NCBI GenBank assembly: GCA_037576195.1
Contig: CM075103.1
Coordinates: 37,647,250-37,711,249 of the forward strand
Length of the DNA stretch: 64,000 nt
Source: Phytoseiulus persimilis
Lineage: Eukaryota > Arthropoda > Arachnida > Mesostigmata > Phytoseiidae
Reading direction: 5' to 3'
The notes under the pieces were generated by a model. It was given only the letters and a program-made list of their open reading frames with translations. It had not been told where the DNA came from and did no database searches. Both the position numbers and the translations under genes were made by a program. Positions 1 to 64,000 of this stretch are shown piece by piece; the stretch's first letter is position 1, and each line of letters begins with the position of its first letter.

Positions 1-3000
1 GAGTGTCACCTGGCGGCTAGTTCTCTGCGTAAGCGTGATGCTCGGACCTCAACATTTCCAAAAACTCTCTTCGGGGCGAGTGGCGCGCGAATGACCACGA
101 CGAAGAGTGTTTATGGGGGGGGGGGGGGAGCGGTCGAGCAGAAAAGAATAATTTTCAGCTCGAAGGAACCTGAAAACGTTCGCGAAACACTGACAGCTTC
201 TCGATCGAAGAGTTTCGCCTCTCGAATGTGTGAGCTCTCCTCGATCATTATTCAAATAACGTAAGAATTGAATCTTTTTGGATCAATGGAAATGGATTCG
301 TTGGAAGCCTCGGCTGTCGTAGGCTGAGCCGTCAAGATGGTAGTTCGTCCGATGACCGATGGCGACGGATCATCCTGCTCCCAGCCTGGTCGAGAAGGGA
401 AAGCGGCGCTTGGGATAGTTGGGGATCCGAAGAGTAAAATAACCGAGTGGAGCTTACAGAGAAAATGACACTTCCGGTCCAATGTGTCTCCGAAGCCCAT
501 TGTCACACCACATGTTGCATTTAACCATCGGCGGCTCACTGGGAACTGAGGCATCCCGGTGAACCAAAAGAAAAGCGCGAGAAGGCCGGTTGACGCAGAG
601 AAGATATCAGAGGCTGGGTGGGGGATCGCAGCAGCCCGGAGGAAGAGAATGGATCACCCGTCGAAAAGTGGTTAGCACAATGCGTTATTGTCGATCATTA
701 CCTTTCGGCGAAAGTTTCCCGCTAGGACGTTACGAGAGTGGAAACGGGGAGCTGGACGGTATTCCGGAAATATTTGGTGCAGAGTCTCAGAACGGGACTC
801 CAGCGTGAGGCACTAGGGTGGGTTGGTTCAGCGGGCACTGAGTTTCTCTCCCAGAAGTGACCCGCTTCTCGATCATGACTCCCATTGTGGAGGGAGAGCG
901 GTTGTGCGTCGTCTGAGCAATTTCCAAAAAATTGAATTCTGTCGAAGATCCACGAAACTCTGGCAACAATTTTTTCACTCATGGCTACCTCTGCCAAGCA
1001 CTTATTTTATGTTTCGACTTCTCCGTAGTTTGACCGGAAGCTCTCCCTGCAAGTTCACTGCTGGCTGAAGTACGTTTGCCATCAACGATCCGCAAACACG
1101 GCTCTCTCCGAGATCGGTCGAGAGTTCCGAGCTCTATGACCCATTAATTTCGCAGAGCAAAAGCTCTCGCTCTTCGATCGCGGTTAGAAGGGCGTTCATA
1201 TCCGGGATCGCGACGTCCGAGGCCCATGCGAAATATCATGGTAGTTGGACAGACGTCTCGAAGCCGGAGATCACCTCAATGTCCTGCCCGCGTGAGACCG
1301 TACATGGAAAACAGTCATGGACAGATGCCATAATACCAGACATAATACCAGAGAGCGAATTTCGTCGCTTCGGACTTATAGACTGTCTTGGCGAAAAACG
1401 AACGACCGGGATCCGGGGGAGGCGACTACGGCATTTCTGTGAAGTGGCTGTCAGGAGAAACCGAGGAGCGAACGTTGTGGGAACAGGTGAGCAGTGTCGG
1501 CTAGAATGCTGCACATGCGGTTATCGGAGGGAGACACAGATGCTGAGAGAAGACGTCGCAAGGAACATCTTAGAGAAGGGAGGAATGGTCCCAATTTCAG
1601 AAGTTTCCCGACCACGAAAAACATAGCGGGTTCGAGTATCGGGATGAGAGGCTTCGGAAGCTGATTTGACGCTTTCGAGAAGCGATATCGACGCGAGGGG
1701 GAGAGGAAGTGGGCGAAAGCTCCATCATGCGATTCGGAAAGGTTTCTCTCCTCTCGACCATGTCCTGGGCCATTCCGCGTTTGGCCTTATATTTTTCAGC
1801 CCTTATTCTGCCGGAGTGCTCAAACTCGATTCCTGACCGCTTCTTCAAGGCTCCTGCGACTCCCAGATCCCTTCCAGACGACTTTCTGCTTCAGCCGGGT
1901 ATCCACGCAACGAAGACAAACGATCTCGGGCGTCCGGGTCGACAGAGCGATGGGGAAAAGCACTGATCCGATCGTAGGACTCGAAAGATTGTCAGCGCAT
2001 CTTTCCGCGCCTCTCCGCCGCTTGTCTTTGCAGCACGTCCCAGCGTTCCGGCGGGAATTCCGAGTCTCGTGACCCGAAATGCCTCGAGAGAACTCTGCGC
2101 GAAATGATCCCCGGGAAACTCCGAGGGTGGGTGTCGACGAATACGACCGCTCGGGAACAAGAGTCCCCACCTTCAGGCCAACTGTTTCGACACCCGCAAA
2201 CTGTGCCCGCAGCTGCAGCACGTTTTCCACGGTGCTCCCACGTCGTCCTGGGCACCGATCTGCCGCCGCAGCTCATCGAGAGCCGGAACAAAAGGGAACG
2301 AAAACAGGAGAACACCGGGACCAAGGGTACAATCGAGGGTTTTCCAGTCAGCAGCGTAGCCCCCAGGCACTATCTTTGCTGACGTAAGGCTTCGCTTCGT
2401 TCGCTGGTTTGCGCGCTCGTAGCTCCGACGTTCGTTCCTAAGGGAAAGAACTCGCGGCGTAGAATAGGAGCCGACCCCGATCGACGAAGTTCGCTACTGC
2501 GTTCTCCCGCTCCCGATGATAAGGGGAGAAGTTACCTCGCTATTTATGATTCGCCTATCGAGCGATTGCGACGGCGACACCGAGAAGCTTCTAGAAAGTT
2601 ATAGACTCACTCAAAGCCAGCCGCTAGGAGTTCCTTGACACTTTCCTCTTACATCTCCTCATTCCTCTACCGCGCCCCTGCCCTCTCAGATGACACTGCA
2701 TGGCACCATATTTTGGTTTGCTCGCTAAGCACCAAACATGCGCGGGTGGCGGTCGTCGCGCTCATTGAGCGGGGTTCGGGTCCGCGAGCCCTCCCTCTCG
2801 AATCGGAACGCTCCCTAAATTTTGAAATCATTCGGAGAAGATTTCGGTCCTTCAGGAGTTTCCTGAGCGCCCCAAGGAGCGGGAGAGCTTCCTCTCAATC
2901 GTTCTCGGACATTTTGGTTCATCAGGGAGACGCGAGGGACCGGCGAGGCGTTCCCACCACGCCTGTTGGATATTCAGCGAGCCTATTCTCGTGCCCTTGA

Positions 3001-3649
3001 CCTGATTCAGCTCCGAGAGAATTCCCGAGATGGATATTTCGTGGCATCACCGTCCACCGACGCCATCGCTAGGATTCTGTGCGGCGCGATTTGCCATTCT
3101 GTACAAGCTCCCGTCGATTCTTATCCCTAGGAGCTCTCGTTTCCATGAATCCCACCTAAAATCGCCGGGCTGGATTACTTCCAGGGCGCGGTGAATATTC
3201 TGCTGCAGTTCATGATGACTCTGCCTCTCGAACACGGGCTGCCTTGAGCAAGGGCTAAGAGTGGCGGATAGATGCAATGAGCGCCGAATTCGGCGCTCCC
3301 ACAGACATCTCTTCAACTTCGGTTCATATTCAAGGAAAATGCTCAACGGATTCATCCCACTGATCGAGTCAGCGACCGCGCGCCCAAGGCCACACATGGT
3401 GGACCTCGGCGACAACAGGCTCCTGGCATTCTACCACGGCAGGACTTTCTTCAAATGCAGAGTGCGCGGAAACGGAGCTAAAAATATGCAGCAGACCCCT
3501 CCAACCGCTCCCAGGGTTTCATTCCTGAACAATTTTCTTCCAGGATCCCGTTGCGTTTCTCCGATTCCCGTCTGCCGAGGTCCCAACTGTATTTTCGAAA
3601 CTTCCAGATCCGGATAAGCTAGAGATTCGGAGGCTCGGTCCAACGGTCG
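1..3649. other. no gene recognised
   Basis: Apart from the poly-G tract I see no gene, RNA or mobile element here. Open frames of 60-136 codons occur on both strands, overlap each other and carry no domain I know. They look like chance frames in roughly 50% G+C DNA. Confidence 0.4.
115..128. repeat. poly-G tract (G14)
   Basis: An uninterrupted run of fourteen G residues. It is a simple mononucleotide repeat, prone to length error in sequencing. Nothing else marks the site. Confidence 0.9.
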
Positions 3650-3657
3650 GATTAAAC

Positions 3658-3835
3658 CAGTGGCTTTCAATCTCCACTGACCCATCGACCCCCTAGGCGA
3701 CTTGGTTGGGGTTTATGGACTGCCGTCCCCGACCCCTTGATCCACCTACGTGGACGCTAAGAAGTATGGTCAAATCCACCCTGGCATCACCTCTTTAAAC
3801 CGGAGATCGGCCATCGAGCCCTTTGAGAACCACTG
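3658..3835. mobile_element. hAT-type MITE (178 bp) with 8-bp target-site duplication
   Basis: The element begins CAGTGGCTTTCAA and ends TTTGAGAACCACTG. Read inwards, both ends give CAGTGG followed by a C/T-rich stretch and TCAA, the classic terminal repeat of hAT elements of the Charlie/MER5 kind. It is flanked by GATTAAAC (3650-3657) and TATTAAAC (3836-3843), an 8-bp target duplication with one mismatch, as hAT transposases make. At 178 bp with no open frame it is non-autonomous and would have been moved by a transposase from elsewhere. The largely intact ends and duplication suggest it is younger than the coding transposon relics at 33-37 kb. Confidence 0.85.
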
Positions 3836-3843
3836 TATTAAAC

Positions 3844-6800
3844 CATGTGTGAGACGCCAAACTGTAACTGAGAAGGAGGCGCGAATTCGTCTTGAAGCAT
3901 GAACATCGTCGCAGCTGCTCCTCCATCTCCTAAGCCTTGAATTCTCATTAATTCGAGAAATTCCCAAACCGCTGGCAATAGTTTTGGTTTCCTGGATCGG
4001 TCCCTATTAATCGAACTGTTCGCCAGAGGAGTTTTCCCTTCTGGCCGTGCACCGAAAGCGGTAACGTTCACTCGAAGACGTTGCTGCATTGCTTCGGAAT
4101 TGTGTGTTCTCCGAGAAATGCTTGTGGCACAGCAACTGCGTCTGACGATGGAGGAAAAGCGCCGATAGCAGAGAGTTCCTTGACCCGACGGTATTTTGTC
4201 GTGACAGAATATGCTCTTACGCAATCCATGTAGTGAAAGTGAACATTGGGATGTAGGTATGTACAGTCTCTCGTTATCCCGCGATGACAAGTGTACCAAG
4301 GGTTCGGGGGCGATGAATTTCAACTGCAGTCCTCACGGAGGCTGAGTTTTCTCTGGACCATGCATTATGCGTCCCCGGGCCTTTGACCGCTATTTCCCTG
4401 TCTCTGAACATCCCGCTCTGTAGTGAGCTAGCAGGCAGCTTAGGTCTCGTACCATCATACTCAGGTTCAATATTACCTCGCATTCTTCGGAGCTCCGATG
4501 GCGCTCAAGAATTATTCTGCCGGCCATACCAAGGCATCAACTCTCTCTCATAATGAGCTTGAAATCCAAGGTGACCCGAGCCGTTTCACTAAAGCTCCGA
4601 AGTTAGCGGACATGTCCTTGCCTAGTGCTCTTGTCTTGGCATGGGTCGTTTGTTGTGAGCTAAGCGATGAGGTTCTCCAGATTGTCTTGGTTGACTGGCG
4701 GATTCGGAGTGAGAACTTGTGCTCCAGGGGTTGGAAAAATATCCTCCAAATGATTATGAGCCGTCTCATTGACTAAGCTAACGGCGTGAGAACGGGTTTC
4801 CTCGTCTCGCTGTGAAACACCCCCCACCCAAGGCTCGCTTTCATCCCCAACACAATTGCTAGTCGCAATAGATGACCATTGGAACAGTAGCAACTTTCCA
4901 CCGATGTCAGCCCAGAGCTCACACCCGAGTTCACTGCGGTCCAGGGTCATATGAGCTCAAAACGCACGCGCCGTGTTCTGTTGTCAGTTCGAAGGAGAAT
5001 CCTTTTTCTCAAACTTGGTGTTCTTCCCATCCTCTGGAGAATTCCATGAATATTCGCGATAAATCCATCTTGGAAATGTTCCTTGGAACATATCTTGTTC
5101 TTTTTAGGATATCATTACATTCACATGTTTTCGGAACGACTCCAATGCATTTGCCCCACTTTCCCAAGAGAAACGTCGACATCGACGACTTGTCGTTGAA
5201 TGAATTCCACCGAGGTAAACCCATCCGTTCGGACCTTCCGACGGGAAGCGGCGCAGAAATATGAATCGGGGTGTTTGCACCAAAAAATGCGTTTTATAAT
5301 CCACTCCTAACCCTCTGCTTACCTCCGCAATCATCTATGGTCACTGATTGTGAGCTTACGAGCGCCGTACTCTCATCACAACCGTTTCGAGATCTCTCCC
5401 ACGATTGATATGTGAAAACCCTGTTTTCAGGTTTTTCGGGTATCCGCCATGGTTCTGATATGGATAGGGTTTCCCTCACGATCCAAGTCAAGCCGAGTCG
5501 ATCTGAACTCTGGGGTGAGGTCGAACCCGCGCCCTTGGATCCGCGCTTCGTTCGACGTGTTACATATTTCTTTCCTCGTTTCCTCTCCATACTCGAGTAG
5601 TTCAATGAGTGCTTCGGTCATCTACTTTCCAATATCACAATCATTGACCTCATTCCCGCTGTATCGGCCGGTCGACTGTTTTTTCTACATTCCTGTCCTC
5701 TATGTGAAGCCGAATGCGTTTCGGTCTCCGCTCCCGACAAGCTCCGATGACATGATCGGACATCTCATCATTCGGAAAATGGAAAATCGGGAGCCACTCC
5801 CGCCGCGCTTCCATCTGAATTTCTGCATGATCGATCAAGCTCGCCAATCCAGCTTTCTCCATTCCCATGGCACGGAGGGAGCACTGCCACGTCATCAGTT
5901 GACGACTAGAAATAGCCTGTTGCTATTTGCTACCCAAGCGCGGCTCTCTTGGTGCTCCATCGACACCACAGAGAGCTGCCCGCTCGGCCAATCCGCGACG
6001 GGTCATTTGAGTTCACAATGGAGTCGAACACACACGAAGTCGTGTTCACAGTGGGAAGGGCATCGAGCCCGCCTTGAACTTCAGGATTGAACCCGGGGTC
6101 GAGCATGGTCGCGACATTCCACCACTGTTCCCAATCAGATCGCTGGTTTGGACGAGCGAGTTGTAACATGCTGCACAGGAGTTTTTTTCCCTTTCCGAGG
6201 ATCCACATCGAATGGCTCGGATGCACAAATGAAACTGCACGCGCATACTTCATTATTCGAGCTGTCAGCACCGCTGACATCAGGTGCCGCTCAGGACTCG
6301 GAACGTTTTATGTTGAATAATCGCAACTAAGAGTTATTAGTGTCGACTATCTTCATTCGACTCGATGGAGGTGAAGGGGGTCCAGAGGGGAGGGCGACTC
6401 TGCAATCGCTCTGGGTTGCTCCTTCGTCCCCAGTCGGAAGAGACGGATTCCTCCCCCGGAACGGTTCCGTTCAGCAAATCGCAGCTGACGATAAATCAGT
6501 TGCCATCAGAGCCTCTTGCCGTCTCGCGTGATTCGGAGTTCGTTCCCCACAGTGAACTCTGGACTCTGGATCTCACCATCGTGCAGGAATTCCGACCCAA
6601 GATGAGCTCGTTCGGCAATCAATTCGGACGATGAGATGTGTCCGACGCCATGTGCGATCCCGAACTTCTGATAGTGAACGTTCCGGAGCTTATCGAGGTG
6701 ACCCTTGAGCAGACGTCCGGCCTTCCTATTCGGTGGTGTCTCCCCGCGAGATGTTCATGCCGACGTCGCTGGAACATCCTTGCGCACAATCTTGCTCGCG

Positions 6801-8182
6801 ACTCGAAGAAAATTTCACGACTGTTGCTTGTCAACGCGAGTCCTCGTGTCGCCGGCTGACAATGACACCGAATTTCTCCGCTGCTCGTACCCAGCGCAGC
6901 TCATGCTTTGGAATCTTCCAGGAGGGAGACGTCGCCTCAATATTGCACAACGCTGACTCAAAAAGACGAATGGATGCGTCCGTTCCAAACAATATCCTGA
7001 CTCGTAGAAGGCGGAGAATATCAGAAGCGGCTTTCGGCAACCTCGAGAACTACCGAGGCGCCGCGGACCCAGTCACCCAGCCCACCGAGAGACGGAGTCG
7101 TAGAGCGTCAAAAATGTCCCGATATTTCATTGCACATAAGAGAACATGCACGGCGGTCCCTCTGCTGCCTCCCTCGAGAACACGTTTTGGCCTTCCAGCA
7201 ACAGGGAGAGCGTCATGAATCAAGCAGGAGGACCCGAATAACTATTGAACAAAGTGTGGGAGCTCGTCATAGAAATGAGCCGAGCACAGCACCGCGTCTC
7301 GGAAGAAGCGAACGAGCTCGAGGGGGCCGTCTGGCGGTAAGTCGCGTCGACCGTCTTCCACAGAACTTGCGGAGCTGGGTTATTTGCATATGCTGAGACG
7401 TGTATCTTCTATAGATATTGAAATCCAAGACCTGCTTGTTCGTTTGTCCTCAATATTTGTCCCCAGAGCGAATAATGGGATCGACGTGGAACCAACGCCA
7501 CGTTGTCGAACGGCTCACTAAGAGGGGATAGGCCACCAACCCCCTCCATCCTCCTCCACCTACTTCCCGTCCCCATCTACCCCCTCTATCGCCGCCTCCA
7601 TACTATTCTCGGCATGCGGATCGTAACGATAAGGTGTACTGCACCGATATGATGCCAGCTAGACTCCTTGGCCTCTCCTCTAGATTATGGGATACCCACC
7701 CCAAATCACCCAACCAGTCGATCTGACCAAACTCCCCGGAGTCGATTTGAACGAACTTTCCGAAATCTTGGAAGGCCTCACTCCTACTCCAGCTTGGCAT
7801 CGGCCACTGGGAACCAATGTGGGCGTCAGTGGCTTGCGACGTGGAGATGCAATGAAGGTGTGGGCAACTTCATGCGGCGACCCGCAGGGTCCGGGCTGTC
7901 GTCGCTCTGTCAATGGTCAAAAGTGTCCACAGCTCAAATAATATGTCGGAAACGATTCACACGTCACAACATCAGTTTATAGTTAGTGCTGGATCCATCG
8001 AAGATTCATCCTGAAAAAGATGTGTAGTTCTCCTCGATTCTATCGGCACGTCGTGCCGCACTCAACACCCCGCACTAATTCATCCGCATAGACAGTTTGC
8101 CCAAGAGCTCCAGGTCGACCTCAACGGCACGGTCGTTGCACGCACGATGCAACGCTGGTGTTCCTGATAATCCGAGGCCGTC
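3844..8182. other. no gene recognised
   Basis: Numerous short frames on both strands, the longest 213 codons at 5449-6090 (+). None has a recognisable domain or a convincing exon structure. A B-box-like stretch at 6083-6093 was considered and rejected as a tRNA or SINE. Confidence 0.35.
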
Positions 8183-8854
8183 TTAAAGTTTTCCTATCAT
8201 GAGTTGTGAGTCAGACACGGAACATGAAACTATGTTCTCGGAAATCCCAGGACTACAGAGGACGCGTTCCAGGAAGTTCGCCGCTTGCTTGTCGAAACTT
8301 CCGAATTGATCAGAGCCTAAACTTCCACAAGCCCCGTTCGAAGCTATCGGGGAAATTTTCAGATTATGAGGGCCAGAGGCTGAGTCCGGGGTTTTGAGTT
8401 CATGCAGCACACCGACCGGGCCTTTCGTGTCCCACAATTGAGGTGTTCGACCCTTCAACAGGCGCATCCCGACGCAACAAAAATTTCCATATCGTTCGAC
8501 CGGCTCCCCGTACAAGCTGAGAGAGACACCGTTGAAAGCTCGCCCGAGAACTTCGGCACGCTCGTTTTCTGAATCTTCATGTCGAATCCGGTCGTCGACC
8601 GCCCGACGCGAATCGTCCCGGAGAGTGGTTGGGCTCCGGTAGTTGGAGGTTTCTCCTTGATCGGGAGTACAGACGCCGTCACCGAGATACGGCAGCTCAC
8701 AAGAGACGCAGAGTTCCTTCTCGAGCGTTTGAGGCAGGTCACTGAGTGAAAGAAACGGTAACAAGGAGTACTCTAAGATTGACCTTCCGTTTGCTCGGTC
8801 AGCTATGGTACCATGATTTGGGACGCTATTCGTGGGTAGCGTGTCATGAGGCAT
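8183..8854 (-). other. open frame with weak immunoglobulin-like pattern
   Basis: A 223-codon minus-strand frame. Near its start it reads LPQTLEKELCVSCELPYLGD, and about 73 residues after the last of those cysteines it reads VERYGNFCCVG. The arrangement recalls an I-set immunoglobulin domain: hydrophobic start, Cys on strand B, a Gly-Asp turn, then Y-x-x-C on strand F. The spacing is long and the core tryptophan is missing, so this could be a decayed exon of an Ig-family gene or pure chance. No clear splice sites frame it. I do not claim a gene. Confidence 0.15.
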
Positions 8855-9612
8855 AATTTCTCGGGAGCTTGGTGCTTCGACGGGCCTCGGAAAGCATTGA
8901 GGACTTCAGAAGATGCAACTTCTTCTCTTCAGTCGGACGCTCCCCAACTAATTTGTGGGTGTCCTCCTTGGGGTTATTGAGCTCCGACCATATCCTGGGA
9001 CATGGGGCGTCAAACGGAGGCTTTGACTATCTGTCTCTGATGGTGACACGATGCTTTTCGTTATTGTTTCCACCATCGCGCCGCGTTATCTGTTCACATC
9101 GGTCGTCGAGTTGATAGCGCTTTGAGATCGCGGCATGTGCTCCCTCGGCGTCGCCCGGGCCCCAAAACTCATCGGTCAAGCTGAACTGTCCGCATTCGTA
9201 CCCAACACGATGGACGAAAGAGTGCCTCATCTGCACGAACAAAGGGTTTTCAACACTCCATGTTGCTCGAAAACAGTGCTTCCAAAATGATACCCCGAGC
9301 CTCCATCAGCCCCAAATATGCGCGACCCGCTGGTCGACGAGAACTTCACACAGGTCTGATGTCCATTTTGCACGGTATCGATCTTGGGATCTCCACAAGC
9401 TCGGACATCCGAGTTTCAGCGGACACGGATACGTGACAATCTTTGGCAGCTCTCTTCATTCGGGTCGAAGAGCCCTGGGCTCGCCCTGATGAATGACTCC
9501 GTCTTGCTCTGAATTGCTTGAAGAATACCGTGACACGTCTAGACAGCATATTTTCACCCGTTTCCGTTCTGGCAGAACTTTGGAGTCATCGGACCACCGC
9601 CTGATGTCAGCA

Positions 9613-9662
9613 ATGCATACGAATCGCTGACTGACCCATGCATACGAATCGCTGACTGACCC
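9613..9662. repeat. 25-bp tandem duplication (two copies)
   Basis: The unit, beginning ATGCATACGAATCGC and ending TGACTGACCC, occurs twice without a gap and the two copies are identical. The first five bases of a third copy follow. It is a recent local duplication with no visible function. Confidence 0.9.
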
Positions 9663-11803
9663 ATGCAGTATTTGAGAGCCTAGTTCGCCCCTGCCGAGAG
9701 AGTGCAGCTCTAGCACCGCGGCGTCGCTCCTAAGTTGATTCAGGCAATCATCGTCTCCGAGCTTTTCGGGCGTGTGCCGGAGTCAGGGCACTCAGGTGTT
9801 ATGGCCGACTTTCAGAGCCGCTCTGCCGCACTCAGGACCACGCGGGGATATCGCGCAGTGCGGAACAGTGAGTGGAACACAAAGCTGCGTTCCTCTCATG
9901 TACGATTCGTTTCGGCGAGTAAAGGCACACTTGTGGTCTAACGTTCTTGTCTGTATCTCACCCCCCTGTTTCCGTTTCCACGCTCCACGCGCGCCACTCA
10001 TCCAAGACCAGCATGAATCGGATTCCGCGAAGCTTATCCGTGAGGGGCTTTATCCTTGCGTCACACAAACAAAAGGAATTCAGAGCAAATATTGACTCAG
10101 GCGAGTGAGCCATACGCCTGCGCCGCCTCGATTCTCCAGTCGTTTCTGCTTCCCGGAAACCTTACTGGGCTGAGTTGAAGATCGAAACGCCCTGCGGAAG
10201 GTCCTCGTGTGCTCCTCAAGGCGAATCCGAATCATCCTCGCGTTCCCTGGCCTGTGGTCCGTCCTCTCCGCACCTTGCTCTTCGCTCTCCTGGCTATCCG
10301 ATACAGTGCTCTTTTTCTCCTGCTGATGGTGGCATTGTGGTCAGCGAGTTTAGATCTCTCGGTCCTTTCCGGAGTATCTCCCGCCATTGATCGTCCCAGC
10401 GGGGAGCAGCAACGTCTGGAGCCCGGAGTGAATCCGCGCGTGTTGGCGGGTGCTTCGACAGCATCAGGAAATTGCTTTCCTCGAAATCCGGGTTTCATGG
10501 ATGCCGTGTTCGCTCATGATGTCGACATGTCCGCAACGTCAAGGGAACCATACTTGCATCATTCCCACATCCCGTTCAGAGACTTCTGGTCAGTACCGTT
10601 CTCCTTCATTGTGATTTTTCGTTCCGCAAAATACAAGCCATCTCTCACATGATGTTTCGACAGAGGCTCCGCGCCCTAGATGCGATGACAGTGATGAATA
10701 TCTCGACGATCGTTCTAGAGAGCAGTCCCACTGCCCAAAGCCAGTGTGATTTCTGGAGGGAGATAGAAAATGAGTCCCCGGCCATCCGCAAATCTCAGCC
10801 CCCCCCCCCTCCCTTTGACGAGGAAGCTGCGTGATATTCGATCCTGGTCCTGAGTTCGAGACGTCAGAAAATGCTCGAAGAGGCCGATGGAGAAAACGAC
10901 GATGAGCGCAACATTACATTCCAGCTCCGGACACCCGGGCCCGGACGTCTTGGCCCCGACACACTCCGGCTGGAAGTTATTCCGGTCTCGAGAGTTTTCG
11001 GCCCCGGACATGCTTACCCCAAAAGGCATCATTCGTGTATGATCCTGTGCCCCATTCTTTTGAACACATTGTTTATCTCTCATGGTGCCCGTGATTCCCT
11101 GTGAGCGCAGGCGGAAAAAAAGCGAAGTCAGACGCGTTCATGTGTGCGCGATTCGCTAACACCTGAGAATAGTAGACTGGAGGAAACCGCCGCGATCAGG
11201 GATGATCAGTACGGGTTCTTATGGGATGAAACATGCACTGTTGAGCCACAAAAGTGGAGAATCATAGAATTCTCCGCTTCGGGGAGGCGCGTAGAGATGA
11301 TTTGATGGCCGAGATGCGCGGAATTTTCCTGCGACAGAGAAAATTCCACGAGTGGTGAAAATAAGAATTATTGAAAAGCGTCCAAACTGAGATTCTGACA
11401 CCCTTTTCCGCTTCCGCAACGTAAATTTAGGGCACACAGAGGTCGTATGAAAAAATGAAAACTCGCCTGCGCGTAAGTTGAGCTATCGCGCGATCGGAAT
11501 CGACACCGTGGCCCTCTTTTATTGTGAGATACTCATTTCAAATCAGACCCACCAACAGCTCCGGATCAAAGAACCCCATGCAGACCCCGGCACCGAACAG
11601 TGGCGACTGTGCAACCGAAGTCGAACCCTGAGGTGCAGGTATCGACTCGCCTGTGTCGAGTATCGAATGGAGGAGGGGATGTAGAAAGTTTGGGCTGGAG
11701 ACTTCGCTCCAATTACGCACTGGCTCCCCAGACATGGACCTCATATCCTCTAGATGGACTTCTGCTGCCTCAAACATTTTGGGAGTCACTACTCTGGTCG
11801 TTT

Positions 11804-11848
11804 GTGCCTGCGAAAAAAAAAAAAACATCTTATTGCTCGTGCCTGCGA
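11804..11848. repeat. A13 tract between two 10-bp direct repeats
   Basis: GTGCCTGCGA occurs at 11804-11813 and again at 11839-11848, enclosing a run of A and a short tail. The layout mimics the target duplication around a retroposed poly-A sequence. With only 25 bases inside, a slippage-type duplication is equally likely. Confidence 0.6.
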
Positions 11849-13619
11849 ACCGTCCGAGCTCGCGTGCCGAAATTTGGCCCACCAAGCTCAAACATACCTT
11901 GATTGCAGAGTCCTGGCGTGATACTCAATCATCACGCATGCGTGTCCGAGGATTATTTCACGACTGGAATCGCGAACAATTCGGCAGCCGAACGAGCATG
12001 AAACGATCCGAAGTGCGCGCTTCCGATCCGCCTCGCGGATCTGGAGCGTCAATGGGAACGTGATGTTTTTGGTCGAGAACGTAGCTCTCCGCTGGTTTTA
12101 TTTATATTCCTCTGGAAACGAGTCTGCTCCAATCTTTGTTTATGGAAGCTCACTTCGGGGACGTTGACGGACATCATTTTGCAACGCGGGCAGAGACAAC
12201 TGAGCGGGTGTTCGATAGCGGGTATCGGGTTGGATAGTGGGCTCTTCTTCTACCCCGTTTTCGAGCCTGTTCATCCAGTCGTTCGCGAGCCATGACAAGA
12301 AGCTACTTGATCTTCGATGGCACGCCAGGGTCTCGTATTACAATGTCGTGTAATGGTGCTTCTCGAAGGAACGGTGGACACTTCCGTGCGCGTTGGCTCT
12401 CTCACCAAACACCCGGCGAGCCATCCACATAATGGAACACCGGCTACGTCGATATTGTCCTTAATCGACTCGCAGACGCCATGTTTCATTTTCCGCAACG
12501 TGACACGACATCGACGACGAGATTGGAACGGAAGGAATTGGACGGATCAGCAGCAAGGGCCGCGCAAACGACTCTCGCCATTCACGAACGAAGAACGGAG
12601 CGTTCCGAAAGCGTGTTGCTCTATCAGGCACCTACTCGAGTTGCCTTGTGAGCAGTTATCGCTCACTCACAGGACTGAGTCCCAGGTCCTGAAAGTTGAG
12701 CACATAGACCGGTTCGGCTCGGAAGCACGTGGCGCTCGATCGGCGAATTCTGGATTTGAGGGTGATGATGACTCGATTTCCTCTCGTACATAGACTTCAA
12801 TACATGCTGGTTCCCTCTGCTCCGTCGGAGAACTTTGGAACTGTGATCGACGATTAGCTGGGCTGAGAACCTCGCCTGTTGGGACTGTGTGACAAGTAAC
12901 AAGAAGATGGTGGAAGCAGCCTTCGTCATGGAGCTTGCCGGAGTGATGCATATGAATTGAACTATTCAGTCGCTCGATACTCACGCCTGCCGTCGAGAAA
13001 TGCCAGAAAGAAATGGAAGAAGATGGAGAACAAAACCTTGGAACTCGGCAGGATCTTCCCATAATTTAGTTTTCCCTACGCACCGGCAAAGTTGGGCATC
13101 ATTATGATTGATGATTACCGGTATGATGAAGCGATTATTTTTCGGGAGTCGCTGAACGCAATGCGGTCATTTTCGAGAGTTTATTTCCCCATCTCGATGA
13201 AAGTTCCCAACGAGCCGTCCATCAGAAATTAACACAATCAGCCGCGAGGATTGAGCGAGCGAGTGAAAGCACCGCGACGTTGTGGGTCCGTGCTAAACGC
13301 AGCGCAAAACGGATTGAGACTGTAGGTAGGTCTCGGGTACTGTAGGTCGGAAACTACCGTACACCAGTCGGGCAGGCGGAATTTGCCACAAACTGGAAAT
13401 ATTGTGTTTATGAACTTCTTTCTCGAATTTTCCTCGCCAAGTATATTCGACAATGAAGAACCCTTCATGGGACGGCACGAAACCAAAGGCGGAGCTATCA
13501 CGAGTCTCTTCGATTGGTCCAGCTGGAGTTTCGGAAGCATTCGCAGGAAGTATTCTGTGATCACCTCGAATTCCATGCCACGATGAATGGTTTGGCCAGG
13601 TGCCCCTGTACACAACGAA

Positions 13620-13860
13620 TGGACGTGATCATATTCGATTGTGAATAATGCTCGTAACCATTATTGTGATTGTCAGAGCTTGGGAGTTCAGGCATTATCA
13701 ATTGATCATCATCCATCAAACTCTGGATTCATGTATTGATGAATACATGGTTCGATGAATTATGCATTATTACTATTAGCACTGATAAAATCAACCATCA
13801 GAGAATCATTAATCCATGGATAAATGGGAGGTATAGAATGATGAATACTTGAGATTCCAA
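13620..13860. repeat. AT-rich low-complexity island
   Basis: About 240 bases are clearly richer in A+T than the surroundings and built from variants of ATTGATG, GATGAAT and ATCATTA. A small hairpin lies inside, with arms CATGTATT (13730-13737) and AATACATG (13742-13749). It is probably a decayed simple repeat. A role as a regulatory or matrix-attachment sequence cannot be judged from sequence. Confidence 0.6.
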
Positions 13861-13997
13861 GCTCCGGAAGTCGAGTAGTCAGTCAGGGATCCATCGAACC
13901 GATTTCCGATAACGTTATCCTGCATTTTTTTTCCCAAAAACCCCTCACTCCTTGTTACCCTCCAGTTTTTGCGTTGCCAAGGAAAGCGCGAAGTAAT

Positions 13998-14093
13998 GTT
14001 GTCGGAACTCGCTTCAATGAATTTCTGACTGGCATCTTGACTTTTAGAAATTCGGAGTTGCGACGTTTTGCATCTGGGCTCTACAATTGTTCT
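13998..14093 (+). repeat. dispersed repeat, copy 1 (see 48132-48225)
   Basis: This stretch matches 48132-48225 over about 95 bases at roughly three-quarters identity; the best block is GCATCTGGGCTCT. Translated in one frame, copy 1 contains VVGTRFNEFL and ELRRFASGLYN. Copy 2, allowing one single-base gap, gives VIGNRFEEFL and ELRRFASGLFN. The conservation looks better in protein than in DNA, which suggests a multicopy coding element or gene family I cannot name. Confidence 0.6.
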
Positions 14094-17000
14094 ACTCCAC
14101 GAATGTCGTTCGGGATGCGATCAGACATTCGGATGGAACGTTTCGCCGCTCGGGGCCGAATGATTCCGAGCAGAGCCCATAATGTTGCCCCATGTGGTCT
14201 ATTCAGAGATTCCGATGTTTTCCGCTCTCAGGGAGGCCAAGAGGCAACTACCGTTACAACTAGGATGGAGCAAACAGTCTCGTTCACCGATGCTTTTGTA
14301 GTACTGGCTTCCATCCGGGCTCTCCCGACTCGCTAATCGGAATCCAGTCATGGGCAAGCAGTTGGGATAGCAAGTCTGATGTCAGTCTCAGAGAACAGGT
14401 CCTACGCCACGCATCTCCTATTGACGTTAGTCCTCCGCCAAAATAAGTGTCCGCGGTCATCGTCTCGTTCCCACTTTCGGAAGTTTGAATCGTTCCTTGT
14501 TCTCTTCATCGGTTCACACTCCGAGTCGAATCCTCAATATCGGAGCGGCTCGACCCGGCTGTTCTCTAAGCCTGGAACGATCGATGCCGCACAGGTCGTT
14601 GGAACAAATTTAAGGCTTTCCCCACTGTTTCTTCTTCCCAGAGCGGGAAGGAGCGCCGGTCAGGAAGATTTGGGAAACATTCAGCGGGCAGACCGAAGCT
14701 GTTGGTGGTGGTCACTTCCTGAGCAGCTGTTCCGCCGTATGTGTGGTGGGCCCGACCGACCGATCGACCAACCATCTGTCCGCCAGTCGTGGTGTGTATG
14801 TATATTTGGAGCCGAGATAGAGCGAGGCGCAGTCGCAGACGGCCAGCCGAGTGTGCAGCTGCTTGTGCTGCTGGCTGGAGGCGTTATCCGGCATTTGGCG
14901 TCCATCTTATATTTTTTTGTTTTCAGAACTCGAGCCCGAGGCCATAATTTCGTGTAGAGCGTGACAGTCACATACAGTCGGTAGCTGGTTCTGGAAGGAC
15001 GGCTCTCTTTTGTGCAGTCTCGGGCGCATTCAGATTGCTTCGACCGCCGAAATAAAGTACTCGCATGCGTTTGCGGACCACCGAGCGGCCTGCAAGCAAC
15101 AACGGCCCTGCGCGAGCTGCACTTGACGTGCACGATGAATTCGGCCGACCGGCGCCGTTTATTTGTGCTGATCGGTTGACAACGCTTCTGGCCGAGCTTA
15201 TCGGACTCGCTAAAGACTCCACGGGAAGCGGCGAAGTTAGCGTTGGAGAATCGCCGGAGACGCGTGCTGGCGGAACATTCTGAGACACACAGAATACTCC
15301 CAGAGCATCGAACCCACATGAAAGTGCGATGTGCGATTCCGGAACGATTGACCGCTTCCGGGTTCACAGCGCTTTTGCTGAATACATCCTCGGCGAATCC
15401 TCGGGGGAACACTTCGTCGAATCCGACGGAAATCCGAGAAACCTGCTCAATGGGGCCTCGCCGGGACAAGGCCGCTCCGGACAGTCTGATCCTCCGGACC
15501 TCAGCTAAAAAAACAGCTTCAGGCTCAGCAGCGGAAGGACTTTCGGGACCATGCGCTCGAGTCCTCATGTGCGGATGACAGGATCGTGCGGGGCTCCAAT
15601 AACAGGACTCCACCGAACCAGGTTTGCCCGTCATCTAGCGATCGTGGAAACGAGGGGCGTGAATGGAGGGCGGACTTTGGGGGATCGCGACGCGACGAGC
15701 CAAGGAGTCGGAGGGCAAGGACGGTTCACCCGCCCGTTCTTGCCTACTCTGCTTGCTAAATTGTGCGTGAGTTCAAAACTCCCGTGACGCGATTTTTGGG
15801 GGAAAGATACAGAGGCAGCGGGATAGGACGCGCGCGGGGGTTGAGTCTTTCACATGGTTGGTTCGTCGCTGAAGCGTTCTGAAGGGGCACGAACATATTC
15901 CCAATAATCGTGGTCATAGGCGACGCGGCAGCGGGCAGAAGACATCGTCGCTCGTGACATCATCGGTGACGGCATGACATCTTTGCCTCTCCCTCGTTCC
16001 TGGCTGTGCCCCCACTATCGTGCTCGTCGTTGGTCGCCCGTTGGTCTCGAGTTGTTTGCTCTTCGTACCTCAAAACGGCTTGGAACTATGTTTTCAAGTC
16101 GCTGACGTGGTCACCATCGTCATCGTCCGATGGCAGCTTAGGAATGGAGAGGGCTGCAAAAATGGATAGCCTCCAAAATGAGTTGAGATCGAGCTTGTCC
16201 GATCGCTCAGGACCGGAGCGCTGGATCAGATAAAGAGCCTGTGAAGGACAAACGATGATGGAATGCATCAATAGAACAGTTCCCTCAGAGTTTCAGGTAC
16301 TCATTGAGACAACAAAGCTGTGGGTTTGCGAAAAACGCCAATATTCTAGCCAAAAAGTATGTGGGTTTTCGATGGATTCGAGCGGGAGGCCTTGCGCAGA
16401 ACATCGAGCTTTTTTGTCAGTCCATCGGTTCGAGATTGACTTTCTCCACTGAGCGGCCTGACCAGACTAGCCAGCTGCCGTTGTCGTCGTTCCCATCGTT
16501 GTCGCCGATAATGTCCTCGGAGCAAAACTGGAGTAATTCCATTAGGTTCATAATCCCCGAAGTTTACTCTATTGCTCCTATAAGAATCTGCCCTAATCCA
16601 GGATTAAGTGCACGGCCCGAATACCCGGGATTTAGACCACCCGGTCCGGAATCCCTGCTGACTGGTGGCGAGCAAACCTGAACGACCACCCACCGGCTTG
16701 CCCTTGCTCGGGATTCCCCCTGGAATAATTCAGGCAGACACGGCTCAAGTTGTCGCGTGCGTAACGGTCAAGGTTACCCTCAGGCTTGGGATGGGACACG
16801 TAAGACTCGTCATGAGAGTTCAGCTCGGTCATAAAAAAAAATTCAGGCGAGTCATCGATGATGGTTCACGCCACAGATGGTCTCCCCCAGCCTCACAGAT
16901 GAATCTAACAGGTTGCCAAGTCGGAGGAAGAAATTCGTTTCGTTCAACTCTTCTGGAAGCTTGAATGGCAGCACCGTGAATCCTTCGGTACGTTTCGGAA

Positions 17001-18378
17001 TTCGTGGAGCAGCCACATGCTCGAGATGAGTTCATAGACTACGCCACCTGCAGTTGAGACACCGATGAAGCGATAGGTCGATTTAGGTAGGTTGTGCGCC
17101 TCGTCATATGATGTGTGTGTGACCTGATGTCAGCGCCAGCTGAAAAATGCGCAACGGTGTCCACTCGCCCGGGCTGCGCCCAGTGCTTCGCCGAGCTCGC
17201 TCGCTCGTCCTTGGAACACAGCCGCTCCACATACCCAAACTATGCCGCACGCTATTCATGAAGACTACCGGAAATGTTATGTTCCCACAGCGATCTAAAG
17301 AACGAAAACACCCGGAAACAGTTCGGATGTCTCTTGATAAGAGCCTCCGTTTGGTTCTGGCAAAGTTTCCCTGAGCTCGTGGATGTTCGTTACTTTCTGG
17401 TGTATGTTGCTCGCGGTTCTGCGCTGCAGGTGCTCTCTCAAGTCTGTTTCGTCCGTCGCTGAGCCGCGAGATGGTCAACTGGGCCAACGGTTCCACACAG
17501 TTGTTCAACAGCAAAGTCAACAATAAAGAAGGTTCCTCTCCTCAGCGTGGGAACATTTGAGATTGTTCTGATACGGTTGCGAGAAACCAGCGGCAGCTCT
17601 TCCGGCGGTGCATCTTTCACGTTCGTCTCTTCCGGTACATCACGTATATCTTTGTCAAGCCTGGGGGAAGGGGGAGTCCAGGGGGATGATTCCACGTCGA
17701 AATCAGCGTCCAGCGAGATTGTCCAAAGCTCACTGTGATTCAAAGCCGATCCAAGCCGGAAGTTTCGTTGCATGAAGCTACATTCGACGGCACGCCAGTC
17801 TCCAAGTTGAGGAAGATCGATCAACTATGATGCACGAAGAGCTTCCACTACCTGCCCCTCAGAAGTCGATTTCCCGTGTTTTCTTCGAGTGTAGAATGCG
17901 ATCGGTCCCTCTCTCATCGACCTGGCTTATCTCTGCTCATACCGATTCATTGCTGAGTTGTTGCCAAATCGTGAACTCCGTGGATTTGTCACTCCAGGAA
18001 TTCCGCGTCCGAGTGATTCAGCGTCACCGGATGACTTCCTAAGTGAGTCTCATGGAAGACATCGAAAGTACACTGAGCAATAGATGTAATACAGAGCGCT
18101 CAACGACCTTGATAGAACAACGCGCAGCCGGTCAACGGTCGTTCTCGTTTAAAAATATCACCGCTCCGCGTTCTCGTCATCGCCGTCGTCATCAATGTTG
18201 TGTCATCGGTCCCCGTGGAAAGCGTGGAATCAATGAGAGTCTTGCCCGCGTAATTGGGCGATGATGGAAGGCATTGAAGAATTGGAACCCTCTCTCTGAC
18301 GTCGTTGAGGAAAAAGGCGAGTTTTCCCGGCTCCCCCGAGTTGGAGTTGTCATTCGGCTCAGCGTTCCGTGCACAGCG
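14094..18378. other. no gene recognised upstream of receptor A
   Basis: Contains the longest open frame of the window (317 codons, minus, 14681-15634). It is rich in Arg and Ser, has no domain I recognise and sits in a locally G+C-rich stretch that favours chance frames. The promoter and 5' leader of receptor gene A should lie in the last part of this region, but I find no convincing TATA box or initiator to place them. Confidence 0.35.
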
Positions 18379-20463
18379 ATGTTCGTTCCCTTGTGCGTGG
18401 TGTTCCTGGTCAGCCAAGTCGATGCCGGCAACTGGAACGACACCTGGTTCCGGTACACGAAGAGCAAGCCGCATGGATTGACCGTGGTTTCAGTGAACAT
18501 GCACGTCCAGTCAATCAACAGGGTCGATAGCCATGAGGGCTTCATCCAGATGGCGCTCATCTTCCGCCAGGAGTGGAAAGACCATCGCTTGACGCACACA
18601 GCCCAAAGGCACTACGTCCCACAGTATCAAACCGTGGATCGCCACGAAATCTGGGTCCCGGACACCTTCTTCCTGAACGAGATGGACGCGTACTCACACT
18701 CGCTACTCGAGGTAACTCTCCGCTTCTCTCACTCTTCTCCGGCTTCGAGACTCCGTCCCCCTTGGAGCGTTCCCATCGCTTCGAACTCAGGAAGGGGAGG
18801 AATGTTCGTCGTGCGTTCTCCTTAGAGATCCGGATCTGAGAAGAATTCGTGTCGTTCCAGGACAACAGCATGGTCCGCGTTTTTCCTTCCGGCGACATTC
18901 TCCTCAGCAGGAAAATAACGCTGACGTTGAGGTGTCCCATGGACCTGTCGAACTTTCCTTTCGACACCCAGGTCTGCTCTCTCTACGTGGCCAGCTACGG
19001 TCACACTCGAAATTTGATCGACTACCATTGGAACACCAGTCAACCGATACAGCTGACACGCGAAACGCCGATACCAGAGTTCGAGCTCCGCCAATACGAC
19101 ACAGATCAATGCCATAAACGAACGTCTACAGGGGAGTATTCGTGCATCCAGGTGGACTTCACCCTAAGGCGGAACTGGCGCTATCATCTTGTTCAGGTAC
19201 GGTATCATTGCGGATGGATACATCCTCAAGGGGAGGTGGGGGGGCGAAGCGAGCTTTGCTTCAAAGATGACTCGGCCGTCAATTGATCCGGAGTTCCGAT
19301 TGGGAATGCCTTCCCGATCAAATCGTTCGTGGGGTCCGAGAGATTTCCTTTGAGAAAGGGAGAGTCCATGAACGGTGGTTCCTGCGAGATTCCGGGATGA
19401 ATCCCTGGGAAGGAGCGACCTGAACTTTGCGGATGTTCTGGGTGAATCCAGAAGCATGCGTGAATTCAGGGAAGCAGTGCGACAAGCGCTTGAGAAACCG
19501 CGAAGTACGAGTGGTTCCGTAATAGGCGTCAATTGGGCTCTGATACGCAGACTTGACCGCCCGTTGCTCGGACCATAAACGCTCGTGAATGATAGAGTCA
19601 ATAACTTCCAACGACCACTTAGTTCATGGTCTTTTCTCCATTCCGAGGCGGCTCCTTTACGTTCCGAGTCGAGTGATCTAAACGCGCGACCGCTTGCACG
19701 AACGCCACATTGATGTGTGCTGCCATGGTCTCGAGCGAGTGGTCCGTTCGGAGCGTTGGGCTCGATCTCTGGCTCTGAGGCTCCAAGGATGGTCTCCGAC
19801 GAGACGTTCGTCCGCAGACGCCATAGTTCAATGGATGTATTCCGGCTTGAGGAGACAGTCTTGTCCCGAGTTTGACGAGTGCTCCGTGGAGTACGTATCT
19901 TCGTCTCCGTAGGTGGCGTAAAATGTGGTCGAGCCTCACGATTACCGATGATTCCCAGGTATTCATACCGATGACGATGCTGGTCATACTCGCTTGGTTC
20001 ACGTTCTGGATCCGTCAAACGAGCGTGCGCATCACCATCCTGATGTTTGCGCTCTCTTTGGCCGTCATCGGAGCCGCATCATTGAACACCTCATTGCCGC
20101 ACACGAACTATGTAAAGATGATCGATATATTCACCGGTGTCGGGTAAGTTAAGTCGCGAGTGGAGCTTCTCTCGTCCATTCGAGATTTTTACGAACTCAT
20201 TCGAATGAGAAGATCATCTGAAGGAGTCATTCGATGATTCTCTTTCTACAAAGAGAATTAATGTCTTGATCGAGTTTGTTCTTCGCAGGATCACCTTCAT
20301 CTTCTCTGCCATCATAGAGTTCGTCGTCATCCTGAGACGCCTGCCCGATGATCTAGAAAAAGACGACACCGAAGATAAGATCGACCAAACCGCTCGTGTC
20401 GTGTACCCCGCATGTTACGCGGGTTTCATCCTTCTGTACTCTCTGAGTGCGCTGCTACGTTAG
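18379..20463 (+). CDS. receptor gene A: compact GluCl-like Cys-loop ligand-gated ion channel (4 exons)
   Basis: Exons 18379-18711, 18861-19196, 19959-20143 and 20289-20463, with GT-AG introns of phase 0, 0 and 2, encode 342 residues and end in TAG. The start is the Met opening a clean signal peptide, MFVPLCVVFLVSQVDA; the frame is open upstream to 18274. The ectodomain has WVPDTFF, the Cys-loop CPMDLSNFPFDTQVC (136-150) and the second, GluCl/glycine-receptor-type disulfide CHKRTSTGEYSC (195-206). M1 is 224-241, M2 about 247-266, M3 about 286-299 and M4 322-341. The M3-M4 linker is only about 21 residues (301-321), where animal relatives usually have dozens to over a hundred. M2 (RITILMFALSLAVIGA) has Ser at 9' and Val-Arg where GluCls have Pro-Ala-Arg. 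Of the two glutamate-contacting arginines of nematode GluCl, the first aligns with Gln (HVQSIN) and the second is kept (FRQEW). An NDT glycosylation site follows the signal peptide. Family membership is firm; ligand and ion selectivity are unknown. Confidence 0.93.
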
Positions 20464-22341
20464 ACGGTGATCGAAACACTGAAGCCCAGAAGGAACAAGT
20501 TTCCTGGAGTATCCGAGTTCCTGAATGCACTCTGAACTTACGAAGAACCCGGTCAGCACCGCCGCGAATGAGGAATGCAGTCAAACTTGCGACCGTTCAG
20601 TCAACCTCCGTTCACTTTTGAGATTTGGGCTCTATTTATTCCTGAAATAGGCGTTAGCCGAGTGCTAGCTCGAATCGCTCGTGGAAACTAGATATCCAAA
20701 CTAATAATTTCAGAGAAACACTATGGTAATAAACCTCGATCGCTGCATTTTCAAAGTGCTGTCTTGTGTTGAGGGACCGCTAAGACCGCTCAAGTTGTCA
20801 GGACAGGATGAGGATATCCAGCCTTTTCCGTAACATATCACGAATGAGGTGTTCCGAACGATGTCACAAGAACCTTTGCTGTCGGGAGCCACTCACTCCT
20901 CTTGATGCCGAAAGTGAGCAATTGAGCTCAATTCTCGCGTTCGCATCTGTAGGGATATCTGAGGAATTCTAGGTTCGTGAAGGAATCGAGTCCCTAGAGA
21001 ACTGTAGATAAGGAAAGAATATCCGACCGTTCCCCGATCCGTGAGGAGGCTACAGAAAAATCTCCCGCAATTTCCTTAAGAGCGATGGCAACCTTCGCAT
21101 AACTCTCTCAAACAGTGCAGGGAGGAATCGGTTCCATCTAGGGATCTTCTGTCACGTCTGAAGAAGACGAAGAGAAGGACAGGGAAGCAATTGCACGCGA
21201 TGTTGGTCGCATCTCGCATCCCTCTTCCCGTTCCGCTGACTCAAGACGCAACTTCGCTCTGTCGTTGATCAACATTACCAAATGCCAGCCTCGTTAACGC
21301 GCATGTGAATTCACGTTCATCGTGACTAACGACCCCGTCAGCGAGGCACTCGAATCACTCGCAACTCTACTGACAATATGTCCAATCGCTCCTTGGTGCT
21401 TCGCGGGCAGCCAGGGTTCAGATGCAGGGGTTTGACCTGCGCTAACATTTCGAGGGAAATTTTCGGAAGCTCAGATAAGAGGATCCGAACATTGGCCAGA
21501 GATCAATTCCAACCCTCGACTTCCATAAAATCCTGAAAGAAAGTTCGACGACTTCGAACGTCACTCTCGAGCTTCGTGAGTCGGAAGCGTCGAACGGAAA
21601 ACCCTCAGTTATTCTTCAAGAATCGTGGCTCATCATGAAACCGAGGGCTATCGATGCACCTCTCACCGTTCCCTATTCGAGACAAGCCGATTTCCCCCCC
21701 TCGCCAAAGGGAAAGAGATAACTCTTCCTATGTCGCGTTCGGGTATCAGGATTCTGTGTTTTCTTTCTGCAAGCAGGAACACTACCGAATGCTCACCCAC
21801 CTCTCGTCGTGTTTTCAGTGAGCTTTGAATTCCGTGCGAAGCCGAAGGAGTCTCTATTCATCAACAGACAACAGGCGAACTTCAGTACCGTGATGAATCC
21901 ACAGACAGTGAGTCCGGATCTCCGATCTGTCTTGTTCCCCATCCAACCCATTCCTTATCGAAACGGGAATTCGCAATCCAACGGAAGGATCACAAGCTTG
22001 GAGGCTCTGATGAACAATCGGAAGTATTTCTGAGTGTCACCATGCCACTAACGTACAATGGCGGTGGGTGTTTCAGAGAAGTGGATGTTCGGATGTCCCT
22101 GGAGTGGATACTTGAACCGGTTTCTCATTTCTTTCCCCTCGTATCTCAATAACGCCCGACAAGGCTTCCCAGATACTCGCCTTATCAGAGTACGAGCATT
22201 GGAAACCTCTGTTTTCGGCTGAACCTCTCAGCCAGCCCTCAGGAGTGTCCCGGATTCACCTTTCGGTATTGCTTCAGTAACACTCCCTATCGCCTCGCAA
22301 ATCCCATTGCGGGCGGTGGGCTTGGGTCTTAAGATGGTTCA
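20464..22341. other. 3' flank of receptor A and intergenic DNA, no gene seen
   Basis: Holds the likely 3' UTR of gene A and then about 1.6 kb without a recognisable feature. I looked for further Cys-loop exons (WxPDxFF, Cys-loop or M2-like stretches) and found none. Confidence 0.45.
20728..20733 (+). terminator. candidate poly(A) signal of receptor gene A
   Basis: AATAAA about 265 bases after the stop codon of gene A, the first canonical hexamer I see downstream. It gives a plausible 3' UTR length. Assignment is by position only. Confidence 0.45.
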
Positions 22342-22367
22342 GATTTAATTCTGATATGAATTAAATC
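22342..22367. repeat. perfect 10-bp inverted repeat next to the SINE
   Basis: GATTTAATTC and GAATTAAATC are separated by TGATAT, giving a perfect 10-bp hairpin. It lies about 30 bases from the B-box end of the tRNA-like element at 22396-22478 and may belong to that element's 3' body. Confidence 0.8.
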
Positions 22368-22395
22368 CTCTTTTTACCACATAAGAAATTTGTTG

Positions 22396-22478
22396 TCCCG
22401 GCCGAGGATCGAACCCGCGATTGCTAGCTTAGCGTGGCACCCAAGGCGTTGGTTTATGCCACACGGCCAACGAGCCGA
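22396..22478 (-). mobile_element. tRNA-derived SINE head
   Basis: On the minus strand there is a pol III A-box-like TGGCCGTGTGG (22459-22469) followed, at normal spacing, by a B-box GGGTTCGATCC (22407-22417). Between them is GCCTTGGGTGCC. The acceptor and T-stem pairings are imperfect (about 5 of 7 and 4 of 5), so this is not a working tRNA but the head of a tRNA-derived SINE or a tRNA pseudogene. The element at 61691-61772 has nearly the same inner sequence (GCCTTGGTGCC) before its B-box, which suggests one SINE family. The body downstream of the B-box would run into the hairpin at 22342-22367. Confidence 0.6.
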
Positions 22479-24317
22479 CGAGCATTGGAAACCATCTCTG
22501 AAGAAGTCGGCCTTTAGGACCAAATTCCAGACATTCAAGCGTGCGATCTCCGGTTCGAGAATGTGGTAGTACCACGTCGTGTGGAAAGTTCTCGATAGAG
22601 TTCCGAAAGGTATCATGGGCATGTCCGCCTATGCTAGCCACGAGCGGATTGGCGGGAATGAACTCATTCGCAATCAGAGTCGCAATTCGAAGGTGCAGGC
22701 CGAGGAGCAGGAGTTGGATCACCTGACATGCTCACAGTTTGAGAATCCAGTCGCACACATCGCGCTCTCTGAGCGGCATTCCGGACGAGCTCGTTCGGTG
22801 GGAAAGATGGAGAATTCTTGAAATAAGCCGTCACGTCGTTCTGCCCAGATCGGCAAGGTTCAACTCACTCAACTTTAGAGTGGGAGAGGCCGATTGATGT
22901 GGTTTGCAGCATAACGTTCTCATCATTCTTTCGAACGGTGCATTCTGCGATGGGACTCTGAAGGGATAACGAGGGGTTACAAACTCGGTTCCGCCACGAT
23001 CGCGACTGTCTGATTGTCAACCGTCTCGATTAAGACCCCTGATGTGGGTACACCGCTCTCCGGATTCACCCGAGTTTGGTCGAATTCGGAAGTCCGATAG
23101 TTCATGGACTCATTCCCATCAACTGAAAAGGCCCATCCGAACTCATTCAAACAGCTCCGGCTGTCCCCACTGTCGTTGCGAACGGAGACCGTGAGTGAGC
23201 TCTCAGCCGGAGTCCGGGGAGGACCTCTTGTCGGTACCGCTGCCACTCCCATTCCGTTGACTGATTTATCAATGCTGAACTTTTTCTCCTTTCCGAGAAT
23301 CATGGGTGGTCGAAGACCGTGAATCGGAGTTCGAACATTTCCGTCTCACAGATCACGGATCGGATATTAGGCTCTGCTTTGGTTCCGATTACTCTGGCAT
23401 TCGAAGTTTCAACACTCACCCGAACGGCTTCGGAATCTAAAGCGACGACTGAGTCCCATGATGTTTTTCCTATCTCAGTGGAATGAGTCTTGCCCGAAAA
23501 CTCAAAAGTTTTCGACTCACGTGGATCAGCAGGAGATCCATGAAGCTGGGAACAATATCCGTAACATCACACAAGCCGGCGGAGCCATGGCCCGACGATT
23601 CCAAACACGGACTGAGGAGCTTCTGATTCCGATGGTACCTCGAAGGAATCCAAACCGGGCCCGCAAGGGTTGCTCGCCAAACGATACCAGGAATCATTTC
23701 CATCGGGGCTGGTGAACTCCGGAATTCGACGACAACGAGGTCGCCACAACGGATTTTATTCAACGATCGGAGGAATCCATTTTTCTCCTCCGATCTTCCA
23801 CCTCTCGCGGCTCATTACTTCAGACAGGAATAATTGCCTTATGTCAATGATCAGGCCGACCGTGGACTCCTGTCATTTTTCGAATGAGATTTCTGGTCTT
23901 AATGCCGCAAACTCCGAAGCTCCCACGTGTGTTCTCTGGATTACGCCCGGAGTCCCTCCTCGAGCTTCAAGGACGGATGTGGCTCATCGAAGGTGGATTA
24001 AGGTCGGGCCGGGAAATGGAACAGTATGTGTGTGGGGAACGAAGACGCTTACGGTCAAAAGCTGCCGTTGGGCAGCGGGAGAATAGAAGGAGCAGATACG
24101 GTTAGGTCCTCGAAAGCCCCCGAGCGGTGTATCAACGGTTTGAAGAGCGTTATCCTGAGCAAATATTTGGCCTCTGTGAATGATTCGACCCCGGGCTGAG
24201 TGTTGGGAATGAATATTCCCGTAATATGTGGACACTCTCGCCCGTCTGCGCGTCGCGGTTCACTTCTCGAGATTGGAAATTCGTCGCCAAGGATTCATTT
24301 TGAGCTGTTTCAAAATT

Positions 24318-24353
24318 TTCCCCCGACCTTCGGGAACCCGAAGGTCGGGGGAA
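24318..24353. repeat. 36-nt perfect palindrome (17-bp arms, AA loop)
   Basis: The left arm TTCCCCCGACCTTCGGG and the right arm CCCGAAGGTCGGGGGAA are exact reverse complements separated only by AA. Such a long perfect arm pair is very unlikely by chance in 64 kb. If transcribed it would form a very stable hairpin. It sits between the two receptor genes, with no terminal repeats or element around it that I can identify. Confidence 0.95.
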
Positions 24354-26345
24354 CTCCGATCTCAACGACGAGAGTTCTGTGCGTGGTTTCATCATTAGTT
24401 GAACGGTGTGTTGTGAAGCCGATCAGGGAAGGAACTTCGGCAGGAAAGAGGAATGCCCTGCAGAGACGCGTTTTAGGGGGACCGTTTTGGTCTTACCACG
24501 TGGACAAAAAATCACGAAGAGAAGCAACCGATAGGAGTCCAGATAGCTGTACCGACGAGTTGGTCTTTGTGGTGATGACGAACCTCAAAAATGAGAGATT
24601 TCGTTGTGGCAGGCAGGCCACAGCCGGGGTGAAAAAGTTCCTCGCAGCGCTGAGCGCGAGTCAAAACCGGGAATGTCGTGGAAACGCGAAAGCTCACGGC
24701 AGTAGATGGAAGTCGGCGAAGCAGCGAGTTCTCGGGAGTGATTGCGCCTGACGAGAAGTTTGGTGGCGGGAACAAAGAAGAGGGATTTATCCTGCGGTGA
24801 ACAAGTCATCATCGGTACATCATCAGAAGTTCACGACCAAGCTGTAATCTACGGTAAGCCTTCACGCACACCTCAGCAGTCTCATCAGGGTGGGACCGGC
24901 ATGCGCCTTCCTCGCGCCCTCCAAATTACTGCACGTCCTTCGGCCGCATCGGCAGGGACTACAACGACAGGGCGGCGGGCGTCTGACGAAGCGGCAGCAA
25001 CTGAGGTTGCCGGAGCAAGGGTCCCCGCTCCCCGCTAATACCACATGCTCCCCGCTCGGAGACCTCGTTAAGTTTGCCCACTCGCGCTCTCGCCCAAGCG
25101 ACGGATGTTCGCCCTCGAATAGCCAACCTTGCACGCTCGGCGTTTGTGTCGGTCGCCTCTCCCTTCGCGAGCTCGCTCGTCTCCACCACCCGACTTGTTA
25201 CCTCTAATGCATCGTGCTGCCTGTCGTGCACTGTTGAGCTCGTTTAACATGTGAGGCCGTTCACTTGAATCTCAAGACCGAGCTCCCCCGATTCCTTCAC
25301 TCGGAATAATTCGATTCTGGGAGCGACATCGCAGTTCGGATCGCGCACGAGAATGTCCGACTGGACCGCGGGTCGATATCATCGAAACCAATGGAAGATC
25401 AGTCTCCACCAATAAACAGACAGTAGAGTCCGAGTTCCTCGAGCCCCGCTCATTGATTTCGACATCGACCCCGCTGAATCGATGTGAACGTTTATGAAGG
25501 ATGTTTTTTTCAATGAATTCCACTCATCAAACCTCCAACAAGAATCATTGACGTCGGGGAACTGTGGCAGTCTCAAGTTTCCAGAAGCTCACGGAGGTGG
25601 AGCGTGTAAGCGTCGTTCGACGAGTCGACGGTTCTGCTCTCCGCTGGGTCGTCCGGCAACATTTGACTTCTATAACAGCGCACTCCCCACGATTTATGTT
25701 GATCTCCTCAATGCACCCGAATGTTGGTACCAGGATCTTGAACTGAGAGCTCTACGCGTTTCCGCTTGTGGCGGTTCCCCTTGCCCGTGATCAGAACTCT
25801 GCAGGGTGCATGAAAAACGTCCCGAGAAGGAAACGCAATGCCCTCGCGGCTAGAAGTGAGGAGGACTGTGAAGCGTACTCCGACTTCGATCAACGTCCCA
25901 TCATTGTGAAGTGGTTCGAGGGACGAGCGTAACTGACGCAGCCACAGGACGCAGTGGCGCGTCGCTCGGAGTAGCTGAAAGGTCGAGCCATCTCGACTGT
26001 GTATCTTCAAGGAATCAACTCGTGCTGCCACAGTCTCAAGCGAGGAATCGCGAACTCAACGACGATCTCTAACTGACGACGTTCCCGCTCTCCCGGAGAA
26101 ATGCTTTCCTCGATTTCGCGAAATGCAGCTTCCCTGATTCGGAAAGCTGCTGCCCCACGACTTGCAACTCCCTGTCTCCTATACAATATGCTTAGGCGTT
26201 GGCGATCTCAAGAGGGAATGGACATTTAACGGGTCCGAATCTTCTCAGGGTCAACGCCTCTGGTACTGAAGACTTTCGGCGTCTGACTGCTACGCCGAGA
26301 GGTAGAAAACACTCTTTCGAAGGGTTGGATGACCAGGGGTCGCGA

Positions 26346-26403
26346 AACCGGGTCCCGGACCCGGTTCCGGAACTTCAGGGATCCAGGGACTTTCTAGTCC
26401 CTG
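26346..26403. repeat. cluster of short palindromes
   Basis: AACCGGGTC (26346-26354) pairs with GACCCGGTT (26358-26366). GTTCCGGAAC follows at 26363-26372. CAGGGACT (26384-26391) then pairs with AGTCCCTG (26396-26403). Three self-complementary units in under 60 bases lie about 310 bases beyond the stop codon of receptor gene B, so they could be in its 3' UTR. Confidence 0.8.
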
Positions 26404-26710
26404 AAACGACTCCTCTGCAGGTGCGAGATGATGAAGAGGGTGTAGCGGAGGACTGAGCGGAGCACATCGGAGTATGACTATTGGGGAGGTCAGAAAAAGG
26501 ACGACGATGAACATTGAGATCGAAGAGATTCGATTCGGAGTTGAAAGGGGACACTCGGCCTCGTGGCTCCACGGAGCCAGACGTGAGGAATGAGGACGAT
26601 TTCGGAGGTTTCGTCTACTGGATTCTTGTTGACACTGAAGCTACACGGAAGACATTCTATGAACATTTTCAATCCCTCATCGGGAAGGTATGAGCTTGAA
26701 TGCTCCTACT

Positions 26711-28528
26711 TCAAGAAAGATCGTTCGAGAGGCAGGTGATGATGATCAACATGTAAGCGATGGGATACCAAACGCTCGCAATGACGTCCCGAGCACTGAG
26801 GGTGTCGTTTTTGTCGAACGTCCTCCGACGACTCCAGTCGATGGAGAATTTGACCACGATGCCGAAAATGAAGATCAGGCTGCAGGGAAGAGAAAAACAT
26901 TAAGATGCGGAAGATCAGCTCTCGACCAAGCTCGACATTTGGCCTCAGAAGCCCAGGCTCGACATTGTAGCTCTACCTGATGATGAGGAAGCTGTCGATC
27001 ACTTTGAAATACGAAGTACGCGGCAGGACAAAGCTTAAGCTGCAATATCCCACGAGGGCTGCGGCGAAGACCACTGAAAGTAGTATGGCCCTGGCCGCCG
27101 CGTCCTGAATCCAGGCCGTCATGTATGCGAGAACCGCGAGCATCAAAACGGGCATGAACACCTGCGAATGACGTGCGACATGTGGAATCGATTCCGTTAC
27201 TTCTTGAACTTCGTCTCCGTAATTCCGACCGAGAGTTCGAAACAAATACTTCCACGCAGCGAATGACCAAATCGAACGAACGATCGACTAAATGCCAATA
27301 AATAAAGGGAAAGACTGAAATTCTGGGGAACGCGGAGTATTACCTGGAGAACGTAGGGAGACCACTGCCTGTTGAACGTGAAGTAGGCCACAAGACAGGA
27401 GTATTCGCCCGTGTTTGTTTTGGAAGTGCAGTAATCGGTCCTGAACTCGGTCAATGTAAAATCGCGCAAGCTCAAAGAATTCGTGATCTGGAGCGGGCTG
27501 GATTTTTTCCAAAGGTATACGATCTGGTCGACAGTGTGACTGTAGCTAGCGATCTTTATAGTGCACTCCTGGGTGTCGAACGGGAACCGTTGCAGATTCA
27601 TCGGACATGAGAGCTTGAGTTCGAGTCGGCGGCTCATGAGGATCTCGCCGTTCGGGGACACCCTGGCAAGGCTATTATCCTGGAATTGGAAGGTGCGGTT
27701 ACCTGGTTGTCCATGTTCCATTCTGATCTGTTCGTCCCTGATTAAAATCAAAAGATCGCGAGATCAGTCGCCACTTTGACCCTGAAGTCAGGCGTACTAG
27801 GGACTACTTTTTGACTGAAAACATGAGTGGAACTTTTGTTTGTGTTCACGCATGTGAATCCCGACGATTTTGCACGATGTAGCAGCGTTCCGTCTGTTGG
27901 AGCAAAAGGACAGATCTTGGAAATTCATCGAGTACTGTGAATTCTGGTTATATTCATGGTTGGGGAACTAGTCCCTCATACACCGGACAGGGGTCGTAGA
28001 ACTGTGTGTCATGACACCCAAAGGTGCTGCGGCTTCCAGCAATGTCGGGAAAGTCTGACGACGTCTGCGCCAGTCCTTACGGCGATTCCGGTATTTTCCC
28101 GTCATCGAACTCTCGGGTATTTGATTCTCAGCAAAGGGGACCTGTTCACGCGTACTCACGGACATGAGCTGGAAGTCGTGACCGCTGATTTCGTTGCTGA
28201 AAAATGAGTCGGGTGACCAGACCTGGGCCCTGTTGACAGTCTCGTACATCGAGTTCGGTTTGCTCGGATTCGGAGGGTCATACGCCAACTTCGGATCGTG
28301 CCACTGTTCACGGTAGGTGAGCTGCACGTCGTAGGTCATGTCGTCGATGTCGATGTTCCTGATGGATCTAACGAACATGTTCACGAAAACCATGGTAGCA
28401 TCCGCAGGCGGTTGTTTCTTGTAGTTCGACCACACAGTAGTCCAATTGGCGGCGAACGATTCCGCCACTACCAGCGATAAAATGAAAAAGGTCGCTTTAA
28501 TCGTGGCTACAGCGGTCGCGATGTCAAG
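26711..28528 (-). CDS. receptor gene B: compact GluCl-like Cys-loop ligand-gated ion channel (4+ exons, start not resolved)
   Basis: Minus-strand exons 28160-28528 (5' limit of the open frame), 27344-27679, 26977-27161 and 26711-26879, with GT-AG introns of phase 0, 0 and 2, ending in TGA. The N-terminus has a signal-peptide core (TFFILSLVVAESFAA) but no ATG between it and the upstream in-frame stop. A short 5' exon must supply the Met, or a rarer start is used. The ectodomain shows WSPDSFF, the Cys-loop CPMNLQRFPFDTQEC and CTSKTNTGEYSC, identical to nematode GluCl in loop C. Both glutamate-contacting arginines are present (FVRSI, YREQW), as is the loop-B Ser-Tyr. M1 starts VFMPVLMLAVLAYM. 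M2 is RAILLSVVFAAALVGYCS, preceded by Ala-Ala, with Ile at 2' and Ala at 9'. The M3-M4 linker is about 22 residues (RRRTFDKNDTLSARDVIA), and M3 keeps the Gly important for ivermectin in GluCls. An NWT sequon follows the signal. Family membership is firm and a glutamate ligand likely; conductance is unknown. Confidence 0.93.
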
Positions 28529-29937
28529 CTACACTGTCCTCTTGGTTTTGGAGTTCGTCTGTTTGAGTACGCCGCGCCGACCTCAGCGGGAGAGGGGATC
28601 GCCGTGACGGAACGAGCGGCCATCGGTGACAAAATTGTCGGCAACGTTGTTTCTCTCTTTTCGCAGATAATACGCTGAATGAATTCTCAAATAACACAAT
28701 CGGATCTCCGTTGACATCCAACCGATTGGGCCAATCATGACCGCAAGTTGTTTTCTCCCTGATACGTTCTGCGCTGAGACGATTCTTCATCCGAAATTCC
28801 ATCTCCCGCCACTTCTCGACTCACTTGACTCTGATTCGCTGGTTTTGATTGGGGAGGAAAGACCGCCAGAGAAATAGATAGGCGGTAGGGTACCAGTAGA
28901 GAACTATTGTTGGCGAGTTAGCGACAGGGAGACGGCATGAAACTAGGGCGAAATGAAAGCCGAGACAGGGTTGAATCGACGATCACCTCCTGTCTGGTTG
29001 AGCGATACATGGACCCTTTCGCGGTTCGAATACTCCGCTCGGATTCCCATCGCGCACAGGTGAAGTTGGGACTGGGAACGGGCGATCCCCATCGGCCGCG
29101 TTCATTGAAACATCGGCAATGTGCTCCACGGAGGCTGGCAATGCTCTCATAAACCAGCTGCGGATAGTCCCCGGAACGCTTGAAGAACGGTGACGTAAAC
29201 GTATTTACCGCGAGTTGTCTGCCACTCAGACCCGCTACCTGACACCGACCAGGGAAGTATTCGGTAGCCTTGATCCCGAAGATACAATCAGATGAGGAGA
29301 TTATCTCAGCCGTCATTCATCATTCGCACGAGTCCGCCGTGAGAGTCCCGAGAGCGAATAATTCAGGCATATGAAGACCTTTCCCGCGAGTCACCTGGAT
29401 TCCACATGCGAAGTTTTCTGGAAATCTTACAACCGACCCGAGAGCCCTGCCCGCACCCATCGCCCGAGCCTACCACGATGGAGACTCTCTCGATCAAATC
29501 CGAATCAGTTCCTAGAGAGAGCGACTCAAAATATGGAATTTCGCTCTCATTGTGGCATATGCACGAGCATGATTGGATACGGACATTGCGAAATGTCCAA
29601 CGCTGCAACAACAATCCATTCAACCGGAGATGAATTCGAAGGAGAGCATGATCAATTGGGATGAGAAGAACACGACACTGGGCGGCATCCGACGGCTGTC
29701 TCAGAACAGCGATTCCTTGAAAAAAGGCGGTGTACCTCTTCTCGGCCCATCACGCCGGCGACGGCTTCTCCAACGGTTCGAGACCATTTGAGCACTTGAA
29801 ATCAATTGAACGTCGAGTGATCGAGACCCTCGGTCATTCAGACACGATTTGTCACCGAATCATTACGCAATTGTTTTCGGAACAATCGACTAATCCTCCG
29901 AGGTTGTCCAAATTCGATTCTTTTGATTTTTCTTGTT

Positions 29938-30006
29938 GACTCGATCCACGGCTGAACAGTCTGGGGATCACTGAGATTGGATTCCAACCACTGAGCTAGG
30001 CTGCAG
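29938..30006 (-). repeat. tRNA-like sequence (tRNA pseudogene or SINE head)
   Basis: On the minus strand, TAGCTCAGTGGTTGGAA is a near-perfect tRNA A-box. GGATCGAGTC about 45 bases later fits the loose B-box consensus. The D-stem and T-stem pair poorly, so a functional tRNA is unlikely. It shares no inner sequence with the SINE at 22.4 kb. Confidence 0.4.
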
Positions 30007-32672
30007 AAGTGAATTGTCGCAGCGAACCCTACGGAGCGGATGAACTCCGTTCGCTGTATCGAAAATACAACGCGACGAGAGTCTTTAAATTCAACGCCTG
30101 AGGCACGCCGGCCGAGCATACTGATCCGTTGTATCGAGAAATCCGCCGTAACGCTGTGGCGACATGGCACTTCAATAACAGAGAGGACAATCAGAGAGAT
30201 TCAGCGAAGATCGAACCCCGTCCCTCATCGGCCTTGGCTATTATCGCCATTCGGAACATCCGGTTGCGGCTGTAAGTTATCAACTTCGGAATAACAGAAC
30301 TGACTCGGGATCACACGATGTGGAAAAGGGGAAATAACGAGAGCACGACGCGGGTTTCGTCGTCCCTCTCGCAGCTAAGTGAGTTCTCGACGAGGCTGAC
30401 AGCTCCATTGTTGGGAAGAATTTTTATGCCTGCTCGTATCCATCAACGATCCCGATAGCACATTGGACGTCTCCATCAAACACGTTCTCATGGCTCCTCC
30501 TGCGGCCTCGTAGCTTCAGTTGGCCCTGGCGGCCCAACGAACTCTCTCGATGCTCATGTAATCCTCGAAATCTGCTAGGGATGCATCGGAGATGATCAGG
30601 TGCCGAGGACTCCCTCCGTGCCTCGTCTGGGTCACTTCGATTACGATCTCGAACTTGACGCGAATCCCCCTATTCACACTCTCAGCGAGCGAAGTCTAGT
30701 TACCAGTCAACTGAATCCAGGAAGTAACTGATCTTGGATTGGAACGTGAAAACCAAGATTATCTAGAAGATCGGATCGGGCTTAGGAATGGCCTCAGATG
30801 CGCGAGAGCAGCATATTGGATTCGAGGTCAGCCTCAGGAACTGATCCTGCAGCCGCGTTCTCGGAGTCATCGCTCGGATGTGTTCGTGGATGCCGAATTT
30901 CATAAATCAAACCGCCTCTCCCTACGTTCCAGCAGAACTCCGAGAAGTGTCCCTCACGAGACTGGTATTGCTTTTCCGCAGGAGCGGGAAATCCGGGAGC
31001 GCCTCATCTCGGAAATCTCTTCGAGGAGCGTCCTCATGATCTAGAAGAGCTCACGCATCAGAAGATTCTCCCATGGAATTATTGATGGGTCCTGAGCGTT
31101 TTCTCCAAATGGTAGCACAGTTCCAGCCCGGATGCGGTCGAGAGGTCCTGATCGATGACGAATTCGCGTGCCGTCCCCTTCATGATGAGGTTCAAATGAT
31201 GCATTTATCACCACAGCCGCATGTTCCGTCAGCAGTCGAACGAGCGGCAGTACTCGATAATCAGGGGTGTTTTTTTACTGCGTTCGGAAAGCAGGAGGAT
31301 GGGAAGGACGCATCAGGAACAGGCTTCTGCTGATGCTGACGACGACCGAGTGAAAAGCCCAATGTGCACGCGAACGAACGGGAAGGACGACCGCACAGGA
31401 GGACACACAGACGGACACAGGAAACTCAACATTATTCATGGCGTGCGCGAGGCCGCGTGCTGATGCGTGGAGAACACCGGATACTGATAATACGTGGCTG
31501 ATGAATGGAAGGCGCTCGCAAAGCCGGCGACAGTGGTCGACAAGGACGACTTCCAGCAGCTGACAGATGGATCATCTCCGCGAGCCGCTGGATGACAGAA
31601 GTTAAGAGAGGCGCGAAAAAACTGAGAACTCCTCCCGAAGCTCCAGCTCCGGAATGCGGCCGTCACGAGAAACAAATCTAGCCCATAACTCATCCAGGGC
31701 CGACTTGTTATCGACTCTGGCGCGAGTCGACGCCCAAAAGCTACCCGCTCTCCGCGGAACGACTCATTCAGCTCGCAACCAATCCGCTGAGACGGGTTCT
31801 CAAATGACTCCTGGGAAGACAGAATCAAGACTGATAATCAAGGTGCGGCTCTGACAGAAAACATCTTTCAACAAATCGCTGCTCGTGGCGGCGGCTCCTC
31901 GATCTAACCATATCACAGGATTCGACCCGCCTCTCGAAACACCTCTGTCCGCGAACTTTGAAGAGATGAGCTTAAAAACTTACAGCACGCGATATTGTTT
32001 ACGCGATCAGTCAGATGGTCTACTCCACGGGTGGATATCGCGGGAGCAAGATTGCGGCTCGTTCCAATCCGTTCGGAGAGAATTGAGAACGTAAAATCAT
32101 ACGTCTCCAATGGACTCTGATCATTGCAGTCTCTGTGACTTCCCTGAAGCCGGAACTTTTTGGAAAGCGAAGCTCGACGTCGCGGGAACAACTCATTCTT
32201 TGATGCGGAAGGATTCCCGAACCAGCGATTCAACAGCCATTGCATTCCGAACAAGCTAGTCTTTCCGCGACCGTGATCATCAATCATCCTCTCCTCAACA
32301 TGAAGTATTGAATATGTGCCGATCCGGCTAGTGAAACCTAACCCGTGCAGAGCAGCTTCAGGTGGATCATCAAAAGCTCTGACTTGGAACCTCGCTGATG
32401 CTCTTTCGGATGGAAATGAAAAGCCCAAACTGGAACAACTCTCTTCTCCCCACGGTTCTCTCACAGTGAGTTACAAGTATAGATTATATGCCTGGAATAT
32501 CCTCCTCACAAAACTCGTTTTTTCCACGGATTTTGAGTGAGTTCGAATTTCGATGGCTTCAATCCGTCAAGAAGGAACCAGCGCTGATGAAGAGCTGGAG
32601 GCAAGACAAGCATCCACGACTGCGGGGTCTCTCGGAAGGAGAGAAGCGAGTGAGAGGGAGGATTCACAGGGT

Positions 32673-32702
32673 GAAAAATTATAGAATATGTGATAATTTT
32701 TC
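32673..32702. repeat. 10-bp hairpin
   Basis: GAAAAATTAT and ATAATTTTTC pair perfectly around AGAATATGTG. It is an AT-rich hairpin with no element boundaries visible around it. Confidence 0.8.
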
Positions 32703-33321
32703 TCCTGAAAAGAAAGAGCTCCGTGGAGTCTTCCGCGCGGAGTTTCCTGTGGAGCTCCTCGTCGGGTCGTTGTCAGTTTTGAGTCAATATATACGAGCCG
32801 TCCCGGAATCGAATTGGGAACTTGTGTGTTAGGCCCTTTTTTCGAGAATTGGCCCGAAAAACAGGCTAAATGGCACGTTCCAGACCCGTCAACTGGCGAC
32901 ATAGAGGCAGAGGTGGGAGAAAGGTGGGCGAAGCGGTACACAGAAACCATACCTTCGTCTCTGCCTGGCGTGTTGCCCCCTGTCCAGCCTTCCAACAACA
33001 GTATCTCTTCAAACCACCGAAGCTTTCCAAAATTACGATGGGAACGACCCACTCCAGAAGTCTGAGCCACGCGTCTTGCTCCTAGAGAATCACCGACTTT
33101 CCCGGAAGTGTGGTTAGGACGACATCCTCCCGAAGTATCCTGATGAGTTACCTCTATGCAGACTGGACGTCCTTCCCGCAATACGCCCCGTATTGCGTGC
33201 CTATCCGATCTTCGCTTCGAGAGCCCGTTAGGGACACACACGGCGATCCGTCAACGGGTTTTTGTAGAGAGAGTGCGAACGTACAGCATCAGCGCTTCCG
33301 AGAATCGCGTCTTGGAAATTC

Positions 33322-34326
33322 CAACGCGTTTCTCAGAAAATAAGCCATGGCTGACATTCGTCTTAGGGTCCTAAAATTGTAGTACGGCTTATCAGCGGGG
33401 TATGGCTTATAGTCGGCTCACTCATAGCAATGTTGACGAGGGCGCTTTGAAATTCTCACTCCGAGAACCGAGACAACAAATTGCTGGCACTCATTCTAGA
33501 ACAACCATGTCAGCTTCCTCTGGAATATCCTCGAAAATTGACGAGGTGGAGGAGGCCACTTCGACTTCTCGTTGAAAGACTGCCGGGAGAATCATCGCGT
33601 CATGTAGGTTCCCTCAAACGAGCTAGTTTTGTCAAGATGACCGGCTCTCAGTGAATTTCTCACACAGTCATCGAAGCTCTTAGAACATGAGTTTCCCACC
33701 CATGACACTGCTGCAGATATGCTGGGTTCGAGGACGTTATCGCGTGTATCTTCCTGCACACGATGGTTTATGTATTCATTTACTTCATGGTGCAAGTGAT
33801 CTTTTGAGGGCTTATTGATCGCGGAATTCGAAGTCTGCAGGTTTCCAGGCATGCGAGAAGGTATGGTGATCCATCCCTCTCGTGGTGGGAGAAGTCATCA
33901 TTTTCTTTGCGCGATGGGTGCTCGCTGAATCACAAATGAAGAGTCCTCCTCGCCCCTTGCGAACGATCGGCGACAGCATGAAATCAACACCTCTTCGGAT
34001 CACATGTCGCCCAAGCTTCCTCAGATTCGAGAACGTATGCACTGAGAATGCGTTCAATCTTTCCCTGATCGAACATGGGAGTCCTTCATAGACTACGAAC
34101 GTGGTATAATAGCGTGCCACAAACTCCTCATCTCACAACCGTCATCTCCAATCGGCGTTCACTGAACCGAACGAATTCGAGAACTCATTCCGACATTTCT
34201 CTCGCGCGGGCTCCACGCTGAGATCAGTTCCAGATACGGCTTATATTCGGGATACGGCTTATACAGCCGAAATGTTCGAAAATCGAGGTATGGCCTATTT
34301 CCAGGCTTACTTTCCAAAACACGGTA
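33322..34326 (-). mobile_element. pogo/Tigger-like DNA transposon relic
   Basis: Two overlapping minus-strand frames carry pieces of a Tigger/pogo DDE transposase. GGLFICDSASTHRAKK (in 33812-34120) matches the family's second-Asp motif (LLVLDSxRAHxTxxVK). NSAINKPSKDHLHHEV (in 33592-33852) matches the following VSVNKPFKDxLR motif, and AAVSWVGNSCSKSFDDCVRN the C-terminal helix. The two lie in different frames, so at least one frameshift separates them. The outer parts carry the ACGGCTTAT / ATGGCTTATA repeats typical of some Tigger-like termini, at 33380-33412 and 34236-34265. The right end runs to ACGGTA near 34325; the left end is approximate. About 1 kb remains of an element that should exceed 2 kb, so it is an old internally deleted copy. 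Confidence 0.7.
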
Positions 34327-34372
34327 GTCATATCCCCCTCAAGTCCGACAAACAATGAAAATCACGGTTGTT

Positions 34373-34876
34373 TCAGAAGATCTCCTGCATGCGTGAAAGA
34401 AATCTTCCACTGCGCGCGCGCCGAATCGGAGCCACAGCTGCGAGCTGACGTTCCGATGGAATGGAGCGTGTTTTCAATACGTTGATGTTTGCGGGAAGAG
34501 CGGCAGAACCCCTGATTTGGTCGAGCTCGGCTCTCAACTCGGTATCTCCGACGAACATTTTGAGAGATCTCACGTCCGATGCTCTGGCTTCGATCTTGGA
34601 AACAAAAAGCTTCAGTTCATCGAATTTGAGCAGATACTCCGACAACAACTCCTTGAGCGAGCCGCAAAGCTTTTCCCAACGTGAGCAACCGACTAATCTG
34701 TGCGTTCGAGTTGTTGTTAGGAAAACCTGCACGTCTCTGCGGCGTCTCGCAATTTCATACTCGATTTTCGCCCCTCTGAGACGTATTTCTAGGCGAATAT
34801 AAACCGCGATGCGGAGTCTGCCACAGATTTCCCAATTCGAGGAAAATTCGAGGATTCTAGAATTGAGCGTTTCCAT
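34373..34876 (-). mobile_element. hAT transposase fragment (open 167-codon frame)
   Basis: The frame resembles the C-terminal half of hAT transposases of the zinc-finger (CGGBP1-like) group. RRRDVQVF and SRWEKLCGSLKELL sit where that group has xPSRxxxF...TRWGTWLxAxxYY. The segment ELRAELDQIRGSAALPANIN followed by VLKTRSIPSERQLAAV matches the xLxxDLxxI...LPxxIxxLExRxxPLxxSI stretch. No DDE catalytic residues fall in the part seen, so it is at best a fragment. It is not interrupted, unlike its neighbours. It lies beside the pogo relic and on the opposite strand from the hAT relic at 35.6 kb, and overlaps that copy only around the TRWGTWL region, so it is a separate insertion. The match is by eye; an unrelated coiled-coil protein is possible. 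Confidence 0.5.
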
Positions 34877-35304
34877 CCTTCACACTTCTCTCATCATCGG
34901 TGATATATGCCGTAAATGACGCAATGAGCTCGAAACCCGGACAGTGCTCGACGTTTCTCGAAAATCAGACATACTCGGACGTGTCCGGTACAATCTGACC
35001 TCTCCTTATTGGGAATCGTTGATTCCGGTCTTGATTCTGCTATATGTAGAATTTTCGCTCCGTTCGATTTTACTTTCTAAAATCGCAACAAAATCCAGAA
35101 TCGTCTCCGTTTTCGTATTGCCAGGCTTCCGTAATCAGAATGATTCGTTGATACATTGCTCCTCTCTCTGGTGGTGAAATCAATAGAATTCAAGGAAATT
35201 TCGAGCGGAGAAACATCGGCTGAGCCGATTATATTTCTAGCTGACCTCCGGCCGTCTGCGGAGACCGGCTTGGGAAGCACTCGGTTGGGACCTTGGTCAG
35301 GCAT

Positions 35305-35395
35305 TTCGCCCTGAGGTTTTGCCTAAGGCTCGCCCTGAGGTTTTGCCTAAGGCTCGCCCTGAGGTTTTGCCTAAGGCTCGCCCTGAGGTTTCGCC
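35305..35395. repeat. 24-bp minisatellite, about 3.8 copies
   Basis: The unit CCCTGAGGTTTTGCCTAAGG preceded by CTCG repeats almost without change. Because 24 is a multiple of three, the frames across it stay open and read as peptide repeats (PKARPEVL in one frame, LRASLRQN on the other strand). These are by-products of the tandem repeat, not evidence of a gene. Confidence 0.95.
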
Positions 35396-35639
35396 AAAAT
35401 ATCAGATCGACCGACCTCACAAGCTCATCCAGTTCCCAGAAAAACAGATATTTTACTCCCTATCATATAGGTTTAACACGGAGGTGGGGAACAGGGAGAT
35501 CATCCGCGACTCCAAATCGCAGGCTCTTCCGTACGTCTCGGAGCTCGGACTCACGTGTGTCCTCCATCTCCGCTTTCTCTTTGCGGATTCCGAACCGATT
35601 CTTCGGTGTCCGGCTGTGAAACAACAGCGAAGCAACAAG

Positions 35640-37420
35640 TGCGAAGCAGCAGAAGGAACGTTTGTCACGCAGCTTGGGAAGGATCACTTTACGAGGAATG
35701 GGAATCTTGTAATCTGCAAAGTCTGCGAGGAGGTGTCGACGATGGAAAAAAATCAGGGTGGAGCAGAACATCCTCGGCGGGCGCTCAAACCGGAGCATAC
35801 GACGAAAGTCGAAAAGCAAGGAGAACGTTTGCTTGCGGAATGGCTTCGTTGAGCTCTCAAGTTTGGAAAATGCCTCCAATATGTGTAGAACTCTGTCAGA
35901 TGATGGTGAAATGCGAAATGCTGCTTTCATCTTTCAACCATCCGTCCTGGCAGAATTCCAACGAGAAGTGGTGCTGGACGCAAAGTTCCAGATCATACGA
36001 CGTTCCGGAATCGGTACCGATACAAGCTATGCGGCGACACACTTGATGAAATTTGTATTGCGGTCGCCGACTATCCTATCTCTATCGAGGAGAAGATCCG
36101 GACAATATGTGGTGAGCACGTGTTCGGTACCATGATAGCCGAAGAACCATAAACTTCGTTCCTCATACGGTTGTTGGGGATCGAATTTGCGAATCACGGC
36201 ACGATTGCGCAAGCGCTCATGATGTCTCCCAGTTTGCCGTGTCTGAAACGAATTCAGCAGGACCAAATTGGGCTCTCTGTTTCCGACGCAGCTCTTCGAG
36301 CGGGGAAGACATCAGAGGCCCTGAAGGTTCTCTTAACGGACGTGGACCATGTGAAATACGCGTTCCTTTCTCTCAGTGGAACCGAGGCTGCAGCAAGGAA
36401 GAGGTATTGATGATACAGTAGACTCCGCTCAATCGGTACACATCGCGACCGGACCATACTGATCCAGTTGAGCGGACGATCCGATGGAACGGAAAATAGA
36501 GGAAGCGTAACCCGGGAACTTGATTTTCGCCAATAATGTATCTGTCCTCCGTATGAGATCACGAGTGGCTCTTTAGGCGCTCAGGCTCATTGTTCCCGGG
36601 ATGCGAAACCTGAGGCAAAACGATGAAGCTCTCTTTGAACATACGAATAGATGGAATATCAGACAGCGATTGGGCTTCCAGTGCTTGACGAAGAATTCAT
36701 CATTTTGGATCCGTCTCTCCCTCGTCGCGGAGACTCTACAAACGAGGTCGTCACAAACTGGAGACGGCCGTGGACTTTCCTCCTCGCATGAAGAACCGTT
36801 GAAGAAGTTCTATACTTCGCTCAGCTTAATGCTCAGCTACAGGCTTTTCCGCCTCTCGGGACTCCTCTCCGTTTTCTGAAGCAGAGTCAAATAGCCTGTT
36901 TCGCCGCGATTTCCTGGACGATCTCATCTCCGTGAGGTTCAACCGAAGAGGGGCACTGGACATCATCGTCAATTGACAAGAATGTTCCGAGATTTTGAAC
37001 TGGAAGCAGATCGGAAAATGTTCGGTCTCTTTGTTCGAGAAAAGAGGTGGAGTTTCAATGATGACACCTTGGAACCTTACAAGCTCTCGTGACTGTGACA
37101 AAGTGATCCGTTCGACTATGCGTTCCCCATCGCGGAAACTTCCCTTCCTTTTGTTTTAAGGAAAATTCCGCTCGTGACGAGATGATCGTAATGAGCGGAG
37201 CCTTGTACCGATAAGCCGGAGCGTGTCTCATGGAGAGAATCGGGGAATTCAACGTTTGATCCGAATAAGCGGATGATCCGATTATCCGGTGTTCCCATTA
37301 GGCGGAGTCCACTGTAGTGCCCCCGTTGAAGAACAATGTCGCTTCCATCACAGCGGATTTCCTGACGATATGGGGCACCCTAGAGCCAGATAACCCCTCG
37401 ACGCAATCTAGAAGTGGAAA
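35640..37420 (+). mobile_element. decayed hAT transposase gene, interrupted by a Tigger-like insertion
   Basis: Reading along the + strand, pieces of one hAT transposase (CGGBP1-like group) follow in order. First comes a zinc-finger-like start (NGNLVICKVCEE, about 35.7 kb), then ICVELCQMMVKCEMLLSSFN and HPSWQNSNEKW, as in xLCxAxVxADIPxxKxxxPxFRxFLEK. Next are TLDEICIAVADYPISIEEKI, then SDAALRAGKTSEALKVL and VDHVKYAF, which match TDAAPYMxKAGKALKxxxPKxxHVTCLAH. After the insertion at 36416-37314 the reading resumes with LKNNVASITADFLTIWGTLE, where the family has LPxxPVxTRWGTWL. The frame changes twice before 36020 and at least two stop codons interrupt it (near 35850 and 36150). Terminal repeats were not found, so the outer limits are approximate. 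Confidence 0.7.
36416..37314. mobile_element. Tigger/jerky-type DNA transposon remnant with TA duplication
   Basis: The left end CAGTAGACTCCGCTCAATCG and the inverted right end CAGTGGACTCCGCCTAATGG are terminal repeats of TcMar-Tigger elements, which insert at TA. TA flanks both sides (36414-36415 and 37315-37316). The interior also has sub-terminal repeats of the type GAATAAGCGGATGATCCGA, as in Tigger ends. At 899 bp it is too short for a whole element, and I could not identify a convincing transposase piece inside. It sits within the hAT transposase relic, so it is the later of the two insertions. Confidence 0.8.
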
Positions 37421-39437
37421 CGCCAAATCTGCTTCTCGGAACTCCGCGGTGGAGAGTTACGAACGCCATTGCATCGGAACAGTCGGTTGTGGACGTCTTC
37501 TCGCGCGAGTATGCTCCTCCAGTAAGCTTGGATGTCGAAACATCGTTGTCGCGCACTCGACTGAGTGCTAATTAATATAATTCCGAATGAAGTACATCCT
37601 CGGCTGTATGCGTCGCGCCTCGTGCCGTGCTGTTGGCCCACCGCGCATGCGCCGGCAGCGGTAGTCGGCAGAAAGGTGTCTCACGCCGTTTGAGAGACAA
37701 CGCGCAGAGACGGAGAGCGGCCACTTCTCGAAGCAATCGACATTTTCCTGTTATTTCAGCCCAAGCCTACATCCTACCGGCATCCGCGTGTTGTGTCGGA
37801 TGCTAGCCGCAACGAAACTGAAACCACCCAGAGTTGTGCTTCGTGCCATTGTCGAGTAGTAACACACCTCACTCGTTCTGTCGTCAGCGGCTTGCGTCCA
37901 TGATGCTGGTGGTTGATGAGATCGATGCGGCACGTGAACCTACGGAACCACTAGTTCAGCTACTTAGCTAAGCCCCGTTTTTTTTCTCCGTTCCGCCTGC
38001 TTTTTTTTTCCGGGACCTACCACCAACGCAGCCTCAAGGATTTCGAGACCCTGTACGGAAAACAGAAAACCGACGCCCATAAAAATTATCAATTGAGCTC
38101 GCAATGGACGATCTCGAGAATCAAGCATGTGATCAATTCCGTGTTGCTGGAATTTCCATGGCCGAACTTCTGAGGAAACATTGAACTTGAACATTTTCTC
38201 AATGTTGAGCTCTACGTGGCCGATGGAGCCGGAGAATGCTCGTTCCGATGTCAGCTTTGCGCCCTCAAGCTGAGGTACGTTGATCATCAGGGCCAACCAA
38301 GAGTTACACTTGGATGACATTGGTGCGAACACAGATCGTATTGTTATCCTCGGCAGGAGACGCACCGTCGGTTGTCTGGAAAGCGCTTCCTCGTCGTACA
38401 GAGTCGGTACTTCTCCAAGTGCGCCAGATCTGCCTCAACGAGTGTACGTGATACCCCCTGTGTAGCATGGTTGAGAACAACCGCTCGCCTGCGCGCTGCT
38501 CCCGAAAAAAGTGACAAGCGTGTGCCATGGTTAGAGGAATCGGTCACAGTATACAAAGGTATCGAATCGTTCTTAAGTTCGTCACATGAACATGAAGAGC
38601 CGGATATGGAACATCCCAGGATCTTTCGTTCCATAGAAACGCTCTGCAAGGTGCAGAATGGCAGGGATGCTCATCATGAGCCATTTTCATAAGTAAATAT
38701 CCTCTTGCGGTCAGCCGGGAAGCCGGATCGAAAACGCTTCATCCAGTTTGTCTCCTGGAAGGAATAATAGGGGAATAACAGTTCCGGCTGGATCCTGAAT
38801 GTTTGAGAGCGATTTTCAAGAAAGCACTGAACTGTCTTGACCCTGATCTGGAGACTAATGTACCCGAATCCCAATTACTCTCTCTCTCTCTTTTCGCTAT
38901 ATCCTCATGCGTTGAAGCTCCTCACGCATGGCGATTCGCGCGCCGATAGAACTGCGGAAGTTCAACTCAACCGGTGATACCTCTCCCTCGAGAATGACGT
39001 TACCCAAGGGTTCCAGTCTCCTTTCCCGCTTGATGTTTTCAATATCTCTACTGGGTATCTGAAAGTCTTCCTTCACAGAAGGTATCGTTTTTTATATTCT
39101 TATCTTGATGCTCTTTCGTTAATGTACTGGTCGAGAATCGCTGACCTTGCCATCGCCTGCTCTGCTGCGCGTGCTCTTCGGGAAATTCGGCAGCATACCG
39201 GAGGACCTGGTGTATCCCCGCGGGTTTTGCTCGTGGGTTTCCATGATTCTCAAACTAAGTCCTGCATTTTAAACGTCAAATCTGAGGCTGGAGATTTGTG
39301 GAAATACACTGTTAACTGCGCTGTACTTCAGTGCACGGAAACGACTTAGTATATTCGAAGGGGTTACACGCTTGTTGCGTCAGTGGAGTGAATATCTCTT
39401 TGAGTCAGTTTCTATGCTTCTACCAGGGATCCGTCGT

Positions 39438-39456
39438 GAGTCACGACTCGTGACTC
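39438..39456. repeat. 19-nt palindrome
   Basis: GAGTCACGA and TCGTGACTC pair around a single C. The left arm also forms GTCGTGA/TCACGAC with its own flank, so the site is doubly self-complementary. No known protein-binding site is implied. Confidence 0.75.
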
Positions 39457-41482
39457 TAGACTCTGAAGCGTGGGGATTTGGCGGTGAGAGAGAGCAATTT
39501 GGATTCGGGTAACTGGGATAGGACGCTTTCCAGAGCGATTCCGGGGAATGTTTTCTTGCCCGGAAGCTGGTAGAAAGACTTCGTTCGCTCAAGCGAGCGT
39601 CTCCCAGACGTCCAGGACAGGGACGATGTTCCATCATTCCCCGCAACTTTCGAGGAGGGGAATCCTGAAGTTTCTCGGTACTATGAAAAATGTTCGGCGT
39701 CGGAGAGCGATATTTGGAGACAGCAGACTCATCGGTAGAGCTGAGTCCAATAAGATCAGTGCTCGAAAATTCAGCCACAGCTTGAACTGATTTTCTCTCC
39801 ATGTTGCTTCAGGACACGTGCCGGATAGAACTTCTTTGAGCCGACTTGCCAACGGACCATGAGTGGAGGTTAAGTTGTTAGTCTGACAGCAACCTCGCAG
39901 GAAGCCAAGAAAGTACGGGCATGCCGAAGAGAGACTTCTCGACTTGGGAAGCAGGTTCGATCCGGCGTCGAGCTCTCGGTTCTTACGAAGTATCGCTTAC
40001 AACTATCAGATGGAACAGTGAGTGCAGCCGCTACCCAATGAGTACGTGGTGGAACGTAAATGGCTGTGGTCTCCGGCTCGGGTTACTCCGCAATACCGTT
40101 ACCTCGAGCCTCGGAGTTTCAAGGGAGTTCTCGGAGACACGCTCCCGTGAAGATTCAGAACGCGACTGCAGAACTTCTTTCCCTCTTCTCAGCGCCGGCC
40201 CTCCGCCAGAGGTCCTTCATTAGGGCAGCAGCCTCCTCCAATCGGAAGCCGATCAGCTGAGCCTGAGAATAAAAACACCATCTTCTCATGAATACTCCCA
40301 CGACTATCCCGCCCTTGTCCTCTTTCTCGTATCCTGCCGTTTGCATGAGGGATACCACTGCAGGATAACCACTGCACATATTATTCGAGTTTTGATGAGG
40401 GAGCTCCCTCAACAGTCGCGGATGAGGGGCACGAAGCTTGCGTCGAGAAGAAGGCGCCAAAACAGCCGTGCCCAAATGTCCCCGTGGCTCCCGACAGCCC
40501 GCGAGCCAGTCCAAGGACTCCATTCTGCACCGCAGCTCGAGAACTAAACTCTTCCTGAAGTGAGGCCAGCTGCGATCGGCCTCGGCATTGCCGCATATTT
40601 ATTGAAGCGTTTCATAACTCTCTTCGGCAGCTGCCTCCTCCGAATCGGAAGACGATATCATATCCACTGACTCGCTCTTATACGGCCGTTCCCCATCGAA
40701 TCATAGCGGGGTTCACTCTGTTCAGAGCCCTCAATCCCTGACAGGCTCTGACAAGTATAGGTATTCTTCCGTCCGAGAACGACTGTCGGATCTACTAACA
40801 TTCGGGCTTGGAATGAATGAACTTCAGAGTTGGCTGACGACCGGGCCCTCTCACACGGTTCACTGGGTTGATATTCATGGAATTCTGTGAGGATCGGAAT
40901 GCACACTTCAAGCGCTATCAGAACCCATTCCAGGAGAGCTAGCGAGCTGACTTCGATGCGATTTTGTAGAGAAAATCTCTCGCTCCGAATTGACGCCACT
41001 ATCAATTCCGCGGTTCTGGAGCACTCTGAAGACACCGGTTGAAGAGCTTTTACGGCAGAAAATACCTCTGTTTCTGAGCATTTTGAAGTCACGTTTCTCC
41101 GGAGCGCATCGATCGGGCAAGGGCGGTTGACGGCCGCCCGCTTTCCTGAATCCAAGATCCACATCCCAGAACAACGCCTAATCCGCCGAATCAAGCGCTA
41201 TCCCCCACAAGAGCACCCCGGCTCTCAGCACGAGAGCGAAGCACGCAGATCGAGTGTTTCAGTGACCGGTCACCAGTTCATCTCATACTACAGGTGACCT
41301 GGCCTCGGACGAGTGATCGACTGAAAAGTTGAGAATACGAGGAGTTATGGGACGTCCCAGATCACATCGAATGTATCACGGCGCACTTCGAAACTGATAT
41401 TTCAAGAATCAGGCATAGTTGTTATCATTAACAAGTCACGATCGTCAATCATTATAGAAATCGAGTATATAATGTCTTGAAT

Positions 41483-41824
41483 ATGACCCACAAGTTATGG
41501 GCCCTAACCACAGTCGTGATCGTGATTACACTTTCAGCTTGGACGTTTCACCGCGATACGTTCATTCGAAACATTCCAGAACAAACCCCCTGCGCTGGGC
41601 GAAAGACGAAGAACTTCGCGCAAGATCGATTCGGAGCCTCCCACATCTGCTCGAGCTCTCTTGACTTGCAGAGTCCGCGAGAGGACTGGAGAGGAGAAAT
41701 CTCGTTGCGTGCGGGCTCCGATATTCCCTTTGAACATCATTATCACCCTGTTACTCTCAATTTCACTCTCGAAGTGCGTCTCCGAATTCGCAGTCACCTC
41801 TCTCTTTTCTACACATATGCATAG
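41483..41824 (+). CDS. possible small secreted or type II membrane protein (or first coding exon)
   Basis: From ATG at 41483 the frame reads MTHKLWALTTVVIVITLSAW, a short basic head followed by about 17 hydrophobic residues. That is the layout of a signal peptide or of the anchor of a Golgi type II enzyme. The next part contains PCAGRKTKNFAQDRF and then loses any recognisable character; the frame closes at 41824 after 114 codons. No domain is visible, no good donor site marks an exon end, and the TATA-like GTATATAA at 41465 is too near the ATG to be its TATA box. A chance hydrophobic frame is a real alternative. Confidence 0.22.
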   Translation: MTHKLWALTTVVIVITLSAWTFHRDTFIRNIPEQTPCAGRKTKNFAQDRFGASHICSSSLDLQSPREDWRGEISLRAGSDIPFEHHYHPVTLNFTLEVRLRIRSHLSLFYTYA

Positions 41825-44800
41825 CTCCCCGGCTCCAGCCCTTTTCCGCAAAACTTTCTCTACTACCCAAAACTCAGGGTTCTAGTGATTACACTTCCTT
41901 GCGTGTCGGGGCAGGCGGCTGGAGAGAGGAAAACCCGCCAGATAATACATGCTGCATCGGCTTATTGTGTGCGAATATCCATCTGGTGCCAAGATGGCAG
42001 ACCGCGTATACTACTAACAGTTAGCTGCAAGCGGCGGTAAGACCCGGGCTTTCGCATGAGAACCGAGCTCTCGGCCATGCCCTCTTCCGCCCGTTGCTGC
42101 ACCCGCTCTCTTTGCGGCCACTAGCACAATTCAGGGAGATGAGGGAAGGAAGGATCAGCCCGGCGATAACTAATTGAAGGTAAACACTCAGGGATTTGTG
42201 GAGCTTTGAGTCAGATGGTCTTCCCTCACCCGCCTGCAACGCAAAGTCTCTCTGTATCTTTCTCCGGGCCCTCCGCTTGAGAGCTTCCCTCTCTCGACGT
42301 TACTTGCTCTACAGCTTCCCGCAAAGCGTTCACCCTGAATGTATGTAGCCGTCGTCCTCCTGGGCCTCGAGCGCAATCCGGATTACGTTGCCCATTTGAG
42401 CGAGTTCCTCCCTGCTTGGTTCCGTCAGACCCCTCATATTGAGTTAATGTTCGGCTCCATTCGCCGCTACAGGAACAATAATGGACCGGTGATGGAAGAA
42501 TCGCGCGAAGGAATGGGGGAGGCCTTTGACAATTTACCAAATTTATCCTCGTCACCTTCAGCGAACGACTTCTGGTTCGTTAATCGGTGACGGCGATGGA
42601 AGCGAAGGTAGCAAACTCATCCACGATGAAGCCGACGAGCTCCATTGATTCAATATAGGGCTTCCGAAATTGTTATCTGAAGCTGTTGTCGCACCCTGCG
42701 AGCGAGACAAGTTGACGATGCCAATGAGCCAGCCGAGTGGTCAAGCCTCATTCTCAGGGCTGCGGCTCCGCCGGTCACGTCGTTCTTCTCCGGACCAGTC
42801 CGGTTCACGTCACTTACGTGGTAAAATTCAAAAGTTCATTGTGGCGGTAAGAGTCCGGTTCTCGAGCGATTCCAGCATACACATCCAATTCCGGAGCCAA
42901 TCTTCAACTATCGTGTCGGATATTACTCCAACACCCCAATTATCAATCAGTTTCCGAAAATGATAAGAAGATAAGTTCCACGCATTTATTGGACTCCGAG
43001 AAAACGGAACAGCTCGCAGAAATGACCGTGTTTTCGGATCTACCAGGGTATATTGGGCAGGTGGGGTTTCGTGAGATAACAACGGGAGGGCAGCTGGATA
43101 ATCTTAGCTCGATGAAGAAAACACTTTCAAAGCTTCCGAAGGTTGCTTGTCGTCAGATGTGCCCATGACGTACGATAGTTTTGGGAACGCTTCCATGAAG
43201 AACAGTTTCAGGGTCAGATCGGACACGTGGTACGGATCCCCAGTTAAACCGTACAGCGCGACGGTGGTTTCGCAACACGTTTACTGAATGGATCGCGTGC
43301 CTGTGGATTGGACCCTCATTCTGAGACTCATACCTTGCTGGCGTGAAAAACACTTCGTCGGTCTTGTCGAGCTTCCTCCATCCAGCGGCTGTCCTCGACG
43401 GTTTTGGTTTTTGGATCCTACCGTTCATCGGGGACGGTCTGCTCATTCATACAGCTCGGCTGCGGCTGGTTGATTCCTGTTCAGTTCTCGGAGAAGAATG
43501 GCTTGACCAGACGTGACAAAGAAGGTCTCTTGTAAAATGTTCTTCACGAAATTTCAAATGATTGCCAGCAGTCGCAACTGTGTCACGCGCCGTCGTCCCG
43601 TCCTCTGCCGATAATTGATCGTCGTTATCCCGATCGCGAAAAGTCGACGAAGTCGAACATTTACTCGGCTAGAACGAGGAGCGGAGAGGAAGTACATAGC
43701 AAAGCACCGGCAGCTTGGAAGAAGAAACGTTGAAGCTCAGAAAGCGAGACTGAATATTCTTCTGAGCGAAAAGTCACAAAACTAATCGTATATTCATTTT
43801 TCCCGAAGAGCACGAAGCCGGATATCCCGACCGCGAGCGTTTGAACTTTGTTCTCGTGAGCAGCCACCCGCCATAGCAATAGCAATTTTTCATCACGGCT
43901 CCCATAAATTCCAAGTGCTTCCTCAAAAGAGCACGACTGAGCTCCGATGGCGACCCTCTGAATCGAAAACGCATCAGCGGGAACGCGTTCCGCTGTTGGA
44001 TCATATTTGCGTGATCTGCCTCGATGAAAAAGTTTCTTCCACGAAGTATAACGGTGACACGTGCGGATGATTCCGTCTCAGCGAGCTGTGTCAGCCCGCT
44101 TCTCCCTCGGCCTGGCTGAGCGAGGCCAGAGGAACCCCGCGCGGAATTACACGGAAAGGAAGAAACAGAGGAGACGGAAGTTCCGAGAGCAATGTGATCC
44201 GAATGAGCATGATGTTATGCGAGCAGTCGCGATTACCACGGGTCGCTAACGACCGCCAGAATGCGAGCATGCTCGCCCGTATTAGAGTCCCATAGAATGA
44301 AGTTTATCGATATGACGGCTGGTGCCGCGGACTCGGATGCGTCACACGATGCTGTCTGAAAACTTGTTAGGCGTCTGGCTCAACGGAAAGTCGTAGAACC
44401 TCGGTCGGAAACGATCTCAATTATAACTTCGGTGGTCGATCCGAAAACCGACGGCTCATCACCTGCAAGGATTTCTCTTAGGGATGGAAGAGATTTTGGA
44501 GCCTCTTGAACGTAACGACGGAAGAAGTTTCTCGACGATAGTCGGCAGCGTACGCAGCTTGAGGCAAGCAAGGTTTATACGTACAAGGAAACGTTATCTT
44601 ACGTTTTGAACATGCTCCTGCTGATTTGGGTAAATCCGTCGATTTGGGGCACTTCGACCGGCTAGGACTTCTTGCTCTCACAGCTCCCTTCTAGAGGGGA
44701 GCATCGTTGTCACAAAAACATCAGCGGATCGAATGTTTGTCGCAGAGAACCACGATTCTCCAAATACCGCGGGATTCCCGATCTGGGAGGAGATCGATGA

Positions 44801-45802
44801 GAAAGTGGTCCTTCGGGCTCGTTTTGACCTTGGAAAGCTCATTTCACGAAGCGAACCCTTCCGCAATTTTTCGTCGGAATATGGAGCATCATTAGAGTTT
44901 GGGGGTCGAGGTATCGTTCATAAATCTTCGGGAAGTTCTACCAAAAACGCCGAGGGCTACGCCCACGAGGCCGAACTTTCTGAAGTCAAAATGAACTCTA
45001 ATAACTCCAGTATCCGTGATTTCTGCGAGGCTCCAGGCGGGGCCTCATCGATGAAGCCGATCAAATGCTCGGTTTCGGTCCAAAACTATATTTCTCCTTC
45101 AGCAACTTGGTGGATTAGCGATCCGGGAGCTGGCGCGTCGACGAGTCGGGCGGAGGGAAGCGCAAGATTCGAGCAAAGAGATCCTGAGTCGCAATTAAGG
45201 TCAGTAGGTCGGTAGGCTCATCCGCCGTCAGGCCCCGGCTCTGGTGCTCGGTAGAGCAGTCGATCCCTCGGAGACCATTTGGATCCTCCGTGGTACGATA
45301 CCGGAGCAGACCCGAGGTCTGCCTTCCCTAGCTGTCCATCGCCTCGCCTGCTTCCCGCGCCGACCGGCCGACTGCCTGCCAGCGTGCTTGCTTGCTTGTA
45401 AATTGTACGACGACGGTTCATCGGGGACTCGTTGGACGAGAGAACTCCTGAGCCACATCGAACCACTGAATTCTTCCACCTCTCGTGCGCTCGTCGCAAG
45501 CACTCGTTCTGCAGACACAACCCCAGAACCAGGCCCAATTAGCCCACACTCGTGTTCTTCCACATGCTCTCCCCCCATCGGGATAGATTTCCGATATCAC
45601 GCGTCCATTCAGCTGATTGGATTAGATCATACATAACGTAAGAGGCAATCTCACCATTTCGAGACCGTGACCCCTGATGGAGATGGACGAGGAGAATTTC
45701 CGCTTGAGCCATCGATATTGTGCCACATTCCGGAGCTGCCAGCGGAAACATCATCGTCTGTTGCCGTGTTGTTGTTTGCGAGTATTCTCCCTACAAACTA
45801 CA

Positions 45803-45861
45803 CCATGAGCGACTCTGGATTGCTTCTCTCTCTCTGCGACTCCATGAGCGACTCTGGATTG
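45803..45861. repeat. 39-bp partial tandem duplication
   Basis: CCATGAGCGACTCTGGATTG occurs at 45803 and again at 45842, with a CT-rich spacer between. It is a local duplication with no visible function. Confidence 0.85.
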
Positions 45862-47147
45862 GGGGAGACTCGGCTGAGGTCATTGACAGGAAATCGTGCC
45901 ATTCGAGCGAAGACAGCGCTGGAAGTTACGCACTTATGAATTTTTCGGACGAAGTTTGGTGACCTCTGCAGTATCGCGGTGAGGTTCGCGTAGGGAGACT
46001 GCAGGAACGATGCCGACTCCTAGAGGGTCCGATACCCGATGTGAAGTCCCCCGATGGGAAGAAAAGCCACAGGGCTCATGCATCGGGCATTTTCTCCCAC
46101 AGTATTTGTTCCAATGTAAGCCCCTCCCCGAATACAAGCCGGGAAGCCACATTTCCTTCTTAAACGAATCCTACCCAGGAATCATGCATTCGGGAGAGGA
46201 GGGCTTATTCTCGAAAGATGGTTCCAATTAGGAGGGATACGGTATCACGCTGCTTTTCGAGGCAAGAAAGAAGGAAACAATCAGCGCACGGTCCTTATTC
46301 TGACAGTTTACCAGTATGATTTTTATTTTCCGAAGCACTATTTCGGCAATGATTTCGACTGTTGAGGTTCACCGTGAGTGATGAAATTGGAGTAGATCGA
46401 TTTCTCGAATATTTCGCCCAATCAACTAATATGATCGCGGGCCACGCCAAGGGTGACGAGTTCTCGAAACTCCGACCAACTGCTGATAACGCGATCCAGA
46501 TGGATGGCTTGATACGTTTCTTAAATTCCTCACCTTCGCTTCTCATTATCCCATCGCCATGCTGGCCTCGATAACGAAACACCGTTTCAGCTTTAGCGGG
46601 AAATATAAGTGGCGGGAGAAAGGCAAAGCGCTAAAACCGTTCCTCGCCAACAATCAAAAAGCGCATTTCAGACGATGATCATCCCCGTAAGGAGATTCTT
46701 GCCCATGTTTTTTTTCTCCTCTCGGAATTTAAAACATCGCGGGCGGGCGTCACGGGATCGAAGGAAAATTGAGTCGCTTTTTGTGTGAGCTGCAGCTTCT
46801 GCATAGTCTCCACAGCCAGGTCGCGTGAGACTTTCAACATGTTGCGTAGGAATTTCGAAACCTTCCGTGGCACTGACAAACAACCTGAAAGAGTACTCAA
46901 ACAGCGTCCGCGATGTTAACACAAGCCAGTGTTGACACAGCGCAGTGTTGACACAGGGCAGTCCTCTTGCAAGGTCCGATAGCGGGTCTGGAGACATCGC
47001 TGTCCACGGTGTCTGAATATCTTCTGCTAATTCTTAGAAAACTATTCAAATTCTCGGAACACGTGGGGACGAGCATTGCCGCGCCGCTATATTCAGGTTG
47101 ACTCGAAGTTGCTCATTCCTATCAGTGCGACGTCGTCCAACCATGCG

Positions 47148-47165
47148 CCCCCCCCCCCTCCCCCC
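47148..47165. repeat. poly-C tract interrupted once
   Basis: A run of C broken by a single T. A similar C13 run lies at 56184-56196 and C11 at 10799-10809, so C or G homopolymers recur in this DNA. Confidence 0.85.
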
Positions 47166-48131
47166 GCCTTTTCTGACAATCTGCTCGGGTTCGGCTTCAG
47201 GGGGCAGATGAGTTAAACCCTGATTAGATCTCTCCTGGGGTCAAGGGAAGGTTAGCATGCAACGGCTGCCAGAGGAATGTGTTAGCAACCGAGAGCCGCA
47301 GAAGACGCACGTCTTGTCCGCAAGGAGACTCAAGGTTACAGAAGCGTCCTATCACGTACTGAGTGCAACATCCTCGTGAAATTAGGCTTCGCCCCGACGG
47401 TGGCCGCTGAACGGCCTAGGATTCAATCTGGTAAAGAGCCTTCACTCCCTCTTCGATGTCGACGTACTTGAGGGCCGGCCCTGTTCCCGGTGCTTTGATT
47501 TCGCTCATTAGAATAATTCAGCTCGGCTCTAGTTTGGACTCATGCGCATCGCCGCGGCAGTTTCATTCCCCTAGTCATAAAACCTCTGCGCGTGCTGAAA
47601 GTACCGAAGTGTCCGAAGGACTGAACTTAAGGGGCCGGGGGACGCAGACCGGAGAATCCCTGGTGCTCCCAAGCACCGAGAGGGTTCTCGTTGTTCGTGA
47701 CGAGCTCCGAGCGGTTCCGAAGAGTCGGAAACTCATGGAAGGACTGTTTGATGTAGGAATGTTCTTTCAGGAACTGGCACTCGGAATGGGACATGCATGA
47801 ATGGGCAAGTGTCATCCTCTTCCCGAGTCTTCGGGACCCGGCTTCGTGAGTTTTGGTCGGACATCAGGTTAGGGCCCCTTGTGCTAGGATGAGCTCAGTG
47901 CTGGCGGAATTCAAGCTCGAAGCGAGTAAGTACGTTTTCGAATCCGAAGGACCCAATTCTGGTGGTGTTGTAACGGCGCCCAGCGATCGACCAGCATTTT
48001 TCGTAATTAAGGAGCCCAGATGCAAAACGTCGCAACTCCGTGAATCACATCATTTAGCGCTTTCCTTGGCAACGCAAAAAGAGGAGGGAATCGAGGAGAG
48101 GAGGGTTTTCGAAAAAAAAACATAAGATAAG

Positions 48132-48225
48132 GTTATCGGGAATCGATTCGAAGAATTCCTGGCTGACCCTCGATTTTCAGAAATTTGGAGTTAAGACGTT
48201 TCGCATCTGGGCTCTTCAATTCTCC
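48132..48225 (+). repeat. dispersed repeat, copy 2 (see 13998-14093)
   Basis: Partner of the repeat at 14.0 kb. The conserved block starts just after CTCGATTTTCAG, a good splice-acceptor sequence (in copy 1, TTGACTTTTAG), so part of the match could be an exon. In the frame entered from that acceptor it reads VKTFRIWALQFSPESL. The other frame gives ELRRFASGLFN, conserved in copy 1. Which frame is real, if either, I cannot tell. Confidence 0.6.
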
Positions 48226-51200
48226 CCAGAGTCGTTGCCAAATCTAAAACAAGGAGCTCATATGGCTCGGATTCCGGATCGAAGTTGCAGTCGCCTCGTC
48301 AACAGGTATGGTCCAAGGGCGATCCTCGGAACGGCTCGCAGTATCGGAGAAGTCGAAATCCCCCGACATCTATCCTGGAGCTGATCTCGTGATGTCTCCA
48401 ACAGAGGAGTGTCCCTTGAACTTCAGTTCTATTCGGGCCATATTCGTTCGAAAATTCATCTCGATCCCTCCTCTGCGAAGCTCCCAGGTTTTCTGAGATT
48501 GGATGTTCATTCTCCGAGTCAAGGCGTTCGGTTCAACCATCACCTCACACACTCCTTGCCACAACTTTGAGTATCGCCCTGACCGCCACTGAAATCCGAT
48601 TGCGTGATTATCAACCGATCGAGACTATTAATAACTTATCAGTGAAATTGAGGTGATAGCCGGGGTAGGTTACAGCAGCTCATGAGGTGAGAGACGATTG
48701 TCAAGCCTCCGTCAGGTTGCTTGACTACCAGTTCACAACTTGCTCCTGATCGTCCAGATGTGCGTCCGGTACGTCCGTGCATTTGCGTGTCGGGATACGG
48801 CGCGTTTCTCCACTCGGAAGTTCTCGCATCTCTCGATATCCTCAGAACCCAAACTTGAGCGGACTCCCGTGGATCGCTCACTGGGAATGTGAGGACATCC
48901 GCGAACGAGATTGGCTGAACTTCAGAACCTCGGAGAGAGTTCGCGATACTTAGCTCTGAGAGCGACTATATTGGACCCATAGGCGGATCTGGAAATACGT
49001 GGCCGATCGGAGATGTTGGCGGATATCGGAGGGTGCGACAGTCTCAATGGTAATCTCGATCAGCATTGACGTATTTGGCATCATCACTCACAGAACCAAT
49101 ATCTTAAACGCCCGCAACTGACATTCCTGTGAAAGTATTCCTCGGGGAAAGCGGGGGAAACTGCTCGGTGGTATGTGATCCAGCGACATCTGATTCCGAT
49201 CATAAAGTTTCCGAGAGGACGCGGAGGATACTCGAGAGATATTACGCAACCTCATAAGCCTTGAGATCAATGTTGCCTAACGGGCGAACAGTCCGGGTTG
49301 AAGCTGCTCGTTAGACTTTCTTATGAAACATGACATGGAATGGCTCTTCTGCCAGCTAACAAATATCCCCCAAGATCCCTGATCCAATGCGACCGGCTGC
49401 AGAACCAGGGGTAGGTCCCCCGGCCGAGGACGATTGCGGAGGCTTTCTCGTTCTCCCCTCTAATGACTACAACTGTCTCAGCTGCAGCGTTCTCCACAGT
49501 CGAGGAAGAGGACGAATCTAGGTCTCGGGCAAGTGGCCGAGACGAATTGAAGGACTTCGAGACATATTTTCTGTCTACTTGTGCTCTTTCGCGTGTTTTC
49601 ATTCACTCCCGTCGTGAGCGTTACCAGACAGCCGGAGTCGAATGGGAGAACGGAACCCTAGAAACGCAACGGTGCGGCGGCAGAATAATGTGGCCATTGA
49701 TGTCGTCGAGGCACTAAGAGGACAGACGATGAGGATGAGGACGGGCTCCTCCTCATTTCAAAAGATACCATGAGAAGCATCGTCAATGCGCTCCTTTGTC
49801 CTGAGAGAGCGAGCAAAAAAAGAAGCCACTTAGCAGGAATGGTTAGAAGGGAGACTTTGCTTCGTTCTTCCGCCTGCGCCCTCCACTTCCCTCCGTCTTC
49901 GCGTGCGATCCCTTAAATGGAGGGGACTCAATGTTTTTATGCGTCCCCACTAGAGAGCAAAGGCAGTGGGTAAATGGGCCGCCTGCCGTTGCCATCATCG
50001 ACTTCGTCTTCCTTTCTTTCAGAGCGTCAGTGGAACTACTCATTCCACCCCGCTCGACAGCATACCCGTTTACCGTCGCTCCTCTTTTTGCGTCGGCGGC
50101 GGCGACGCGACGGTCCTGTCACGCCGGAAAAACGGCGCTGTCACGTCAGGTGAGCTCATCCTCCTTGTGCTCGCTCGCGAGTTAGTTCCGGGGTGGTCGG
50201 AGTCTCTGCATGTTTTTGGTTGCGATCCGAGGTGACTCTGCTTCGACGCAGAACTCTCCTGGGAAACTCTCCCTTCTGTATCCGTGGGGAAGCACTGGAA
50301 ATCATATTCCGACGTCACATCAGCACTGGGTTCTGAGCCTTACCGCTCGCACTCGGGCGGAGTGTGGGAATCTCCGGAGCTGAGGCAGCCGAAGGAACCA
50401 TGCAATTTATCCGGCGGTGAGTTGAGTAGAATCGAGGATTGAAGCGAAGCCTCAGGTGACGAGACTCATGATGAGCATCTCCTTCCAGGATGGTCCCGAT
50501 TGCTCGCGCGCTCGATTGGAAATTAACAAAGCCAGATCGATGCCCTCTGATCTTCAACGTGTTGGCCTTACGCCCGATGAGCATTCGGGAATCCTTCAAA
50601 TCGTCCACAGTGCTTTGTGTAGCGAGCAAGGAAGTTGTGACTCGAGACAGACGGGGGCACAACGGGGAGGGGTCCCATGCTCCCCCTCCCCCTGAGGTTT
50701 CGTCCTTCCCGCTAGGGTTCGTGTAATCGATCTTTGCTCCCCCAGATCAGCCTTTCCGATCCAGAACGGTGAAACCAGGGCGTTTGTGTGACCACAGCAA
50801 GGAAAGAAGTCGGGATCTTGAAGAATCAAGTAGCCCAAAATGTTTGCGGACTCGAAGTAGACCCAACATGTTGTCTCTCGGTCGAAAATGTTCACCTCAC
50901 TGTGCAGATATTCTCCGAGATTCTTGCTCCACAGAACGTTTCGGAAGTGGGAAAACTCTTGCCTGATTTTCGTGCGAGCAGAGAGATCAATTCGGTTTGG
51001 GCCTGGCAATATGTGTAGTAGACACCAGCTTCAATACTGAACTATAAATTCTAGACGCCATCGAAGAAATGGCTGAAGCGAACAGCTATCAGGAAGACAT
51101 ACGGTTACCTCTCGATCGCTGGTCTCTTTTCTATTTCTCAGCCAACGTCGGTCGTTTCCCGACCGCATGTGCGAATCGTGTCGCCGATTTCGAAGCTGCG

Positions 51201-52927
51201 TTAGTTCTGGGAAGATCGGCGTGTTCTCCTCCCTGACAAGGCTTCACAATGTTCCCATGATTCAATTCGATGCCGCTGCTCAGCTCCATGGCGAATCTTC
51301 GGGACCGCTTCCTCAAGGGAATCAACTCGATCTCAGAGCTCCTGTGGAGGGAAAAGAATATGAGGCATTCCTTTTGGAACACCGAGTCGGGCTTCCAACA
51401 ATCGTGATCGCTTGATGTTCCATCTCGCCGCATGAAGTTCTGATGCGACTCTTATCATCGTTGTTCCGATCACAAGAGAACGTATAACGAGGCAGTCGAT
51501 CGAGCCGATTGGTAATCAGTGTCAAAAGTAAGTATGAAAGAGAGAGGGAGGGGCGAGCATTGTCGCCGACGTCAAACACGCGAGATGATAAAGTGGAGCG
51601 CACAAATCACGACCCCGTCCATTTGTCTCTTGTCGCACGGCTGAGACTCCCTTGTTTTGTTATATATGACTCCCCGAAATGAACATCTGAGTTAACTCAT
51701 TGAGAAGATGCTAGTCGGGATCGAATCAGTTTCATCAGACCGTCTCGAATCGGCTAATTGTCCCGAAATCCAGTATCTGGTCCCAGTGGAAGTATTCTCT
51801 CACCTGGGGGTTGGAGGCGTAACATGCGTCCCGAGTCGTGAGACGTTTCGGCGCCGAAGCATCAAAATACGATCCCCATCCGCTGATGTGGTGCGAGTTG
51901 TCCCGCGCCCGGGAGGAGCTCTCGCAAATCAAGGCATTTGACAGAGTTTTCCCTCCTCGGAAGTTCTACGCGGAATCTTTCTCTTCACCACGATGTCGAG
52001 ATCGTTTCGCCCTGGAAGGAGCTCCGTGGCAAAGAACCCCATACCCGGGACTTTGGGGTAGAATTGGAGTCGGCTCCCCATTCACCGGCAGGACCCGCAG
52101 ACAATGGCCCCACCCCTCGAATCAACCAGAAAGGCTCATGCATTGCGGCTTGAGGAACGTCATGAAAAATGGGTGCAGGCGAAAAATCCAAACGTGGTGA
52201 GTAAAAACTCAGAGAACGGAGTTCACTTACTCGACTCTTAGGCGACCACGGGACTTCCATTTTTAGTGAGGTCTGGACTCGCGGTAGCGTCTCGACTGCG
52301 CAGGTCTAAATTGTCCATTACCCAAGTTGTGACGAATGTCCAAGCTTTCCCTCGAAAGCGAGGCGGCTCCCTGCTCAGTCACTGCATGAGACCATCTTGA
52401 TGAGCGCCGGATGAAATCATCACTGCCGCCCAAAATCACAAGGACTCAAACTGGTTCGGAGTGTACGGGACATTCATCGGAATGTCCTCCCTGAAGACTG
52501 GAGGGACCTCGAAGGTTTGGAGGGTTGTTACCGCGGTCTCATCAGACTCATGCGAATTTCAGTCCCGCACAGCACAGGGACATCAGCCCGGTGACAACTC
52601 AGTTTTGTTGGGAGGAAAGCAAAGGAGGGAGGGAGGAGGGAGAGTTGGAGCTCGAGAAGCGGACGCCGAGCGTTCGAGCTACGGGGTAGCTGAACGATTC
52701 AAGCCCAGCGAATGTTCGGAATAGAAGAGAGATGATCATAGTTTTATGTCGGTCTAATATGGCAGGGGTAATGTCTGCCGCTCGCGGCTACGCACTCGAC
52801 GACATCGTCTCGTCCGCCTGTCGGATGGTTGTACATATCGTTAACATATGAGCGATGCAAAAATGCAATGCCATGCTACTGCTGCCACTCATTCCCCTCG
52901 TTGAATGCGTTTTTATCCCTTCCGTCT

Positions 52928-53389
52928 TCACAGGACGATTCCCGTTCTCCTTCGCGAGCATTCATCCCTGCGGCTCCTCATACTCCTTCTCGGACGTGAT
53001 CTCCCCTTTTTCAAAGTTTTCCTGTCCCCCGTCACACTCGTTCGTCTTTCAAGGATCGCTATCAGGAACCGGGTCCTCTGAAGCCTCGCTCTCCCCATTT
53101 CGAGCCCCATGGACCCGATCAGCTCGTGGATTTCATCGAAACACGTCTTTCACTCGTTTTCCAGCGTCCGGTTCTCGTCATTCATTTCCTGGTGGCGCTC
53201 AGCTCGGGCTCGATATTCGATCTTCCGTCGCCATTCTCTCCCTCGGGTCTTCCGCGTGGGGGAAGCCTCTCTGGCTGCCGATACGACCTCCGGCTTCCGT
53301 TGATTGATCCCAACATTTCCTGGGATCTTGACCCTACTCGGGCGCCATGCTCCAGTGCCCCTCCAAGATCGCACTCGACGCGCCCTCAA
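52928..53389 (-). pseudogene. charged, coiled-coil-like frame with one internal TGA
   Basis: A single minus-strand frame runs from 53389 to 52928 with one TGA at 53150-53152. Around the stop it reads KIEYRARAERHQEMNDENRT and LENE before it, then KTCFDEIHELIGSMGLEMG after it. This is rich in Glu, Arg, Asn and Lys with a helical look that faintly recalls a bZIP basic region and zipper, but the Leu heptads are poor and the basic region lacks its N-x-x-A-x-x-S/C-R core. It could be a decayed gene piece, an exon with a missed intron, or chance. Confidence 0.2.
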
Positions 53390-56183
53390 CAGCTCAAGTG
53401 AGTGAAGTTGCGGGAGAACATGTTCCCGCCGGGGGAGGGGGAGAAATAATATGGAAGGAACAATGAGAGAGACGCTAATTCACAGTCCATTAGCAAGCTG
53501 CAATCTGTTGCTTCCAGCCTTTCATTATTCTCTTTCCAGCGCTCATTTTATATGGATCGATAATCTAAATCACGCGGCGGATTATTCTCCGTCGGCCTTC
53601 GACGTTGAGACTTGAAACGAGCGGCCGCCCTCCTCGAGCATTGCCGATTCCTCGCCATAACCCATTGAGTCCGGATAACAGATCTCTGAGTTCAGATCCG
53701 CGTTTCGCGTCCAGGGCTCCATTTTCTGGCAGAGCCGATGGAATCTGTCGGAAGAACCGAAGATCGTCGCTCCTTCTGTTGCGGACGCCAGGCGCTCCTG
53801 GAAGCACGAATGAACGAATTGAGCCGTCCGTCGGGGTTGCGTCCAGATTGTCAAAGCGAGCGAGGGCATGTGCGCATTCGTGTGGGCTCGGGGCTCCAGC
53901 GCGCGGGCCGAGCAAACGATGACGAGCGATTAATCAGCGTCTTTAGAAGTCGTTTAGGCTTTTGGGCATCTGTTCGGTGCGCCCCGGGCACTTTCCACAG
54001 GCCGAGCCTTGTTGCAGCTAAGCCCCGCTGGTTAGACGCCCGTCGGCCGCTCGCTGTGCGCCCTCTCCTGGGTCCGACCGTCGTGCCGTCCAGGCCAACA
54101 AAGGCGACCGTTGCCAGCTGCTCGCTGGCTTCTGAAAGCAAATTGCTCCGCGATAAAGATGGACAACGTTCTCGGCCGTTTCCTGGCCGCCCCGCCAGCC
54201 AGCCCGGTCGCCTCCCTTTCACCCTATCAAGCAAGAAGCAAACCAGGCTAGGGAACGAGCGCCAACGAAAAGAGAAAGGAGGGCGAGCAGGCTACGCCGA
54301 TGTGACTTCGTGCCAACGTAGTCCATCAGCGAGCACTGATTAGCAACAACTTTTCCATTAACGAGATTGATTCTCAATCAAAGCTTCTTGTCACCAAGGA
54401 TCATGAGCATGTCCTGTCCGTCTTGTTGTGAAACTACGTGAGCAGCGGTCGTCCCTTTTCTCGGCAGACTCGACACAGTTGGCTCCTTCTGTCAAATACT
54501 GACTTTGTGTCGCTGACCCCCTCAGCCGGTCAATTGCGAAGCCAATCCAGGTGGTGGACCGGACTATCAAGCCATCCTGCACGCTTACACGAGTGATTTG
54601 ACTACTCTCGTGAACATTTCCGACGTTTTTCGCTCGAGTGATATTACTTTGTAGAGATTCTTCTGATTCCTCTGCATAGGAGGACTCAGGAAGCACCGAA
54701 TAAACTTCAGCGACTCTCCCGGCCGTTCCTATTTTGGAGTTCCTTGTGATGACATTTCAGTGAGTTTGGGTTATGGATCCGGCTATGCGCAGGGCGGTTC
54801 GTGAATCTGTCTGTTGCTGGGAGAGTTGTTCTCCTCGGGTCAAAGCATACTTGCGACTTCGAACAACTTCCGTTTACTTTTCTCTGCTGCTCACAGCTCA
54901 TGATAGAGTTTGCTGCAAGAGAAACCACGGGGTTTTAGAGGAGAGGTCTTCACCGACGGATTTCGGAAACGGCCGACCTTCAAAATATGTCGAACAAGCA
55001 TGACAGTGTGCGACAAGTCGTATTTCGCCGCGAACGATCGGTGTCATGAGCGGACACGTTTGCTTTCGTCTCGCCGCGATGACATCGCGCAAACCCGCTG
55101 ACTTCGGCAATGGCTATTTCGAGCTCTTTCACTCGCGTGGACCTGAATGCTTTCGAACTGAGCCAGGAAGCTGAAGCGTCTGTGTCGTTGAGCTCGGCCT
55201 CGGAGTTCAAAATTTCAAATCGATGCGACCACGTGATCCGGTTGACGGAATCAGAGGCCGAGACAGCGGGGGGCTGAGCGAGCTCGAAAATCCTCGGTCG
55301 TGCGCTGATGGTGGTAGGGGTATCCGAGAGGCTGTGGACTCCTCTGATCGCAGATTTTGCTCCACGAATGACAACGCCAAGCGCCACCGCGGTCGGCGCT
55401 CCCGAGAAGCAAAACCGTTCAGCTTGTTCAGTACACGTTTCTCCACCAATAAATCGGACTTTCCTGCTCAACTCTCCCTCCACCTGAGAGTACAGAGTAG
55501 CACATTGTCGTGCGACTCGTTCTCAAGTGAATTCACTTCGAACTAGTGCGTTCCATTAATCAGAGCTAATAAGGCGCATAACGATATAGCGTCGCTCGTT
55601 GCAAGTGTGCAGCGCGAGATCATATTCGCTCGCATGCATGACTGGCTTCACGGAAACGTTGAACGACGGCCGCCAAGAGTGTATGGATTGAACGCACCAC
55701 GACAACAGTTACTGAGAAGAAATCACTCTCAGAGCACTTTCGCTGTCATTTGCGCCATGAGCCGAGCGGTTCATACATGCTCCGTTGAATATTGCAGAAA
55801 TCGACGCCGCGGCAAGATCAAATGAGGTGTCGACTTGGATTGCATTGGGGGGGACACAATCTACACCCTTTCCCGAACAGTGGTTCAAGTTATACCAGTA
55901 CAGGATGCTGGTCCGGTCTCTGGGTGCGATTCACTTTTGCGGATAGTAATGGGTGATAGAAAAATTTCCGAGCCCCAAAACGTGATTGCTCGAAACCTCG
56001 CTCCCAGGAGGCACGGGAAAACTATGGAAGATATTTCGAGAAATTCAATCATTCTCAGATCCGATCCAGCGTGACATCATCCGAGAGCTGACCATGCTCA
56101 CACGAGCGATTCTACTGGAATTTTCGAGAATCAGAGGGAGACGGTTTTACGATTCTGCCGAATCTAAGGTAATAAGATATTCA

Positions 56184-56196
56184 CCCCCCCCCCCCC
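56184..56196. repeat. poly-C tract (C13)
   Basis: Uninterrupted run of thirteen C, a mononucleotide repeat prone to length error. Confidence 0.9.
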
Positions 56197-58323
56197 TTCT
56201 TCACCGGCGGAATCCTCTTCACTCGAGAGGAAATTCAGAGGTTGGAAGAAACGAGAGAAAGATTCATTCCATGTTTTACTGTTACCGTTTTTCGCCCCAT
56301 AGCATATCGTGAGGGCCCAGGTCCCGACCCTGAAAAATGCCGCGGAAAGGAAGTTCCCGAGGGTGTTGTAGTGTCCTTCAGCGCCGCGTCTGAATCAGCT
56401 CGTTGTGTTAAGACGAATTCGTGGTTCATTACCGTTGTTGCTGTTTCAGGAGCTGATGCAGGCAGACAGACAGGCGTTTCCTAGAGTAGTGTGCTCTCTC
56501 GCTGACACTTGAGGCTAATCGGTACTCGAGGGTCGGTCAGTTGATGCACCCACCCGTCGCTCACCCCCACCGCAAGCTCTGGTGTTGGCGCAGCACGAAT
56601 GCGAAGCACGCATCTGCTTGCAATTGCAAAGTGGCCGAATCCACTCGGGGCGGGTTTTCGGAGGGGGTCTTGCTGGGGGAATCGTTCTTGTTTCTATTCA
56701 GTTGCTGTTCATTTCGGGGAAGGACCTGCGATAGTTTTGACGGTCGTGGTCAGGACACCAGTGACACATCCCCTTGGTGATCTTCCCGGAGGCAGCTCCA
56801 CTCGTTGCGAGCCCGTCTGCCGCCGTCGCCAGTGTCGACGTGAACGCGGCCCATGCGGACATCGTCGTTGTCGTTATGAGGCTATTTCCATTTTTCAAAC
56901 CGCCAGCAGCGTCGTCTACGCTTACGCCTCGGAGGCCATAGAGAGGGACCCCTCGTGGACGTTGATGACTCAGAACGATTGTGTACAAACAGCCCCTCGG
57001 ACACGCAGACAGCTAGCCGGTAGCGTGGCCGGGCGGTTCGCGACTGCGGCAGAAGCAACCATGCGACATGTACGCTCAGGCACACATACACACATATGTC
57101 CTTTCTCAAAGCATGGCCATGATCCACAATGGCTTGAAGTGAGACATCGCTATGGCTTATTCCTCCGCTAGCCCACGAAATTGCGTGTGTCATCGGAATG
57201 AGTCCATCTCCGTTTGTCGCCTCAGCGAAACGGGAAGCACGGTTACAGTGCGAGCTCAGATGATTTCTTCCGAAGTTTTACTAATCGGAAACTGAAAGCG
57301 CGTCGAGCTCGATCATTTCACGGAGACCGAGTTTCAAGCGAGACCGTTCCAGCCTCACAAGTCCATCCACCCTCAGGCGAGGAACATCTCGAATTCGGAA
57401 CCTCACATCATAGGAAGTGGTTGCCTCGAAGGTCCCTCGTCTGAGGGGTTCTGGGATACAAATGGGAGCCTGACGGAGTCCATGAGGGGAATGAATCCCT
57501 CGATGCGAACCGGAATCGCTCCAGCGGACGCAGATCAAAGGTTTCGCGCGTAACGTTCCGGAACCGTAAACGTTATTTATCATTGCCGGAGCGCCGCTCG
57601 TTAGTATGCGACTGCATCGTGACGGTTGGCGCCGCGGGCTAATAAAAAATTGACAGAATAGTCGTCTCTGTCATATGAAAACCATATCTCTCGGTGGGAC
57701 GAGAGCAGGAGGGGGGAAGGGATCCGTCCTGGTTCTCCTCACATTATTTTTGAAAAGCTCGCTTCTCCGTCGTTTGCTTCGCCCTGCGCAGCGAAACGCG
57801 TCGTCGTATCCTCCCTAATCCTTACCCGTAATTCTACTCAGGGAAACGCAAGGATTTCCACGACAGAAAATAGGTCTGATGCAGTCATGCGGAGGCCAGC
57901 CCGCTTCCCCATTACGGTTATCCTCGAGACCCTCTGTCCCAACCCTTGGGCCATGCTTGCTTACTTCCTCGGGGCTTGATTTCCAGGAGAACGTTCCTTC
58001 CGCGCGACCCCCGACAGTTCCTCGGTGCACTGATCCTTGGAGGAATTCATACTGGTTCCTGAGCTGCTATGTCAGAACGGGATGGGGTTTTCATCCCTTT
58101 GTGTTCGCCATGAGGCATTAGCGCTCCTGCACGGTGCCATGTACGAAGCTCTGATATCGGTTCCAGAACTGAGACGTGCCTCAGAGGTCAGGCATGTAGA
58201 CATTGATCAGATTCGGGTTTGTTTGCTGTGTTTAGGCTCGATCTTCCAGATCCGCTGCAAATATGTATTCAGGCCATTGCCCAGAGGAGCATAAGCAAAC
58301 GTGTATGCAGAATAATCAGCAAT

Positions 58324-58350
58324 CGTTGCACTGAGTAGCTCACTGCAACG
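58324..58350. repeat. 27-nt near-perfect palindrome
   Basis: CGTTGCA-C-TGAG and CTCA-C-TGCAACG pair around TAG with one C:C mismatch. No surrounding element was identified. Confidence 0.8.
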
Positions 58351-61022
58351 AATATAGCGGGCCACAAACAAACGGGAATCTGTTTGTAACCTGCATTATT
58401 CGCACAGGGCGATCTAGTATGGTACTGATGCTGAACTCGTCGAAAACGATCCAGATCTGGGAGGATATCCAATGTGAATGTTCTCGCGATGCTTGAGGCT
58501 GTTTTTTTTTTGTTCACAACTCACAAAGCGGAGGCCTTATGATTCACACCAGAAGCTGTGGCTGCCGAAAGAATGACCCAGACGAATGAAAAATCCAGAT
58601 CGACTGTGGGGCTCATACAGATGATACTCGCTGAAGAAAACCCGAGGCTAACTACTTGGAGACGTGAGAGGATAGAGGTCCGGAAGAGTTTGGAAATCTA
58701 CCTTGGCGGGAAGACATGAGAGGGAAAGAAATGTGTGAGGGAGAAGGTAGGGTCAAGCTGAGCAGTACGATTGGTGAATAATTCAACAGGGCATCGGTGT
58801 TGCTTGGCACCACACCAGGCCGCACGAACGAGGACCGAAGACAGAGGAACGAGGTGAGAGAATTTAGTTGGATATCTTCCACGGAAGTATCGATCGAATA
58901 CTTTGCGTGGCGAGGACGAGGAACGAGGACTCTAGAGAGAGTGACTCCGAATGAAATCGAGGATATAAAGGGGAGAAAATAGAATTATCGCCCACTTTGG
59001 CTCCGTGGCCGGAAAATAGGAACGGTACCATAAGCTGGTTTCGCATCTCAAGAGTCTCTGAGAGTTCCGATACTGCTGCCTGTGGGATATACAGCCAAGG
59101 GACACGTTCTGGGTTTCAAAGAATTATCAGTCTATTATTGCATTCTTAACAATCATCGACTGCCCATCAACCTCTGATTCTGAGTATTGGACTCCAACGG
59201 ATATCTACAACACGCGTTCGAGTGGATACAGATCTGCTAATACAGCTCAAACGACACCGTTTTCGATCAGACTGACAAATCCATTGCCCGAGCAGGGAAC
59301 ACTTGCTCAGGACTCATCTTCCGATACGAACCAAGAAGGGAGCTTTGTGACCTTGAGCACATCCTTGGGGAAGGGGATTCGAACATCGCCCGGGGATTTC
59401 CGTAGGTACGCTCCAACGGCTCTGCGCTGAGGAGCTCGTTAAACAGCGGCAAGAAAATTGAGACACGTGAGGAAATCCATTCCTTGACGCTCGGACAGGC
59501 GCCGCTCACAGCCGAGCGAGAACACAACGCATGACTGTGGGGACGCATAGTGGCGGGTTGCGGTAGATGGGTCCTGACATTGTGATCATGAGAACACCCA
59601 TAAAACCATGTCACGAACGTCGTAACTATGGTGACCGAAGAAGATGATTCGCGACTGCCGAGCATTGGGAAGCTATCCAAGATGCCCGTCGCGGCGGCTC
59701 TCTATTGCCGGCATTGCGATGGTGGACAATGCGATCGAATTCTGACTGACACTCGTCCCGATGCCAGTTGTGGAAAGTCAAATTCATCATAAATCCTTGA
59801 CAGTTTGGCTGACGCGATCTTGTTCTCTCCATGGAAGACCACGAATTCAAGTCGAGGATTCTCGAGTCGGGATTGTAGATGATTGATTCATTTTCCATGC
59901 ATTCTCACTCGATTAAGTGGGAGAATGGGCATATTTCACACCTTCTGAATTTTCGAAGCCGAAAAACTGCATAAACTCCCTGGCCGTTCACAGCAACAAT
60001 ATCAAAAGTCTTCCTATACTCTCGGAAACCGAATTCCGTTCCTGACTTCGGAAGGCCTGATCAGTTGCAGGCCCGAGGAGCCGATCAGAACTCGATCAGA
60101 GAACAACAGATACAACACCGCTGTAATATTTGCCGATTCGAACAGGAGGAGGAGATTAGAAACCGTGATGACTGTTAGCGTTCCACATTTCCATCACGTG
60201 GAAACGTGGCACGAAGATCGATCCCGGGGAGTTTCTGTGCAGCGATTGCTCCAGGGTTTAACTCGAGAACTCTAGAAATACTATTCCGTTCCGATGAGGT
60301 GAGATTTGAGCATGCCGAGACATCGAACCCGAACGATGGGATCGTTGCCTCTAGTGTGGAAAGAGTGGTCCTCAGAGGGGCTGAGACCGAACACCGCGTA
60401 CGCCACCTTCCGGTGCCGACCTCCCCCGGTGAGCGCTACAGACCAAGAGAACCTTCCTACCCGTGGCACGATGGGGGAGAGTACAGGCCGGAGCAGACGA
60501 CGTTTCCATGATGATGCAATCTTCGCTAGCGGCACGCGACTGAAGTTCCCGGGGCTTGCCTGATGAGAGGGCCGCGGCCGGCTCCACGATAATTATTCTT
60601 GGTTAATGAACGAATTTCGACCAAGTTTGTCAACAATTCGCGCGCAGTTCCGAGAAAATTGCTCTTCCTCGAAACACCCCTTAATCGGGATGGGGAACGA
60701 GGGCTGCCAGAGAAAACTGAGTTCCTCCATCACATCTGGAAGATGCGCATAAATCAAGACATTCCGGAACCAAGACGCGCTTCTCGCCTCTCGAGGTGGC
60801 GCCGGGTATGAAGCTGGAACTCTGGCCTCGACCGACCGCCTTGTGCCCGAGAGGCGCGCGAGGGTTGTTGGCGCGTCTTGCATCGAGCTCGAGTTCAGAG
60901 AAAAAGCTCCTCGGATCTCTCGTGCTCTTCTCGCTTTTTCCGCTCTGATAACAAAGCGTCGTCGACAATGAGTTGGAGATAAGAGACGGAGCCTCATTAA
61001 TTTCCTTCTTTTAAACAGAAGC

Positions 61023-61100
61023 CGAGGTCGCGGCAGCGGCGGGGGCGGAGACAACGACAACGCAGATGATAACAATGCCAACAACAACAGCAGAAACAAT
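61023..61100. repeat. degenerate trinucleotide repeat
   Basis: A stretch of GCN- and AAC/ACA-type triplets (for example GCGGCAGCGGCGG and CAACAACAACAGCAG). On the minus strand it reads as a Leu-rich signal-like start, but there is no ATG and the effect comes from the repeat. Confidence 0.7.
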
Positions 61101-61690
61101 TGTATAAATGCACGAGGATAAATAACGTCGAGGTTGTGAATGCAATCGCTGACTCAAAAAATCGGACTAGAATAAATCATTTCAGAAACATGAGAATTTG
61201 GTGTACGCAGCCGTCTCGGCAGATAGATAGGAGTGCAAGCTGCCGCACCGGGAGAAATATTATTGCGCTGATAGAAACATGTGATTAAATGCGACGCTGC
61301 GGAGCCGAGCTGAGCCCGAGCTCTGATGGGCTGACGTTCTAGTCTGAGGATGGGTTTTCGCTGCTTATCTCAGCAGCGAGCTGAATGAGCGGATGATTTT
61401 GCTCTAGCTGGCGTGTGCGTTCCCATTTTTGTTTCTCCCGACTCCCCCTGGTCTGAGCAGGCCTCACGGGATCAGGAGGTTCTGTGTCCTGAACCAAACC
61501 GGGATTCCCCCAGAGGATGTCTGTGGAAACCTGTCACTCGCCGACTCCAGCCGGTGCGCTGAACGAGTGCGGAAATGGGCGGACTGGAACGATGCGTACC
61601 AGGAAATGGACGGAAACTTTCTCAACATTCTAGCTTGAGCTGAGCATCATCCAAAATCCTGTGGTGGTGGGGGCAAAACTGATCCGAGTT

Positions 61691-61772
61691 CGCATGTTCA
61701 GCCCAGAGGCCTTGGTGCCTGACCCGGGAATGCGAGGGAATCCCACACAACGGGTTCAAATCCCGCTGTCAG
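61691..61772 (+). mobile_element. tRNA-derived SINE fragment
   Basis: A good B-box, GGGTTCAAATCCC (61752-61764), is preceded at the right distance by a poor A-box, CAGCCCAGAGG (61699-61709), and by GCCTTGGTGCC. The same inner sequence (GCCTTGGGTGCC) occurs in the SINE head at 22396-22478. The T-stem pairs 4 of 5, while the acceptor ends do not pair. It is probably a truncated copy of the same SINE family. Confidence 0.45.
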
Positions 61773-64000
61773 CGGAATTCCATTGAATGTTCATCTGGGT
61801 GCTCCTTGAACGGATCGCACCCGCTTCTTCCAGAAGAGGCTCGAGATGCCAGATGCCTCGGGAAAACGAGGTTTCCAGTCGGGGCAAGGAGTGTTCTCCA
61901 TTTTCTGGATATTTTCGTTCTGAAGCTTGGAGAGGTCGCTCCCACTTTGGAGACAATGACATCCAGTGAGGCGAATGACTGTTTACTACAAGTTGGCGAA
62001 GGCATATCGCGATTCCGATTGGGGTCGCTGCTCGTGAAGATTTACATTCTCTGACGAAACCTCGTTTACAATGAGGAGGGAAAGAACTGGTCGGCATCAG
62101 TCCCCGTGGGTGGCGTGATCAATGTCCTACCGTTTATGAGCACTGCGAAGGTCGACGGGAGTGATGTGAGCAGCCCTTGGGCGAAGGTTACGAACCACGA
62201 GCTCAAAAGAAACTCCGAGATCAGAGCAGAACCGGAGTACAATAGGGAATCCACCTCGCCAGCGTTTGATGGTGTGCCTTGCAGCCATTGTTGAGAACAG
62301 CATTGAACTCACAGAACAGCCGATTGCTCACATGCAGAGCGTGACGTGCTCCTGTGCACGAAAAGGTTCGAGGCTGTCGCAGAAGTGGTTTACGACGAAC
62401 AAGCATGCGCCGAGGAATCGCGCCAAGTGAACGGAGAGTCTCACAAATGCTTCAGGAAGTACTCCCCGGACTTTTTTTCACTCGTTCGGGGGTTCTGTCG
62501 TCGAGGGATGGATCACTACGGACGTCACCGACGCGGATCGAACACGCCACTTATCTCCTTAAGGATGTTGTGAGGGGTAGGGAGGAAAATTCCGGTTCCC
62601 GCGAAACTAGCGGGAATATTCGGGACCTATAGCCTTTCGTGTTCCTTCTGGGTACGGTCGAGCCTACGTAGTATATATGGCCGCAAGGCGGAGTGCGATG
62701 ATGGATAGGCAGCTGCCAGCACTGTCATCAACAAGCGTAGCAGTCGAAGAGTGCATCTGCATTTTATTACACCGAGGCGAGTCGGATCCGTCTCCTGAAC
62801 ATAATTCAATGAACTGTGAGGTGAGCTCATCGTACTCGACAACGAGTGTATGCAAATGCATGGTCGTCGAGCAGCCTCAACGTCAGTACGCACGAACTCC
62901 TTGCAAAGGATCAGTACCAATTATCGATTCGGAGTCATCATCGTACTCGGAAATTCTGTGTCTGTTCTGTGGGGGAGAGCCGGAGACGACAGGTTTCCGG
63001 AGACTCCCCTGTCCACGCGGGAAGAAATCTCATCTCACAGCTCGAATCTCCATATTTTCATTCCCAGCGTCGCCGCCTCCACTTTGAATTGTCACTCGGA
63101 TTTCCGATCGTCCTCTCACATATTCTCCACAGCCACGCGATGATGGAGCGCATCCGAAACTCGGCGCACTCGACGCGGATTGAATCCCGCAGGACAAAGT
63201 CTCTTCGACCACTCGAATTTCCCGAGAACTCTGCAAGAAAATCTGGCGCTCCGAGACACCACCCAGCTCCGAGTGGCGCGGTGTCAGCATACTTCGGAGG
63301 GCGCGTTGGCATATTATACGGTTAGCTTGATTCTCCGCTCATTTGAGAGAAGTTTCGCTGAGTCCGGAACGGGATTAAACGCTGAGCGAGTAGGTCGAAG
63401 CGCTGTCGCAACTTTCGACCGAGTTGGCGGAAAGGCGAGTTCGGAATCAAGTACCTACTTCGGTCGTAGCTATTCCGCGGAGGCCTCTCTCGACATTTCC
63501 AGCGTCGGGAATTTATTGATCACCTGTGCACGTTGCGTATCGGTGCCGTACTCAACCCGAATAGTTGTTCATCAGCGGCGCGTGAGGTCTAGGCGAGGCG
63601 TTCCCGATCTTTGCATATTCGATGGCGTTGTTATTTTCGCAGGCGGAGGGCGCCGACGTTGCTCGAGCGAACTTGATCTAAAATGTTTGGAACGTCATTC
63701 TGACGGAGGATCGAGCTGGTGTTTCCGCTCGATGGAGCGCGTGGATTCCAAGAGGTTTCTCGAAGCCCGTCTCCTCGGCGAAGTGACCCCCTCCAGTGAG
63801 ATTTGAAGCCGCTACTCCGAGTTCCCCATCGATGCCGCGTCTCTGAGCTTCGAATTTCAAAGGTCTTCCACAGCGACCGCGCTTGTTGCAGCAATAGCAA
63901 TGCCTGACAGTGCTCCTCCTTTCAAAAGACCTGATCTGTAGAGCATCGCTGGCGTTCTTTCGCTTCGCAGTGAGATGTCGCTCTGAACCGCAGGTGTCAA

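What the first reader, a model, noticed from the sequence alone, without database searches (positions are those of the whole stretch)
18379..28528. Two animal Cys-loop receptors with bacterial-size M3-M4 linkers
Seen: genes A and B encode full ectodomains and four membrane segments, but only 21-22 residues join M3 to M4. Known: animal Cys-loop receptors usually have a long intracellular loop there, used for trafficking, scaffolding and conductance, while prokaryotic pentameric channels (GLIC, ELIC) have a minimal linker. Inference: this is a miniaturised GluCl branch that has lost its intracellular domain and with it the usual anchoring and regulation. Two paralogues share the feature, so it is inherited rather than a broken copy.
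Basis: partly seen in the sequence, partly recalled or inferred. Interest (0 to 1): 0.8.

Follow-up and report, generated by a model that had tools for sequence, protein, structure and literature searches.

The report
Glutamate-receptor-like channels lacking intracellular domain
Two neighbouring animal genes encode glutamate-receptor-like ion-channel subunits that lack almost all of the usual inside-the-cell part and whose channel-lining segment is also rewritten, an unusual but not unprecedented variation on a well-known receptor family.

Summary
Genes A (+) and B (-) are four-exon Cys-loop receptor paralogues, 39% identical, with matching intron phases. M3 and M4 are joined by about 21 (A) and 20 (B) residues within one last exon. 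From M3 start to M4 end they span 56 and 55 residues, against 57 in the loop-deleted C. elegans GluCl chain 3rhw.

The extracellular domain is as GluCl-like as usual (38% and 46% identity; GlyR alpha-3 39%), but pore helix M2 is not (6/23 and 3/23 identical; GlyR 14/23). The PAR motif and Leu 9' are gone. Pfam's membrane model scores 27.6 bits on A and nothing on B, against 109 and 137 for GluCl and GlyR. B keeps the Arg that ecdysozoan GluCls need for glutamate; A has Gln.

Published spider GluCls already have non-PAR M2 segments and homology models without the intracellular domain, so I call this a new variant of a known kind. Expression, phylogeny and host could not be tested, and B's start codon was not found.

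The parts
18379..18711 (+). gene A exon 1: signal peptide and first part of the ligand-binding domain; ATG at 18379
   Evidence: the frame is open for 38 codons upstream without another ATG
18861..19196 (+). gene A exon 2: rest of ligand-binding domain, Cys-loop CPMDLSNFPFDTQVC, loop C cysteine pair
   Evidence: Pfam PF02931
19959..20143 (+). gene A exon 3: M1, M2, M2-M3 loop, first part of M3
20028..20096 (+). gene A M2 (0'-22'): RITILMFALSLAVIGAASLNTSL; no PAR motif, Ser at 9'
20144..20288 (+). gene A intron 3 (145 nt, phase 2), inside M3 and not in the linker
20289..20463 (+). gene A exon 4: rest of M3, short linker, M4, stop
20335..20397 (+). gene A M3-M4 linker, 21 residues RRLPDDLEKDDTEDKIDQTAR (8 acidic, 5 basic)
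28160..28525 (-). gene B first known exon (5' boundary uncertain): signal-peptide-like segment and first part of ligand-binding domain; start codon not found
27344..27679 (-). gene B exon: rest of ligand-binding domain, Cys-loop CPMNLQRFPFDTQEC, loop C CTSKTNTGEYSC
26977..27161 (-). gene B exon: M1, M2, M2-M3 loop, first part of M3
27024..27092 (-). gene B M2 (0'-22', MAFFT register): RAILLSVVFAAALVGYCSLSFVL; no Pro at -2', Ala at 9'
   Evidence: phmmer splits the gap differently
26880..26976 (-). gene B intron (97 nt, phase 2), inside M3 and not in the linker
26711..26879 (-). gene B last exon: rest of M3, short linker, M4, stop
26774..26833 (-). gene B M3-M4 linker, 20 residues SRRRTFDKNDTLSARDVIAS

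Best explanation
A and B are two intact-looking, diverged subunits of a GluCl-derived Cys-loop receptor lineage that lost its intracellular domain, and remodelled its pore helix, before A and B duplicated. Most likely mechanism: the subunits assemble as pentamers with each other and/or with an ordinary GluCl subunit. Glutamate binds at interfaces where B (or an ordinary subunit) supplies the complementary face, because B keeps the loop G Arg and A does not; A can supply the principal face. Binding is coupled to the membrane part through the Cys-loop FPFD, the pre-M1 Arg and the M2-M3 loop, which are kept. With no intracellular domain there is no MA-helix portal cage and no scaffold-binding loop, so the channel would be unanchored, with conductance and desensitisation set only by the membrane part. 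Shown here: gene structure, linker length, domain conservation, residue identities. Inferred: expression, heteromeric assembly, ligand, conduction, trafficking.
For: Gene models and coding signature. A and B 39% identical (127/326) with the same exon phases. Best solved relative is C. elegans GluCl for both, aligned into M4. GlyR alpha-3 with its loop cut (5tin, 362 aa) aligns to A residue 335, while a long GlyR alpha-3 chain (9bu2, 478 aa) aligns only to A residue 299 in its best stretch; the pattern is not perfect, as the 367-residue GlyR alpha-1 chain 8dn2_D also stops at 299. Glutamate-contact positions of GluClcryst named in PMC4178172 (passages), R37, R56, S121, S150, Y151, T197, Y200: B keeps 7 of 7, A 6 of 7 (R37 is Q), GlyR alpha-3 4 of 7. 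Coupling elements FPFD, pre-M1 Arg, M1 Pro and M2-M3 'LPxxxYxKxID' are kept in both (alignment). Shared M2 changes against GluCl (G4' to L, M11' to A, Q14' to G, G17' to S, I18' to L, loss of -2' Pro) point to a remodelled ancestor. Receptors with engineered short loops can work: 5-HT3A with 2 to 7 alanines (PMC3335078, passages); GlyR alpha-1 keeping only its two basic stretches works and desensitises fast (PMC4891346, passages).
Against: No transcript evidence. B's start codon is not found, and no AATAAA or ATTAAA lies within 1.7 kb downstream of B, whereas A has one 265 bases after its stop. A lacks the loop G Arg, whose replacement (R76N) left AVR-14B without substantial glutamate gating (PMC4338433, passages). 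GlyR alpha-1 with the bare GLIC heptapeptide aggregated and did not function in one study (PMC4891346). B's pore-facing residues are almost all hydrophobic (I, V, A, V, C, S, F; mean hydropathy 2.74 against 0.69 in GluCl; A 0.87), so B may not conduct. Tyr153 of GluCl is His in both. No phylogeny with arthropod receptors could be made.
Confidence: 0.55

Rival explanations
1. A and B are glutamate-binding, non-conducting subunits (auxiliary or dominant-negative, or binding proteins tethered in the membrane, by analogy with soluble AChBPs): the ligand-binding part is conserved while the pore has decayed.
For: ECD identity to GluCl is 38% (A) and 46% (B), but TM identity is 36% and 22%, against 58% for GlyR alpha-3. 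Pfam membrane model: 27.6 bits in A, none in B; 109 and 137 in the two controls. B's pore face is hydrophobic.
Against: The gating-interface residues (FPFD, pre-M1 Arg, M2-M3 YxKxID) are kept, as would be expected of a channel that still gates. M2 still has 0' Arg in both by the MAFFT register. For A alone, ECD and TM identity to GluCl do not differ (p 0.69).
Confidence: 0.22
2. The channels conduct with altered selectivity (cations or mixed ions) because the anion signature is gone and, in A, the membrane-near stretch of the linker is acidic.
For: No Pro at -2'; residues -1' are V (A) and A (B); 13' is I (A) and V (B, MAFFT register), hydrophobic as in cation channels. A's linker has 8 acidic and 5 basic residues, while the loop-cut GlyR alpha-3 chain has 2 acidic and 6 basic in the same stretch. 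Spider GluCls with similar changes were suggested to vary in ion selectivity (PMC4569296, section 23).
Against: No acidic residue at -1'; Arg 0', described there as absolutely conserved in Cl- channels, is kept in both. B's linker is net basic (5 basic, 3 acidic).
Confidence: 0.13
3. The intracellular domain is encoded in a missed exon or alternative last exons, and the short form is an annotation artefact or minor isoform.
For: No RNA data; alternative exons occur in arachnid Cys-loop genes (RDL exon triplication, PMC9219234). My donor test is weak: 3 of 6 donors in my own models do not fit GTRAG, and B's linker holds five other GT dinucleotides.
Against: M3 end, linker and M4 lie in one uninterrupted open exon in both genes; A's linker holds a single GT, in its last codon. 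The M4 segments are similar to each other and to GluCl M4 (A/B 7/20, A/GluCl 6/20, B/GluCl 4/20 identical). tblastn with GluCl and GlyR chains finds nothing else below E 1 in the window; those chains lack native loops, and the search did not find B's own exons 3 and 4, so only canonical pieces would be seen that way.
Confidence: 0.05
4. One or both genes are pseudogenes or decaying copies.
For: B has no found start codon and no AATAAA/ATTAAA within 1.7 kb downstream. The pore helix is poorly conserved. Expression unknown.
Against: No stop or frameshift in eight coding exons although A and B are only 39% identical; GC3 0.72 in both; third-position excess of differences.
Confidence: 0.05

Closest known systems
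C. elegans GluCl alpha crystal construct (PDB 3rhw and kin)
   Same: Best solved match of both genes; same ECD, Cys-loop, loop C cysteine pair, four TM segments; almost the same M3-to-M4 span (57 against 56 and 55 residues).
   Different: Its short loop is man-made; its M2 is canonical (PAR, Leu 9', Thr 6'); it has Tyr153 where A and B have His.
Spider GluCl1-3 of Cupiennius salei and Stegodyphus mimosarum (PMC4569296; passages and sections 6, 15, 23, 25 read)
   Same: GluCl-class subunits in which -2'/-1' are not Pro/Ala, 6', 9' and 13' are atypical, 0' Arg is kept, and the C. salei homology models lack the intracellular domain; C. salei proteins are short (399-411 aa).
   Different: Longer than A (342) and B (351 aa of open frame). 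CsGluCl2 and 3 lack the second Cys pair that A and B have. Linker lengths are not given in the text read, so whether their loop is truly absent is unclear (a 450-aa subunit also modelled without it).
Divergent GluCl subclade of ticks and spiders (PMC9219234, sections 11 and 20 and passages read)
   Same: Duplicated GluCl relatives in arachnids (5 copies in I. ricinus, 3 in P. tepidariorum).
   Different: No statement on linker length in the passages read; membership of A and B untested.
Prokaryotic pLGICs (GLIC, ELIC)
   Same: No intracellular domain; A and B align along nearly the whole length of NCBIfam NF033918 (305 positions; 112 and 81 bits), though far below its cut-off of 500.
   Different: A and B have the Cys-loop and the loop C cysteine pair, and score much higher against animal GluCl/GlyR chains and NCBIfam TIGR00860 (257 and 223 bits, also below its cut-off); GLIC's linker is 5-7 residues (PMC3335078).
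Engineered loop-deleted 5-HT3A, GABA rho1 and GlyR (PMC3335078, PMC4891346; passages)
   Same: Functional channels whose large loop is replaced by a few residues (with exceptions reported for GlyR).
   Different: Artificial; normal pore.

Membership tests
Cys-loop receptor superfamily (animal) | Ligand-binding domain with 13-residue Cys-loop and FPxD tip | tested here: met
   PF02931 E 1.3e-39 and 1.3e-38; CPMDLSNFPFDTQVC and CPMNLQRFPFDTQEC
Cys-loop receptor superfamily (animal) | Four membrane segments with recognisable membrane-domain profile | tested here: inconclusive
   Four hydrophobic segments in both and M1-M4 align, but PF02932 scores 27.6 bits in A (cut-off 28.1) and nothing in B; controls 109 and 137
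Cys-loop receptor superfamily (animal) | Large M3-M4 intracellular loop (50-225 or more than 75 residues, PMC3335078) | tested here: not met
   21 and 20 residues
Glutamate-gated chloride channel (GluCl) | Closest to GluCl by sequence | tested here: met
   Best among PDB chains only: 214.6 bits against 198.3 for GlyR (A), 207.4 against 191.9 (B). None of the 60 rows shown for each gene (of 310 and 294) is named HisCl or pHCl, so those families were not compared
Glutamate-gated chloride channel (GluCl) | Second (loop C) disulphide pair | tested here: met
   CHKRTSTGEYSC (A), CTSKTNTGEYSC (B); cysteines present, bond inferred
Glutamate-gated chloride channel (GluCl) | Loop G arginine, absolutely conserved in ecdysozoan GluCls (PMC4338433) | tested here: inconclusive
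   B: Arg (met). A: Gln (not met)
Glutamate-gated chloride channel (GluCl) | PAR motif at -2' to 0' of M2 | tested here: not met
   SVR in A, AAR in B; both two residues shorter than GluCl between the M1 Trp and Pro 23'. Arg 0' kept in both by MAFFT
Glutamate-gated chloride channel (GluCl) | Monophyly with verified GluCls | not testable with these tools
   No genome held for the window; no relatives in the two collections scanned
Glutamate-gated chloride channel (GluCl) | Glutamate-gated chloride current | not testable with these tools
   needs expression
Prokaryotic pLGIC | No Cys-loop cysteines; M3-M4 loop under 15 residues | tested here: not met
   Both cysteines present; 20-21 residues

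The most novel reading that the evidence does not exclude
A natural animal receptor lineage that dispensed with the intracellular domain altogether and rebuilt its pore without the anion signature and without the leucine gate. It would be a glutamate-binding channel of changed selectivity, or a glutamate sensor that does not conduct, formed by at least two paralogous subunits that divide the two faces of the binding site between them (A principal, B complementary).
Probability: 0.25. Interest if true: 0.72.

Novelty: new variant of a known kind. Interest (0 to 1): 0.46.

Why it matters
The large intracellular loop of animal Cys-loop receptors is treated as a defining third domain, and its dispensability is known from engineered constructs. 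Natural paralogues without it would be a ready-made test of what the domain is for (anchoring, portals, desensitisation). The simultaneous loss of the PAR motif and Leu 9', with a largely intact glutamate pocket, would also test which pore residues selectivity and gating really need. GluCls are avermectin targets in invertebrates, so a divergent subunit also matters for pharmacology. Interest is tempered by published spider GluCls with a similar pore and by the lack of expression data.

Tried and rejected
Whole-genome search for more copies: no genome is held for this window. Relatives in viral contigs and bacterial/archaeal genomes: pattern hits (26 and 65 stretches) but none confirmed as a relative, so no phylogeny. 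Other Cys-loop pieces in the window: tblastn with A and B gave nothing else below E 0.5; with GluCl and GlyR chains nothing else below E 1, but that second search missed B's exons 3 and 4 and found A's exon 4 only at E 0.009, so strongly diverged pieces could escape it. Other genes in the window: 103 of the 617 stop-to-stop ORFs of at least 60 aa were scanned with Pfam; 0 of 103 matched at E up to 0.01. The 103 were 94 of the 110 best by a coding score plus 9 long ones; left out of the 110 were the 8 A/B exon ORFs and 8 others overlapping them. The score was trained on A and B, so their top rank is by construction. No tRNA and no Rfam family.

Missed linker exon in introns 20144-20288 or 26880-26976: rejected, because they lie in M3 and are 145 and 97 nt. 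Upstream start exon for gene B: one ATG-plus-donor candidate by a narrow rule (29460-29430), not convincing. Structure prediction was not run: the tool takes proteins that the DNA gives letter for letter, and these are spliced across introns; single exons would say little.

Paper searches for a natural animal Cys-loop receptor without the domain and for arachnid or non-PAR receptors turned up the spider paper as the only near precedent that I recognised. Most hits were seen as listings only, the library is the open part of PubMed Central, and one query was too narrow (1 irrelevant hit), so I do not claim that the short linker is unreported. A nematode GluCl database paper (PMC9210312, passages) said nothing on the loop between M3 and M4 in the passages shown. 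Alpo4 of Alvinella (PMC10338036, passages) was considered and is not like this: it has an intracellular domain (residues 308-412).

Against my reading: A lacks the loop G Arg; B lacks a found start codon and a nearby AATAAA/ATTAAA; the comparators for pore divergence are only two families (GluCl, GlyR). Within A alone ECD and TM identity to GluCl do not differ (38% and 36%, p 0.69); the contrast for A is with GlyR's TM identity of 58% (p 0.003). For B the within-gene contrast is clear (46% and 22%, p 0.0002). B's M2 register is uncertain: MAFFT puts both missing residues in the M1-M2 turn, phmmer splits them, which would move the part of B's M2 up to about 13' by one position and take Arg off 0'; 9' is Ala either way.
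Full report
WHAT IS THERE. The window carries two Cys-loop receptor genes about 6.2 kb apart, in opposite orientation with their 3' ends facing each other. Gene A (+) has exons 18379-18711, 18861-19196, 19959-20143 and 20289-20463 and encodes 342 residues. Gene B (-) has exons 28525-28160, 27679-27344, 27161-26977 and 26879-26711, with 351 residues of open frame and an uncertain N-terminus. All six introns are GT-AG, and the phases are 0, 0, 2 in both genes. A has an ATG directly before a signal-peptide-like segment. B has none: the frame is closed by a TAG just upstream, and a narrow search for an upstream ATG exon gave one unconvincing candidate. A and B are 127/326 (39%) identical.

BOTH LOOK CODING. 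GC3 is 0.72 in each, against 0.52 GC for the window. Differences between A and B fall 0.49, 0.39 and 0.62 on codon positions 1, 2 and 3 (chi-square p about 1e-8 from rounded counts). No stop or frameshift occurs in eight exons. A has an AATAAA/ATTAAA 265 bases after its stop; B has none within 1.7 kb. tblastn finds no third copy (nothing else below E 0.5), and 0 of 103 other ORFs scanned, of 617 in the window, matches Pfam at E up to 0.01. The window is otherwise gene-poor as far as this can tell.

THE LINKER. By my boundaries 21 residues (A, 20335-20397) and 20 residues (B, 26774-26833) separate M3 from M4. Measured from M3 start to M4 end, A has 56 residues, B 55, the GluCl chain 3rhw 57, and GlyR alpha-3 chain 5tin 57. 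X-ray constructs had the loop replaced by a short peptide (stated generally in PMC4891346, passages; the AGT replacement in 3rhw is recalled, though 'AGT' is visible in the aligned chain). So the natural genes are, to within two residues, the size of a laboratory ICD deletion. McKinnon et al. give 50-225 residues (introduction) and more than 75 (discussion) for eukaryotic subunits, fewer than 15 for prokaryotic ones, and 7 or 5 for GLIC (PMC3335078, passages); A and B lie between. These are introns that split M3, so a missed exon there would not fall in the linker. The rest of M3, the linker and M4 are in one exon in both genes. Neither last exon has a GTRAG donor, but 3 of the 6 donors in my own models do not fit GTRAG either, so cryptic splicing from within the exon is unlikely rather than excluded; A's linker holds one GT (last codon), B's five. 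M4 is recognisable in both, with an aromatic-Pro pair (YP) and neighbouring residues shared with GluCl and GlyR M4.

THE PORE IS ODDER THAN THE LINKER. In the extracellular domain, identity to GluCl is 69/180 (A) and 83/182 (B); GlyR alpha-3 has 71/181. In M2 it is 6/23 (A) and 3/23 (B), against 14/23 for GlyR alpha-3 (Fisher p 0.04 and 0.002). Over M1-M4 it is 31/87, 19/87 and 52/89 (p 0.003 for A and 8e-7 for B against GlyR). Within A alone the ECD-TM contrast is absent (38% and 36%); within B it is strong (46% and 22%). Pfam's membrane model gives 109 and 137 bits for GluCl and GlyR cut to the same extent, 27.6 for A (below its cut-off of 28.1) and no match for B, while the ligand-binding model scores 145 and 161 in those controls and 136 and 131 in A and B. 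Both genes are two residues shorter than GluCl between the M1 Trp and Pro 23'; MAFFT puts the gap in the M1-M2 turn in both, phmmer splits it in B. In the MAFFT register proline -2' is gone, Arg 0' is kept, Leu 9' is Ser (A) or Ala (B), Thr 6' is Phe or Val, and 13' is Ile or Val; B's 9' is Ala in either register. B's pore-facing residues are hydrophobic overall (mean hydropathy 2.74 against 0.69; A 0.87). A and B share L4', A11', G14', S17' and L18' where GluCl has G, M, Q, G and I, which suggests the remodelling began before they separated.

THE LIGAND SITE. PMC4178172 (passages) names R37, R56, S121, S150, Y151, T197 and Y200 as glutamate contacts in GluClcryst. B keeps 7 of 7, A 6 of 7, GlyR alpha-3 4 of 7. 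The missing one in A is R37, which I take to be the loop G Arg of PMC4338433 (passages). That paper calls it absolutely conserved in ecdysozoan GluCls and shows that its replacement by Asn leaves AVR-14B without substantial glutamate gating. The alternative loop A Arg of lophotrochozoan GluCls is absent too (no Arg in either loop A segment, alignment). Tyr153 is His in both. So B can in principle offer a full glutamate site; A can offer only the principal face. That is why I favour A+B or mixed heteromers. The coupling elements (FPFD, pre-M1 Arg, M1 Pro, M2-M3 YxKxID) are kept in both, which speaks for a channel that still gates.

WHAT LOSING THE LOOP WOULD DO. 5-HT3A receptors with 2-7 alanines in place of the loop are functional, with desensitisation depending on loop length (PMC3335078, passages). 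GlyR alpha-1 with the bare GLIC heptapeptide aggregated and was non-functional in one study, while constructs keeping the basic stretches RRKRR and KKIDK worked, the shortest with fast desensitisation (PMC4891346, passages). A's linker begins RR and has DKID near its end, a partial likeness to that last construct. These are predictions for A and B, not results.

WHAT IS ALREADY KNOWN. GluCls of the spiders C. salei and S. mimosarum (PMC4569296; passages and sections 6, 15, 23 and 25 read) have M2 segments without Pro/Ala at -2'/-1' and with atypical 6', 9' and 13'; the homology models of the three C. salei ones lack the intracellular domain, and they are 399-411 residues long. A 450-residue subunit was also modelled without the domain, so that statement may partly reflect the templates. 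Ticks and spiders have a divergent GluCl subclade (PMC9219234, section 11). A and B therefore look like extreme cases of a theme seen in arachnids, although I could not test their placement: the window's own genome is not held and I had no arthropod genomes to search. In the paper searches made here (mostly listings) I saw no natural animal receptor described with a linker of about 20 residues, but the library is partial and annotated protein databases were not searchable.

VERDICT. The added finding is that the ligand-binding half is conserved while the pore half has been rewritten.

Noticed in passing
window 22370-22480 (- strand): A tRNA-like stretch with a B-box-like ggttcgatcc followed by an A/T-rich tail, suggestive of a tRNA-derived SINE; ARAGORN and Rfam give nothing. 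The motif is recalled.
   Followed up: partly
window 13868-14088 and 48012-48221: Dispersed repeat with pieces in both orientations: 132 nt inverted (79%), 95 nt direct (79%), 29 nt inverted (100%); probably copies of one mobile element.
   Followed up: no
window 35282-35398: Tandem repeat of a 24-nt unit, a few copies, in an open frame.
   Followed up: no
window 24318-24353: 36-nt near-perfect palindrome between the two receptor genes.
   Followed up: no
window 1-17500 and 29000-64000: No other protein family recognised in the 103 ORFs scanned (103 of 617 in the window), no tRNA and no Rfam family: gene-poor surroundings although the two receptor genes have short introns.
   Followed up: partly
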